From: an uncultured Phycisphaerales bacterium
GTDB taxonomy: Bacteria > Planctomycetota > Phycisphaerae > Phycisphaerales > SM1A02
Assembly (NCBI GenBank): GCA_949373145.1
Contig: CASICI010000012.1
Span: forward strand, 1-64,000
Direction of reading: 5' to 3'
DNA length: 64,000 nucleotides
Position 1 is the stretch's first letter, and the number at the start of each line of letters is the position of its first letter. The notes beneath the pieces are model-generated. The model saw only the letters and a program-made list of their open reading frames with translations, made no database searches and was not told the DNA's origin. A program made the translations under genes and the position numbers. This document shows, piece by piece, positions 1 to 64,000 of the stretch.

Positions 1-2
1 AA

Positions 3-185
3 ATCTACAACCTTCAAGAAGACCCTCTTGAACTTCATAACAGAATCAATGACTCGGCGGTAAAAGATATACGCCTCGAACTTGAAGAGGACTACGACAA
101 TCTTGTGCTTGAGTGGCAGCAACACGCTATCGATCGTCCGCATTATAAGGCTGCCACGACTTTATTTTTTCGTAAGGGGCCCTAA
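3..185 (+). CDS. C-terminal fragment of a sulfatase (5' truncated by window edge)
   Basis: Open frame from the window edge translating IYNLQEDPLELHNRINDS...FFRKGP*; the YNLxxDPxE motif is typical of arylsulfatase C-termini. Confidence 0.6.
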   Translation: MYNLQEDPLELHNRINDSAVKDIRLELEEDYDNLVLEWQQHAIDRPHYKAATTLFFRKGP

Positions 186-188
186 TTA

Positions 189-1142
189 ATGAACCGTATG
201 TTCTTTGTCTGTTTCAGCCTAATTCATTCATTCATTCATGCTGAAATGCCTCAATTTGATAAGGGGCCACGACCTAAAAACTTTCAAGAGCTTCGTTTGT
301 ATTACGCAGACCGAGGCCTCAGTATTACACACAAGAAAATTGAACTGTCTCAAGATGTCCAACAAACAAATAATCTTGTCTACGCTCGACGGAAAGATCG
401 TCCACTTCATATTGACACCTTTGTTCCAAACAACCTGAACTCACTCAAAGCTGTTGTAATGCTCGTACACGGCGGTGGATGGAAAAAAGGTGATAGGTCA
501 AACGAGCACACGAAGGCGAAATGGTTCAGCAATCGAGGTTTCATAGTAGTCTGCCCTGAATATCGATTGTCAGGAGAGGCCTTGTTTCCAGCGGCAATAC
601 ACGACCTGAAAGACGCCATCTATTGGACACGAGAACATGCTTTAGAATGGGGAGGGCAACCCGATCGCATTATCTTGATGGGGTTTTCAGCTGGTGCTCA
701 TCTGGTTGCACTAGCCGCAACTGCTGGGCCTGAGGCAGGACTTGATATCTCAGAATCTCAGAAACAATCAAATTCTGTAGCTGCATGCATCGTTGTTGCT
801 GGCCCATCAATAACAAATGATGAACGAGCTTTTCTCGAAGCAAGGAAGCCGGAGTCAAACTATCAGTTATTTCTGGGCGATCTCCCAGAAAATATTCCAG
901 CTATCTACGAGAAGGCATCACCAGCTCATTGGGTATCTGGAAATGAGCCCCCAATGCTTTTCATTACCGAAGGCAACCCATCAGCACACAACACCATACG
1001 TTCGAAATTAGATAAACTGGGAATCCAGAATGAGATTTTCAACCTCACAGGTGGACTCCATAGTGAGTGGAACTGGGAACCTTGGTTTACTCCAACAATG
1101 GAAGTCACTGAGACTTTCATTCACTCCACAATCACTCATTGA
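189..1142 (+). CDS. Secreted alpha/beta hydrolase (esterase/lipase-like)
   Basis: Signal-peptide-like N-terminus, oxyanion motif HGGGW, nucleophile elbow GFSAGAH. Confidence 0.85.
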   Translation: MNRMFFVCFSLIHSFIHAEMPQFDKGPRPKNFQELRLYYADRGLSITHKKIELSQDVQQTNNLVYARRKDRPLHIDTFVPNNLNSLKAVVMLVHGGGWKKGDRSNEHTKAKWFSNRGFIVVCPEYRLSGEALFPAAIHDLKDAIYWTREHALEWGGQPDRIILMGFSAGAHLVALAATAGPEAGLDISESQKQSNSVAACIVVAGPSITNDERAFLEARKPESNYQLFLGDLPENIPAIYEKASPAHWVSGNEPPMLFITEGNPSAHNTIRSKLDKLGIQNEIFNLTGGLHSEWNWEPWFTPTMEVTETFIHSTITH

Positions 1143-1165
1143 TACGTATCGAATCCACTCATTGT

Positions 1166-3490
1166 TTATTGGCTTTGCGTATCATTTGATTGGATCGCCC
1201 CAAGGCCATGGGCCGTCTCCTTCATCACATGACAAACACCAGTCGAGACATCGTAGACCATTCCAATAATACCTACGTGACCGGCGTCAATGAGATTCCG
1301 AATTGCCTCGCTCTTCTGCACTATTTCATTCACAGATCGCTGAACGTTCTGCCTGACAACTATATCTGCCTCAACTACAGATTCGCTGCCCCTATTGTTA
1401 ACTGATTGCAGGCTCTTGCTCCTATTCTCACGAACGACTGACTCGAGACTTTTAATGATCGACTTGACATATTCGCACTTGTCGAGATCAGGGGCCTGCT
1501 TTTCCTGCATGAAATCAATAGCTGACTCAACCGCAACACAGCGGTTATGGCCAACGACAGCAATTAATTTCGAACCAGCACCAACGCAACCGAACTCAAT
1601 GCTGCCGAGTACTTCCGGCGTTACGATATTTCCCGCAACACGCACGCTAACAATATCACCGAGGCCAAGATCAAAGATAATTTCCGCGGGAATTCGTGAA
1701 TCAATATCACTTAGTACTACTGCCATTGGATGCTGGCTTGACGCAGTAGCTACTACCTGCCTACTAAAGTCTCGCTTAAGACGCCGTTCATTTCGAAATC
1801 GCTGATTGCCAGCGAGAAGGTATTTCAAAGCTTCCTCTGGCTTTATTCTCTCTTGTAATTCTTTACTTGAAAAGTCAACGAACGCGATCCGATCTTCGAT
1901 AGCGTACTTATCTCGAAAACCTCTTGTACTGACGTAAACTCCACGAGCAGGTCCAATAACATCACGATATTCTTTGATCAAAGACAAGATATCTGGATCA
2001 ATGTAAACAGTATCGTGTGCATCGACTAAAAGATGCTTGCCTGGCTCGATATTATCGAAAGTCTTTCGCAATGCTGCTCTGTTGAGAAAACTAACCTGAC
2101 TTGCCAGCTCAATTCTTGTGACGTCTTCCCCAAGATATTGATCCACTACCAATCGCATTGGCCTTCGAAGATTACTCCAAAGAATAAATATGATACTTAC
2201 AGCAAGTCCGATGAGGATTCCAATGAGTGGGTCGGTTAAAACTATTGCCAGCAGAGTCACGAACCATGGAATAAATTGATACCTACCAGCTCGCCAAAGT
2301 TCTGCTACAACCTGCGGACTCGCTAACTTGAGACCTGTGGCTATGAGAATCGCTGCGAGTGCAGATAACGGTATGAGATTAATAGCGCGAGGGAGCAGCA
2401 CAACTGATATCGCAAGAAGCGCTCCGTGTAATATTGCTGACTTTTTTGTCCGAGCTCCCGCGTCGATATTCACGCTTGATCGAACAATTTCACAGGTCAT
2501 AGGGAGTCCGCCCGCCATCCCTGAAACAATGTTTCCAATGCCTTGAGCCACAAGTTCTCGATTCGGCGATGTACTTCGCTTCTCTCGATCAAGCCGGTCA
2601 ACTGCCTCTAACGTCAGCAGTGCCTGTAATGATCCAACAATGGCAATCGCAAACGCTGCAGAGGAAACTGCCGGATTCATAAGCTGACTGAAATCTGGAT
2701 TCTGTAGTAAGCCAAAAAAACCGCGTATTGTCTCGGGAACAGGCACATTCACTTTATGAGTCGTACCTATAATCCAAGTTCCCCCAATGCGGTCAAAGCA
2801 AAGGCTACATACGACACCAAAAAGAACGACGACAAGTGGTGCAGGCACACTTGTTCTTTTCAGAAAAGCGATTCTGCCCCACAAGTAAATAATGGCCAAG
2901 GATGCAAAGCCAACAACAATAGAACCTGGGTGCAGGTCACCGAGAATTTCCAAGAGTTCTGAAAATGTGTTTTGTCGGTCTGGCTGAAAGAAAGACATCT
3001 CACCCTCAGGGTCTGTATCATGACCGAACAGGTGAGGAATCTGTTTCAGAATCAGTATGACTCCAATTGCAGAGAGTAATCCACGAACCACACTTGCTGG
3101 AACAAATGATTTGATAAACCCTCCCCTTAGAATCCCTAGCGCAATCTGTATCACTCCAGCAAGAGCTACCGCAACCAACAATCCTTCGAATGAACCAATT
3201 GCTGAAATCTCTGCTGCAACAACTGCGGTAAGACCAGCAGCTGGCCCAGAGATCGTGACTTGTGCGCCGCTCAGAGGGCCAACGATGAGACCAGCAACAA
3301 TACCAGCTACAACCCCAGCAAGTGGAGGAGCGTTTGACGCAAGTGCTATGCCAATACAAAGGGGCAGTGCGACGAGAAAAACTACAACACCAGCGAGTAC
3401 ATCATCCCAGACATTACTCACGTTATCGTTCTTCAGTGTGGCCGACCGAATATTTTCTTTCATCTGCACTCTAACCGTTACGAAATTCAC
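1166..3490 (-). CDS. SulP-family anion transporter with STAS domain and C-terminal beta-carbonic anhydrase domain
   Basis: N-terminal SulP core (ISGPAAGLTAVVAAEI), STAS-like segment, then beta-CA-like domain (LSDIDSRIPAE...GHNRCVAVESAI). Confidence 0.9.
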   Translation of the reverse strand: MNFVTVRVQMKENIRSATLKNDNVSNVWDDVLAGVVVFLVALPLCIGIALASNAPPLAGVVAGIVAGLIVGPLSGAQVTISGPAAGLTAVVAAEISAIGSFEGLLVAVALAGVIQIALGILRGGFIKSFVPASVVRGLLSAIGVILILKQIPHLFGHDTDPEGEMSFFQPDRQNTFSELLEILGDLHPGSIVVGFASLAIIYLWGRIAFLKRTSVPAPLVVVLFGVVCSLCFDRIGGTWIIGTTHKVNVPVPETIRGFFGLLQNPDFSQLMNPAVSSAAFAIAIVGSLQALLTLEAVDRLDREKRSTSPNRELVAQGIGNIVSGMAGGLPMTCEIVRSSVNIDAGARTKKSAILHGALLAISVVLLPRAINLIPLSALAAILIATGLKLASPQVVAELWRAGRYQFIPWFVTLLAIVLTDPLIGILIGLAVSIIFILWSNLRRPMRLVVDQYLGEDVTRIELASQVSFLNRAALRKTFDNIEPGKHLLVDAHDTVYIDPDILSLIKEYRDVIGPARGVYVSTRGFRDKYAIEDRIAFVDFSSKELQERIKPEEALKYLLAGNQRFRNERRLKRDFSRQVVATASSQHPMAVVLSDIDSRIPAEIIFDLGLGDIVSVRVAGNIVTPEVLGSIEFGCVGAGSKLIAVVGHNRCVAVESAIDFMQEKQAPDLDKCEYVKSIIKSLESVVRENRSKSLQSVNNRGSESVVEADIVVRQNVQRSVNEIVQKSEAIRNLIDAGHVGIIGMVYDVSTGVCHVMKETAHGLGAIQSNDTQSQ

Positions 3491-3705
3491 AAAAACCAGA
3501 AGACCAACAATGAGATTTCTGACTCATCGAAGAACAGTCACTTCTTGATAAGAACCTTCTAAACCTTATTTTCTATCCTGAACACCTTAATTTGGCCACT
3601 TTTCTTGTTTTCAGGAATTGGTGTTGGTTCAAAAATTGCTTGGTACAGAATCGTACGTAAAGTTAACACAGGAAGTAATGAATCACCGCAAAGACTGGAA
3701 CTTTT

Positions 3706-4311
3706 ATGACAAACTCACACGCACTTTCTGTTTCTCAAAGTATGGTTCGATTTGTAGTAATTTTACACCTAGTGCTATTGGTCTCCACACCAACTCGGGC
3801 CGACCAACAGAACACCACCGCTCTCGATCAGAATACTGTCTATAGACTTGACCTTTTCACCGAATCATTAAAACCGACTTTGAAAAAAGAACTTAAGCAG
3901 GGTGCCGTTTACTTCAGGTATTCATCAACATCCGGGCGTCATGTCTGGAGTCGCTTCAGTGAAGAAAAAGGATTCGAATTTGCAATGGGTCCAGAGTCTG
4001 TCCAACCAGCGTGGAAATTCGATATCCGCGAGGGGAGAGATGATCAATTACGCCTCCTCGAAAATCGCTCGCCAGAACTCTACAAACGCCTTACGGCACA
4101 AGGTGCCAGGCCCATGATAAAACTTTTAGAGAATGGACATTGGGAACTCGATGTAGCATCAAATGAGGGCCGAGTCTTTGATCTGGAAAGTGGTGAGCGT
4201 TGGGAGTGGCATGGCGGTCGTCAAATTCGTGTGGTCCACGCTGGAGGCATCCATTGGAAATACCGGGATCAAAATTATCAACCTGCATATAACGTTCTGG
4301 TCGCCTGGTAG
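3706..4311 (+). CDS. Hypothetical secreted protein
   Basis: 201-aa ORF with hydrophobic N-terminal signal-like segment; no family recognised. Confidence 0.6.
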   Translation: MTNSHALSVSQSMVRFVVILHLVLLVSTPTRADQQNTTALDQNTVYRLDLFTESLKPTLKKELKQGAVYFRYSSTSGRHVWSRFSEEKGFEFAMGPESVQPAWKFDIREGRDDQLRLLENRSPELYKRLTAQGARPMIKLLENGHWELDVASNEGRVFDLESGERWEWHGGRQIRVVHAGGIHWKYRDQNYQPAYNVLVAW

Positions 4312-4324
4312 TGCGCGACTGAAA

Positions 4325-5254
4325 TTATTTACTCTTTAAAATCATTGCAAACTGCGATTCCAACGCGACCGCTTGCCGCATTGTGGCTCTATGAATCTCC
4401 GTGATCGTCACAATGTCATTGCAGTACCCACCTCCACAGACAATCGCAACAGGCACACGATGCTGAAGTGCCGTTTTGAAGACAAGTGTGTCTCGTCGTC
4501 CAAGACCCTCTTGAGAGATATCAAGACGACCCAAACGATCTCCTATAAAAGGATCAGCCCCAGCAATATAAAAAATAAGTTGGGGCTGAAAATTTGAAAA
4601 GGCAATGCCCAAAGCTTTTTCAAGCTCACTGAGATATATTTCATCTGATGTACCATCGGCCAAAGGAACGTCTAATGAACTTGGATACTTTCGTAGTGGA
4701 AAATTCTTTGCTCCATGTATCGAAAGGGTATAGACCGTGTCATCATTTGCAAAAATTTCAGCTGTACCATTTCCTTGATGAACATCGCAGTCAATAACTA
4801 ATACATTGTGAACAAGCCCACGATCCTGTATCTCTCTTGCAGCTACTGCTATGTCATTGAAAACACAAAATCCTTCACCCCAGTTAGTCCCAGCGTGATG
4901 AGTGCCTCCGGCAAGACTTGCTGCGATACCATCTCGCAAGGCGGTGACTCCTGCGTCAACTGCTGCGCCCGTGCTCCGAAGTGATCGCTCAATAAGATCT
5001 TCACTCCACGGAAAACCGATACGCTGAATTTCTGCCTTAGTCAGTGTCCCACCAAAAACTCGACCCAAATACTGAGGACAGTGCACCCGGCGGAGTTCCT
5101 CGTCATTCGCTGCGTGTGGCTCTATAAACACAAATGGTTCACCGGCTTCTACATCCTCTTCAAGGCGGTGACGAAGTATCTGATACTTCTGAATCGGAAA
5201 TCGATGGCCCTCTGGCAATAAAAGGCGATATTTGTCACAGGGATAAAGCTGCAT
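4325..5254 (-). CDS. Histone deacetylase superfamily protein (AcuC/HDAC-like)
   Basis: GGTHHAGTNWGEGFCVFNDIAVAA, VLVIDCDVHQGNGTAEIF, YIAGADPF motifs. Confidence 0.92.
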   Translation of the reverse strand: MQLYPCDKYRLLLPEGHRFPIQKYQILRHRLEEDVEAGEPFVFIEPHAANDEELRRVHCPQYLGRVFGGTLTKAEIQRIGFPWSEDLIERSLRSTGAAVDAGVTALRDGIAASLAGGTHHAGTNWGEGFCVFNDIAVAAREIQDRGLVHNVLVIDCDVHQGNGTAEIFANDDTVYTLSIHGAKNFPLRKYPSSLDVPLADGTSDEIYLSELEKALGIAFSNFQPQLIFYIAGADPFIGDRLGRLDISQEGLGRRDTLVFKTALQHRVPVAIVCGGGYCNDIVTITEIHRATMRQAVALESQFAMILKSK

Positions 5255-5403
5255 GGACTAGAAACCACACGAAAGGAAAGTGCTCAATCTGGCAACACGA
5301 ACTGCTCAATTAACATGCGAAGAGGTACAGCGACTATTTTTCAATCAAGTGAGAACGTCATGTTTTATGAGTCTATATAAAACACCGTGACCTGAAAAAA
5401 CTT

Positions 5404-5419
5404 TGGCACGAATTGTGCA
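5404..5419 (+). promoter_or_regulatory. Candidate sigma54 (-24/-12) promoter
   Basis: TGGCACGaattGTGCA: GG-N10-GC spacing intact, one mismatch to the TTGC box. Confidence 0.4.
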
Positions 5420-5487
5420 CCTTATTGTGATTGAGATAATCAGAAACAGTGCCCCCTACTAGTACTGTTCTTCATTTTGAAAGGAGA

Positions 5488-5568
5488 ATGCCGGAAATTC
5501 TACAAGGTTGTTACGGAACGGATGAAACCAATTCCCAAACATTTGGAGATGCTCTGAATTACAACTAA
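5488..5568 (+). CDS. Candidate small ORF (26 aa: MPEILQGCYGTDETNSQTFGDALNYN)
   Basis: ATG directly after AAGGAGA (very short SD spacing); lies between the candidate sigma54 promoter and a strong terminator; absent from the supplied ORF track because of its length. Confidence 0.3.
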   Translation: MPEILQGCYGTDETNSQTFGDALNYN

Positions 5569-5576
5569 CAGGAGAT

Positions 5577-5613
5577 GGGGCTCGTATTGGCCACCAATAC
5601 GAGCCCCTTTTTT
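5577..5613 (+). terminator. Rho-independent terminator
   Basis: Perfect 14-bp stem GGGGCTCGTATTGG / CCAATACGAGCCCC with 3-nt loop, followed by T6 on the + strand. Confidence 0.85.
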
Positions 5614-5650
5614 CATCTGTCATTCAGTGGCGACGGGCACAGAATCAATG

Positions 5651-6316
5651 TTATTTGCTTTTAGCAGGCGTTGTCTTTCGACTCGTTTTTTTAAATCGAC
5701 GCATCACACTTGATTCCCTGCCAGTTTCACCATCAATAAGAACATCGATTTTTCCTGTCTCGACACGATAAAGCCAACCATGTAACCGAAGTGTCTTGCC
5801 TTTCTGAAACATATCACGAATCAGCGTTAGTTTTTTTAGGTGATTAAGCTGTACCCGCACATTTTCCATTGTGAGAAGCTCTAACTTCTCATCAGGGGAA
5901 AGCCGTTGTTTCTGAGCAATTTCGTCTGCTGCAGTCTTCGCCTCAGAGCCAACACAAAGCCAATCAGCGATGTAATTCTCTTTCACGCCATTCTCAAGAG
6001 CAGCAATACCACCACATCGTGTATGGCCACACACAATCACATCCTTGATTTTGAGATGCACCAGTGCATATTCCAAAAGTGCGGCAATTCCAACATCATT
6101 AAACGAGACCATATTCGCAATATTTCTGTGGACAAAAATGGTACCCGGGCGTGATCCCGTTATAATGTCTTCGCTCACTCTTGAATCAGCACATCCTATC
6201 CAAACCGCCCTTGGTGTCTGTTTAGCTGCTATCTTCGAATAATGGCTGGAATTAGGCTCAAATTCATCGCTAATAAACTTCTTGTTGCTTTCAAGCAGAC
6301 GGTCAATCATCGTCAA
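5651..6316 (-). CDS. Beta-carbonic anhydrase
   Basis: VWIGCADSRVSEDII and VCGHTRCGGIAAL zinc-ligand motifs. Confidence 0.95.
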   Translation of the reverse strand: MTMIDRLLESNKKFISDEFEPNSSHYSKIAAKQTPRAVWIGCADSRVSEDIITGSRPGTIFVHRNIANMVSFNDVGIAALLEYALVHLKIKDVIVCGHTRCGGIAALENGVKENYIADWLCVGSEAKTAADEIAQKQRLSPDEKLELLTMENVRVQLNHLKKLTLIRDMFQKGKTLRLHGWLYRVETGKIDVLIDGETGRESSVMRRFKKTSRKTTPAKSK

Positions 6317-6468
6317 TTCTCCAGAATAATGTGTTTAAAAGGGCTTTTATCAGAAACACTGCTATACGGTTTTGCAAACCAACACGACAAGTTTTCAATT
6401 AATCACCATAATAGTATGTAAAGAAATATCCGATAAATTTATTTTCCTCCTTATTCTCATCTGCCACC

Positions 6469-8262
6469 ATGAACCTTAGCTTTTGGATCGAAAACTGGCA
6501 GGCGATCCTGACCTCATTCGTGGTGGCAGCAACGCTGCTCGCACTGCTCTTAGGCCGCCGTGCTCCAGACATGGCGATGCTTGGTGCGGTTATCGTTTTG
6601 CTAGCAGCTGGAATTCTTAGCCCTGCTGAAGCACTTTCAGGAATGAGTAATCAAGGAATGCTCACGGTGGCAGCATTATTTGTTGTGGCAGCAGCAGTTC
6701 ATAGGACAGGAGCACTGTCACTGGTGATTGATCGAGGGCTTGGCCGACCACGCTCTCTTCATGAGGCCCAGATTCGGACAATGACAATACCCGCAGTCCT
6801 CTCAGGCTTTATGAACAACACCCCCGTGGTGGCATTAATGGTGCCGGCAGTACGAACATGGGCTCAAAAGCACCAACTCAGCATTTCAAAAATTTTAATG
6901 CCTATGAATGCTGCTGTGGTGCTTGGTGGACTTTGCACACTCATTGGTACGAGCACCAATGTTGTCGTGAGTGGCTTACTGAATGCAAAAACGGGGCAAT
7001 CTCTTGGCATGTTTGATATTACGTGGCTCGGCGTGCCTCTTTTGATTGTTGGCTTTGCTTACATTCTTACTGCCAGTAAAAGCCAGTGGCTATTAAAAGA
7101 CCGTAAACCAGCCGTGAGTGCTGGTGATGATCCCCGAGAATACTCCCTCGAGATGGTTGTTGAATCTCGTAGCCCTCTTGCCGGTAGGACAATTGAACAA
7201 GCTGGTCTTCGTGGACTGCATGGACTGTTTCTTATGGAAATTGATCGTGCTGGTCATGTACGCACGGCAGTGGAACCGACCGAACGACTGGAAGAAGGTG
7301 ATCGACTTGTTTTTGTAGGTATTGTCGATTCCGTCGTGGAATTACAAAAAATACGAGGACTTCGGCCAGCGACTGAACAAGTCTTCCAATTGGATGGGCC
7401 GCGATCTGAGCGTACTCTTGTAGAAGCTGTTGTTTCAAATACATGCCCGCTTGTTGGCCGAACAATCCGAGAGGGTCAGTTTCGATCAACATACGATGCC
7501 GTGATTATTGCAGTGGCAAGAAACGGAGAACGTTTAAGAAAAAAGATTGGTGACATTGTTCTTCAACCTGGCGACACACTACTTTTAGAAGCCAGCCCCC
7601 GGTTCCTAAAAAGACAGAAGACCAGTCGTGATTTCTATCTAGTAAGTGAAGTCCGTGGAGCAAAGCCGCCACGACACGACCTTGCGTGGATTGCATGCAC
7701 AATTTTGGCAGCGATGGTTCTTGCTGCCACACTCGAGCTTGTGCCTATAGTTGCAGCCGCACTTGTCGCAGCGGCGGCGATGGTTGCGACAGGATGCATC
7801 GGCCCAAATGAAGCAAGAAGATCTATCGAATGGGAAACCCTCCTCCTTATCGCGGCTAGTTTCGGACTTGCAAGAGCTATCGAGAAAACAGGTTTAGACG
7901 AACTCATTGCGCAGAGTACTATCGGGGCTGCAGGTGACCGACCTCATCTTGTGCTCGCAGCGATATATTTAGTCACCATGCTTTTTACTGAAACAATGAG
8001 TAACAATGCTGCGGCTGTACTTATCTTTCCAATCGCCTGGCAAACTGCGACCGATCTTGGGCTCAACCCGATGCCGTTTATCATGGCAATTACGGTGGCA
8101 GCTAGTTGTGGGTTTGCGAGCCCTCTCGGCTATCAGACAAATCTAATGATTTATGGTCCGGGTGGGTACAAGTTCAGCGATTACCTACGTTTCGGCGGCC
8201 CACTCAACTTGATAGTGATGGCCATCACTATTTTACTGGCACCGTTGATCTGGCCGTTCTAG
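6469..8262 (+). CDS. SLC13/DASS-family permease with TrkA-C-like domains
   Basis: GFMNNTPVVALMVP, GTSTNVVVSGL, two RCK_C/TrkA-C-like soluble segments, FTETMSNNAAAVLIFP, ASPLGYQTNLMIYGPGGYKFSDYLRFGGPL. Confidence 0.9.
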   Translation: MNLSFWIENWQAILTSFVVAATLLALLLGRRAPDMAMLGAVIVLLAAGILSPAEALSGMSNQGMLTVAALFVVAAAVHRTGALSLVIDRGLGRPRSLHEAQIRTMTIPAVLSGFMNNTPVVALMVPAVRTWAQKHQLSISKILMPMNAAVVLGGLCTLIGTSTNVVVSGLLNAKTGQSLGMFDITWLGVPLLIVGFAYILTASKSQWLLKDRKPAVSAGDDPREYSLEMVVESRSPLAGRTIEQAGLRGLHGLFLMEIDRAGHVRTAVEPTERLEEGDRLVFVGIVDSVVELQKIRGLRPATEQVFQLDGPRSERTLVEAVVSNTCPLVGRTIREGQFRSTYDAVIIAVARNGERLRKKIGDIVLQPGDTLLLEASPRFLKRQKTSRDFYLVSEVRGAKPPRHDLAWIACTILAAMVLAATLELVPIVAAALVAAAAMVATGCIGPNEARRSIEWETLLLIAASFGLARAIEKTGLDELIAQSTIGAAGDRPHLVLAAIYLVTMLFTETMSNNAAAVLIFPIAWQTATDLGLNPMPFIMAITVAASCGFASPLGYQTNLMIYGPGGYKFSDYLRFGGPLNLIVMAITILLAPLIWPF

Positions 8263-8580
8263 GTATCGAATCCGTCTCTCAGGCACAACAAAAGCAGTCT
8301 ATTTCTACAGTCGAATGACGCTTCGTAGCTCAAACTATTCAACGTCACGGTTGTCGCAATTGGAGATCACATATAACCACGACGATTACGATTTCAGTTT
8401 GAAATTGTGCTCACTAGTCCAAAAAAACTCCGGGGAATCGTTACGATCGACCTAAACCATCTTCGATTACTCGTTTGTTTCAGAATAAGGCCTTTCGTTC
8501 CTTTCTTGCCGATGGCCAGCAACGTACTCTAGTAGGTTGCAATCGGCCTTTATACTAGACCCTTCATCCTCCTGAGCCGG

Positions 8581-9453
8581 ATGAGCGAAATACTCTTTCA
8601 TTATTACCGTGTTAATCCAACGACCTGGTTTTACCTCGCGTCGATTCTTTTGATTGCAGTTTTTTTTAAATTCAATCGTGCGATGAGTATTCGCAATATT
8701 GATCTGGTCGGTTTGATCCTCTTTGCGCCAGGTCTTTTAGCCGTCGAATACGGTGGTTTCAAAGCCAACGTCGACGCACAGCAACTTGGCTATATTTGGC
8801 TATTTGTTATCACCGGAATATTTATAATCCGCATGCTCTGTGATTCACTTATGGTCCGAAGGCCTATGCTTGAACCAAATCTCAATAGTGGCGGATTGGT
8901 CTTCCTCGGAGTATCTCTCCTCGTTTTTCTTCTCGCCAATGTTCTCACCACCCGACCAGAAAGAGACGACCTTGCAGCGGCCACAACCGCAGCAAAACTC
9001 GAGACAGGTGAAGCCGAAGTTGATATTGATCAGCTAGCCAGAACTGGACCTGGGTATCCTCTTCTTTTTCTTCTGCCACATATTTCAACACAGCGTGTTT
9101 TCTCCTCTGATAGCACTTCCGCAGTGCGTAGCGATACAAACGAACCGCCTCCACGGATTGTTCATGAAACAACAGCACGAGTGATGGCCATCATTTCTCA
9201 ATTGCTTATTGTGAGTGGAATACTTTTTGTAGGATGGCGGCACTTTGAAAATATAAAACTTGGTATCGCTGCTGCCGTTCTCTATTTACTGCTTCCGTAT
9301 ACAGCCATGATGACTGGAAGGGTCGACCATGCATTGCCTGGTGCGTTAATTGTCTGGGCAATCGGAGCATACCGCAGGCCTGTAATAGCAGGCGGCCTCA
9401 TCGGACTTGCGATTGGAATAATTTATTACCCTGTTTTTCTCCTTCCCTTGTAG
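8581..9453 (+). CDS. Multi-pass membrane protein, 3' truncated at a chimeric junction
   Basis: Multiple hydrophobic helices; the frame stops exactly where base composition changes and a different gene begins mid-ORF. Confidence 0.6.
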   Translation: MSEILFHYYRVNPTTWFYLASILLIAVFFKFNRAMSIRNIDLVGLILFAPGLLAVEYGGFKANVDAQQLGYIWLFVITGIFIIRMLCDSLMVRRPMLEPNLNSGGLVFLGVSLLVFLLANVLTTRPERDDLAAATTAAKLETGEAEVDIDQLARTGPGYPLLFLLPHISTQRVFSSDSTSAVRSDTNEPPPRIVHETTARVMAIISQLLIVSGILFVGWRHFENIKLGIAAAVLYLLLPYTAMMTGRVDHALPGALIVWAIGAYRRPVIAGGLIGLAIGIIYYPVFLLPL

Positions 9454-9458
9454 AGCCA

Positions 9459-9779
9459 ATGAAAATTGATAACTTAGCGAAACAACTTGCTAGGCTTTCA
9501 GGGCTTACTCCAGGCAAAGATATAAAAATAATTTATACAGGCTTAAGAATTGGAGAAAAACTTCATGAAAAGCTTTTTCATAAGGATGAAAAAAAAATTA
9601 CTACAAAGCATCCAGACATATTAATAGCAAAGTCTAGAGAATTAAACTTTTTACAAATAGATGGCGTTATAAATAAAATGAATGATTTTTTAATTAAAAA
9701 TAAAGAGAAAGAAGCAATCAATCAGCTTATAAAGCTAGTGCCAGAGTTTTCGATTGATCCCAAAAATAAAATTTATTAA
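9459..9779 (+). CDS. C-terminal fragment of a CapD/PglF-like nucleoside-diphosphate-sugar epimerase/dehydratase (5' truncated)
   Basis: EPMKIDNLAKQLARLSGLTPGKDIKIIYTGLRIGEKLHEKLF matches the CapD C-terminal pattern; homology starts at GAGCCA just before the annotated ATG. Confidence 0.8.
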   Translation: MKIDNLAKQLARLSGLTPGKDIKIIYTGLRIGEKLHEKLFHKDEKKITTKHPDILIAKSRELNFLQIDGVINKMNDFLIKNKEKEAINQLIKLVPEFSIDPKNKIY

Positions 9780-9788
9780 GGAGCCTAG

Positions 9789-11312
9789 ATGTCATCTGAT
9801 TTCATTCCTATTAAACGAGCATTAATATCGCTATCTGATAAAACTAATATTGAAATAATAGTAAGTATAATTAAAAAATATAATATTGAAGTACTTTCTA
9901 CTGGTGGAACAGCAAAATTACTTAGGAGGCATGATATCAATGTAAAAGATGTTTCAGATTATACCGATTTTCCAGAGATGTTAGATGGGAGAGTAAAAAC
10001 ACTGCACCCTAAAATACATGGTGGCTTATTAGGAAGATACAATTTATCAACTCATAAAAGCGAGATGAAAAAAAATAATATTGACCCTATAAACTTGGTA
10101 ATAGTCAATTTATATCCTTTTTCAGATGCTGTTAAAAACAATCTAAATTTTGATGAATGTATTGAAAATATTGATATAGGGGGGCCCTCTATGATTAGGT
10201 CTGCCGCAAAAAATCATGAGAATGTTTGCATTATTACTAATCCCGATGACTATGAAGGCTTCCAAAAAATTTTAGATAAAAATAATTGCTCTACAACTCT
10301 GGAGGATAGAAAATTATATGCAGCAAAAGCTTTTGCTAAAACAGCCTATTACGATAGTTTAATTTCTGAATGGTTTAATAAGGAAGTAAATATTAAATGG
10401 CCTGAGACTATAACTATTGCAGGAAAATTATCTAATGAATTAAGGTATGGTGAAAACCCTCATCAAGAATCTGCTGTTTATAAAAACCCTAATCACAAAT
10501 TAAATGGGATTGTTAAATCTAAATTGCTCCAAGGTAAAAAATTGTCCTATAATAACCTTAATGACTCTGATGCTGCATACGAATTAATTAAAGAATTTGT
10601 AGATCCTACTATAGCTATTATAAAGCATGCTAATCCGTGTGGAATAGCTTCTAATAAAATAATTGTAGAAGCTTGGAAAGATGCATTAAGAACAGATCCT
10701 CAAAGTGCCTTTGGAGGAATAGTTGCATGTAATAGAGAGATTACAGAAGAACTGGCAAACAATATGAATAAAATATTTTTAGAAGTAATTATAGCGCCTG
10801 CATTTTCTGCAGAGGCAATAAAAATATTCTCTTCAAAAAAAAATCTTAGGCTCTTAAAAACAAATGCAACAGATAATGAAACGGTCATAGAGCATAGAAT
10901 TGTGAAAGACTTATATGATGGTTTTTTAATGCAAGATAGGGATTTAGAAACATTAAATATAGACCATTTAAATGTTGTAACAATTAAAAAGCCTAATAAA
11001 AAAGAATATAGAGACTTAATATTTGCATTTAAAGTAGCGAAGCACGTTAAATCTAATGCTATAATTTATGCAAAGAATAATGCTACAGTAGGTATAGGAG
11101 CAGGCCAAATGAGCAGGATTGACTCGTCACAAATCGCTACTATCAAGTCTCAAAATGCCTCTAAATTAGCTGGGTTAGATAAAAGTATGGCCGAAGGTTC
11201 TGTTGTAGCATCCGACGCATTTTTTCCCTTTGCAGATGGCCTAATAGCAGCAGCAGAGGCTGGTGTCACATCCATAATTCAGCCTGGTGGCTCTATAAGT
11301 ACTCTGCGTTGA
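9789..11312 (+). CDS. purH: Bifunctional AICAR transformylase/IMP cyclohydrolase, 3' truncated by adaptor
   Basis: RALISLSDKTNIEIIV, STGGTAKLL, LDGRVKTLHPKIHGGLL, FGGIVACNREIT, ASDAFFPFADGL, GVTSIIQPGGSI; last residues STLR come from primer sequence. Confidence 0.95.
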   Translation: MSSDFIPIKRALISLSDKTNIEIIVSIIKKYNIEVLSTGGTAKLLRRHDINVKDVSDYTDFPEMLDGRVKTLHPKIHGGLLGRYNLSTHKSEMKKNNIDPINLVIVNLYPFSDAVKNNLNFDECIENIDIGGPSMIRSAAKNHENVCIITNPDDYEGFQKILDKNNCSTTLEDRKLYAAKAFAKTAYYDSLISEWFNKEVNIKWPETITIAGKLSNELRYGENPHQESAVYKNPNHKLNGIVKSKLLQGKKLSYNNLNDSDAAYELIKEFVDPTIAIIKHANPCGIASNKIIVEAWKDALRTDPQSAFGGIVACNREITEELANNMNKIFLEVIIAPAFSAEAIKIFSSKKNLRLLKTNATDNETVIEHRIVKDLYDGFLMQDRDLETLNIDHLNVVTIKKPNKKEYRDLIFAFKVAKHVKSNAIIYAKNNATVGIGAGQMSRIDSSQIATIKSQNASKLAGLDKSMAEGSVVASDAFFPFADGLIAAAEAGVTSIIQPGGSISTLR

Positions 11313-11348
11313 TACCACTGCTTAAGCAGTGGTATCAACGCAGAGTAC
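11299..11348. repeat. Perfect 50-bp palindrome: two head-to-head SMART/SMARTer PCR primer copies (synthetic adaptor)
   Basis: 11324-11348 = AAGCAGTGGTATCAACGCAGAGTAC; 11299-11323 is its exact reverse complement. Confidence 0.97.
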
Positions 11349-11495
11349 TATGAAGCCTTGTATCGATCGTTCGAACTCGAACCGAACGAACCGACGATCC
11401 GTCAGCAACTCGTGGACATTCTGAACGCGGAAGGACGTGTTCGAGAGGCCGAAGCGGTTTCAAGAGGCGAGATGCCCGAATCAAGATCGCAATGA
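11349..11495 (+). CDS. C-terminal fragment of a protein, possibly TPR-like, truncated at adaptor
   Basis: Open frame from the adaptor: YEALYRSFELEPNEPTIRQQLVDILNAEGRVREAEAVSRGEMPESRSQ*. Confidence 0.5.
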   Translation, partial: YEALYRSFELEPNEPTIRQQLVDILNAEGRVREAEAVSRGEMPESRSQ

Positions 11496-11502
11496 AGGCG
11501 AG

Positions 11503-13023
11503 TCAGCCCTGCAGCATCTCGAGGAGCTTCGCCTGAACCGCCTTGGCGTCCGCGGATCCTCTGGCCGATTTCATGACGTGACCGGTGAGACGGCCAAGAG
11601 CGGCGACCTTGCCGCCTCGGACGTCATCCGCGGCCTGTTCGTTGGCTTCGATGGCCGAGGCACACCATGCTTCAAGCTGGGAGTCATCAAGCACGACGAG
11701 GAGACCTGCCTGCTCGGCGATCTCGCGGGCGGTAGCGTCGGACGTTTCGAGGAGCGTCAACAAGGCATCGATCGACTGTGCGCCCAGTTCATTCAATCGA
11801 CGCAACTCGAGGACGCCGGCAAGCTGTTGAGGGCTGGTGCCAAGACGCGATGGCGGAAGTCCTGCTTCGTTGGAACGTTTGGCGACCTGGTTGAGGATCA
11901 ATTTCGAGACCGCGGCAGAATCCCCGGCACAGGCGGATTCCATGGCGACCTGCTCGAAGTAGATGGCGGTGTCGGGTTCCTCAAGGAGGGCGTCGGCATC
12001 CGCAGGACGCACTCCGAGAGTCTCGATGTACCGCACCCGCTTGGCTGCTGGAAGTTCGGTCAGTCTCGCACGGACGGTCTCCAACCAGGCCTCGTCCACG
12101 ATGACCGGAACGAGATCCGGATCGGGGAAATAACGGTAGTCGTGAGCGTCCTCTTTTTCGCGCTGAAGGACGGTGACGAGTTTTTCATCATCCCAACCAC
12201 GAGTCGCCTTGGCGCCGGGCCCCATCACACGACCATCCTGCCTCCAGGCGATCTCCTGACGGTCGTATTCATGTTCGATGGCCCCGCGGACGGCTCTGAA
12301 TGAATTGAGATTCTTGACCTCGACGATGGGCGTGCAGATCGTGCGACCGTCCTCGAGGTCCATCTCGAGGTTGATGTTGGGCTCGAAACGCATGTGCCCG
12401 CGCTGCATGACGCCCTGAGTCACACCAAGAAATCGACAAAGCTGCCGCAGGTCCTGGCCGAAGGTCACGACATCCTGGGCATCATCGAAGTCGGGATGGG
12501 TGACGATCTCCAGAAGAGGCGTACCGGCTCGGTTCAGATCCACGAGAGACCCTTGAAAGCGCCCCCCACCGGGCAGCTCATGGCCCAGTTTTCCGGTGTC
12601 TTCTTCAAGATGCGCACGAACGATCCCGATGCGTCGATCCTCACCCGAAGAGGCCCGGATCATGAACTGGCCGTCATGGCACAGAGGCAGATCGTACTGC
12701 GAGATCTGATAGCCCTTGGGAAGATCCGGGTAGTAGTAGTTCTTTCGATCCCACTTGGAAAAGCGCGCGATCTCGCATTCGAGTGCGAGACCGACCAACA
12801 TCGACATCTCGACCGCTGCACGGTTCATCACCGGCAGAGTGCCCGGGAGTGCGGCGACCACGGGATCGACCAACGTGTTTGGTGCGCTGTTCTCGAAATC
12901 AGGATGAGCGACGTTCGGTGTTCGCGTGAACATCTTGGAACGAGTCTGCAACTCGACGTGGATCTCGAGGCCGACCTTCAGTCGCTTCGAGATGATCTTC
13001 GACTCGGACGAGGTGTCGTTCAT
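11503..13023 (-). CDS. gatB: Aspartyl/glutamyl-tRNA amidotransferase subunit B
   Basis: LKVGLEIHVELQTRSKMFT, KNYYYPDLPKGYQISQYDLPL, DYRYFPDPDLVPV. Confidence 0.97.
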   Translation of the reverse strand: MNDTSSESKIISKRLKVGLEIHVELQTRSKMFTRTPNVAHPDFENSAPNTLVDPVVAALPGTLPVMNRAAVEMSMLVGLALECEIARFSKWDRKNYYYPDLPKGYQISQYDLPLCHDGQFMIRASSGEDRRIGIVRAHLEEDTGKLGHELPGGGRFQGSLVDLNRAGTPLLEIVTHPDFDDAQDVVTFGQDLRQLCRFLGVTQGVMQRGHMRFEPNINLEMDLEDGRTICTPIVEVKNLNSFRAVRGAIEHEYDRQEIAWRQDGRVMGPGAKATRGWDDEKLVTVLQREKEDAHDYRYFPDPDLVPVIVDEAWLETVRARLTELPAAKRVRYIETLGVRPADADALLEEPDTAIYFEQVAMESACAGDSAAVSKLILNQVAKRSNEAGLPPSRLGTSPQQLAGVLELRRLNELGAQSIDALLTLLETSDATAREIAEQAGLLVVLDDSQLEAWCASAIEANEQAADDVRGGKVAALGRLTGHVMKSARGSADAKAVQAKLLEMLQG

Positions 13024-13041
13024 GATCAGGTTTCGAACGTC

Positions 13042-13578
13042 CTATTCGGCGACTTCGACCACCGATGCGGTCACCATGGCTGGGGCATCACCGACCGGAG
13101 CACCGGAGTTGGGGTCGACCTGAACGGCGGCGATCTTCTCGACCACGTCCATGCCTTCGATCACCTTGCCGAAGCCCGTGTACTGGTTGTCCAGATGCTG
13201 GCAGTGGTCTCTGGTGAGGCAGATGAAGAACTGCGAGCTCGCGGAATCAGGATCCGCGGAGCGAGCCATCGACAGAACACCGGGATGATGTTCACGATCG
13301 TTGAACTCTGCCTTGAGTCGGCGAGGTCCATCACCGGTGCCGTTGCCCTTGGGGCATCCGCCCTGGATCACGAAACCGGGAATGATTCGGTGGAAGGTCA
13401 GACCATCGTAGAACCCGTCTCGAGCGAGCGAGAGGAAGTTGTCGACGTGATTCGGGGCGACATCGTCCCAGAGTTCGACGGTGATCGGGCCATGTGATGT
13501 TTCGATATTGACTGTGGGGTAGCTCATGCGATCAGGGTAGCGCAGAAGCGGCTTCCCTGCCTCATCGAGGCTCGTCAA
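13042..13578 (-). CDS. Peptidyl-prolyl cis-trans isomerase (cyclophilin type)
   Basis: NFLSLARDGFYDGLTFHRIIPGFVIQGGCPKGNGTGDGP, SQFFICL. Confidence 0.95.
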   Translation of the reverse strand: MTSLDEAGKPLLRYPDRMSYPTVNIETSHGPITVELWDDVAPNHVDNFLSLARDGFYDGLTFHRIIPGFVIQGGCPKGNGTGDGPRRLKAEFNDREHHPGVLSMARSADPDSASSQFFICLTRDHCQHLDNQYTGFGKVIEGMDVVEKIAAVQVDPNSGAPVGDAPAMVTASVVEVAE

Positions 13579-13865
13579 CGTTGAATATTCGACGACGACG
13601 AGGTGGGTCGCCAGCGCGTGGGCAGGAGATAGTTCCGGCCTTGGTACCGAGTGATCTCACCACTGAGCAGGATTGATTCAGGAAGATCGCTCTGAGCGGC
13701 TCGCCTTTGAAGCTTCTCCAGGAGCAGGCAGGGAAGAATCTCCATCGTGGGATCGCGCTGATCGGCCGCTTCGGACGAGAAGAGAATGCGCCAGGTCCCA
13801 GATCTCTGATCGCGCAGAATCGAACATCGCCTGTTCTGAATTCGATCCCCTTCCGCCATCGTCAT
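13575..13865 (-). CDS. Hypothetical protein with NYLLPT motif
   Basis: 96-aa ORF; start overlaps the upstream ORF stop (ATGA); shares G-x-W...YxGxNYLLPT with the upstream ORF. Confidence 0.55.
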   Translation of the reverse strand: MTMAEGDRIQNRRCSILRDQRSGTWRILFSSEAADQRDPTMEILPCLLLEKLQRRAAQSDLPESILLSGEITRYQGRNYLLPTRWRPTSSSSNIQR

Positions 13866-14512
13866 GCTCGTCCCGGTGGAATGCCCTCCCGCGTGGCCTC
13901 GGGCGTGGTCTCGGGCGTGGTCTCGGAACTGACGGGCAGTGAGCCCAGTCGGCTGCGAAGACGTTCTTCGAGACGATCCGCGGTGTCATCCGCGTCATCG
14001 AGCGAGTTTCGAGGGGAGCGCGAGGGTTCGGCTCCGGTTGCCGCGGGCTCACCCGCGGGGATCACTTCGGACTGATCATCCATGCTCAAGTCGGAGATCG
14101 CCGTCAACAGAGTCGGAAGGAGGTAGTTCATTCCACGGTAGACGGTGACTCGAGCCGAGATCTCGAACCGAGGCAGCTCCTTGGAGGACTCGATTCGGGA
14201 CACCGCATCAGCCAGAGCTGAACTGGGCAGCAGCCCGAATGTTCTTCCGTACCGAGTCGCCTGCAGACCCTCGGCGACATCATTGTGAAAACGCCAGAAC
14301 CCAGTGCCCGAGTCGAAGTGAATGGTTCCCGGAACCTGATTGAGAAAAGTCCCTTCACGAAGCAAGGGCGTCCTTGAATCATCGTCAGGTCTGAGAATGG
14401 GAGCCGTCTGGGCGTCTCGTACCGCATTCGCGGTCACAGTCCGATCAGTGGGTTGATCGGTGGCGGCCTGCAGCAGACAGGTCAGTGAGAAAATGAGAAG
14501 AATCGGAGTCAT
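13862..14512 (-). CDS. Hypothetical secreted protein with NYLLPT motif
   Basis: Signal-like N-terminus, GFWRF...VTVYRGMNYLLPT; C-terminal TPETTPETTPEATRE low-complexity repeat. Confidence 0.6.
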   Translation of the reverse strand: MTPILLIFSLTCLLQAATDQPTDRTVTANAVRDAQTAPILRPDDDSRTPLLREGTFLNQVPGTIHFDSGTGFWRFHNDVAEGLQATRYGRTFGLLPSSALADAVSRIESSKELPRFEISARVTVYRGMNYLLPTLLTAISDLSMDDQSEVIPAGEPAATGAEPSRSPRNSLDDADDTADRLEERLRSRLGSLPVSSETTPETTPEATREGIPPGRA

Positions 14513-14608
14513 CTGGATGAATCCTACCCAGAATCGGTCGAAGAGAGAAACTCGCGACGGTTCGATTGACCGTTTCCATCCGCTGTGTCAAGATATTGAA
14601 TCAGCGAC

Positions 14609-14682
14609 GGCCGAGTACCCAAGTGGTCTAAGGGGACGGATTGCAAATCCGTTATTCGTGGGTTCGAATCCCACCTCGGCCT
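14609..14682 (+). tRNA. tRNA-Cys (GCA)
   Basis: Acceptor GGCCGAG/CTCGGCC, anticodon stem-loop ACGGA-TTGCAAA-TCCGT, T-arm GTGGG-TTCGAAT-CCCAC; CCA not encoded. Confidence 0.95.
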
Positions 14683-14713
14683 TTTCTTCCACCGCTCCCA
14701 GGATGAGAACCAG

Positions 14714-16576
14714 TCAGCCGGTTCCCCAGGAGGCAAGCAACGCAGCAAGATCGGCACCACCCACGACGCCATCGCCGTCGAGGTCATTCTCTGCAGTGCC
14801 CCACGACGCCAGCAAGGAGGCCAGATCGATGCCGTTCACGATGCCATCATTGTTCAAGTCTCCGGGAATTCCCTCGGACTCGAGCGAGACGGAGATCGTG
14901 AGTGACAAGGTGCTCGACCGTGCTCCCGGGAGTGGCTGATCATCGATGGCGATCTGCAGTGAGTAGTCGGTCGTGGTCAGACTCAGCGCCCCTGGATCAA
15001 TCCGAAGCACGAGGTTCGAACTCTGGCCGCCGATCTGACCGGACGGCAGGGTCTCGAGCGTCAGCGCGCCCAGAAGACCCGTGATCGAAGTGACCGAACA
15101 CGTGGCCTGAAGGGAGGAATGGTCGAAGTTGTGCACTGGAATCTCGATCTCGAACGAAGGGTCGTCGGATGAGACCTCCACCGTGAGCAGGTCGTCGGTG
15201 ACGAGCGCGTCCGCGGACAAGGACGCCTGCGAAGAAGCGATGATGGTCGCGTTGGTCTCCAACGTGACATTGGAGCCCCCCACATCCTGACCGAGTCCCT
15301 GAATGCTGATCGTGCCGAAGAGATCACCGATCGTGCTGGTGTTCAGGTTGAGGTTCACGACGTCGAAATTCGGGAAACGAGCGACGTCCATGATGGTGTC
15401 GTCGCCCAGCACGCCGTTGAGACCTTCGACGATCGCAGGACAGGAGTCGACGAGATCACCGGGCGCGGTGTTCGAGACCTGGACGGCGACCGGGTAGTTC
15501 GCATTTTGAATGATCAACCCGAGTTCATCGGGAGTCAGGGCCGCGATACGGGCGGGGACTTGATAATCGCAGAGAATCGGGACGTGGTCACTGGCGTCGA
15601 AGATGTCGTCGGCCAATTGGTTGGAACGGGAGGTCTGCCCGGGGAAATAGCTGTTGTTTCCGCTGTTGATCGAAGTGTTGTAGTGATTTCCGTCATTTCC
15701 GACGACGCGGTAGTCCACCAGGGACAGACCGGAACCATCCAGAAGGCCCTCGGTGACGAAGTGGAAATCGAACCGGTCATCCATTCCCCCGCCGATGAGT
15801 CCGTTCGAACTTGCGGAGAGACGGGGTGACTGGGTGTGCTTGATCGCGTTGGATGAGCCGGACCAACTCCCGGAACCGAGCGGATCGACCGCTTGCTTGG
15901 GGCCGGCCGCAGTCATGATCTGGTAGGCCGACTCATTGTTGCTGTAGATGTTGAAGTCACCCACGAAGATTGCGTGAGCCCCACTGGGCAGGCCATCGGC
16001 ATTGGCGCGCACGCTGGTGGCGCCCTGCTCTCTATCAATCTGGTCACTTGATCCGGTGCCGGCCTTGAGGTGGCTTGAATAGACGTAGAGATCGAAGGTG
16101 TAGTTGTTCAATCGCAACTGCCAACGGTCGGTGTTTCGCCCCGCACCGGTGAAGATGTCCCGATGTCCCGAAGCGATCTCGGTGACGGTGTCGTCTCGAT
16201 AGAAAAGCACCTGGGCGCCGGCCGAACCGTTTTCGAATGGCGTCGAGGTGTAGGTGGCACGGACGTAGTCATACGCAGGATGCGCCGCAGCGATGAGGCT
16301 CGAAAGAGCATTGACATCGGTGGCACGGATTTCCTGGAAGATGTAGAGATGCGGCGCAGCAGAGATGCCCTCGACATCATCCGATTCGATCTCGGCGAAT
16401 ACCGACTCGATCGCCGAGGAGTCTCCCTTGAGATTGGCCAGATTCCAACTGACGACTCTGAAGTTCGCACTTGCCTGGGAGACAAGAACACAGACGCCGA
16501 AACAGAGTGCCAGAAAGGCATGCAGACGGTATGTACGAGAAAATGGGGTCAATGGGGAAACCTCCGGTTCTCTCAA
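14714..16576 (-). CDS. Secreted endonuclease/exonuclease/phosphatase-fold protein with C-terminal dockerin-like repeats
   Basis: [35 protein letters not shown]-terminal [23 protein letters not shown]...[23 protein letters not shown]. Confidence 0.88.
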
Positions 16577-16690
16577 AGATAACCCGGAGATGGCGGAGTC
16601 CCAGTGCCTTTTTTCTGATCAGGGAAGATATCGAGCGGCAGAGTCATATCAGACCCGGATCAGGGGGTGACGAAGCTCGATTGAAGCCTC

Positions 16691-16966
16691 TCAGGCGGCC
16701 CGAGGGCCCTCGCTCTGATCGAAATGCCCGAGACAACCAAGCTTGTTCGCGAGGTCATCGATGCGACGACTCACGTCATCGACGGCGTCGAGCGCCCGCA
16801 GACTGTTTTCCGACATGGCTGACATTGGAATGTCGTCGAACGAACTCCAGACACCGGTCAGACGAAGTCCGTCGGTTTCCGACATGTTCGAACGTGATTG
16901 AGTTGATTCGTTGTGATTTGAAATCATTGTGGTGGCTCCCTCGAAATGGCTTTCCGGAGGTTGCAT
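16691..16966 (-). CDS. Small hypothetical protein
   Basis: 91-aa ORF, probable start at internal MISNHNES; no family recognised. Confidence 0.3.
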   Translation of the reverse strand: MQPPESHFEGATTMISNHNESTQSRSNMSETDGLRLTGVWSSFDDIPMSAMSENSLRALDAVDDVSRRIDDLANKLGCLGHFDQSEGPRAA

Positions 16967-17091
16967 CGACCGAAGTCTCAGGCGACTTTCGTCATGCTTC
17001 CATAATGCGGGGGGAAATCAGAGGATGTTGTTCACGTTGAAATCGATTGCCGGGATTTTCGGACGTTCCCGTGGGTTATCGAGCACACCGA

Positions 17092-19575
17092 TCAGCCGAT
17101 GTTCGACGAATCGATGCCGATGTTCTCATCGAAGATGCGACGTGAACGACGAAGTCTGGCGTAGACGCCGCCTCCAAGAAGACCGATGACGACGACCGAA
17201 CCACCGAACGCCAGTCCCGCGGTCTGGAACTGTCCCGATGTGACTGGAACGGGATCGTTGACCACGAGGCGACCATCGGAGGTCACGATGTCGACTCTTG
17301 CGCCATCACCCCGACGCGCGAGCTGGCGCTGCGATTCCGAGGAGAGCGTGGTGACGACGCTTTCCAGAAGACGTTGCGTCTCAAGAGGCGAGCTTCCGTT
17401 GAGTCGGATCTGGAGCATTCCAGGCTCGACCTCGGTGACGACCATGTTGTCACCGAGCAACGCGGACGATGCCGCGACGGAATACGCGCCACCAAGCGAT
17501 GCGCTCTGGAATCGGTTGAAGACGGACTTGACGAAGAGTTCATCCGAAAGAAGTGCCTTGTGCCATTCATTCCAGGATGCCGCGGTCGAATCATCGAGAG
17601 CACCGCCGGTGATCGGGTGCGCGCGAACGAGGGCGGTCGAAGCGACCGTGCCCGGTGCGAACCAACGCGTTCCGAACCAGCATGCCGTGGCGATGACCAC
17701 GAGAAAAAGCGAAATCTTGACCACAGTACCGGCGGTGGTGTGACAGGCCCAGCGACGCATCATTCGTGATTCAAGCTCGGTCATTTCGTGACGACGACGC
17801 ACCATGTCCTCCTGTTCGACTCGAATGAGCCGTTCGGATTCGATGGAGGAACCGGTGCTTCCGCCGGGAGCGTCGGATCGGTCGGCGAGAAGACGACGCA
17901 TCTCTCGGAGACGAACCCGTCGAAGTTGAAGATGTGATGCGAAGGCTGAAAGGCGCTTGGCCTGATCCCGGAGAATCTGAGCATCGGACGAGACGTCACC
18001 CGGCTCGACGTTCGGTCTGGATTCGAGTTCTTCATTGCGCATCTGCAACTCGCAGAGATGACGGTCCTTCTCCGTGATTTGTTCTTCACAGGACCGAGCG
18101 TGCGTTTCGAGCGTCTCGATCTCACAACGAGCTTCATCAAGCTGTTCGAGAAGCTGTGCGTCCTCATCGGTCGAACTTCGTTCCGAGACCTGCTCGAGAC
18201 GTTCGTTCAAGGTCTTGACCATGGACTCGTGCTCGGCCAGCGACACGCAGGATTCGAGTTCCGCTCTGAGTCGAGCAAGCTCTTCCTGAGATTGCAGAAG
18301 CTCCTCGGAGTCGAAGTCGCCCTGAGGTGCGGGAGCATGGTTCAGTTGGTCGTGAGCCTCTTCCAGATCACGACTCAACGTCACCATGCGTTCTTCAAGT
18401 TCACGACATCGCGAGATGGCGATGGCCCCCTCATCGAACTGCGATGCCTGGTCCGAGACTGCCTGGGCAAGCGCCTGCAATCGATCCATGGCGAGTTCGA
18501 GATTGGCCTTGATCTCATCACGTTCCTTGATCGCGGACATGGCGGATCGAGCGGAGTCATCGAGTTCCGACCGACAAGACTGCAGTTCGCTGGTGATCTC
18601 GAGATGTTCCGATTCGAGTTTCTCGATGACGCCTGCAGCGGATTCCAGCTCGGCGGCGAGTTCCAACGTGCCCGACTTCAATGATTCGGATTCCGCCTTG
18701 AACGACTCCACTCGAGAATTCGATTCCTCGAGGCTGCTGTCCATCTCCTCACGAAGACGGTCCGCCTGCTCTGCGAACGACGCACGAATCGATTCGGTGT
18801 CGGCCACGGACTGCCGTGCGGATTCAAGTTCGGCGACCAGCTCGAGCGAGCTCGTCTTCAATGATTCAGCTTCGGCCTTGAACGACTCGGCTCGAGAGTT
18901 GGATTCCTCGAGGGTGCTGTTCATCTGCTCGTGCTGCCGACGAAGACCGTCCGCCTGCTCCTCGAGAGATGCGCGGATGGATTCGGTGTCGGCCACGGCC
19001 TGACGTGCGGATTCGAGTTCCGCCTTGAGTTGATCGGCTTCGATTCCAAAATCGACGCGAGCATTTTCAAGCTCCGCCCTCTCACCGGAAAGTCGTCCTC
19101 GTTCGAGCACGATTTCGGTCTTGTCCTCTTCGAATCGTGCACGAAGATCCGTGATCTCCTGCTCGCGACGGATCATGTCACCGGAATCGGATTCAAGCGC
19201 ACTGCGCATGATTTCCAACGACTCATCACGCTCGATGCACTGATTTTCACGTTTGACGAGATCTTCAAGCCGGCTGGTCAATTCGAGTTCGAGTGTTTCC
19301 AGTCGCTTGGATTCTTCGCAAATGGACTGCTCACGTCGGCTGAGATCCTCGCGACGAGACTCAAGCGTCTGGATCTCACTGGATCGATTCACCTGAGCGC
19401 TCTTCATCTTCTCGAGTTGGTCCTCGACCGAGGCGATGAGATTCATGACATCATTGGTGGAATTCTGACTCCCATCACCTGAAGTCTCCTCAGGAGACCG
19501 TGCAGAGTCAGAGACCTGGCTCTGATCGGATTCGGGGAGGGTTTCATTGAATTCAGGGCGTGTTGGCTCGGTCAT
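17092..19575 (-). CDS. Large coiled-coil membrane protein with C-terminal Wzz/chain-length-determinant-like region
   Basis: Start chosen at MTEPTRPEFNE; long Glu/Ser/Leu-rich heptads followed by two TM segments flanking a Wzz-like region. Confidence 0.65.
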   Translation of the reverse strand: MTEPTRPEFNETLPESDQSQVSDSARSPEETSGDGSQNSTNDVMNLIASVEDQLEKMKSAQVNRSSEIQTLESRREDLSRREQSICEESKRLETLELELTSRLEDLVKRENQCIERDESLEIMRSALESDSGDMIRREQEITDLRARFEEDKTEIVLERGRLSGERAELENARVDFGIEADQLKAELESARQAVADTESIRASLEEQADGLRRQHEQMNSTLEESNSRAESFKAEAESLKTSSLELVAELESARQSVADTESIRASFAEQADRLREEMDSSLEESNSRVESFKAESESLKSGTLELAAELESAAGVIEKLESEHLEITSELQSCRSELDDSARSAMSAIKERDEIKANLELAMDRLQALAQAVSDQASQFDEGAIAISRCRELEERMVTLSRDLEEAHDQLNHAPAPQGDFDSEELLQSQEELARLRAELESCVSLAEHESMVKTLNERLEQVSERSSTDEDAQLLEQLDEARCEIETLETHARSCEEQITEKDRHLCELQMRNEELESRPNVEPGDVSSDAQILRDQAKRLSAFASHLQLRRVRLREMRRLLADRSDAPGGSTGSSIESERLIRVEQEDMVRRRHEMTELESRMMRRWACHTTAGTVVKISLFLVVIATACWFGTRWFAPGTVASTALVRAHPITGGALDDSTAASWNEWHKALLSDELFVKSVFNRFQSASLGGAYSVAASSALLGDNMVVTEVEPGMLQIRLNGSSPLETQRLLESVVTTLSSESQRQLARRGDGARVDIVTSDGRLVVNDPVPVTSGQFQTAGLAFGGSVVVIGLLGGGVYARLRRSRRIFDENIGIDSSNIG

Positions 19576-19832
19576 GAGAGACTTCCAGTGCGACGAAAGG
19601 GTTGAGAGACTCGGATCCGGGAGATGAATCGGCAGGTATTGGGGCCGACTGAACCGGGAATGAGGATGATGATGTTCATTCCTGCGGTTACCGGACGAAG
19701 ACCTCTTCAAGCCCCCCCGCCAGAACCCCCGGCAGAAGATCGGTACGGCGCGTTTTTCGAGAATTCCGAGCACCCGGTCGGCAAGGACAAAAACAGGTCG
19801 GTCAGCCCCGGGGGGTCTACACTGTGTGACCA

Positions 19833-21152
19833 ATGAGCATGCTCCATTTCGAACCAGCGACCAGCCCCGCGGCACTCCCGACTCCGAGCGATCCTCGAAT
19901 GGTGGAGATCGTCGATCGAGTGCTTGCCGGCGAACGACTCTCGGCCGAAGAAGGCCTCGTTCTCTACGAGACACCTGACGTCCACCTGGTATGCGGCCTT
20001 GCCGACATCGTTCGCAGCGGCTTCACGGAGATGTCGCCTGGTACAACGTCAACCGACACATCAACTACTCCAACATCTGCGCCCTGAGCTGCAGCTTCTG
20101 TGCCTTTCATCGGAAGAAAGGCAGGACGGGGCCTACGAGTATTCACTCGAACAGGTCAAGCGAGGAAGCGCTCAAGGCGGAGCCGCGGTGCGACCGAACT
20201 GCACATCGTGGGTGGACTCCACCCTCGACTTCCGTTCGAGTACTACACGAACATGCTTGAGCACGATCAGGGAGTGCGCACCGAGATTGCACATCAAGGC
20301 CTTCACGGCGGTCGAGATCGTCCATCTGCAGAAGATCTCCAAGCGTGGCAGAATGAAGTACGAAGGGATCGTCGAGGTTCTCAAGGACCTGAAGGAAGCG
20401 GGCCTGCAGTCACTCCCCGGAGGTGGCGCGGAGGTCTTCGACGACCGGGTGCACGACAAGGTCTTCAAGACCAAGATCAAATCCGATCAGTGGCTCGACG
20501 TTCACAAGGCCGCTCATGAAATCGGCCTGAATTCGAACGCCACGATGCTCTACGGTCACGTCGAGGAACGGCCCGAACGAATTCATCACATGGAACTGCT
20601 CAGCGGTCAGCAGGATCGGACCCTCGAAGGACTGGGCACTCGGCTGCAGGGGATTACCGACACCGGCCCCGGCGAAGTCGTCCTCACGTGGCCCCGATCA
20701 GCACTATCCTGCCAGGAGCGGACTGCCGATGCCGGGCCAGGAACGGCCTCTCCACGGGCTATTTCCAGACGATCATTCCGCTTCCGTTCTTTCCCGAACG
20801 AAGAGTGCGCTGGAGCATCTCCCCGGCCCCGCCGGACTAGAGAACCTGCGGACCATCGCGGTCTGCAAGACTCATGCTCGACAACATCCCCCACGTGAAG
20901 GCGTTCTGGATCATGCAGACGCTCGACATGGCCCAGCTCATGCTCCAGAACGGAGCCGACGACATCGACGGCACCGTCGTCTGGTACGACATCACCCACG
21001 TCGACGGGGCCTCCACCCACCAGGAGACCACCGTCACCGACCTTCAGCGATCGATCGTGAAGCCGGGTTTCGAGCCTCGCGAACGTGACACGCTCTACCG
21101 GGTCGTTGAACGGGACGGAAGCGACTGGACGACGAACGACTCGAGGTCATGA
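19833..21152 (+). pseudogene. mqnE: Aminofutalosine synthase (radical SAM), disrupted by several frameshifts
   Basis: Pieces in three frames: [147 protein letters not shown]. Confidence 0.9.
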
Positions 21153-22788
21153 CCTCACGAAGCGCTCGCCGAGCAACCAACCGAATTCGGGGATTCGAAG
21201 CCACCAAGCCACCGCCAGAAACGGAATCGCTCCTCCTGGGACGAGAACCAGCAACACGATGAACTGGTTGAAGCAGTGAAGTGTTCTCGGCGAACGATCC
21301 CAGAAGCCAGTGAAGGCTCGTGCAGGATGCGAGCACCAGACCACCCGAGCAGACATGCGTCCTCAGAGAGACTCCGCCGCAGGGCTGGTATCGAACAGGC
21401 TGCCCGTGCGCACGGAGAGCAGGCGGGACAGGATCAGAACCTGGACCACCGCGCAGAAGGCCGTGCTCCAGGCGAGCCCCGCCACTTCAAGCGGAGTCCA
21501 GATGAGAATCAGATTCAAGGTCAGATTCACAAAGACCAGCCCCACCGCCACCTTGACCGCCGTCATCGCCTCTCACCGCGCGCGTAGAACGCTCGAACGA
21601 GCACGTGGGTGGCACAGTACGCCCACAGGGCGGAGGCGTACCCGAGGAGGATGAAAGCCGGTTCGAGCCGTGTCGGCCGCGGTGAACGCATCACCCTGGA
21701 AGACCACGGCGACCAGAGGGCGATGCACCATCAGGAGACCGATCGTCGCGGGAAGGCCGATGAAGAAGGAAAGGCGGATGCCACGCTTCAGGGTCGCATT
21801 GAAACTTTCGCGGTCATCCCGTTCCCGAGAGAGCTGCGGAAAGATCGCGGTCGCGATCGCGATGCCGAACACCCCCAGAGGAAATTCATAGAGTCGCGCC
21901 GCGTAACTCAGAGCCGCCATCGAACCCTCTTTCAGCGGGTACGCGACATCGGTAAACGGCACCGTCGGACCGACGAGCGTGGGCCAGCTCGCGATGAGTC
22001 CATCCAGCAGGGTGTTCAACTGAAGAACACCAAGTCCGAGCGCCATCGGCAGTCCGGCACGGATGACCTCTGAAGGAGGTGGCACGGGCGACGGCGCGAT
22101 CCGCAACGCCCGGTGGAGAGGGAAGAGCCCGCAGGGCACGCCATGACCAGAACACCTGGATCATTCCCGCCAACAAGAGGCTGGCCGCGACCCAGCTGAT
22201 CTGAGCTTCACTGGTCAATCGACCCGAGGACACCAGCGGCAGGAGAAGCAGGGTCGACGCGACGAAGAACAGATTCATGATGATCGGTGCGGCGGCGGTC
22301 GGACCGAAGCGGCCATGTGCCTGGAGCATCGCACCCATCAGAGCCACGAGACACACCATGGGTGCGTACGGCAGCATGATGGCCAGAAGCCGAAGGCCCT
22401 GAGCCTCGCGGAGCCCGTCGAGAACGCCGAAGAGAAGGAGCATCTCGATGAGCAGAACGATGCCCGAAAGCAGCATGATCGAACGTCCGACCAGCAGGCG
22501 TGCCATCAAGGCCGCCGTCGCGGGATCGTCATCGGAGAGGCGAGTGTATTCGGGAAGGAACGCGGCACTGAGCACACCCTCACCGAAGAGACGGCGAAAG
22601 AGATTCGGCACCTGGAAACCGAAAGCAAAGGCATCCATGAGAGGGCTGATTCCAAAGACCCGACTCATGGTGGCGTCACGAAGCAGGCCACCCATGCGAC
22701 TCACCACCGTCAAGCCGGTGACCGTGCGGGCATGTTTCTCGAAACCAGACGGATTGGACGACATGAGACCTCGAGGCGTGGAAATCAA
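21150..22788 (-). pseudogene. murJ: Lipid II flippase MurJ, disrupted by frameshifts
   Basis: GLTVVSRMGGLLRDATMSRVFG...NLFRRLFGEGVLSAAFLPEY in one ORF, then AALSYAARLYEFPLGVFGIAIATAIFPQLSRERDD and further TM pieces in other frames. Confidence 0.9.
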
Positions 22789-23249
22789 TCGGAGGAGGAC
22801 TTCGAATCATCTCTCGAGGGGGGCGTTCCATCGTCCGCAGCCTGTTCCGCGAGGGACACCTTGTAGACGGCCCGCGACATGGAAGGCTCGAGCTGGTCGG
22901 CGTCGAGAATCACGAGCACACGGCGATCCTCCTTGGAGTACACCATTTCTGATCGCGGGAACAACCAGGTCGACCGTTCGGTGGCCCAGCCGTAGCTCGT
23001 GAATTTCGAATCGATCGATTCCACCATCTCGTCCATGCGGAGAATGGGACCGACGAAGATGAATCGTCCACCGACGAGTTCACCCTGCCGACGCTTGATC
23101 TCGTACCCGAGCCTCTGCTCCATGTCGGGAACGGTCGGGATGTCGGAGGCGAGGACCACATCGGGCTGCGAACTGCATCCGGTTCCGAGGAGGGCGAGGC
23201 TCAGCAGAGCCAGGACCGACACGATGTGAGGAAGTGGTGATCGGGTCAT
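22785..23249 (-). CDS. Hypothetical lipoprotein
   Basis: Lipobox-like LLGTGCSSQ; 154 aa. Confidence 0.6.
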   Translation of the reverse strand: MTRSPLPHIVSVLALLSLALLGTGCSSQPDVVLASDIPTVPDMEQRLGYEIKRRQGELVGGRFIFVGPILRMDEMVESIDSKFTSYGWATERSTWLFPRSEMVYSKEDRRVLVILDADQLEPSMSRAVYKVSLAEQAADDGTPPSRDDSKSSSD

Positions 23250-23374
23250 GCGTGCAGGATACGTGGAATCCGAACTTCGCGAATGGAGAATCGTCTTCAG
23301 ACGCCGATGAGGGGTTCGAAGGAAGCGCCAGGGAGGATCCGGCTCGACCAGATCAAGACCGGATCAAGACCGGA

Positions 23375-24307
23375 TCAGATTCTCCGGGCGAGACTCAACA
23401 TGAGACGACGCAGATAGACGGCGATGGACAGAGCCAGGATGAGACAGTAGATCGTTCCCTGATCCTCGAAGAGGAGAGGGCCGAGAAAGGACGATGATCT
23501 CACCTTTTCCCAGATCAGAAGCTGAAGCAGAATGAACCTGAAGAACACGAAACACGCCGACATCACCGCATACAGCAGCAACGCGGGGATGAGACTGCTG
23601 ATGATGGTTCCCCTGAACCACCCTTCAAGACATGCGAGACCGTCGGTTTCCCCGAGACGCTTCAGTTCGAATCGAAAACCGGATCGAAAAGACAGCAGCA
23701 TCGCGGGAATCCCAAAGCTCAGCCCGCCCAGCATCAGCGCCGCCATCGCATTGGAACCCTCGATGCCCCTGTTCAAAAGCAGAAAATCGATGACGATGGC
23801 GATCAGCCCCCCCATCAAGACTCCGATGGATCCGGATGTGAGAATCACCAGACACGCTCCGGAGCGGGAAGTCAGAGAAAAGGCGATGCGGATCCAGAGA
23901 TTTCGAACCTCCTCGATTGCTGAACCGGGCAATGGTCGCAGTGCCGTGATCATGATGACGAACGCGACGACGCCCATGGTGCCTGCTTCGACATCGTGCA
24001 GACTGTAGACGCGTCCGACGCTCAGGGTCGCCTGCGTGATCTCGATCAGAAAACAGACTCCGATTCCGACAATCACCAGGCGAGCGGGACCAGTCACCCA
24101 GTTGCATATCCAGAAGCAGAAGATCATGAGCCCGAAGGCGAAGAAGTGAATCAGTTTGTCGAAGGCTCCACCGGGCCCGCTCAACTCGAGTCGCGGCCAG
24201 TGTGTCCCGACGATCAGGGCAAGAAGGTAGATGAAAGAAACGATCCGAAAATGGCGCAGAGCCATTCGCCGGCAGAGGGAAGGATCACCGGACGTGTCAC
24301 CAGCCAT
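23375..24307 (-). CDS. VanZ-like membrane protein
   Basis: N-terminal VanZ-like pattern (DKLIHFFAFGLMIF...LIEITQATLSVGRVYSLHDVEAGTMG) plus additional TM segments. Confidence 0.65.
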   Translation of the reverse strand: MAGDTSGDPSLCRRMALRHFRIVSFIYLLALIVGTHWPRLELSGPGGAFDKLIHFFAFGLMIFCFWICNWVTGPARLVIVGIGVCFLIEITQATLSVGRVYSLHDVEAGTMGVVAFVIMITALRPLPGSAIEEVRNLWIRIAFSLTSRSGACLVILTSGSIGVLMGGLIAIVIDFLLLNRGIEGSNAMAALMLGGLSFGIPAMLLSFRSGFRFELKRLGETDGLACLEGWFRGTIISSLIPALLLYAVMSACFVFFRFILLQLLIWEKVRSSSFLGPLLFEDQGTIYCLILALSIAVYLRRLMLSLARRI

Positions 24308-24321
24308 CGAGATACGCCCCC

Positions 24322-25470
24322 TCAACCGGGATTCTTGGACTTGGGCTTGGACTTGGACTTGGGAGTGACGGTCTCATCACTGGAACGTGTTCTTGGTTCG
24401 ACGGAAATCGTTCCGGCAGCCACAGGGTCCAGAGGCTCCGGATCGTCTGCCTTCTTCACAGGATCCGGCTGATCGGATGGGTTGATCTTCGCCTGAGGCA
24501 CTGGAATCTCGGTTGATTCATGTTCTGTGTCATGAACTTCTTCGGGTTCACGCACTTCGGAAACTTCGGGAGCGGTCGAGACCTCGTCAGAGTCGGTGTG
24601 CGAGGACGTCGCCGAAGTGACTTCTTCGCTGGAATCTGTTTCAAGCTGGGCGATGATTCGCTCGGCAAGCGTCCTGTAGTCAAGCGCACCGGGGCACCAG
24701 GGTGCGTAGTCGAAGATGGTCTGCCCGAAACTAGGCGCTTCCGCGAGCTTGATGTTCTTGCGAATCGCGGGACGGAGCACCTTTGCGAAAGGGGAAAGCA
24801 ATGGATTGCCGCGATTCTCCTCGAAGAATCCGTCGAGTTCGCCGACAACTTCGCGAACCAGCGTCGAATGCTTCTCATGCATGCAAAGGATCACACCACT
24901 CACCTTGAGATCGGTGTTCACTTCGTTGCGACAGACTTCGCCGACCGTCTCGAGAAGCTTGCTGAACCCCTGCATGGCGAGAAAATGCGCCTGCATGGGA
25001 ACGTAGACTTCCTGAGCCATCGACAACGCATTGAGGGTGAGCGTACCGAGGCTGGGCGGGCAATCGAGCAGGATGTAGTCGTAGTCGACCATGTGTGGCG
25101 CGAACTTGTCACCCAGTCGCTTCAATCGATCAGGGGCATTGGCGAGTTCGATTTCAGCCGCGGCAAGGTCGACTTTCGATGGCACACAATCGAGGTTCGG
25201 CCGGACCTTCACGACGACCTGTTCGAGCGGGACGTCGGGTTCGAGCAGAAGCTCGTAGACGGTGTCTCCGACACTTTCACCATCGAGCCCGAGATGCAGT
25301 GAGAGATGCCCCTGGGGATCCATGTCGATCAGACAGACCCGTTTGCCCATTTCAGCGAGCGCGGCACCGATGTTCACCGTCGAAGTGGTCTTGCCCACGC
25401 CGCCCTTCTGATTGAGCAAGGCGATCACGCGGGGATGTGGGGCTGATGCGTGGTTGATGGGCTGACTCAT
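24322..25470 (-). CDS. parA: ParA/Soj-family chromosome partitioning ATPase with low-complexity charged C-terminus
   Basis: ALLNQKGGVGKTTSTVNIGAALA, VCLIDMDPQGHLSLHLGL, YILLDCPPSLGTLTLNAL; tail KSKSKPKSKNPG. Confidence 0.93.
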   Translation of the reverse strand: MSQPINHASAPHPRVIALLNQKGGVGKTTSTVNIGAALAEMGKRVCLIDMDPQGHLSLHLGLDGESVGDTVYELLLEPDVPLEQVVVKVRPNLDCVPSKVDLAAAEIELANAPDRLKRLGDKFAPHMVDYDYILLDCPPSLGTLTLNALSMAQEVYVPMQAHFLAMQGFSKLLETVGEVCRNEVNTDLKVSGVILCMHEKHSTLVREVVGELDGFFEENRGNPLLSPFAKVLRPAIRKNIKLAEAPSFGQTIFDYAPWCPGALDYRTLAERIIAQLETDSSEEVTSATSSHTDSDEVSTAPEVSEVREPEEVHDTEHESTEIPVPQAKINPSDQPDPVKKADDPEPLDPVAAGTISVEPRTRSSDETVTPKSKSKPKSKNPG

Positions 25471-25509
25471 GCTTCAAGTATAGGGAAGCGGCGTGTTCAG
25501 GAGGACTTC

Positions 25510-27189
25510 TCAACGACCCGGTGGCTGGATGTCGCCCCATTCACCGAGCTCAACGAGAAAGATCGGGGGTGCGGCATCCCAGGTGGGCAGGGCTCCACCG
25601 GCAATGGACAGCACTTGCTCACCCCTCAGTCTGCGAATGCCTATCTGAGTCGAATCCGGAAAATCCGGATGGGCTGAAAGCTTGAGCAGAGAGGGATCGA
25701 GGGTCACCGTCGCTCTCCACCGATCGGGAAATCGCCGGACCACGGCTTCGGCTCCACGAAGACGCCCGCCTCCGGGGTTGAATTCAAGCGTTCCATCCGA
25801 AGAGAGCGTCACCACCCTGACGGGGACGTCGAAGGGGCCGAAATGCAATTCAACGCGATCACTCGCAGCAGCGCTTTTGGGGTCGTAGAGACACTCGAGG
25901 AAGAGTTCCCAGCGGTCGCGGTATTTTCGAAGAATCACGGCGGTACCGGATTGGGAACGAGTCACGTCACGACGGTCAGCCCAAGCCTGCTCGAGAGTGA
26001 TCGGAGCGAGGAAGGGTCCGAACTGAACGCCGGGCGGCCGAGCCACGATGAGGTTTCCCTCGAACATCAATCGTCTTTCGAAGTCACCGCAGGTGATGAC
26101 CAGGGTGTCATTGGTCTGACGTGATTCCGTTCGAAATGGAAGTGACGAATCAGGTCTTTCGGGTCGATCCATCTCGACATCCAGAATGCTGCGTGGGGGC
26201 ACGAGCGCCCCGCTTGGAATCGGATCACCCTCGACCCACTGCACTCGAATGACCTGTTCACCGTCCGTGGGATTGGCGACGGCGAAACGGACGCGATTTC
26301 CAGAGCTGGTCACCGGCCAGATGATCAATGGAAAACGTGCATCGAGATAGGAGAGCAGGGAACGCACGGCGAGACGATCCGGTCGATCGAGATCGAGTAC
26401 CAGCATCAGAATGGAACGCAGTTCAGACGGGTCGGTGACCCAGGCTGCGATCGAACGACCATCGGAGGTCAGGCAGCGCGCGATGAGGAGATCCACCAGC
26501 TCTTCAGCGGTTCCTTGACTTTCCCGGCGCAGTCGGTGGAGTCCGGCTCTCCAGAGTTCGGCAAGATTGTGGGCGAGCATGCGCGCATCCGCACCACCGA
26601 TGACTTCAGGAGGTCGGGCGCCGGCGCGTTCGGCAAGCAACGCCCAACGCCACCAGTTTGCGGGATCATCGAGCATCGGCCATTCGGGTCCGACACGAGC
26701 CGCCAACGTCTTTCCGAACAGAGGTGGTGCGGGTGGCAACCAACGCGGGCGGATGATGGAGTCGTTCATGCGAAAGACACCCTGGTAGTCATCCTGAAGA
26801 TCGCAGACGAGTGCACCGACCGCGGACTGCCTCTCCGATTCAGTGGCAGGTGGCGCGCTCACCGCGATCGCGAAGCTGGAGCTCGTCCATTCTCTGGCCT
26901 GCGTCATTCCATCGGAGGCAAGCCAGACCACGGAGGCACGGCAGGAACTCCCGTCTTCCTTGTCCAGAGAGACTTCGTTGGGAATCCTTCGTCGAGGACG
27001 ATCGGGATCGGGTCGAATTGGGATCACGAGATGCCCACCGACCACGACGTGTGGTCGGTCGTCGATGATCTGCAAGGGAACGTCCGCGAGTCTCGACGGT
27101 TCGGAACAGACCATGACGTCGAACAACGGACTCACGAGCAGCATCAAGCCGATCGTCAGTTGGCATGTCGAGAATGATCGAAGATTCAT
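25510..27189 (-). CDS. Hypothetical secreted protein
   Basis: 559-aa ORF with signal-peptide-like N-terminus; no family recognised. Confidence 0.65.
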   Translation of the reverse strand: MNLRSFSTCQLTIGLMLLVSPLFDVMVCSEPSRLADVPLQIIDDRPHVVVGGHLVIPIRPDPDRPRRRIPNEVSLDKEDGSSCRASVVWLASDGMTQAREWTSSSFAIAVSAPPATESERQSAVGALVCDLQDDYQGVFRMNDSIIRPRWLPPAPPLFGKTLAARVGPEWPMLDDPANWWRWALLAERAGARPPEVIGGADARMLAHNLAELWRAGLHRLRRESQGTAEELVDLLIARCLTSDGRSIAAWVTDPSELRSILMLVLDLDRPDRLAVRSLLSYLDARFPLIIWPVTSSGNRVRFAVANPTDGEQVIRVQWVEGDPIPSGALVPPRSILDVEMDRPERPDSSLPFRTESRQTNDTLVITCGDFERRLMFEGNLIVARPPGVQFGPFLAPITLEQAWADRRDVTRSQSGTAVILRKYRDRWELFLECLYDPKSAAASDRVELHFGPFDVPVRVVTLSSDGTLEFNPGGGRLRGAEAVVRRFPDRWRATVTLDPSLLKLSAHPDFPDSTQIGIRRLRGEQVLSIAGGALPTWDAAPPIFLVELGEWGDIQPPGR

Positions 27190-27213
27190 TGCGGTAGACT
27201 CTGGACGGCTGAA

Positions 27214-27963
27214 ATGGCTGTGGTGACGGGCGCTGGGACTGTGACGATCACTTTAGCCGATAGGACGAAAGGAATTGACGTGACGAAAGAACCCGCCCCA
27301 GGCTTCAAGAGACACATGCTGCCTGAACACGAGGATCTTCTCGAACAGGCCGGCACCTTTCGTCGTTTGATGGAGAGCCGGAGATCCGTGCGGGAATTCA
27401 GCGATCGACCCGTCCCTGAGAGCGTCGTTCGAGAACTGATCCGAACCGCAGGGACCGCACCCAGCGGCGCGAACAAGCAACCCTGGCGTTTCGTGGCGGT
27501 CAGGGATCCGGGGCTCAAGTCCGAGATTCGGATCGCCGCTGAAGAAGAGGAGAAGCTCTTCTACGAGAAGAGGGCGAGTCAGACCTGGCTCGATGATCTC
27601 AAGCCATTCATGACGGATGCCGAGAAGCCATTTCTTGAAATCGCACCTTGGATCATCATCATCTTCAAGGTGATGGGACCGGATCCCGACCAGCCGGATG
27701 GTGTCGACAATGGCAAGGTCTACTACGTGAACGAATCGGTGGGCATCGCATGCGGCCTCTTTCTTGCCGCAGCGCATCATGCCGGACTGGCCACACTCAC
27801 CCACACGCCGAGCCCGATGAAATTTCTGACCAGCATCCTGCGAAGACCCGCGAATGAACGACCGTTTCTGGTGATTCCGCTCGGCTATCCGGCAGAGGAC
27901 TGCATGGTTCCCGATATCGAACGCAAGCAGATCGATCGCATCATGACGATCGACCGCGGATGA
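27214..27963 (+). CDS. Nitroreductase-family flavoprotein, iodotyrosine deiodinase-like
   Basis: RRSVREFSDRPVPESVVRELIRTAGTAPSGANKQPWRFVAVRDP; EEEEKLFYEKR lid; VNESVGIACGLFLAAAHHAGLATLTHTPSP; VIPLGYPAEDCMVPDIERK. Confidence 0.88.
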   Translation: MAVVTGAGTVTITLADRTKGIDVTKEPAPGFKRHMLPEHEDLLEQAGTFRRLMESRRSVREFSDRPVPESVVRELIRTAGTAPSGANKQPWRFVAVRDPGLKSEIRIAAEEEEKLFYEKRASQTWLDDLKPFMTDAEKPFLEIAPWIIIIFKVMGPDPDQPDGVDNGKVYYVNESVGIACGLFLAAAHHAGLATLTHTPSPMKFLTSILRRPANERPFLVIPLGYPAEDCMVPDIERKQIDRIMTIDRG

Positions 27964-27965
27964 AC

Positions 27966-28556
27966 TCAGTCGGTATCCGGATGATTCTGCAGGTGTTCGT
28001 CGACCAACATCCTGAGACGCCTCTTGCGATACGTCGAGTCGGTCTGAAACCGTGGCATCGAAGCATCATTGGTGCTCTCATCCACGTATCGAAGTTGGGG
28101 ATTGCCATAGACGAAGAGGTGGATGTTCGACGGGGTGATCTGGAGAGTTTCATCTTCGACGACAGAAGTTCGAGCACCGAATCCGGAACGGTTGAGAAAG
28201 GCCGGTGGTCCGATGTGAAAGGTCGTGCCGGGAGGGACCTCTGGAATGAAGCGGTTTCCCCAGTCGATGTAGACGGAGCGGTCGAAGACCGCGAAGAGTC
28301 CGCCGCTGGTCCGAAAGAACGGCCCGGATGAATCCGCGGCCTGGTAGACCTGATCAAATCCGTTTCCGATGGAAAGGCCGAGCGGCTGGACTTTGAGCCC
28401 CGCTGACAATGGACCGACATCCTGAATACCGGGTTCGACCACGCGAAGATCGACCGGATCCTGACCAGGACACATCGATGTCACGGACAACAGGATGAGG
28501 ATCTGAAACAGGCGCATGAGATGATTCTTGCTGAAAATCATGGTCCTGTCATCCAA
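27966..28556 (-). CDS. Hypothetical secreted protein
   Basis: 196-aa ORF with signal-like N-terminus. Confidence 0.55.
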   Translation of the reverse strand: MDDRTMIFSKNHLMRLFQILILLSVTSMCPGQDPVDLRVVEPGIQDVGPLSAGLKVQPLGLSIGNGFDQVYQAADSSGPFFRTSGGLFAVFDRSVYIDWGNRFIPEVPPGTTFHIGPPAFLNRSGFGARTSVVEDETLQITPSNIHLFVYGNPQLRYVDESTNDASMPRFQTDSTYRKRRLRMLVDEHLQNHPDTD

Positions 28557-28571
28557 GTGAATGAAAAAAGA

Positions 28572-29342
28572 TCACCAGTCGATCAGATGCACACGATCGG
28601 AATCGATCATCTTGTCACCGTCGGGGGTCTGAAGCAGGAGTCCGTTGACGGGATCCAGCGTCTTGACCCGACCCTCCAACCGCCGACCTGCATGTTCCAG
28701 AACGACCGGTGAGCCTGCGATCAGATCGAAATCACGAAAGATGGAAGCAAGTTCCTTCTCATTCAGACGTTGAACCTCGTCGAAGGAGATGATCAGTCGT
28801 TGCTGGAGTTCAAGTCTGCTTATGTCAACTCCATGCTCGGCCAACGACGAAGCGATGGAGGAGAGCTCCCCTGCCCAGTGTCGTCGCAACACGTTGACAC
28901 CGATGCCCACCACCGCGACACCACCGGATTGTTCGATCAGGACCCCCGCGATCTTGTGACGACCATTGGGGGTGACCACGAAGAAATCATTGGGCCATTT
29001 GATCCCGCTGTGAAGACCATGGGCGGCGAACATGGGCACGAGGACACGAGCCACCGCGACTGCCGCTCGAGCACACAATGTGCGAGTGCATCCCGCAGGC
29101 AACACGAGACTCATCGCGATTCCGGTGCCACCTTCCTCCGACCAGGAGCGACCGTGGCGTCCCCTCCCCGCAGTCTGATGTGCAGCGACCACCACCGTTC
29201 CGGGACGAGGCCCATCCTGCCGGGCGAAATCCTGAGTGGAGCCGGTCTGTTCGAGAACGATCACACGATCGAATCCCTGAAGAGACTCGACCAACGATTC
29301 GAGAGCGTCGGGCCAGAGGCGATGTTCCTCGAAATCATTCAC
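28572..29342 (-). CDS. birA: Biotin--[acetyl-CoA-carboxylase] ligase
   Basis: LEQTGSTQDFARQDG, VVVAAHQTAGRGRHGRSW, IKWPNDFFV, KIAGVLIEQSG, GIGVNVLR. Confidence 0.93.
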   Translation of the reverse strand: MNDFEEHRLWPDALESLVESLQGFDRVIVLEQTGSTQDFARQDGPRPGTVVVAAHQTAGRGRHGRSWSEEGGTGIAMSLVLPAGCTRTLCARAAVAVARVLVPMFAAHGLHSGIKWPNDFFVVTPNGRHKIAGVLIEQSGGVAVVGIGVNVLRRHWAGELSSIASSLAEHGVDISRLELQQRLIISFDEVQRLNEKELASIFRDFDLIAGSPVVLEHAGRRLEGRVKTLDPVNGLLLQTPDGDKMIDSDRVHLIDW

Positions 29343-30259
29343 TTGAGATCGAGCCCGAAATCAATCTGTACGGATGAATGCGTGACCGCACCCACCGAGA
29401 TCCGGTCGATTCCGCTTTCGGCGACGCCACGAACGGTCTCGAGCGTGATTCCACCGGAAGCTTCGAGGAGAACATCCGGTGCACGGTCGTCTCTGATTCG
29501 AACCGCCTCGGTCATGAGTGCGGGAGACATGTTGTCGAGCAGGATCATGTCCACCAGGCCCGGTGCGATGGAAAGCACGGCCTCCAACTGCTCGAAATCA
29601 TCGACTTCGACCTGGACGAAGGTCGGATTGAAGTCACTTCGAGCAGCTGGAATTTCATCAACGAGTCGTTCGGCGAATTCCGAGGCGTTCAGGCTTCCGA
29701 CATGATTGTCCTTCACGAGAATCGCATCATGCAGACCGAGACGATGCATGGTTCCACCACCACAACGGACCGCGTATTTTTCAAGAGAGCGAAATCCGGG
29801 CGTCGTCTTCCTGGTGTCGCAGACGGAGACTCCGGTCCCTTGGACCGCCGTGACATAGTGCCGCGTCGAAGTCGCGACGCCACTGAGTCGACCGAGCATG
29901 TTCAGAAGTATTCTTTCCACCGGCAGCAGTCGCGCCAATGGGCCGCTCAGTCTGCAGACCACGTCTCCGGGGACGATCTCGACACCATCATCGATCGCCC
30001 ACCACCATGAAAGTTCGGGAGCGAGCCGACGCAGGATGACATCCAGCACCGGACTTCCGGAGAGCACTCCGGCATGGCGGGTCACGATTTCCGCGGAGAC
30101 CGTCTCAAGCGGATCCACCACGGCCTGGGTGGTGATGTCGCCCTGCTCTCCAAGATCTTCGGAGGCGGCGAGCGTGATCAGCGCATCGAGGTGGTCCGAA
30201 TCGACCAGGACATGGAAGAGTCCGGCAAGATCGAGTGATTCGAGGTCGGTCGTGGTCAT
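29339..30259 (-). CDS. nadC: Nicotinate-nucleotide pyrophosphorylase (carboxylating)
   Basis: EDLGEQGDITTQAV, LNMLGRLSGVATSTRHYV, DTRKTTPGFRSLEKYAVRCGGGTMHRLGLHDAILVKDNH. Confidence 0.96.
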   Translation of the reverse strand: MTTTDLESLDLAGLFHVLVDSDHLDALITLAASEDLGEQGDITTQAVVDPLETVSAEIVTRHAGVLSGSPVLDVILRRLAPELSWWWAIDDGVEIVPGDVVCRLSGPLARLLPVERILLNMLGRLSGVATSTRHYVTAVQGTGVSVCDTRKTTPGFRSLEKYAVRCGGGTMHRLGLHDAILVKDNHVGSLNASEFAERLVDEIPAARSDFNPTFVQVEVDDFEQLEAVLSIAPGLVDMILLDNMSPALMTEAVRIRDDRAPDVLLEASGGITLETVRGVAESGIDRISVGAVTHSSVQIDFGLDLK

Positions 30260-30333
30260 GCCCCGAACTTACTCGATCAGCCCTGAAAACGCAGCAGGAA
30301 AAAGCGCTTGGATGTGGGAGGTGCTAGATTTGA

Positions 30334-30765
30334 GTGATGCAGACAGATGAACAAGACACGATCTTCTCACGCATCATCCGAGGTGAGATCCCCTGCCATC
30401 GACTCTACGAGGACGACCATGTTCTGGCATTTCTCGATGTAGGGCCCTTGAGTCGGGGACACCTTCTCGTCATACCCAAGGAAGCCAGAGCGTTTCTCCA
30501 TCAACTGAGTGACGATTCAGCCGCCGCCATCGGGAGAGTCCTTCCCAGAATCGCTCGCGCGCTCATGGAAGCGACCGGAGCAACCGCCTACAACGTCCTG
30601 CAGAACAACGGAAGAGAGGCGCATCAGGAAGTGATGCACGTCCACTTCCACGTCATTCCGAAGCACGAGGACGGCTCTGGTCTGAAGTTCGAATGGAATT
30701 CGGGAACACTTTCCGAGGGCGAAGGCCTGGCGGAGAGAATCCGGACGCACATCCGCGAGGATTAG
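30334..30765 (+). CDS. HIT-family protein
   Basis: DTIFSRIIRGEIPCHRLYEDDHVLAFLDVGPLSRGHLLVIPK; HVHFHVIPK triad. Confidence 0.96.
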   Translation: MMQTDEQDTIFSRIIRGEIPCHRLYEDDHVLAFLDVGPLSRGHLLVIPKEARAFLHQLSDDSAAAIGRVLPRIARALMEATGATAYNVLQNNGREAHQEVMHVHFHVIPKHEDGSGLKFEWNSGTLSEGEGLAERIRTHIRED

Positions 30766-31631
30766 TTCCGGACGATGCTGCCTGGAGGAAGAAACCGGAC
30801 GTAGCCCCAGTGCTGGGGAACGTGCATGTTGATCTCCCACTGCGGTGTCCAGGTCCAGTTGTCCTCAGGGGTGTCGGGTCGCTTCACATATGCCCCGTCG
30901 ATCACATCGAGGTGCCACTGGACACGTGAGAAATTGACACGCCACTGGTCCCAGGGATTGGGGGGACGACCTGCACGGTTCCTTTCAGGACCCTCGGAAT
31001 CACCACGCACGGCAGGTGGCACCAGCGAAGAGAATGGAATGGCCCATTCCAACGTCCATCCAGTGTCACGATCGGAAGGATCATTGATCGTTCCTTCATG
31101 ATGGATGGCACTGACCAGTCCGGCGCAGTCCCAACCATGGTCGGCAGGTCCCCCATCACGGTAGGCGTTGTAGAGATAAAGATCGAAGATCGTTCCGAGG
31201 ACGTTGACCTCGAGTTCGTAGTATTCACGGGCATCGCCGTCAGGATCGATGAAGATCTCGAAGTCGTGCTCGTGGTAGACGATGAGATCGCGCTCTTCGT
31301 AGGTGGCCCAGAGATCGGGTTCTTCCATCTCCACGCCGACATAGAGATACGTGTCATCCCACAACATCTTCATGCGGGTGTCGAATCGAGGTGGTTCCAG
31401 TTCAGGCCCCTGAATGTCCCGATAGAGCTCGGACCAGGCAGCCGAAGCCCAGGCGTCATCATCGAGCCTGCCATCGAGCACGAGCGAAGCACTCACGAAC
31501 GGAACATCGTAGGACGCAGGCGTCTCGCTGATCTGTTGATCCGGAACGGGAGCCTGGGAATGAAACGGCGCCTCGCTCGCGCAGCCGAAGCACGCGAGCG
31601 AGGCGCAGAATGCGTAAAGAAGACGAACCAT
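30762..31631 (-). CDS. CBM9-like (carbohydrate-binding family 9-like) lipoprotein
   Basis: Lipobox-like LACFGCASE; LDGRLDDDAWASAAW...MKMLWDDTYLYVGVEMEEPD...FEIFIDPDGDAREYYELEVNVLGTIFDL. Confidence 0.82.
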   Translation of the reverse strand: MVRLLYAFCASLACFGCASEAPFHSQAPVPDQQISETPASYDVPFVSASLVLDGRLDDDAWASAAWSELYRDIQGPELEPPRFDTRMKMLWDDTYLYVGVEMEEPDLWATYEERDLIVYHEHDFEIFIDPDGDAREYYELEVNVLGTIFDLYLYNAYRDGGPADHGWDCAGLVSAIHHEGTINDPSDRDTGWTLEWAIPFSSLVPPAVRGDSEGPERNRAGRPPNPWDQWRVNFSRVQWHLDVIDGAYVKRPDTPEDNWTWTPQWEINMHVPQHWGYVRFLPPGSIVRN

Positions 31632-31635
31632 GGAC

Positions 31636-34335
31636 TCAGCCCTTCTTGCGGCTGATGGAGGCCTGCCCCGCCACAAGTCGAGCGATGGGAACACGGAACG
31701 GCGAGCAGGAGACGTAATCCAGTCCGCATCCACCGGTGGTCTCGAAGAACTCGATGGACAAGGGGTCGCCACCATGTTCACCACAGATGCCAAGCTTGAT
31801 CTTCGGCTTGCAGGTGCGTCCCTTGCGAACCGCGATGTCGACGAGCTGGCCGACGCCATCGAAATCGATGGTCTGGAAGGGATCTCGTTCGAGGATTCCC
31901 TTCTCGACGTACTCGGGAAGGAAGACACCTGCATCGTCACGGCTGTAACCGAAGGCCATCTGCGTGAGGTCATTCGTACCGAAGGAGAAGAAGTCGGCAT
32001 GTTCGGCGACTTCATCGGCGGTGATCGCGGCGCGTGGAATCTCGATCATGGTGCCGATCGGGATGTTGAGCTTGCCGGTGTACTTCTTCGCCGCCCGCAC
32101 TTCGGCGATGGTCGCCTCGGTGAGTTCGCGAAGCATCTCAAGCTCCTGTGACGTTCCGACGAGAGGAATCATGATCTCGGGACGAGCATCGATCTTCTTC
32201 TTCTTGCAGGCGATCATCGCTTCCACGATGGCTCTGACCTGCATCTTGAGAATCTCGGGGTAGGTGACCGCGAGTCGACAGCCACGATGACCGAGCATGG
32301 GGTTCATCTCATGAAGCTGATCGACACGACGGACGATTTCAGCCGGCTTCACGCCCAGCTGCTTGGCGACTTCACGCTGAGCCTTGGCTTCATGCGGAAG
32401 GAACTCATGCAACGGAGGATCCAGAAGCCGGATCGTGACGGCACACCCCTTCATCGCCGTCAGGATGCCCTGGAAATCACGACGCTGGAAAGGCAGCAGC
32501 TTCTTGAGAGCCTTTTCACGAGCGGGGAGTTCATCGGCGAGGATCATCTCACGCATCGCACTGATTCGATCCTCCTGGAAGAACATGTGCTCTGTTCGAC
32601 AGAGACCGATGCCCACGGCACCGAAGTCTCGAGCTCGCTGAGCGTCGGCGGGTGCGTCAGCATTGGTACGGACCTTCATTCGTGCCCGCGCGTCCGCCCA
32701 ACCGAGGACCTTGGCAAGATCGCCTGAGATCTTCTTGGGAACGACTCGTTCGACGGTTCCAAGCATCACCTCACCGGTGGCGCCATCGATGGAGATCTGA
32801 TCCTTGCGTCCGAGCTTCTTGCCGTTCACGGTCGCGACACCCTTGGCGGCATCGATGTGCAGGGCACCGGCACCCGCGACACAGCACTTGCCCCAGCCAC
32901 GAGCGACGACGGCGGCGTGCGACGTCATTCCACCCGTGGAGGTGAGAATGCCTGCGGCGGAGTGCATGCCATCGACATCCTCGGGGGATGTCTCCTTGCG
33001 GACGAGGATGACGCTTTCACCCTTGCCAGCTCGTTCAACGGCTTCTTCAGCGCTGAAGGACAAGGCACCACACGCGGCACCGGGCGAGGCAGGAAGGCCG
33101 GTGCAGAGGACCTTGACCTTCTTCTTCTGTGCCGGGTCGAAACTGGGCAGCAGCATCTGAGTGAGGTCGTTGGCAGGAATCCGCATCATCGCGGTGTCCT
33201 TGTTGATCAGACGTTCCTTCACCATGTCGACGGCGAGCTTGACGGAGGCGGCACCGGTTCGCTTGCCATTCCGGGTCTGAAGCATGTAGAGCTTGCCACG
33301 TTCGATCGTGAATTCGATGTCCTGCATGTCTCGATAATGCTTTTCAAGCTTCGATCGGACACCAAGAAGCTGCTTGTAGACCTTCGCATTCCACTTGCCC
33401 ATCAACTTGATGGGTTCGGGGGTTCGAATGCCCGCGACGACGTCTTCGCCCTGCGCATTGATCAGAAATTCGCCGTAGAACTCGTTCTTTCCGGTCGATG
33501 GGTTTCGGGTGAACGCGACACCGGTTCCGGAATCATCGCCCATGTTTCCGTAGACCATCGCCTGGACATTGACAGCCGTGCCCTCGAGACCCTTGATCTC
33601 GTTGATGCGACGGTATGAGATGGCGGTGTCCTTGTTCCAGCTGCTGAAGACCGCTTCAATGGAATGCTGAAGCTGCTTCATCGGGTCCTGGGGAAACGCC
33701 TTGCCGACAAACTTGCGATAGACGGCCTTGTATGCGGTGCAGAGTTCTTCGAGACCATCGGCGGGAACCGCGGTGTCATCGGTCACGCGATACTTCTTCT
33801 TGATCTTGTCGAAGGCGTGCTCGAAGTCCTCGTGGGGAACGCCCATCACGACGTTTCCGAACATGTTGATCAGTCGTCGGTAGGCATCCCATGCAAAGCG
33901 GGGATTCTCAGTCGCGGTCGCGAGTCCGACCACGGCGATGTCGTTCAGACCGAGGTTGAGGACGGTGTCCATCATTCCGGGCATCGAGACCGCGGCACCG
34001 GAACGGACCGACACGAGAAGCGGATTCACGGAGCAGCCGAAGGTCTTGCCTTGTTCCTTTTCGAGAAACGCGACGTTGCGCTTGACTTCATCCATCAGCC
34101 CAGCAGGAAGACGGTTCGTCCTCGTGAAGTCCGCGCAGGTCACGGTGGTGATGGTGAATCCGGGAGGGACGGGAAGGCCGATCGAAGTCATGTCCGCGAG
34201 ATTCGCGCCCTTGCCTCCGAGGAGCATCTTCTGCTTGGTGGAGCCATCGGTCTTGCGGGAACCGAAGTAATAACAGCGCTTCTTCGAAGCGGGCTTGCGA
34301 GCGGGTGATTTCTTGCGGGATGCGGTCATGGTCAT
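31636..34335 (-). CDS. ppdK: Pyruvate, phosphate dikinase
   Basis: LGGKGANLADMTSIGLPVPPGFTI, GGMTSHAAVVARGWGKCCVAGA, GVGLCRTEHMFF-like motif (GIGLCRTEHMFFQ), NDLTQMAFGYSRDDAG, CGEHGGDP. Confidence 0.97.
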   Translation of the reverse strand: MTMTASRKKSPARKPASKKRCYYFGSRKTDGSTKQKMLLGGKGANLADMTSIGLPVPPGFTITTVTCADFTRTNRLPAGLMDEVKRNVAFLEKEQGKTFGCSVNPLLVSVRSGAAVSMPGMMDTVLNLGLNDIAVVGLATATENPRFAWDAYRRLINMFGNVVMGVPHEDFEHAFDKIKKKYRVTDDTAVPADGLEELCTAYKAVYRKFVGKAFPQDPMKQLQHSIEAVFSSWNKDTAISYRRINEIKGLEGTAVNVQAMVYGNMGDDSGTGVAFTRNPSTGKNEFYGEFLINAQGEDVVAGIRTPEPIKLMGKWNAKVYKQLLGVRSKLEKHYRDMQDIEFTIERGKLYMLQTRNGKRTGAASVKLAVDMVKERLINKDTAMMRIPANDLTQMLLPSFDPAQKKKVKVLCTGLPASPGAACGALSFSAEEAVERAGKGESVILVRKETSPEDVDGMHSAAGILTSTGGMTSHAAVVARGWGKCCVAGAGALHIDAAKGVATVNGKKLGRKDQISIDGATGEVMLGTVERVVPKKISGDLAKVLGWADARARMKVRTNADAPADAQRARDFGAVGIGLCRTEHMFFQEDRISAMREMILADELPAREKALKKLLPFQRRDFQGILTAMKGCAVTIRLLDPPLHEFLPHEAKAQREVAKQLGVKPAEIVRRVDQLHEMNPMLGHRGCRLAVTYPEILKMQVRAIVEAMIACKKKKIDARPEIMIPLVGTSQELEMLRELTEATIAEVRAAKKYTGKLNIPIGTMIEIPRAAITADEVAEHADFFSFGTNDLTQMAFGYSRDDAGVFLPEYVEKGILERDPFQTIDFDGVGQLVDIAVRKGRTCKPKIKLGICGEHGGDPLSIEFFETTGGCGLDYVSCSPFRVPIARLVAGQASISRKKG

Positions 34336-34430
34336 CGTCCTGGGATACCTTCATGATCTGAGCGTGATTTTCTGCGAATTCACCCGTCAACCTACGAGTT
34401 GAGAGGTCCTTGCAGTGTAGCGCCGATCGT

Positions 34431-35846
34431 ATGATGACACTGATGACTGAGACTCCATCCGCAATTCTTCTTGGCGACGGACCGGATCCGCTGGATGTTC
34501 TGGCCCAATGGCCGGAGCAGAAACCTCTCGCGGCACTGGTGACGGCTCGAGGTGGGTCTCCGATGGCTCGCTGGAGCATTCTCAGCGCACCCCGAGGAGT
34601 CGCACACCCGGACCCCTCCGAAAGCGCCAGCTCGGAGTCATCGCCTCGGTTCGATTGCCGGCCGGCGCTCGAACCTGATGGCGACCCCGACACGCCTCCA
34701 TTCCGTGGGGGCCGGCTCTTCGCCCTGACCTATGAACTGGGACGCAGATTCGAACCCAAGGCGGGAAACGGGCCGATGCCCGCTCCCGATGAGGATTTTC
34801 CTCAAGGCGCGATCACGCTGGACTGCCCTTCCGCACTCGTCCATGACAGGGATCTCGATCGATGGTGGTTCGTGGGCGATTCCCAAGACCGTGCCGAGCT
34901 GACCGCATGCCTCGAGATCAAGGCCGCCGAACCGCGTGAAAGACCATTGATCTCTCCGTTGAAACCCGAGACCAGCGACGCCCAGTTCGCCGAACGCGTT
35001 TCGAGAACCATCGACTACATCCACGCCGGTGATCTTTTTCAGGCGAACATCACGCGACGCTACTCCGCCGCGGCAAGACTGCCCGAAAGAGCTGACAGAA
35101 GAGCTTTTTCCGCGTCACTGATTCTGAAATCACAGGCATGGTTCGGTGCCCATATCGAGCTCCCCAGCCGGGGACACTCGGATCGAACGCTGATCTCGCT
35201 CAGTCCGGAGCTGTTTCTTCAGTACGACCCCAACACGAGAATTCTGCGGACACGGCCGATCAAGGGAACGCTGCCCGCAGGAGAGGACCCGGCCAAGCTG
35301 CTTGCCAGCGAAAAGGACGCGGCGGAACTCGCGATGATCGTCGACCTCATGCGAAATGATCTGGGAAGAATCTCAGAACCGGGATCGGTCGTCGTCGAAA
35401 CGGGCCGGGTCATCGAAAGTCATCCGGGCGTCATCCACGGAGTCGCCGAAGTGGCAGGTCGCCTGCGCGAGGAAATGAAACTCGACGATGTTCTTCGAGC
35501 GACCTTCCCACCCGGTTCGATCACGGGTGCACCAAAGATACGCGCGATGCAGGTCATCGATGAATTCGAGACGGTCCGGCGAGGTCCCTACTGCGGAGCA
35601 CTCGGTTTCCAAAGCTGTTGCGGGCACATGGCACTCGACGTCTCGATCCGCACTCTGGATCTGGTTCCGGTGTCAGGTGATGATGAAGCCTGGCAGACCC
35701 ACCAGTTGCGATACGGAGCAGGGTGCGGAATCGTGGCCGACAGCGAACCGATGGCGGAAACCGTCGAATGCGACACCAAGGCCCGACTTCTGAGGGACTA
35801 CATCACCACGCATTGCTCGCAGCCAGGAAAAATCACGGTGGAGTGA
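34431..35846 (+). CDS. pabB: Para-aminobenzoate/anthranilate synthase component I
   Basis: GDLFQANITRRYS, LISLSPELFL, TRPIKGTLPAG, ELAMIVDLMRNDLGRI, TFPPGSITGAPKIRAMQVIDEFE. Confidence 0.93.
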   Translation: MMTLMTETPSAILLGDGPDPLDVLAQWPEQKPLAALVTARGGSPMARWSILSAPRGVAHPDPSESASSESSPRFDCRPALEPDGDPDTPPFRGGRLFALTYELGRRFEPKAGNGPMPAPDEDFPQGAITLDCPSALVHDRDLDRWWFVGDSQDRAELTACLEIKAAEPRERPLISPLKPETSDAQFAERVSRTIDYIHAGDLFQANITRRYSAAARLPERADRRAFSASLILKSQAWFGAHIELPSRGHSDRTLISLSPELFLQYDPNTRILRTRPIKGTLPAGEDPAKLLASEKDAAELAMIVDLMRNDLGRISEPGSVVVETGRVIESHPGVIHGVAEVAGRLREEMKLDDVLRATFPPGSITGAPKIRAMQVIDEFETVRRGPYCGALGFQSCCGHMALDVSIRTLDLVPVSGDDEAWQTHQLRYGAGCGIVADSEPMAETVECDTKARLLRDYITTHCSQPGKITVE

Positions 35847-35862
35847 ACTCCAGAGTGTGGAG

Positions 35863-36831
35863 TCATCCGGCCTTGGAGCGACGTGCATAGGCCTCGACCT
35901 GTGCCGCTTGAACGCGTTCGATGTAGGTCTGGATCTGCTCGGCGACGACCGTCTGATGGTCATGATTGAACGTGAAGTCGAAGGCGACGCCGGCATAGGT
36001 TCGGTGCATGCTGTCTATGTGCGTGTGCACGACCTTGCCCGTGACGAGAAGCGGCATCTCGAGATCAGGGTCGAGAGGCACCTGGATCCAGAACACTCGA
36101 TGTCGGTTGAGAATCTGCGCCGCTTCATGTTCGACTCGAAGCCCGACGCCTCCCCCACCGAGATTCATCAGGGTCGCCGAGAAATTCGGACCGACCGTGG
36201 GAATCACGGAGTCGGAGGTGAGCCCGGAAAGATCCGGAGTCTGTCCTTGATTGAAAGATGACCAGGCAAGTGCGATGGCTCGTTCAGAAGGGAGTACCGA
36301 CTTCGGATCAAGCAATGGCCAGGCGGTGACTTCCGGGAGCTTGAGATCACGGGTGTCGAGACGAGGGGCACGTCTCTGACAACGCCGTACATTTTCGGGG
36401 AGACAGAGTCTCAAGGAGCGACTGGAGCGACTTCTTGATGAGCTGCGATCATCCTCACCCAGGTTTCGAGTCCGGAACATCCAGCGGTTCTGACCGATCG
36501 AGAGACAGGCCACGAGTTCGATTCCGACTTCGATGTCGATCTGACGTCCGAGAGCCATCGGGGCCTCGACCATCATGGCTTCATCGGTCAACCGCAACAC
36601 CTTGACCCGCCACACGAGATCGGTTCCAGAGGCATGTTCATGCGGGTCGTCCGTGTCGGTGGGTCCATCGGGGCGAGCGATCGCGAATTCAATCGCACCC
36701 CCTCGGTCGAAGACCTGTTGGAGGGATCGTTTCCACTCGTTCGTTCGTGATCTGGATGCGGGCACTGTCTGCTCCTTTGCTCCCCGAGGGAACAAGGCGT
36801 GTTGTTTGGTCCGTGACTCTTTCGACGTCAA
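35863..36831 (-). CDS. PilZ-domain (YcgR-like) protein
   Basis: RRAPR ... NLGGGGVGLRV PilZ-like motifs. Confidence 0.6.
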   Translation of the reverse strand: MTSKESRTKQHALFPRGAKEQTVPASRSRTNEWKRSLQQVFDRGGAIEFAIARPDGPTDTDDPHEHASGTDLVWRVKVLRLTDEAMMVEAPMALGRQIDIEVGIELVACLSIGQNRWMFRTRNLGEDDRSSSRSRSSRSLRLCLPENVRRCQRRAPRLDTRDLKLPEVTAWPLLDPKSVLPSERAIALAWSSFNQGQTPDLSGLTSDSVIPTVGPNFSATLMNLGGGGVGLRVEHEAAQILNRHRVFWIQVPLDPDLEMPLLVTGKVVHTHIDSMHRTYAGVAFDFTFNHDHQTVVAEQIQTYIERVQAAQVEAYARRSKAG

Positions 36832-36965
36832 CCGGGTGTCATCGGATCAAATATCCGGAAGAAGCCGGAAGTCACGATCGGATCGTCGACTACCGGCTGT
36901 AAGAGAACTATCGGATGATGCTCCCAAAGGTCTACTCAGAAAACACACAGACGGTTCCATACCAT

Positions 36966-37691
36966 TCAGTCTGATCGGGCAAAGTGGATCATGAGGGCTG
37001 TCTCGTCATGTCTTGAGCGCCCGAAACCGGATTCGGATGCCATTTTTTCCAATTCGACGATGGTCCAGGCACGTAAAAGACGTTCTTCTGAGCCTGGAAA
37101 ACGCCGTTTTGAATCAACCTCGGAGCCTGTTCGGTAGGCGAATGACCGCCCACACGACGACCAGACGACTTGTTGGGTCCCATCAGGGCTGATACCCAGA
37201 GGCCACTCGGTTCTGATCATGTCGGGGCCCCAGACCGGAAAATCATCGATCAGAAACGAGCCACCCGCGGTCAACGCGTGAAATGCTCGTTGAAAGACCT
37301 CCAAAGCACGATCCGCATCATTGACCAGATTCAGCGTGTTGCCGAGGCAGACCACGCCATCGAAGGCGCCCTGATCGAACCATGTCGCATGGGGCGAGAG
37401 AAAATCCTCATGGAGACGCTCGAGGCGCCCATGGTCGGTCCAATCTGAATGAGCCAGTGCCTGCGCATCACGGTCGACGGCAAGAACCTCGACACCATGC
37501 CCGACCAATGGCAGTGCGATTCGCCCTCGTCCGGCACCTAGATCGATGACGCGTTGCGACGGCTTGAAGATGGTCAGCACGCCGGCGATCTGTGCTTTGG
37601 AATCCTCGGTGTCGTAGACCTCGAAATCGTCTTCAGGAAGCGCCACCGCGGTCACCTGCCGATCTGATTTGTCGGACAAGATCCATGGCAT
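36966..37691 (-). CDS. Class I SAM-dependent methyltransferase
   Basis: RVIDLGAGRGRIALPLVGHGVEVLAVDRDAQAL; FDGVVCLGNTLNLV; start chosen at MPWILSDK. Confidence 0.82.
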   Translation of the reverse strand: MPWILSDKSDRQVTAVALPEDDFEVYDTEDSKAQIAGVLTIFKPSQRVIDLGAGRGRIALPLVGHGVEVLAVDRDAQALAHSDWTDHGRLERLHEDFLSPHATWFDQGAFDGVVCLGNTLNLVNDADRALEVFQRAFHALTAGGSFLIDDFPVWGPDMIRTEWPLGISPDGTQQVVWSSCGRSFAYRTGSEVDSKRRFPGSEERLLRAWTIVELEKMASESGFGRSRHDETALMIHFARSD

Positions 37692-39884
37692 GGGCACGTT
37701 CCGACGAATTGGGGTGGTGTCCGCCGAATCGAATGTGGTAGAGCGCATCAACCAAACGATTCAGGGCGACCCCCGTGGAGGCGTCCCTCTGGCTGACTCG
37801 AGCGGCGAACCCTCGGGGTGTCTCCGAAGGGTTCTTTTCAAAACCCTTGTGGCGCAGAACCTTCAAGGCATCGGTCCAGAAAGCGAGATCACTCGAGAGG
37901 CGTCTTCGTTCGGAGGATGTCAGCGGACCGCAGCCGATTTGAGAAAGTATTCGACGTCGTTTTCTGTTTCGCAGGATGTAGGCGACGATGAAACACAGGG
38001 CGAGGAAGGAGATCGAAGCCATCCAGACGTACCCGGCCACACCGAGTTTGAAGAACCGGTTGATCGTGGCAAGACGCTCACCGACCTCGGCACGAAGATC
38101 GTCCACATTCTGCTGCCATCCACCGACGAATCGATTTCCGAGCGTCTGCTGGGATCGCTGGTCGTAGCCGATGATGTTCGAGTTCCAGAAGAAATCGAGA
38201 CTGTCGTAGACCCAGCGCCAACCGTCCGTCCAGGAGCTGTTGGATGCCTGCAACTCTTCAAGAACGGTGCGAGGAGATGGGTCCAGGGTCTCCCACTGAA
38301 ACGGCCCCGTTCGCACCTCGGTCCAGGCATGAGCATTCGATTCACGGACGACGTAGCTGGATGTGCCCTCGTCGTATTCCATCGCGACGAAACCGGTGAT
38401 GAGGCGGGATTGGATGCCGAGACTTCGACACATCGCCGTGAGTGCGGATGCGAAGTATTCACAATGTCCGAATCGATATCGGGTGAGAAAGCTGACGATC
38501 GGATCCTCACCGGGCATCTGGATGAAATCACGCAGATCGGTGGTGTACGCGCATTCGATCTCGAGCCACTCCGCGAGGGCTCGAGAGAGACGACGGTTGT
38601 AGCTCCAGTCGGTTTCGGCCTCCTGACGCTCGCTGGAGACATCCATCGATTGGAGTGCCTCGATCGCGATGTCACGAACGGATGCAATCGGGAAGCTGAC
38701 CTGACGAGACTGGCGCCCGGACTCACCCTGAAGACTGCGCAGCGTGTCGAACGGGGGAAAAGGCTGGACTCGAAGCGAATAGCTCGCGTAGTTTCCGATG
38801 TCTGAGGAACCAGCGTCGGCAAGCAGCAGGGTCGAACGATCGATCTCGACCAGACGCGGAGTCGCGGTCGCGATCGCCAGCGTCCCCCAGGGCGAGAAGA
38901 TCACATCACTCGCCAGGGATCGCATCTGCACTTCCACGGTGTGGGTCTGTCTCTGCTCGTCGATCGGAGTCGTCCCGAGCTGGGTGAATTCACTCGAGGT
39001 TTCCACCTTGGAGCTCCGACTCCATTTGGCATTCATCCAACGGCCCAGCGAAGCGTCGTAGCGTGACAGAACGGCACCCCGGAGCAGAATGGGCTTGGGC
39101 CACTGGGTCACGATTCCGCCGGGATCGACCCAACGCAACACGAAGACCTCACGCCGGGAACTCGAGATCCGCGTGCTTGAGACGAGGTCCACCGTTTCGT
39201 TGAAGCCGGAACGCCCCGAAATTCCGCCACCCGACAAGCCGGACCGGAAGAGGATCTGGCGGGGGAACAAGATGAAGACGACGACGCTGACCAGAATGAT
39301 TCCGGTGATCGAATGCCAGGGCCGTCCGACGAAGCTTCTCGGCATCGAGGGGGCCGAATCGTGAATCAAGAGGAACCGAGGAGGCGAGACCGGCTCGTCG
39401 GGCGGTCCTGGACTTCTCCACGCCCGCGAAGACCTGGTAGAGCATGATGACGTAGATCAAGCACGACGACCCAGGCCAGGAGCACGATACCGAAGAGGAA
39501 TCGATCACTCTGAATCATCGCGGAGATGACGAGAATCGAGGAGAGGATCAACTGCTGAGCGTCCTCTCGAAGCGTCCTCACCTGGAACTGCCTGAGGATC
39601 AGGATCACGAGCACGAAGATCCCCAGCAACTCCATCGCACGTCCGATGTCGGGGTTTGAAAACGCGCTGGAGATCACGAACGCAAGCGCCGAGAGCGCCC
39701 CGAGGTTCACCATCAACCTGGGAAGATGAAAACCACGGTGGCTTTCGGTGACGTACCAGCTGGCGACGAGCACGGGGCCGGCGAACATGAGGATCCAGAG
39801 CCGGATGGTGGCGATCGACACGGCCGCCACCGAAAGCACGATCAGCACCAGCAGCCAGAAACGAAACAGTCGACGAAGGGTCAT
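37633..39884 (-). pseudogene. TgpA-like transmembrane transglutaminase, apparently split by two frameshifts
   Basis: N-terminal TM part in ORF 39366-39884, middle in frame of ORF 39149-39508 (LIYVIMLYQVFAGVEKSRTARRAGLASSVPLDSRFG), transglutaminase core in ORF 37633-39369 (FGHCEYFASALTAMCRSLGIQSRLITGF...NAHAWTEV). Confidence 0.78.
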
Positions 39885-40060
39885 GCCATCACCTCCGCCG
39901 GATCGCCGGCCGGTGATTCAGGTGATTCCGAGAGTGGACGTCGTCGATCGCATCGAGATCGAGAAACTCCTCGATTCTGGTGGCACTCCAATGCCAGGCG
40001 TGCGGGGGTCCGTGATCCGGATTGATCCGTGCGGGATGGACGACCACCACGGCACACCGT

Positions 40061-41099
40061 TCACTTGCGTTGCTCGATTGACGGTTGTCGGCGAACTCTC
40101 TCGAGTGAAAGATCCAGAACGGCAAGCCCGGCGAGAAGCCGCTGAAGATGCCAGTAGCCTCGCCTCAAAGGCAGAGGGCGGTCGTCGAAGCCGAGCACGG
40201 TCAGACCGAACTCGAGTCCCTGCTTGTCGGCGCAAGCGCAGAGCGAAGCCGCCATCGTGATCGCACGTTCTTCGAGCTGACGAGCATGAAAATCACGTGT
40301 GGCATCGAAGCGGAGTTTCGACGACTGCTCGGAAAGATCGAGAATGACTCTGATCCGGGGGGGTGTCGATTCCGAACGTTGAACGACGAGGAGGTCGTCG
40401 TTCGCCTGGGGGCGCTTCCAGAAGATCTGCCGGATGCTGTCACCGGGTTTGAATTCACGTATCGAGAAGAAATCCTCTCCCGGACCCGGACGAGCGGAGA
40501 CTCCGATTCCACCCAGTTCGCCCTGGGAGACGGAGTGGATCAGATCGCTCTTCAGAGGGTGGGTCGTGGGCTGGACGAGAATCTCCTGGTCCAGATCGAA
40601 ATCGATGCGCCGATCGATGAATCCAAAGGGAAATGCGGTGATGACTCGAACGCGTTCGAGGTGAAGGACCCCACGACGAAAGGCCGGAAGAACGGAATCA
40701 CAGACCTGGGATTCACCCGGACCGATGCGTGACAACCAGCCATAGGAACCATCCGGACTTCTTCGAATTCCGGGAGACGAACCGATCCTTGATCGAACGA
40801 GACGTGAGAACCTCTCCAAGACGAAGAGCGAAGACCGATCGCTTGCGGGACAGATTCTCGACGAGGTACTTCACCATGAGCGGCGAACCGCTGGAAGCAC
40901 TTCTGGTTTCAAGACGGGTCACACGGAGAGTGCGCACCATCTTCGCGCTCACCACTCCCGAGACGAGGATCATGGCGAGCAGAACACCGAAGCCCCAGAC
41001 GACCAGGTTGTTCGGCCTCTGAGCGGCGGCGAGACCGACCAGAAGCGTGAGAACCACGAAGAGGGTTCCTGAAAGATTGATGTGGTACCGCATCGTCAT
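40061..41099 (-). pseudogene. DUF58 protein, apparently split by a frameshift
   Basis: TM N-terminus in ORF 40713-41099; DUF58 core DFFSIREFKPGDSIRQIFWKRPQANDDLLVVQ in ORF 40061-40819. Confidence 0.8.
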
Positions 41100-41120
41100 G
41101 ACATCAAGAGCATACGAGCC

Positions 41121-41615
41121 TCAACGGCCGTATCGTTCCAACTCTTCGCGCATTCTTTCACGTTCGGCATCCATGTCGGGGATTCCCGGCGATGAAGTCC
41201 CTGGTGTCATGTCGAATACGAGCAGGAAGTTGGAGAGATTCGAAGGCATCTTGCCAAAGAATTCGATGGTCTTGTTTCGTGGGTGGGAGCAACGAAAAAG
41301 CCATTCCTCGACCATCCAGCCGGCTCCGAATGCATCGACATCGAGCACGAAGGTCCCATCGGATCCACTCTGAGTTCGTGAGATCACGCGCCGATTCATG
41401 CTCTTCGGGTCACGAATCAACTCGATGGTGGCACCCGAAACCCGTCGCCCTGGAATCGAGAGAGGATCGTTGTCGGCGGTTTTCACGAGACGTCCACCGG
41501 GCGACTGGGCATTGACGACACGACCCGCCAGGCCCTGCCCACTCGAGCATCCGACGAGGAGTCCACAGAGCAGGAACATCAGAGATGCGACGCGAAGAGG
41601 AAATGACGAGAACAT
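41121..41615 (-). CDS. Hypothetical lipoprotein
   Basis: Lipobox-like LLVGCSSG; Ig-like/carboxypeptidase-regulatory-like segment (ATIELIRDP...SGSDGTFVLDVDAF). Confidence 0.6.
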   Translation of the reverse strand: MFSSFPLRVASLMFLLCGLLVGCSSGQGLAGRVVNAQSPGGRLVKTADNDPLSIPGRRVSGATIELIRDPKSMNRRVISRTQSGSDGTFVLDVDAFGAGWMVEEWLFRCSHPRNKTIEFFGKMPSNLSNFLLVFDMTPGTSSPGIPDMDAERERMREELERYGR

Positions 41616-41637
41616 GTGATACTCCATAACGAGATCA

Positions 41638-42054
41638 TTAGAAGCTGATGTAGACAATCCCAGCGGTGAACACGAGCAGAATCAGGAGACCGAGAATCAT
41701 TCCGGTCACCGCGATAAAACGAGCAAATCCATGAATGACCTCTCGTTGCTGAATGAGGTTCTCGACCTCCGGCGGCATCTCACCAAGATCGACTTCATCC
41801 CAGTCGATGGTCGCCGCATGAATCCGTGAGATCTCGAGCGCCTGCTTCGCCAGTTCGAGCTGGTCTTGTGGAACCCGAAGAGTCACGTCACTACCGGGCG
41901 CTATGGCGCAGGAAAGCACGGTGAAAGGTGAGGAATTCACGACGGCGTAGATTCCCGCCTCTTCGAGGATGGCGCTGAGAGACTGCGCTTCGAGTTCGTG
42001 CTGGCAGGAACAGAGCATGACGAGAGGATTGCTCTCTGATTCGTTGACGGTCAT
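41638..42054 (-). CDS. DUF2007-like protein with C-terminal TM segment
   Basis: CSCQHELEAQSLSAILEEAGIYAVV...LRVPQDQLELAKQAL. Confidence 0.6.
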   Translation of the reverse strand: MTVNESESNPLVMLCSCQHELEAQSLSAILEEAGIYAVVNSSPFTVLSCAIAPGSDVTLRVPQDQLELAKQALEISRIHAATIDWDEVDLGEMPPEVENLIQQREVIHGFARFIAVTGMILGLLILLVFTAGIVYISF

Positions 42055-43319
42055 GATCCACCTCCATCATTGTCGGAATGCTCGAAGGCCCAATCGATCA
42101 CCTTGCTCACGGAAGAGGTGACGACATCTCCCCGGCGCCCTTGATCGACGTCCTGAAGGAGCGTACCGGAGACTTCGGTCTCACTGGCAGACTCGACATG
42201 AACCCAGACATGAAGACGATCATCACCATCTTCTCCAAGAGCGAGGCAGGCGCTCATGGACTGCCCTTCGGAGAACGCTTCAAGCAGGCGAGGCCACATG
42301 CTTCGGGCCTGAAGAGAGCGTCCGGTCGACCACGCGGGCGTTCTTTCAAGAGCGCAGCGACCGGAAATGAGACGGTCGACGATGTCGGAGGGCCAGGTGT
42401 AGACCGCACCGAAACTGCCTCGAGGTTCATGACCGCACAAGACCGCTCGACCCTCGGTCAGATCACCCCCCATGGCCTGCGCCATCGAAGCTCGATGTTC
42501 GGTGTTTCCAATCGAATCGGCGGAGAGCGATGCTGCCTGATCCGCCCAGGGACGCAATCTGAGAGTCACACCCATTCCAGCTTCGAAGGCGACATCAGGA
42601 TCTGGGATGCCCTTCATGACGATGAGTCCGGCCACTGATTCGAGAAGTTCCGCGGCGACTGGAAGAACCTCTCCGGAAACCTCCAGCATCTCGAGTTCAG
42701 GACGACCACACCGATGCAGTCCCTGAGTGCGCAACCAGACCGATGACCCCTCTTCGGGGCGTTCATGAGTCGCCGCTGCATGAATTCTGAAGAGGACGCT
42801 TTCATCGAACGAACTCGAGTCCGCGGAGAAACGAAACCCCATCTCATCACGCGAGAACCACTGTTCCGTCTCTTCATCAAGCATCGCCACTGAATTCCGC
42901 CAGGTGGCATTCAAGAGCGAAGCCATGTCCGACCAGACCGCGAGTGGACGTTCAGGATCAAGAACGGTCTGGATGCCGATCATCCAACGGGCCCCGGCGG
43001 CGATCTCGGGAAGCCCCGCCGGGTTCTCGATCTTTTCACACCAGGCGATCAATGGAATCGGATGTTCGGACAGACCGATCGCCATCACCCAGAGCGCGAA
43101 AGGAGGTCCGTTCAGGGGAACGTCCAACTCGACGAACTTGGATTCTTCGGCGCCAACGACCGACAGTGCGGTACGAAGCAGGTCCTCGGCGGGCATCGTG
43201 TCACCGGAAAGCGCCAGAAGAATGGTGGAAGGAACGGGCTCGGGAAGACCCCAGACACTGCTTGAGGTCTCACCGAACACCGGCAGAGGAAAATCAGGAT
43301 TGAATGGTTCTGTACTCAT
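42051..43319 (-). CDS. Hypothetical protein
   Basis: Long ORF, start chosen at MSTEPFNPDF; no family recognised with confidence. Confidence 0.55.
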   Translation of the reverse strand: MSTEPFNPDFPLPVFGETSSSVWGLPEPVPSTILLALSGDTMPAEDLLRTALSVVGAEESKFVELDVPLNGPPFALWVMAIGLSEHPIPLIAWCEKIENPAGLPEIAAGARWMIGIQTVLDPERPLAVWSDMASLLNATWRNSVAMLDEETEQWFSRDEMGFRFSADSSSFDESVLFRIHAAATHERPEEGSSVWLRTQGLHRCGRPELEMLEVSGEVLPVAAELLESVAGLIVMKGIPDPDVAFEAGMGVTLRLRPWADQAASLSADSIGNTEHRASMAQAMGGDLTEGRAVLCGHEPRGSFGAVYTWPSDIVDRLISGRCALERTPAWSTGRSLQARSMWPRLLEAFSEGQSMSACLALGEDGDDRLHVWVHVESASETEVSGTLLQDVDQGRRGDVVTSSVSKVIDWAFEHSDNDGGGS

Positions 43320-43347
43320 TGATCTGGAACTCCCAACCACCGGGACG

Positions 43348-46189
43348 TCAGTTGGCGACAATGTTCACCAGTCGGCCGGGGACGACCACCATCTTCCTGA
43401 CGGTGAGTCCTTCGAGCAATTCGCTGATTCGCTCATCAGCCAGTGCGGCCTCTTCCAATGCCTTCTGATCCGCATCGGACGCGACCAGGATACGACTCCT
43501 GACCTTGCCGAGGATCTGAACCGGTATCTCGACCTGGTCGTCGACCAACCGGTCGGGATCGAAGTCCGGCCATGATTCAAGTGCCACGGAAGAAGCGTGG
43601 CCGAGGCGGTGCCAGAACTCCTCGGCGACATGAGGAACGAACGGTGCCAGCAGAAGCGTGAACTTCTCGAACTGGGACCGGGACAGTCCGACTCCCGTGG
43701 CTTCATTCACGAATTCGATCATCGCCGCGATCGCGGTGTTGAAGGCCAGTCTCTGAATATCCTCACCGACCTTGTGAATCGTTCGATGGAGACTCCGCTC
43801 GACGGCGTCATCCCCCTCGTCGAGAAGATGAAGCGCGCCGGTCTCCTCTTCGATCACGAGTCGCCAGGCACGTTGCAGAAAACGATGCACCCCGACGATG
43901 TCACGCGTGTTCCAGGGAGCTGATGCCTCGAGTGGCCCCATGTACATCTCGTAGAGCCGCATCGTGTCGGCACCGTATTCGGCGACGACGTCATCCGGAT
44001 TGACGACGTTGCGGAGGGACTTCGACATCTTGGCCACGATTCGCTCGACGGGATCGCCGGTCTCGCGCTCGACATGTCCCCCGTCGAGTTCGTCGACTTC
44101 GTCGACCGCGACCAGCGAACCGTCGGAACGCTTGTAGGCGAAGGACGTGATCATGCCCTGGTGGAACAGCTTGTTCATGGGCTCGGGCGTGGAGACTTCC
44201 CCGAGATCAAAGAGGATCTTGTGCCAGAATCGAGCGTACAGGAGATGCAGAACGGCGTGTTCGGCACCACCGATGTAGAGATCGACGCCGCCGACTTGCA
44301 GATTGTTCGCGTCAAATGATTCCTCCCCGGGAGCCAGAGAGACTTCGGCTGGTTCCGAACGCTCGACCGAGCAGCCAGTACTTCTCGGCTCGGGAGTCGA
44401 TGAAGCGATCGTCGCAGGCCGGACTGCAGTAGCGAAGGAAGTACCAGCAGGAACCGGCCCAACCGGGCATGGTGTTGGTTTCGCGACGCACGGGAGTGTC
44501 GGGAGCGAGAAGAGCAGGATCGACCCCGGCCTCGCCCGCCGTGGTGTTCACCCAGTCAAGCGCCTTGCCAAGCGGTGGCGTGGGCTCGTCACTTTCAACG
44601 GGCTGGTAGTCCTCGAGCTCGGGAAGCACCACCGGCAGTGCTGGATCCGACACGGGGTAATGATGCCCTGCTTCGTCGTAGACGATCGGAAACGGCTCAC
44701 CCCAGTACCGCTGACGACTGAAGAGCCAGTCTCGGAGCTTGTAATTGACATGACGATGACCGAACGAGCCGGCCTCCAGCCAGTCGATGACGACGTCCTT
44801 CGCAGCTTCCGTATCGAGACCGTCGAGGGACATCTCGTCGTTCACGCTGTTGTGCGCATTTCCCGAACCGCACCATGCGGATTTCTGAACGTCCTCGCCA
44901 CCTTCGACGACGGAGCGGATCGGAAGATCGAATGCTGTCGCGAAATCATGGTCCCGTTGATCGTGCGCAGGCACGGCCATGATCGCCCCGGTTCCGTAGC
45001 CGGCAAGAACGTAGTCCGCAGTCCAGACGGGAATCGTTCTCCGGTCGCGGGATTGATCGCTTCGACACCGAGCGAGACACCGGTCTTCTCCTTGGAATCC
45101 GCCATGCGATCCACATCGGATCGATTTCGAGAAGCTGTGACGTACTCGACCAATGCCGGATCACTTCCAGACGCGATCACGGAATCGACGAGAGGATGCT
45201 CGGGAGCGACCACCATGTACGTGGCGCCGAAGATCGTGTCCGGCCTGGTGGTGAACACCTCGAGAGCCTCGTCACCGACCGGAGAAACGAATCGTGGCGC
45301 CCTCGGATCGGCCGATCCACTCACGCTGCATGGTTCGAGTGGATTCCGGCCAGTCGACCACATCGAGATCCTCGAGAAGCCGATCGGCGTATTCGGTGAT
45401 CCTGAACATCCACTGCCGAAGAGGCTTGCGCAGCACCGGAAATCCACCACGCTCGCTTCGCCCGTCGATCACTTCCTCGTTGGCGAGAACGGTACCGAGT
45501 CGGGGACACCAGTTCACCGTCTGCTCTCCGAGATAGGCGAGGCGTCGGGTGTCCAGATAGGAACGACGGTCGGAATCACTCATGGCGGACCATGTCATCG
45601 ATTCGCCGTCACCATCGACGGGTACGACTTCACCTGATTCAAGTCGGCTGACCAGCTCGCTGATCGAAGATGCTTTTCGCGTCGCGGGATCGAAGTAGGA
45701 CTCGTAGGCCTTCAGCCAGATCCACTGAGTCCAGCGGTAATAGTCCTCGTCGGTGGTGGAGAGTTCACGAGACCAGTCGTAACTGAACCCGAATCCCTTG
45801 AGCTGGCGACGAAACGTGTTGATGGCCTTGACGGTGGTCTCTCTCGGGTGAACCCCGGTCTGGACCGCGTACTGTTCCGCGGGAAGACCGAACGCATCGA
45901 ACCCCATCGGATGAAGCACATTGAAACCGCTCATCCGCTTGAAGCGGGAGATGATGTCGGAACCGATGTATCCCTCGGGATGTCCCACATGCAGACCGGC
46001 CCCCGATGGATAGGGAAACATGTCGAGACAGTAGAACTTGGGACGACTTTCATCGAAACCGGGATCACCGGGATTCCCGACGACATAGGTCTTCTGTTCA
46101 TCCCACCATGACTGCCAGCGGGACTCGAGAGCGTTGGCGACACCGGCGTCGTAGCGATGGGAGGGACGATCTGGGCTCTGATCGGTCAT
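43348..46189 (-). pseudogene. leuS: Leucyl-tRNA synthetase, disrupted by frameshifts
   Basis: N-term [27 protein letters not shown]; editing region [24 protein letters not shown] in ORF 44842-45450; WLFSRQRYWGEPFPIVYDEAGH in ORF 44312-44980; AKMSKSLRNVVNPDDVV in ORF 43348-44178. Confidence 0.95.
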
Positions 46190-46295
46190 CTGGGTGCGAA
46201 TCCTGGTCGAGGGCGTGTGCGATGAACCGGGGCGCGTTCGCCCCGTGTTTCACGACTCTACCAATCGGCTCGCCGCTTGGCACCGCGGAGAGGAC

Positions 46296-47819
46296 TCAAC
46301 GCAACTTGTCGAGGTGCTTCAAGGTCTCACCGACCAGATAGAAGCTGCCGGTCACGCAGATCAGGTCTTCACGACTGACCGCACGAGAGGCCAGTTCGAT
46401 GGCTTCCGGGATGGTGTCGGCGATCTGGCTCATCTTGCCGCTGCGTTCCGTGAAGGCACGTTGCAGATCGGCTGGATCAGCCGCACGCGGGTTGCCCTGA
46501 GCTCGAGTGAAGATGATCTTGTCGGCCCCGAGATTGACCCGGTTCAACATCTCGTCCACGTTCTTGTCCTGACAGCACCCGAAGATGCAGACCATGGAGT
46601 CGTAGGGAAGATGAGCTCCGACACAGCGCATGAGCGCACCGATCGATTCGGGATTGTGAGCGCCGTCCACGAGGATTCGAGGACTCTTCCATGCCAGCTG
46701 CATGCGTCCGATCATGTGGGTCTTGGCCAGGCCACTGGTCAGACGATCATCGGGGCACTTGAATCCCGCACGCTTGAGGAGGTCCATCAGACCCAGAGCA
46801 AGACCACAGTTGGGTGCCTGGTGCTCGCCGGCAAGAGGCACGGGGAGATGCTCGAGTCTGCTGAGATCGGTGTACAGGCACACCCGAGTGTGAGGACCAA
46901 GCTCGTTCGTGGAACAGAAACGATTGCTGAATTCGATGTCTCGATTCACGATCTGCAGAGGTGCCCCGCATTCGTCGGCTGCATTCTGAAAGACGGCGTC
47001 GACTTCGGGATCCTGCTTGAACGTGAGGCACGGGACGTCCTTCTTGAAGATTCCCGCTTTCTCCCGCGCGATATCGACGAGGGTGTTTCCGAGAATCCGC
47101 TCGTGGTCGAGTGCGATCTTGGTGATGGCGATGGCTTCTGGCTTGATGACGTTCGTGCAGTCGAGACGTCCACCGAGACCAGCCTCGATGATCGCGATGT
47201 CCACGGCTTCATCCGAGAAATGCATGAACGCGAGGGCGGTCATGATCTCGAAGAAGGTGGGTTCGAAATCGAGCCCCTCGGCGACTTCTGCGATCTTCTT
47301 CATCAGAACGACGAACGTCGCGTGGGAGATCATCTCGCCATCGATGCAGACTCGCTCGCGAAGATCGGTGAGATGTGGCGAACTGTAGGAGCCCACGGCG
47401 TAGCCGCACTCGTGGAGCATGGCGCCGACCATGGCCGAGGTCGAACCCTTGCCGACGGTTCCGGCGATGTGGATCGTCCGAACCTGCTCGTGGGGGTCAC
47501 CCAGGGCGGCCAGAAGAGCGCGCATACGATCCAATTTGAAGGACTCGAGATCACGAATCACCCTCATCCGCTCGAAATCAGGACGATTGAGCAGATATTT
47601 GACCGCGGTGGGATAGGAGGTGATGGAGGCAGGCCCAAGAACCTTCGTTTTGGAGGCCTTCGGCTTCAACTCAAGAGATGAGGAGACCCGCTTGGTCGGA
47701 GTGGTCGAGCCCGAGCCGGCCTTGGAAGCACCCGACTTGGCGCGGGATGTCTTCTTGGCAGTTGCTGTCGCGCCGGTTTTTGATGCGGTGGACGCACGAT
47801 TTGAGGTCTTTTTGGCCAT
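46296..47819 (-). CDS. folC: Folylpolyglutamate/dihydrofolate synthase with basic N-terminal extension
   Basis: IHIAGTVGKGSTSAMVGAML, SYSSPHLTDLRERVCIDG, EAGLGGRLDCTNVI, LVDGAHNPESI; Lys/Ala/Ser/Thr-rich N-terminal tail. Confidence 0.93.
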   Translation of the reverse strand: MAKKTSNRASTASKTGATATAKKTSRAKSGASKAGSGSTTPTKRVSSSLELKPKASKTKVLGPASITSYPTAVKYLLNRPDFERMRVIRDLESFKLDRMRALLAALGDPHEQVRTIHIAGTVGKGSTSAMVGAMLHECGYAVGSYSSPHLTDLRERVCIDGEMISHATFVVLMKKIAEVAEGLDFEPTFFEIMTALAFMHFSDEAVDIAIIEAGLGGRLDCTNVIKPEAIAITKIALDHERILGNTLVDIAREKAGIFKKDVPCLTFKQDPEVDAVFQNAADECGAPLQIVNRDIEFSNRFCSTNELGPHTRVCLYTDLSRLEHLPVPLAGEHQAPNCGLALGLMDLLKRAGFKCPDDRLTSGLAKTHMIGRMQLAWKSPRILVDGAHNPESIGALMRCVGAHLPYDSMVCIFGCCQDKNVDEMLNRVNLGADKIIFTRAQGNPRAADPADLQRAFTERSGKMSQIADTIPEAIELASRAVSREDLICVTGSFYLVGETLKHLDKLR

Positions 47820-47915
47820 AGTCAGGCCAGTTTACCAAAAATGGGATTTGATTACAAACAGAAGCCCGTAAATATATTTCATGACAATGACTTAGGTCAC
47901 CGCATGACGTTGAAG

Positions 47916-48416
47916 TTACGTGGCCGGATCTTCCTCGTCTGAACTGTCAAAGGCATCATCGAGGTCTTTGAAAGTGGACTCCAGGGAGGCTGGAATCACC
48001 CAGATGATCTCATCAGGAAGAAGCAGATTGGTGCCGTGACCAGCACTATCCAAGGCGACATTGAGACGATGCGTGAACGCCCGATTTCCAATCAGCCCCA
48101 CCACAGGGCCACCAAGCTCCTTGGCAAGAATGCCCCCCAGAAAACCGACGATTTCATCGGTATCACCTGCACCGATTTCGATCATGAGGATGGTTCGCTC
48201 ACCCAGAGACACCGCGGACACGCTTTCGGCTTCGACTTCGGCTTCTCCGAAAACCTGCGCCAACTGATCGATCATCTTCTTGGCCTGGGATGCCTCGGGA
48301 CCGAGTGCTCCGATTCGCCGAACCCGGGACAACTGATAATCGGTGAGATCGATCTTGGTGAGAGGGGTTGACGTCTCCTGCTCGGAGGGGGTCTCTTCAG
48401 CGTTGGAGTCGGACAT
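47916..48416 (-). CDS. Hypothetical protein
   Basis: 166-aa ORF adjacent to sulfatase. Confidence 0.55.
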   Translation of the reverse strand: MSDSNAEETPSEQETSTPLTKIDLTDYQLSRVRRIGALGPEASQAKKMIDQLAQVFGEAEVEAESVSAVSLGERTILMIEIGAGDTDEIVGFLGGILAKELGGPVVGLIGNRAFTHRLNVALDSAGHGTNLLLPDEIIWVIPASLESTFKDLDDAFDSSDEEDPAT

Positions 48417-49831
48417 CAGGCACCTCCGTTGGGGTCTTCAGGCATCGTAGGAACTCGAGCACCCACAGCGCGGCGCCATTCGACCATTTCCAACTGAAGA
48501 CTGGTGGCGAGGTCGGGAAGGGACATGACGAGATTGTTTGATTCTGATGGATCATCACGCAGGTCATAGAGTTCCAGTCGTCCGTCCTCGAAGAATTCGA
48601 TCAATTTGTACCCCCCCTTGCGAACCGCAGCCACAGGCGTGGTTCGCCAGGGGCCTTCCACACTGGAATCCCGTTCCAGATAGACGGGGAAGTGCCAGTG
48701 TAATGGACGATCGATCGAGGGCGGGTCGTTCCGGTTCTGAGAGATCGCGACGGCATCGAATTCCCGAACATCATGTCTGGTGCCGGTGGCCTCGAGAATG
48801 GTCGGGACCAGATCTCTCAGAATGACCGGAGCATGGGCGCGTGCCTCGTAAGCGCCGGAAGGCCAGCGGATCAGAAGAGGCACACGGATGCCGCCTTCGT
48901 ACAGCATGCCCTTTGAACCACGAAGCCCGCCGTTGTCGGCGAGCGGGCCGTATCCACCATGGTCGGACGTGAAGATGATCATCTGGGGACGTTCACGTGA
49001 CTCGAAGGCGTCGAGCACTCGACCGAATGCCTCATCGACCGCCGAGACCATCGCGTCGTATCTCTGCTCGAGGCCTCGCGCATGAGGAAGCCTGCGTCTG
49101 GAGTTCGCCAGCAGATCCTTTCTCGGTTGTATCGGGGTGTGCACGGAGTAGAAGGACAGATGCATGAACAGGGGCTGATCCCCGTCGGACTCGATGAACT
49201 GGATCGCCTCGTCGGCGAGACGATCGGTCAGGTACGCACCCTCGGCGCCATCCACCAATGCCGGATTGCGGTAGGGACTCGAATAGGACTTCGGATGCCC
49301 CGCCCCACTGCCACCGATCTGATCGATGAATCCATACTCGAGCGGATCGGGTCCGACATGGAACTTGCCGACATGAACGGTGCGATAGTCGTTTTCCTGA
49401 AGACGATCTGGAAGCGTCGTGACGTCGGATGACAGAAAACGAACCGAGGGCACCGGCTCGACCTTGCGCAGCTCCGGCTTGCCTCGACGAGACGAGCCGA
49501 CGGTCAGGACTCCGTGTTGAGGTGTGGCCAGGCCGGTGAGCATGCTGCACCGACTCGGTGCGCAATTGGGGGCATCCGCATAGGCGTTGTCATAAAAGAC
49601 GGCGTCACTCGCAAAGGCATCGATCCTGGGTGTTTGATGACTTTGCCCCCCACTGAAACCCACATCAGCCCAACCCAGATCGTCGACCACCACCATGAGG
49701 ATGTCCGGCTTCACGAAATCGGACAATGCCGTGGACTGGATCTCGGGAGACGGCGTACCGGGCGGGGTGGCACAGGAGGAGACGAGGACCAGTGACATCA
49801 GGAGCGATGATGTCGTTCGAGGACTGTTCAT
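48416..49831 (-). CDS. Sulfatase (type I, FGE-type CxPSR)
   Basis: ILMVVVDDLGWADVGFSGG, NCAPSRCSMLTG, HLSFYSVHTPIQPR, FTSDHGGYG. Confidence 0.95.
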   Translation of the reverse strand: MNSPRTTSSLLMSLVLVSSCATPPGTPSPEIQSTALSDFVKPDILMVVVDDLGWADVGFSGGQSHQTPRIDAFASDAVFYDNAYADAPNCAPSRCSMLTGLATPQHGVLTVGSSRRGKPELRKVEPVPSVRFLSSDVTTLPDRLQENDYRTVHVGKFHVGPDPLEYGFIDQIGGSGAGHPKSYSSPYRNPALVDGAEGAYLTDRLADEAIQFIESDGDQPLFMHLSFYSVHTPIQPRKDLLANSRRRLPHARGLEQRYDAMVSAVDEAFGRVLDAFESRERPQMIIFTSDHGGYGPLADNGGLRGSKGMLYEGGIRVPLLIRWPSGAYEARAHAPVILRDLVPTILEATGTRHDVREFDAVAISQNRNDPPSIDRPLHWHFPVYLERDSSVEGPWRTTPVAAVRKGGYKLIEFFEDGRLELYDLRDDPSESNNLVMSLPDLATSLQLEMVEWRRAVGARVPTMPEDPNGGA

Positions 49832-49872
49832 GGATGGTTCCTTGGGAAATCGAATCACGATCGACATGAATT

Positions 49873-51705
49873 CTAGTAAGGAACACGCATGAAGAGTTCT
49901 TCGGGACGTGAACGAAGATTCTCGTACAGATCGAACAGAGGCGTGCCCCTCTCGGGAGCCGGAGGAAACTCGCACTCGACGCCGAAATCCGAAAGTAACT
50001 TATGGGATCGCAGGGCGATCAGAGTTCCGATTCCCTGCGATCGATTGAAGACGAAATCCCAGATGAGATCTCGATCAAGAACATCTTCCGGCAATGAGAA
50101 AGCATGTCCTTCCTCACGAGCGGCGCGTGCCAGGAGCTCGAACCAATGGAACCAGGGATACTCGAGAGCGCGCAGGGGAACGAGCGAGTCGGCGGTCAAC
50201 AGTGCCAGAGTCTCAGGTCGTCGCTCCGCCGGGGTCGACATGAGCTCTCTTTTCAAGACGGCGATGGCATAGAAGGGATCACCACCGACGACCGTGTCCC
50301 GGCCATCGTCGAAACGACAACGAAACGCTCCCGAGGACGCGCTCGATTCGGGGGTCGAGCGTTCGAAAGCCTTCGACTGCAGACCCCCCATCACTTCAAT
50401 CCAGCTCTCGGGCAGGACGCCCTCAAACTGGAATCGACTGAAAGCCACGTCGGTGAGTTGATTTTCAATTCTGACACGGCTGGTGTCCAGTCGGCGAAGT
50501 TCCTCACGAGCGAACACGTCGAGCAATTCGGTCCAATCATCGCGATCACGTGTGAGGTCGTCCCAGGCTCGCTCGAAACGAGACACATCACCCTGCAGAC
50601 GACCGAGATATTCATGACGACGCGCCCGCGTGTTGGCGAGAAAGATTCTCATGAGTCGCTCGTGTCGCGTGGTCCACAGCGCGTCCAGACCGTCGATCAG
50701 GGCGTCGATCTGCCGATGAACGGGATGCTCGTCACTCCAGTGGCCGAGATCGAGCGTGACGATCGCACGATGGGCGGGACGTTGGTATCGAAGCACGTCA
50801 CGAAGACGACCTTCGGGGTGCCACCCCTTTCCGAGAAGAGCATCGGCGAGATGAAGTTCGCGTTCGGCATCCTCGGAGCGACCAGCATGGAGATACGAAC
50901 GCGACCGCATGTCATGCGCCACGTGCGAAACGATCGAGGAGCTGCTCATGATGAACGGTTCGGTCGCTTCGAGAATGGTGTCAAGAGCACCCGGTCCTCG
51001 ACGACCCACGCGCTGATCGAACACCGTGAGCGCCCGCGCGAGCACGGCCTCGCCTGGCTCGACGCCGGCAAGTGCCACCAACGCCAGGCCCAGTCGAGCC
51101 GGATCATCCGGAAGCACGCAGACCTGCAGGCCTTCGATTTCAGCGGGCAACGAACCAGCAGTGTCGATCACGCCGATTCGGCGATAGCCCCAGGCACGAG
51201 CGGCCCGGGCTTTTCCAGTCAAGGTCGACTGCGGGACCGGAAGAAATCGACCGGTGAGCACGTCGATCCCACCGGTCGCCACCAGGTCCTCGGGCCAGGC
51301 GCATCCGAACAGTCGAAGCACCGCTGCCATCGCGGCGGGGAGTGCGACACTGTCACCCGCTGCCGCATGGCGAACATCGAGTTCGACCTCCGGACGAGGA
51401 GAATCGGGCATGAGCTCGGCGTAGGGTGTGCAGGCGATTCGAATGCCGGCGGACGCGGCATCCGACGGAGCCTCACCCTCCGCCGGCGGGTCAGGATCGG
51501 AAAGGGACTCCGACCCGTCTTTCAATCGAAGGATCGCCAGAGCACCGCGCTGCTCGTCATGCGCGCCGATCAGGGGAATGTGATCCGAAGGAAGCCAGCG
51601 TGGTGCGACATCACGGGACGATGGTGGCAGGATCATGCCTTCGACACGTTCGGCAAGCCCTTGCAGAATGGATTCCAACCAATGTCGCGAACGGCCCTTC
51701 GACAT
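49873..51705 (-). CDS. Lon-like (peptidase S16 proteolytic domain) protein without visible AAA+ module; start uncertain
   Basis: AAGDSVALPAAMAAVLRLFG...LVATGGIDVLTGRFLPVPQSTLTGKARAARAWGYRRIGVI aligns with the Lon catalytic domain (DGPSAGIA...[36 protein letters not shown]). Confidence 0.7.
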   Translation of the reverse strand: MSKGRSRHWLESILQGLAERVEGMILPPSSRDVAPRWLPSDHIPLIGAHDEQRGALAILRLKDGSESLSDPDPPAEGEAPSDAASAGIRIACTPYAELMPDSPRPEVELDVRHAAAGDSVALPAAMAAVLRLFGCAWPEDLVATGGIDVLTGRFLPVPQSTLTGKARAARAWGYRRIGVIDTAGSLPAEIEGLQVCVLPDDPARLGLALVALAGVEPGEAVLARALTVFDQRVGRRGPGALDTILEATEPFIMSSSSIVSHVAHDMRSRSYLHAGRSEDAERELHLADALLGKGWHPEGRLRDVLRYQRPAHRAIVTLDLGHWSDEHPVHRQIDALIDGLDALWTTRHERLMRIFLANTRARRHEYLGRLQGDVSRFERAWDDLTRDRDDWTELLDVFAREELRRLDTSRVRIENQLTDVAFSRFQFEGVLPESWIEVMGGLQSKAFERSTPESSASSGAFRCRFDDGRDTVVGGDPFYAIAVLKRELMSTPAERRPETLALLTADSLVPLRALEYPWFHWFELLARAAREEGHAFSLPEDVLDRDLIWDFVFNRSQGIGTLIALRSHKLLSDFGVECEFPPAPERGTPLFDLYENLRSRPEELFMRVPY

Positions 51706-51823
51706 GAATTCGATCAGAACATTCGGATCATGCGACAGCGCCCATCCCCAATCGATGTTGGACGGTTGGTCGAACGAACTTGGTCGGGTGTCGGACGTGG
51801 ACGGCCTCCTCGAAAATGACGAC

Positions 51824-52765
51824 TCAAAGAGAGAAACGCTCTCCGTTGGTGAGTGCCACCAGAATAGGTTGTCCCACCAGCCGGGTCTGGGCATCCAATC
51901 CCAGCGTCTGGAGGGATGTGGACCAGAAATCACGCCGCTCATCATCGGGAAGCGTCGTCCGGCTGCCCAGGCGGACACGATCGATCCGTCGACACCAGGC
52001 GTCAGGGCCATTGAATTCGATGCTGATGCGCCAGTCCTCCTCGAGCACGGCACGCACGTCGCATTCGCTTCCATCAAGACATCTGATGAGACCGCAACGC
52101 TCGGCGAATCGACGGATCATCCGCTGGCTCGGACGTCCGCCATCGAAGACGAGTTCGCCCTCGAAGACGGGAAGTGGTGTGACTTCGACGACCGGAATCG
52201 CTGGACGGGAGGCATTGTCCATGGCGACGGCGAGCCGAGCAGAATCCCCCAGAGGGTGACGCATGACAGGCAGCACGCAGTCCGGATCCATCAGATCACA
52301 ACGCCTTCGGACCGAAGCGTCTTCGAGACCAGCCGCTGCATCATCATCAAGCAGAACATGACTGCACAGGTGACTCAGTCCTTCGAATGCCGGATACGCG
52401 GCTGCGAGCAGTGCGCCATGACGACGGTCGATCACATGGAGACAGTGCAGATCCTGAGCGTGCTCGAGTGTGGCGGCTGGTGATGATTCTCGCGGAGAAT
52501 CAGAAGACTGGCTTTCAATCTGATTCAGATCCTGAACGACCCGGAGGCACCGAGCGCGAAGCTGAGATGGCAGATCGCGCGCCAGCTCACCTGAGATAGA
52601 AGACGGCCAGTCGCGATAAGGCTGGTCGATTCCGAAGGCCGCCAGTCGCGCGGAAAGAATCAGAACCTGCTCGACATCATGCGTCGAATCAAGAGCATTT
52701 CGGATCGAATCGATCACGTTGGAAGCACCATCTTGAGAGGACTGTGGTTGTTGGTCATGTGTCAT
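51824..52765 (-). CDS. Hypothetical protein
   Basis: 313-aa ORF between the Lon-like and sigma-like ORFs, same strand. Confidence 0.6.
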   Translation of the reverse strand: MTHDQQPQSSQDGASNVIDSIRNALDSTHDVEQVLILSARLAAFGIDQPYRDWPSSISGELARDLPSQLRARCLRVVQDLNQIESQSSDSPRESSPAATLEHAQDLHCLHVIDRRHGALLAAAYPAFEGLSHLCSHVLLDDDAAAGLEDASVRRRCDLMDPDCVLPVMRHPLGDSARLAVAMDNASRPAIPVVEVTPLPVFEGELVFDGGRPSQRMIRRFAERCGLIRCLDGSECDVRAVLEEDWRISIEFNGPDAWCRRIDRVRLGSRTTLPDDERRDFWSTSLQTLGLDAQTRLVGQPILVALTNGERFSL

Positions 52766-52877
52766 CGCTGAAGACCACCTTTCGCGGACCCTCGCCCAAG
52801 GGGCCCACCCGGAGACGGATTCGCCCCGATCTTCCTGACCAACAATGCCAAAGAAACGCGGAAAATCATCGCCTCAG

Positions 52878-53816
52878 TCATCTGGATCCCCTCACAATGG
52901 CATCAAGACGCTCCTCCAGATCGGGAAACAGCTCTCTGAATTTCTGCCGGTACCGTCTGATCTGCTGGAAGATCGCATCATCGGAAAGACTCATCAGGCT
53001 TTGCAGCGCCTCTCGGTCGAGCGGGACAAGCAGAAGATCCACCTGAATCTTGACTCGTTGATCGTCGAGTGCTTCACGACGTGGGTCATGCATTCCGGGC
53101 GTGTTGAGGATCTGATCATCGATGGCCATCAACTGCTGCAGCAGTCGCTGACGAGCCGCTTGGTGAACCATCATGAGGTGGGCGATCGAATCGTCATCGG
53201 CCCCCAGCAGTCGGGTACGAAGATCCGACTCCAGCTCATCAAGCCCCGGTTGATCGGGGGAAAGCCGAGGCCAGCACTGGGTTGCCGCCATGCGGATCGT
53301 GGCCCCGATGGCGCCACCGGCTCGAAACTCAAGCCCCAATGGTGATCGCAGCGGGTCGTCAACTCCATTGGTGACACCCTGATCCACGACGTCGAATCCT
53401 TCACCATCCATGCGGTGAATCGTGGGTGCGGCAGTGTGGTCGGAAGGCAGATTGATGATTCCCCCCTGACGAGCCTTGGCGAAATGATCGATCGCCCGGC
53501 GACCGACGAACTCAGGCGCCGCGAGAAACGGAAGGAGCTGCTCGGGAATTCCTTCGAAACTCGCCAGAAGGGTCCCCTGCTCGGCGCGTCGGGAGAAGTC
53601 CAGGAGGAGATCCGAGATGAAATCCTGGGCGGTGAACTCATCACGCAGGATGTAGAAACGAGGTTTCAGAATCCAACTCGAGGGATCGTTTGGGGTACCG
53701 AAGAACAGTGTTTGATGAAGACGAAGATCAAGCGCCTCCCAGAGACGACCCCAGACCAGTTCCCACCCGGTGGCTCGATCGCGAAGCGTCTGAATCTCCT
53801 GAAGTGTGAATGTCAT
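52878..53816 (-). CDS. Hypothetical protein; possible divergent sigma-factor-like protein
   Basis: Sigma-70 region-2-like stretch (AQDFISDLLLDFSRRAEQGTLLASFEG...VGRRAIDHFAKAR) and a C-terminal helical HTH-like segment; weak by-eye resemblance only. Confidence 0.4.
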   Translation of the reverse strand: MTFTLQEIQTLRDRATGWELVWGRLWEALDLRLHQTLFFGTPNDPSSWILKPRFYILRDEFTAQDFISDLLLDFSRRAEQGTLLASFEGIPEQLLPFLAAPEFVGRRAIDHFAKARQGGIINLPSDHTAAPTIHRMDGEGFDVVDQGVTNGVDDPLRSPLGLEFRAGGAIGATIRMAATQCWPRLSPDQPGLDELESDLRTRLLGADDDSIAHLMMVHQAARQRLLQQLMAIDDQILNTPGMHDPRREALDDQRVKIQVDLLLVPLDREALQSLMSLSDDAIFQQIRRYRQKFRELFPDLEERLDAIVRGSR

Positions 53817-53900
53817 GGTCGGTCGCCGATCTGATCGAAACACGGGCTGATGCGCTGTGGAAACTCAAGCATACCCTCTGGCTGCTAGCATTCTCAAGAC

Positions 53901-54620
53901 ATGAGCGAACAGGCCAATTGCATCGACGAGACGCTTTCTCCAGCCGAGTGGTACAAGACCGCATGGTACGAAGCCGTTCCACGTGATGAGGCCAAGGGGA
54001 TGGACCTCTCGATCAGAATCCATCGCGCGTGCTCATGGCTCAGAAGAGCCCAGACAACCGCCCATGACTCGGGAACGGACGCACTCGACGATCAGCTGGT
54101 TCTGCTCTGGATCGCGTTCAATTCACTGTATGGTCGCTGGGATCCTGATGAGAATCATCCCGCACGCGATGTCGAAAGCGTTCGATCCTTTCTCACGATC
54201 GCTCTCGAATTGGATGCCGAGGACGGCTTCGGAAAGATGCTCCTGAGAGAGCGGCCGTTGGCGGAGAGACTTTTCGACAACGTCTACCTCGATCATTACT
54301 TCTGGCGCGGCCTGACCGAGGGAGAAGGCGATGATGAGACCTGGAAGAACATGCCGAAGAAAGGCCGCCGTTATCTCGATGACGGGAGAGCCGAGTTGGC
54401 ACTCGATCGGCTCCTGCTCTACCGGGTCTATCAGCTGCGCTGTCAATTGATCCACGGGGGCGCCACCCACGGAGGGCGATTGAATCGAAATTCGGTCGCG
54501 GACTGCGGACGTTTTCTTCATCTGGTTCTGGATCAGACACTTCGACTCATGATCAAACGACCCCAAGCCTTTCGAGAACGGATGGGCATGATCTGCTATC
54601 CACCACTGCCATCACCCTGA
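53901..54620 (+). CDS. HEPN-domain-like protein with candidate Rx4H motif
   Basis: LLWIAFNSLYGRWD ... LLYRVYQLRCQLIHGGATHGGRLNRNSV; R-C-Q-L-I-H. Confidence 0.6.
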   Translation: MSEQANCIDETLSPAEWYKTAWYEAVPRDEAKGMDLSIRIHRACSWLRRAQTTAHDSGTDALDDQLVLLWIAFNSLYGRWDPDENHPARDVESVRSFLTIALELDAEDGFGKMLLRERPLAERLFDNVYLDHYFWRGLTEGEGDDETWKNMPKKGRRYLDDGRAELALDRLLLYRVYQLRCQLIHGGATHGGRLNRNSVADCGRFLHLVLDQTLRLMIKRPQAFRERMGMICYPPLPSP

Positions 54621-56524
54621 GCAAGACCACCGAGAATCTGCAGGGGCATCCGGATCCCCAATCCATCCGCGACGGCACGAACCATCTCGAATTCTTCAGG
54701 GCGTAATCGTTCGTCATGCCAGCACGCGACGAGTATGGACTCGAGAATCCTGCTTTTGACATCGAGAGTCGCCCGACCGAGTTCATCCAGGGCCGTCCCC
54801 AGACGACTGAACGTGACCTGTGAACGCTGCGGCATCATCTGATCGATTCCGAGGTGGGACACGGCTGCGGTGAATGCGGCCAGAGCCGCCTCGTCGCTGG
54901 AAGCGCCTCTGCGCGCGACCGCAGCCAGAGCGATGCCGGCGGAGGTGGAGACGGAGCGAAGTCCCAGGGTCTCCTTACTGGTCGTCCTCATCATGATGAT
55001 GGCATCAAGACGCCGAAGAACCATTCTGCCAAGCAACCATTCGAACAAGTCGGTTCGACCATCGACGTCGATGCAGGACCTCACCACGCTTGAAAAATCG
55101 GAGGCTTGTTTGCGATCATGACGTGAGATGGCAGGCAGACAGATTTCGATGACGACCAGTCGATGGACACGGTCCATGGCCGCCACATACGCATGCAGCA
55201 GAAGCACTTCCTTCTCGAGGTCAGGACCGAGATCGGTCTTGATCAGAGTCAACTGCTTCTTATGGTGGGAGTCGTCTTGCTGAAGCAGCAAAGCGAGAAT
55301 CGCGGCACGAGCGCCGAACTCATTCTGAACCGCGGCACGAAGTCTGACGGGAATGTCATCGAGAAGTGATTGCGCCTGCTTGAGCGACACCGGTCGCGAC
55401 CGATCGAAAAAACCGATCCCCGCAACAGGGTTGGTGAGATCGAAGACCGATTGGGCGGCATGCTCGTGAAGCTTCCCGAGTGATTCAGGATCGACACCCT
55501 CCAGACGTGCGACTCTGCGTTCGATGGGTGGGTGCGTGGCGAACCAGGAGCTGCAACCGTTTGTGAACATGAAGTGGGCGAACTCGGAGACGCGCGACAA
55601 CCGAAGACGATTCGATGGTCTGAGACCGGAGATCTTGCGCAGGGCGGATGCGATTCCATCCGGATAGCGCGTGTAATCGACCGCTGCGGCATCTGCCAGA
55701 AACTCGCGCTGACGCGAGACGGCAGCCTGCAGAAGTCGTCCCATCGCGGTTCCGACCAGACCGATCAACACGACGAAGAGACCCAGAATCATGATCGCGA
55801 CCGCGATCAGCAACCCTCGAACCACGGAAAGATCCTTGAGGTCCGAACGGGCGACCATCCAATCGGGCGCCTGCATCATCCGATCGCCGATGAGACCGAT
55901 CACGACCATGCCATGGATCACGCCGACCAGACGAATGTTGATTCGGATGTCACCGTGCACGATGTGACTGAATTCATGAGCGATCACACCCTGGAGTTCA
56001 TCCCGGGAAAGTTCATCGAGCAGCCCGCGAGTCACGCCGACCACCGCGTTGTCGGGAGTCGTCCCCGCGGCGAAGGCGTTCATGGATTGACTCTCGATCA
56101 CACAGGTGAGGGGGATCGGCATGCCGCTGGCGATCGACATCTCCTCGACGACATTGAGACATTGCTTCTCCTGCGCGGTCGCGGTCTCGGCGAGCAGGGG
56201 CACCGCACCGAGTTCGAGTGCGACTTTCAGTCCACCGCCTCGCAACTGGACCATCTTCCAGATGGATGCGATCAGGATGATGAACAACGTCCCGCCCATG
56301 AACGAAGCCAACAGGGGCAGGGTGAACAGGACATAGAAATATCCCAGTGGTTCACCGCTTTCACTTGATCGGTCACCCAGCAGCAGGAACCAGATCACGA
56401 ATGCGAACAGCGCCCAGATGCCGGACGAGACCAGCAACGCCGCGAAGGGGAAGATCCAAAGAAGTCGCTTCGACTTCGATCTGGCTTTCTTCTGATGGTT
56501 GATGAAATCCATGGGTCTCTCCAA
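54596..56524 (-). CDS. M48-family (HtpX-like) membrane metalloprotease
   Basis: GVIAHEFSHIVHGDIRINIR, NAFAAGTTPDNAVVGVTRGLL, FMFTNGCSSWFATHPPIERRVARL. Confidence 0.92.
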   Translation of the reverse strand: MERPMDFINHQKKARSKSKRLLWIFPFAALLVSSGIWALFAFVIWFLLLGDRSSESGEPLGYFYVLFTLPLLASFMGGTLFIILIASIWKMVQLRGGGLKVALELGAVPLLAETATAQEKQCLNVVEEMSIASGMPIPLTCVIESQSMNAFAAGTTPDNAVVGVTRGLLDELSRDELQGVIAHEFSHIVHGDIRINIRLVGVIHGMVVIGLIGDRMMQAPDWMVARSDLKDLSVVRGLLIAVAIMILGLFVVLIGLVGTAMGRLLQAAVSRQREFLADAAAVDYTRYPDGIASALRKISGLRPSNRLRLSRVSEFAHFMFTNGCSSWFATHPPIERRVARLEGVDPESLGKLHEHAAQSVFDLTNPVAGIGFFDRSRPVSLKQAQSLLDDIPVRLRAAVQNEFGARAAILALLLQQDDSHHKKQLTLIKTDLGPDLEKEVLLLHAYVAAMDRVHRLVVIEICLPAISRHDRKQASDFSSVVRSCIDVDGRTDLFEWLLGRMVLRRLDAIIMMRTTSKETLGLRSVSTSAGIALAAVARRGASSDEAALAAFTAAVSHLGIDQMMPQRSQVTFSRLGTALDELGRATLDVKSRILESILVACWHDERLRPEEFEMVRAVADGLGIRMPLQILGGLAQGDGSGG

Positions 56525-56538
56525 AGTGAAGAGTGGTT

Positions 56539-57099
56539 TCAGATTTCGAGACGCTCACGGTCGGAACGAAGGGCCTCGAGGCACACTTCGATGTGTTCAT
56601 CAAGCTCACGTCCGATCTCGGCAGCACCATTGCGCACATCGTCCCGACTGACGGCCGCCGCGAATTTGGCGTTCTTCAGTTTCTTCAGGATGGATTTGAC
56701 CTGAAGCTCGGAAATGCCGTCTGGGCGCACCCGGGCACAGGCGACGATGAAGCCGGCCAGTTCATCGCAGGCGAAGAGATGCTTCGCCATCAGGGTCTCT
56801 CTTGGAACACCGGAATAGTCGGCATGGCCCAGAATCGACTGGATCACGGAGTCGGGCACATCGTCGCGATCACGCAGGGCCTGCACCGCGACGAAGGGAT
56901 GTTCCTCGATGGTGGGATGTTTTTCATAATCCATGTCGTGAAGCAGACCGGTGATCTCCCAGTCATCGGCATGCTCGGGATCCAGGACCTCTCCCTGCAC
57001 GCGCATGCAACGGGCGACGCATTCCATGTGCCCCCGCAACGATGGGTTTTCAACCCAGCTCTGCATGAGCTCACGTGCCTGAGAGACGGTCATCGACAT
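56539..57099 (-). CDS. HD-domain hydrolase
   Basis: RGHMECVARCMR ... ITGLLHDMDYEKHPTIEEHPFVAV; start chosen at MSMTVSQ. Confidence 0.85.
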   Translation of the reverse strand: MSMTVSQARELMQSWVENPSLRGHMECVARCMRVQGEVLDPEHADDWEITGLLHDMDYEKHPTIEEHPFVAVQALRDRDDVPDSVIQSILGHADYSGVPRETLMAKHLFACDELAGFIVACARVRPDGISELQVKSILKKLKNAKFAAAVSRDDVRNGAAEIGRELDEHIEVCLEALRSDRERLEI

Positions 57100-57103
57100 G
57101 GTT

Positions 57104-60100
57104 TCAAAGTCCCGATGGGTTCGAGTGATCGATCGCTTCGATCTTCTTGGTCGGATCGATGCCGGAGCGTTCACGCATTCGCTGGAAGATCACGTAGAAG
57201 ACCGGCACGATTCCGAGCGTCAGAACCGTCGCCATGAGCATGCCGCCGAAGACGACGAACCCGATCGACTGCCGACTCTGCGCACCAGCACCAGTCGCCA
57301 GCATCAGAGGCACCACGCCGAGGATGAAGGAGAATGCGGTCATGAGGATCGGACGGAGTCGCAACTTCGCGGCACCCACGGCGGCTTCGACGGGGTCCTG
57401 CCCGGCGGCGCTCAGTTCCTTGGCGAATTCAACGATCAGGATCGCATTCTTCGTGGCGAGACCGATGAGCATCACCAGACCGATCTGACCGTAGACATCC
57501 AGAGGACGTCCGGTCGCCAGCAGGGCGAGGATCGCACCGAGCACGGCGAGCGGCACGGTCAGCATGATCATGATCGGAAGGATCCAGCTTTCATACTGGG
57601 CGGCAAGCAACAGGAACACCACCACCAGAGCGATTCCGAAGATGAACGGGGCGAGATTGCCGGCCTGAAGTTCCTGGTAGGTGGTCCCACTCCATTCGTA
57701 GCCGTATTGAGAGCCAAGTGCCTCGGCACAGACTTCCTCCATCGCGACGACCGCCTGGCTCGAGCTGTACCCGGCGAAGACATTGGGAGAACCAAGCACC
57801 TGGACGGTCTCATAGATGTTGTAATGAGGAATGAAGTCGGGGCCGGTGATCGGCTCGATCGATGCGATCGTGGAGACGGGCACCATGTCCTTGTCACTGT
57901 TTCTGACGAACAGTCTGCCGATGTCCTGCGGGTTGGAACGCCCCCAGCCTTCTGCCTGAGCCTGAACCTGATAGACCTGGTTGTACAGGTTGAAGTTGTT
58001 GATGTAGAGCGAACCGAGCTGGACTTGAAGCGTGTTGAAGACTTCGCTGAGATTGACACCCAGCAGTTTCGCCTTGGTTCGATCGACATCGAGCCAGAGC
58101 TGCGGAATGTCGATTCGCGATGGGGTTCGAACCATCATCAGACGCGGATCCTTGTTCGCGGCCTCGATCATCTTCTGGGCGTCTCGATAGAAATCCTCGT
58201 ACGGCACGGCAGGAAGATTCTCGAGCTGAAGCTGGAACCCGCTGACCGCACCAAGTCCGGTGATCGGAGGAGGGCTCACGAACTGAACCGTGGCCTGGGG
58301 ATTCTGCTTGAATTCCTTGTTGAAGTCGAGAATCAACTTCTTCGCGGTGTGTGCCTGGCCGCGTTCGTCCCAACTCTTGAAGATGGGGATCACGAACCCT
58401 GCGTAGGTCTGATTGGTCGAGGTCAGGAAGTTGCGACCGGCGACGGAGATGACGTTCTCGACCCATTCATTCTTCGTGAGTTCCTCGACCACCGAAGCCA
58501 TGACTTCGTTGGTTCGACCGACGGTCGAACCCGGGGGGAGCTCGACGAGACCGAAGCAGTACCCCTGATCCTCACTGGGGACGAATGCCTTGGGCCAGAC
58601 CACCGAAAGGTAGGCCGTCAGGCCGGCCAGCACGAGGAACCCGAGCACGATCAGCAGTCGAAGCTTGATGAACCAGTGAAGCAGGCCGCCGTAGAACTCG
58701 ATGAGCTTCTCGAAAAACTTGTTGAAGGCACGAAACACCACATTTCGGTCCGCTTCCCTGGTGGGCTTGAGGAAGATGCCGCAGAGCGCGGGACTCAGCG
58801 TGAGTGAGTTGATCGAGGACAGCCCGACCGAAAATGCGATCGTCAGTGCGAACTGGTTGTACAGCTGTCCGGTGATCCCCGGAAGGAATGCGGTCGGAAT
58901 GAAGACCGCCTGAAGAACCAGGGTCGTCGCGATGATCGGCCCGACGACCTCGTGAATCGCGATCGACGTTGCCTTCCTTCGAGACCAATCAGGATGTTCC
59001 TGAAGCTGGCGTTCCACGTTCTCCACGACCACGATCGCATCATCGACGACCAGTCCCACGGCAAGGACCAGACCGAGGAGGGTCAGGGTGTTGATGGAGA
59101 ATCCGAACAACATCATGAAGGCGAAGGTTCCGATCAATGAGACCGGAATCGCGATCAATGGGATGAGGGTGCTTCGCCAGCTCTGGAGGAAGATGAAGAC
59201 CACGATCACCACGAGACCGAGCGCTTCGAAGAGGGTGACGACGAGATCCTTGATGGACAGCTTCACGAAGGTCGTGGTGTCGTAGGTGATCTGGTAGTTC
59301 ATGTCCTCGGGGAACTTCCCAGACAGACCGTCGAGTGTCTTCACGACCTGGCTCTTGATGTCGAGCGCGTTGGCTCCCGGGAGCTGGTAGACCCCGAGGT
59401 TGGCGCAGCCGATGCCGTTCAGCGCGGATGCAGCCTGATAGTTGTTGGCTCCCAGCTCGACTCGTCCGATGTCGGCAAGCGTGACGAGCTGACCGTCGTC
59501 GCCGGTGCGAACGATGATGTCCTCGAACTGTTCGGCGGTGCTCAGGCGACCAAGCGTGCTGATCTGGAGCTGGAACGCCTGGTTCTGATCGGTGGGTGGT
59601 GAACCGATCAAGCCCGCTGCCACCTGCTGATTCTGTTCCTGGACGGCGTTGGTGACATCCGAGACCGTCAGTTCGAGGGCGGCCATCTTGTCAGGATCGA
59701 GCCAGATGCGCATCGCGTATTCGCGCAGTCCGAAGTTGGTGATGGAACCCACACCAGAGACTCGCGAAAGCGGATCATTCAGATAGATGTTGGCGTAGTT
59801 GCCGAGGAAAGTGTCGTCATACGTGCCATTGGGCGAGACGAGACTGACCACCAGCACCATGTCGGTGGAAGTCTTCTCGATGATGATTCCGGCCTGATTC
59901 ACGATGGAAGGAATCTGACCGGTCGCCTGGCTGATGCGGTTCTGCACGTCGACCGCACCGATGTCGAGGTCGTAGCCCACTTCAAAGCTCACGGTGATGA
60001 GGCTTGAACCGTTGTTCGCACTGGTCGAACTCATGTAGATCATGCCCTGGATGCCGTTGATCTGCTCTTCGAGGAGCGTGGTCACGGAATCGGCGGTCAC

Positions 60101-60265
60101 CTGAGCACTCGCACCGGGATAGGTCGAAGTGACGGTGACGGTGGGCGGGACGATCGACGGGAACTGCGCGATCGGAAGAACGACCATGGAGATGGCACCA
60201 CAGATCACCATCAGCAGGGCGACGGTGGCGGCGAAAATCGGTCGATTGATGAAGAAGTCCAGCAA
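57104..60265 (-). CDS. RND (HAE1/AcrB-type) efflux permease
   Basis: FFINRPIFAATVALLMVICGAISM, VLAVGLVVDDAIVVVENVERQL, LMLIGLATKNAILIVEFAKEL. Confidence 0.97.
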   Translation of the reverse strand: MLDFFINRPIFAATVALLMVICGAISMVVLPIAQFPSIVPPTVTVTSTYPGASAQVTADSVTTLLEEQINGIQGMIYMSSTSANNGSSLITVSFEVGYDLDIGAVDVQNRISQATGQIPSIVNQAGIIIEKTSTDMVLVVSLVSPNGTYDDTFLGNYANIYLNDPLSRVSGVGSITNFGLREYAMRIWLDPDKMAALELTVSDVTNAVQEQNQQVAAGLIGSPPTDQNQAFQLQISTLGRLSTAEQFEDIIVRTGDDGQLVTLADIGRVELGANNYQAASALNGIGCANLGVYQLPGANALDIKSQVVKTLDGLSGKFPEDMNYQITYDTTTFVKLSIKDLVVTLFEALGLVVIVVFIFLQSWRSTLIPLIAIPVSLIGTFAFMMLFGFSINTLTLLGLVLAVGLVVDDAIVVVENVERQLQEHPDWSRRKATSIAIHEVVGPIIATTLVLQAVFIPTAFLPGITGQLYNQFALTIAFSVGLSSINSLTLSPALCGIFLKPTREADRNVVFRAFNKFFEKLIEFYGGLLHWFIKLRLLIVLGFLVLAGLTAYLSVVWPKAFVPSEDQGYCFGLVELPPGSTVGRTNEVMASVVEELTKNEWVENVISVAGRNFLTSTNQTYAGFVIPIFKSWDERGQAHTAKKLILDFNKEFKQNPQATVQFVSPPPITGLGAVSGFQLQLENLPAVPYEDFYRDAQKMIEAANKDPRLMMVRTPSRIDIPQLWLDVDRTKAKLLGVNLSEVFNTLQVQLGSLYINNFNLYNQVYQVQAQAEGWGRSNPQDIGRLFVRNSDKDMVPVSTIASIEPITGPDFIPHYNIYETVQVLGSPNVFAGYSSSQAVVAMEEVCAEALGSQYGYEWSGTTYQELQAGNLAPFIFGIALVVVFLLLAAQYESWILPIMIMLTVPLAVLGAILALLATGRPLDVYGQIGLVMLIGLATKNAILIVEFAKELSAAGQDPVEAAVGAAKLRLRPILMTAFSFILGVVPLMLATGAGAQSRQSIGFVVFGGMLMATVLTLGIVPVFYVIFQRMRERSGIDPTKKIEAIDHSNPSGL

Positions 60266-60294
60266 CGGCGGCCTCGTTTGGTCCTAGTGACCGG

Positions 60295-61539
60295 TCATTT
60301 CATCGAAGATGAGGATGAGTTCTTGCTTGATGCACTTGAAGATGATGACGACGTGTCATTTGATGAAGTGGTGTCCCCACTCTGCTCGGCTTTCAACTGG
60401 GCGAGCGTGACGATCTTGACGACGTCACCGGAACTCAACTGACCACCGGAGTCGACGATGATGCGTTGACCGGGGCGAAGACCCTTTTGGATCCATGAGT
60501 TGCCGTCGACCGATTCGCCGACGGTCACGTCCTGCCGGGTGATCTTGTTCTTTTCACCGATCACCCAGACGTAGCTGCCGCCACCCTGCTCGGCACGAAG
60601 TGCGCGCTGAGGGATCACGACGGCATTGGGAACGTTCTTCACCAGGATCTGTGCTTCACCGTATTGGCCGGGATATGCCCAGCCATCGGGGTTGTCGAAC
60701 TTGACGCGAACCGTCGCGGTGGACGTCATGGGATCGACCTGGTTGTTGATGAAGTCGATGACACCTTCGAAGACCTTGCCCCCGCCACCACGGGTTCCAT
60801 TGACACGGACCTTCGCGGTGACCTGGCCCTTCTTCTGCAGTTCGAGCAGCTTGGGAAGATTGTGCGCGTCGATCGACACCAGAAGCCGCATGGGGTTGAA
60901 CTGGACGAGCGTGACGAGCGTGTCGGCGAACCCGCTGGGTTGCACCAGTGCACCGAGTTCGACCTGACGTTGACCGAGTCGGCCATCGAACGGTGCGGTG
61001 ATCGTGCTGAATGAAAGGTTCAACTCCGCGTTGATCAGAGAGCCCGCAGCGGTTTCGACCTGGCCTTCGGACTGCTCGAGGTCTGTCACCAGCTGATCGA
61101 AGTTCTCACGGGAGATCGCACCCGTCTCGACCAGAGGCCTGTTTCGTTCGAGCGTGCGCTCGGCGAGGTTTCTGGCCGCCACCGCGGCTTCAAGGTTGCC
61201 CTTGGCTTCAAGAAGCGATGCCTCGAATGGACGAGGGTCGAGTTGGAAGAGCCGATCACCGGCCTTGACCAACTGGCCATCCTCGAAGTCGACGGACTCG
61301 ACGTATCCGGTGACTCTTGAATCGATGTCCACGTTGCGAATCGCATCGGTCGTGCCGGGCTGACTCAGAACGACCGGAAAGGTCTGAGGCGTGATGGATT
61401 CGGCGGTGACCGTCGTATCCTTTTCGGCCATCAGAGCCATGGTTTCCTTGGCACTGCTGGACCCTCCGCAGCCTGCAAGAAGACCTGTCAGAAGGATGCC
61501 GAGAACCGTGGGCGTGGCGCCCCGAAGAAGCTTACTCAC
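60295..61539 (-). CDS. RND efflux periplasmic adaptor (membrane fusion protein)
   Basis: Lipobox-like LLAGCGGS, FEDGQLVKAGDRLFQLDPRPFEASL, FSTITAPFDGRLGQRQVELGALV. Confidence 0.95.
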   Translation of the reverse strand: MSKLLRGATPTVLGILLTGLLAGCGGSSSAKETMALMAEKDTTVTAESITPQTFPVVLSQPGTTDAIRNVDIDSRVTGYVESVDFEDGQLVKAGDRLFQLDPRPFEASLLEAKGNLEAAVAARNLAERTLERNRPLVETGAISRENFDQLVTDLEQSEGQVETAAGSLINAELNLSFSTITAPFDGRLGQRQVELGALVQPSGFADTLVTLVQFNPMRLLVSIDAHNLPKLLELQKKGQVTAKVRVNGTRGGGGKVFEGVIDFINNQVDPMTSTATVRVKFDNPDGWAYPGQYGEAQILVKNVPNAVVIPQRALRAEQGGGSYVWVIGEKNKITRQDVTVGESVDGNSWIQKGLRPGQRIIVDSGGQLSSGDVVKIVTLAQLKAEQSGDTTSSNDTSSSSSSASSKNSSSSSMK

Positions 61540-63047
61540 GATGTTCCTCCTGCTGTCGCAGAGACGAGTGATTCGTCGGTTGTGGGAACGGCGACGGGGC
61601 CGTCCGCTGAGGGAAGGACCGGCGTCCAGTCTCCCCCGAGTGCCTTGTAGAGAGTCACCGCCGAAAGCGCGACCTGCGCTTCGGCGTTGATCAAAGAGAA
61701 TTCCTGCTGGAGCAGCTGCAGTTCGGTCTCGATGACCACAGGAAGATTCTGCGTTCCCTGTTGGTACGACTGTTCGGCCAGCACCAGTGCTCCGAGAGAA
61801 TCATTGCGGGCTGCTTCGGTGTCTCTTCGTGAGAGTTCGCTGCTTGAGAAGTCGACGAGTGCGTCTTCGATGTCACGATACGCACCGAGGATGGCTTTTT
61901 CGTAGGCGATGAGACCTTCGCTCGCGCCCGCTTTCGCCAGATCGATCTGACTGGAGACGCGACCCCAGTTCAGAAGCTGCCAGTTCAAGGAAGGGCCGAC
62001 CGACCAATATCGATTGGACCAATCAAAGAGACTCCCAGCGGTGGGAGACTGAAGACCGACGGAGCCCAGAAGAGTGAATGATGGAAGAAGATCCGCTTCC
62101 GCGACACCGATTCCCGCGACCGCGGCGGCGAGCCGTCGTTCGGCCGCACGAACATCTGGTCGCTGGCGGACCACGTTCGCGGGCATGGCGACCCCGATGC
62201 TTGCCGGAGGAACTGGAATTCGACCAGCCTCACCGATCACTTGTTTCAGAGAACCAGGAGTCTCGCCCACAAGAACGGAAATGCGATTCAGTTCCTGAGT
62301 GGCATCAGCGACGTATCCATGGAGGCCCGATTCAAGCGAGGCGACCAGGGATCGGGCCGTGAGGACGTCGGTCATGGTGGCCATGCCGTTGTCGTAGGAC
62401 TGACTGGCCAGGTCGAAATTGTGTTCTGCGGCGACAAGACCGACTTCGGCGACCTCCACGATCTTGCGCAACGTCCGGTAGGCGACGTAGGACGTCGCAA
62501 CTTCGGCACGGACGGTGACCAACAGGTCACGCCAGTTCTCGATCGAGGCAAGCAGGGTGTTTTCCTTGGACTCCATGGAGCGGCGAATCTGCCCCCAGAG
62601 GTCCAGCTCCCAGGTCATGGAAGCGCCAAGTTTGAAACTCTTGTCGGTGCCTTCATCCGTGAGATTGGGGATCGGAACCTCGCCACCTTCGGCTCGGAAC
62701 CACTGAGCGTATCCATCACCATTGACCGTCGGCAGGAGATAGGAGCCTGCCACGCCGTATTCAGCGCGGGCGGCCTCGATGCGAGTCATCAGAATCCGAA
62801 GATCGAGATTGTTTCGCTGGGTGCGAAGAATCAACTCATCGAGAATGGGGTCTTCGAAGCTCTCCCACCACAGGCCGACACCCTCGGAGCTGGCTTCGAG
62901 GCCGGCTTTCAGATCACTGTGCCAGGCGTCTGGTGTGATCAGATCAGGCCGTTCGTAGTCGGGACCGACCATGCAACCGGAGAGGAGGACACCCCCGATC
63001 AACGAAAGTGTGAGACATGAAAATGATGCTGACCGTAGGAATGCCAT
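61536..63047 (-). CDS. NodT-family outer-membrane efflux protein
   Basis: LLSGCMVGPDYERPDL, WWESFEDPILDELI, RPDVRAAERRLAAAVAGIGVAEADLLPSFTLLGSVG. Confidence 0.95.
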   Translation of the reverse strand: MAFLRSASFSCLTLSLIGGVLLSGCMVGPDYERPDLITPDAWHSDLKAGLEASSEGVGLWWESFEDPILDELILRTQRNNLDLRILMTRIEAARAEYGVAGSYLLPTVNGDGYAQWFRAEGGEVPIPNLTDEGTDKSFKLGASMTWELDLWGQIRRSMESKENTLLASIENWRDLLVTVRAEVATSYVAYRTLRKIVEVAEVGLVAAEHNFDLASQSYDNGMATMTDVLTARSLVASLESGLHGYVADATQELNRISVLVGETPGSLKQVIGEAGRIPVPPASIGVAMPANVVRQRPDVRAAERRLAAAVAGIGVAEADLLPSFTLLGSVGLQSPTAGSLFDWSNRYWSVGPSLNWQLLNWGRVSSQIDLAKAGASEGLIAYEKAILGAYRDIEDALVDFSSSELSRRDTEAARNDSLGALVLAEQSYQQGTQNLPVVIETELQLLQQEFSLINAEAQVALSAVTLYKALGGDWTPVLPSADGPVAVPTTDESLVSATAGGTS

Positions 63048-63114
63048 TGAAGGAGTCTATCGGCGATTCATTTTTCCCGCAGAGGGCAACGACACCGCCG
63101 GTTATTCTGGAGAC

Positions 63115-63876
63115 ATGCCGGAACACGAACCAGAAGCAAGAATCAAACAAATCGCGATTGTCTATGCCATGGAAGCCGAGGGCACGCCTCTGGCGGAACG
63201 GTTGACTCTGAATGATGCGGTTGAACTTCACCAGGGCCTTCCTGCGAGGGTCCGAGGAGGAAGGGTCGGAGAGACGGAAGTCTTTCTCGTCTTCAATGGC
63301 CGTGATCCGGTTCACGGGGTCGACCGGATCGGACTCGAACACGCTGCGGTGACGACGTGGGCACTCCTCGAGAAAATAAAGCCGCAATTCCTTGTCAATG
63401 CAGGTACTTGTGGCGGTTTTCTGTCTCGGGGCGCATCGATCGGAACGACCTACCTGGCGGGTGGTGACTACCTCATTCACGATCATCGAATTCCACTTCC
63501 GGGGTTTGACGCACTTGGTGTCTCACGAATCCCCGCCGGACGGTACCCGGCGATCGAAGAACGGCTGGGACTGTCAACCGGTCCGGTCTCAAGCGGCTCC
63601 TCACTGGATGCGACCGAAGGGGAACGACGTTTTTTTGAAAAGGAGGGCGTGGTGGCCAAGGACATGGAAGCCGCTGCGATCGCACGTGTCGCTGATGATC
63701 TTCAGATTCCCCTGCTGACCATGAAAGCGGTGACGGATCTCGTTGATCACCCGGAACCGGCTCAAGATGCTTTTCTTCGAAACCTCAGATCAACGACGTC
63801 CCAATTGACCGATCACATGGAACGACTCGTCCGGTGGATCGGAGAGGGCGTGACCCACGCCGACCTCTCGGGCTGA
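63115..63876 (+). CDS. MTA/SAH nucleosidase-like (PNP/UDP superfamily) protein
   Basis: IAIVYAMEAEGTPLAERL, FLVNAGTCGGF, VVAKDMEAAAIARVADDLQIPLLTMKAVTDLVD. Confidence 0.85.
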   Translation: MPEHEPEARIKQIAIVYAMEAEGTPLAERLTLNDAVELHQGLPARVRGGRVGETEVFLVFNGRDPVHGVDRIGLEHAAVTTWALLEKIKPQFLVNAGTCGGFLSRGASIGTTYLAGGDYLIHDHRIPLPGFDALGVSRIPAGRYPAIEERLGLSTGPVSSGSSLDATEGERRFFEKEGVVAKDMEAAAIARVADDLQIPLLTMKAVTDLVDHPEPAQDAFLRNLRSTTSQLTDHMERLVRWIGEGVTHADLSG

Positions 63877-63924
63877 TCCATCCGGCGAGAGACCGCTCAC
63901 CGAGAAGAAACCATCGGAGAAGAC

Positions 63925-64000
63925 ATGAACGTACTGCTGGTCGCCGTTTTGTCCGCCGTGGGATTCATCATCGCCTATCGAACCTACGGACGGTGGTTGG
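63925..64000 (+). CDS. N-terminus of carbon starvation protein CstA-like transporter (truncated by window edge)
   Basis: MNVLLVAVLSAVGFIIAYRTYGRWL, matching the CstA N-terminal YRxYGRxL pattern. Confidence 0.6.
   Translation, partial: MNVLLVAVLSAVGFIIAYRTYGRWL

Follow-up and report, generated by a model that had tools for sequence, protein, structure and literature searches.

PacBio amplification adapters are a known contamination of HiFi assemblies. The ultra-low-input protocol starts with shearing and repair of the DNA, followed by ligation of the amplification adapter and PCR; a second repair and the ligation of hairpin adapters come afterward (PMC10565955). The adapter sequence associated with SMRTbell gDNA Sample Amplification (ultra-low input), AAGCAGTGGTATCAACGCAGAGTACT, is exactly the 26-mer that was removed as adapter contamination from PacBio HiFi genomic-DNA reads (PMC12613986), and adapters of this kind are removed by trimming with lima or SMRT Link. 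Its 25-nt core is that of the Clontech/Takara SMART PCR primer, and in the excerpts of the literature considered here the 26-mer appears mainly in cDNA and single-cell work. Here, we describe a genome in which the identical 26-mer, i.e., the same adapter, is found in the interior of a contig.

The analyzed window, i.e., the whole stretch of 64,000 nucleotides, corresponds to bases 1 to 64000 of contig C12 (111,385 bases) in a genome of 2.10 Mb with 42 contigs and 75.5% completeness. A preliminary description had reported a perfect 50-bp palindrome, composed of a 25-mer and its exact reverse complement at 11299 to 11348, and had interpreted it as a SMART/SMARTer primer dimer in a chimeric contig. 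The sequence check agrees at every base, with 11324 to 11348 being exactly AAGCAGTGGTATCAACGCAGAGTAC and 11299 to 11323 its exact reverse complement. The palindrome is indeed perfect, and its 26-nt arms are 100% complementary with no spacer, but it extends one base further in both directions (52 bp). It reads AGTACTCTGCGTTGATACCACTGCTT/AAGCAGTGGTATCAACGCAGAGTACT, i.e., one 26-mer twice, so that two full adapters abut by their 5' ends. Each copy is identical to the 26-nt adapter over its entire length and consists of the SMART primer sequence (25-nt core) plus a terminal T. With up to three mismatches allowed, these two copies were the only adapter matches in the window; 100 shuffles of the window yielded none, and no partial adapter was seen at base 1 of the contig. 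The palindrome is a laboratory artifact and no biological feature, and it most likely derives from the adapter used in PacBio amplification of genomic DNA rather than from a SMART cDNA library. Features at and around the palindrome are compiled in Table 1.

Table 1. Features at the two junctions and in their flanks (positions in the window)
Feature	Position	Strand	Remarks
Foreign segment A, GC 46%	1-9450	none	No same-genus or same-family DNA match; ends in truncated gene 8581-9453
Second chimeric junction, adapter-free	9445-9460 (approximate, about 9450-9456)	none	GC step, two cut genes
Polysacc_synt_2 polysaccharide biosynthesis gene, 3' remnant, AT-rich source	9459-9779	+	Lacks ~233 N-terminal profile positions
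Foreign segment B, GC 31%, another source organism	9460-11297	none	Composition far outside host chunks; purH duplicated elsewhere in the genome
Foreign purH, truncated	9789-11312	+	Profile homology stops at 484/510; terminal STLR and stop adapter-coded
Palindrome, 52 bp, perfect	11298-11349	none	Two head-to-head 26-nt PacBio gDNA amplification adapters (SMART primer core plus T)
Terminal adapter copy of left amplicon	11298-11323	-	Sequence match
Terminal adapter copy of right amplicon	11324-11349	+	Sequence match
4Fe-4S/TPR protein gene, host 3' remnant	11352-11495	+	Cut at adapter; 547-aa open frames in congeners
Gene presumed to be gatB-like, first intact host gene past the junction	11503-13023	-	Collinear in congeners

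When 84,980 species genomes (257 Gb) were scanned for exact matches, the 26-mer was present in only 10 stretches (L005 to L014), all of which belong to FRAM MAGs with the titles FRAM18, FRAM_RAS_EGC1617, and FRAM_WSC20. The stretches fall in nine MAGs, each a species representative, and the carriers comprise bacteria and archaea (Verrucomicrobiota, SAR324, Flavobacteriaceae, Vicinamibacterales, Alphaproteobacteria, and Poseidoniales). Nine of the 10 harbor the head-to-head pair, in L006 with one extra central base; the remaining stretch, L013, has a single adapter copy. Several show strong GC steps at the adapter (e.g., from 0.277 to 0.680 in L010), and the FRAM contigs carrying the adapter are probably chimeric, too. 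According to the accessible parts of the project texts, the three FRAM projects combined PacBio ultra-low-input libraries with metaFlye assembly, and adapter removal is mentioned in these parts for Illumina reads only. The genome studied here presumably originates from these Fram Strait data as well.

In IMG/VR, the 25-mer core was detected in 116 stretches, all from a handful of libraries. It starts at contig base 1 in 112 of them, and a T follows the core in 110 of these 112 cases, a pattern that an untrimmed adapter ending in T would produce. The 52-mer palindrome is present in one contig (L061). Another viral contig, L087, has two same-orientation adapter copies near its end. At the sensitivity used, searches of 50,697 phage records and 72,556 plasmid records did not detect the adapter sequence, and the congener genomes lack it, too. 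Its occurrence is restricted to particular libraries whatever the organism, as seen for the FRAM stretches (10/10) and the handful of IMG/VR libraries. Since the sequence is, among the species genomes, confined to one set of projects, yet shared by bacteria and archaea, it is not a natural element.

The right flank of the palindrome is host DNA. The region from 11350 to 13600 showed a DNA match to all four congeners (73 to 84% identity), and in the two closest congeners this match begins at 11352, directly past the adapter. In both of these loci, the open frame (547 amino acids) runs on upstream as a 4Fe-4S/TPR protein, of which the window keeps the last 47 residues. The missing upstream part of the gene had no match elsewhere in the bin in a search run without an internal positive control, and the true neighbor of the 11352 end therefore probably lies in an assembly gap. 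Over flanks of 500 bases, GC content rises from 0.348 on the left of the palindrome to 0.606 on its right. This bears out the earlier remark that the right side is GC-rich and begins mid-ORF, the cut gene being the one that continues upstream in the congeners.

Further features were observed within the host segment. A strong AT skew (0.24 to 0.30) was seen at 21001 to 24000 and 39001 to 40000 compared to the rest of the segment. Direct repeats of 113 and 84 nt, 82 to 85% identical and with a spacing of 180 to 189, are located at 18638 to 19023, probably within one gene.

The left flank is foreign to the host. Tetranucleotide comparison across the junction, as proposed in the preliminary description, placed the left side far outside the host range: segment A had a distance of 0.058 from the host (maximum among equal-length host chunks, 0.022) and segment B a distance of 0.120 (maximum, 0.039). 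For positions 1 to 9400, none of 12 same-genus or same-family genomes gave a DNA match, and same-order genomes gave a few short matches of 64 to 72% identity. The best match for a transporter of segment A (59%) was in a genome that shares the host's phylum but belongs to a different class, a similarity that is no more than suggestive as to the source. For segment B, a search of 398 genomes from the phylum of an alphaproteobacterial FRAM MAG yielded no close source, the best purH identity being 53 to 55%. The translation of this purH gene confirmed that its frame reads into primer-encoded STLR, after which a stop follows; intact homologs run past the GGS motif to ...RHFRH instead. The purH alignment rests on rows L016 and L039, while other rows, in the wrong frame, were disregarded. 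Another purH with 43% identity is present on contig C14 of the same genome. Flanks from different genomes thus meet at the adapter, with a cut gene on either side, and the genes to its left and right are, as stated before, not valid neighbors.

A second junction, missed in the preliminary description, was found near 9450. Here, GC content falls from 0.48 to 0.28 (500-base flanks), and the adapter is absent. The frame to the left comprises 290 residues, and a homolog with an open frame of 466 amino acids matches up to query residue 290 and then continues; on the other side, the Polysacc_synt_2 remnant covers profile positions 234 to 292 only. Because two genes are cut at one point, the left 11.3 kb is itself chimeric, and the window holds three source segments, A, B, and the host segment C. 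This junction may be due to template switching or ligation before amplification. We consider it highly improbable that the foreign organism itself underwent a genuine rearrangement or transfer at this point and that the junction is not a second laboratory chimera.

About 11.3 kb of the 111-kb contig is foreign. The same palindrome is present in contig C5 of this genome at bases 10 to 59, with only 9 bases before it. All 12 junctions (10 in FRAM stretches plus those of C12 and C5) are located no more than 11.3 kb from a contig end; with uniform placement, the probability of this is ~1e-7 for a distance cutoff taken from the data. As all junctions are near contig ends, their location fits one chimeric long read overhanging the end of a contig.

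Adapter identity, library confinement, cut genes, and the foreign left flank all support the earlier claim of a synthetic adapter in a contig that is chimeric at this site. Almost certainly, the palindrome is an untrimmed library adapter, and two adapter-tailed amplicons were ligated end to end, joining foreign DNA to the end of a host contig. After shearing, the environmental DNA would have undergone end repair and A-tailing, the 26-nt linear adapter would have been ligated to it, and long-range PCR would have followed; every amplicon would start with the 26-mer. A foreign-ended amplicon (A plus B) and a host planctomycete-like amplicon (C) would then have been joined by ligation at the outer ends of their adapters, most likely at the hairpin-adapter step after PCR. 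The product would have been sequenced as a single long HiFi read with the adapter retained, and the assembler would have followed this chimeric read beyond the true end of the host contig. Abutting 5' ends of the primers are as given by end-to-end ligation of two finished amplicons. We infer that the joining step was a ligation after PCR; joining before PCR appears less likely, since the PCR primers would also start from the sites inside the joined product, which would thereby be lost. The join was presumably carried by one chimeric read. Two observations count against this account. Published ultra-low-input HiFi data contain few chimeric reads, at most 0.81% (PMC11809032), although such a low rate leaves room for occasional chimeras at the ends of contigs. 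Furthermore, the junction near 9450 carries no adapter and, against a single ligation, needs another joining event.

There is a slim chance that the join was made in silico by an assembler that overlapped reads with untrimmed adapter at their ends; untrimmed adapter is common at contig ends of other assemblies. However, judging from the sequences, a read ending in ...CCACTGCTT and a read starting with AAGCAGTGG... have no shared overlap, and overlap of identical adapter ends would produce one copy, not two abutting ones. Long-read assemblers also require far longer overlaps, which counts against such a join.

As for the earlier interpretation as a SMART/SMARTer primer dimer, the SMART core stands, as the 25-mer is the SMART primer sequence, but an origin from an RNA or single-cell cDNA library is very unlikely, and end-to-end ligation of adapter-tailed genomic amplicons is preferred. 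The inserts are genomic, as they contain intergenic regions and genes in both orientations, and the terminal T of both copies is the one expected of adapters ligated to A-tailed DNA. Moreover, according to the accessible project texts, the projects with matches relied on PacBio ultra-low libraries of genomic DNA, and a true dimer is a tiny molecule that forms no bridge between two long inserts.

That A, B, and C share one contig and were binned together could also reflect recent acquisition of positions 1 to 11297 by the host, the adapter alone being artifactual. This is exceedingly unlikely: an adapter is impossible inside a real chromosome, both neighboring genes are cut exactly at it, and segment B duplicates an essential gene (purH) found elsewhere in the genome. 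In addition, A differs from B, both differ from the host, and A and B are joined through two truncated genes; a congener with A or B beside the 4Fe-4S/TPR gene was looked for, and none was found. Finally, a genuine genomic palindrome (terminator, origin, or mobile-element end) matching the SMART primer by chance has virtually no probability, since the perfect inverted repeat, although able to fold as a hairpin, is identical over 26 nt to a synthetic oligonucleotide, is conserved neither in relatives nor in unrelated data sets (being absent from congeners, phages, and plasmids), interrupts two genes at once, and occurs in unrelated bacteria and archaea, yet in one group's assemblies only, a library confinement that refutes this reading.

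Compared to the preliminary description, our reading of an end-to-end ligation of adapter-tailed amplicons corrects the library type and the mode of joining and adds the second junction and other affected public genomes. In this genome, inference of gene neighborhood, gene transfer, or copy number is invalid across 9450 and 11298 to 11349, and none of the genes at positions 1 to 11297, including the extra purH, is the host's. The 26-mer provides a cheap screen that points to nine other public Fram Strait MAGs and, by its 25-mer core, to 116 viral-contig stretches. Flagged sites allow the adapter to be trimmed or masked and the contigs to be inspected for chimeras; otherwise, this is a data-cleaning matter only.

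With respect to the known systems, the Clontech/Takara SMART PCR primer serves cDNA, whereas the copies described here have genomic flanks and the T of T/A ligation. The adapter palindromes of the Fram Strait MAGs (L005 to L012 and L014) have the same head-to-head layout near contig ends but lie in other genomes and between other flanks. Unlike ordinary PacBio adapter contamination, the adapter copy described here is internal and doubled head to head, and it is thus the mark of a chimera, beyond an untrimmed read end.
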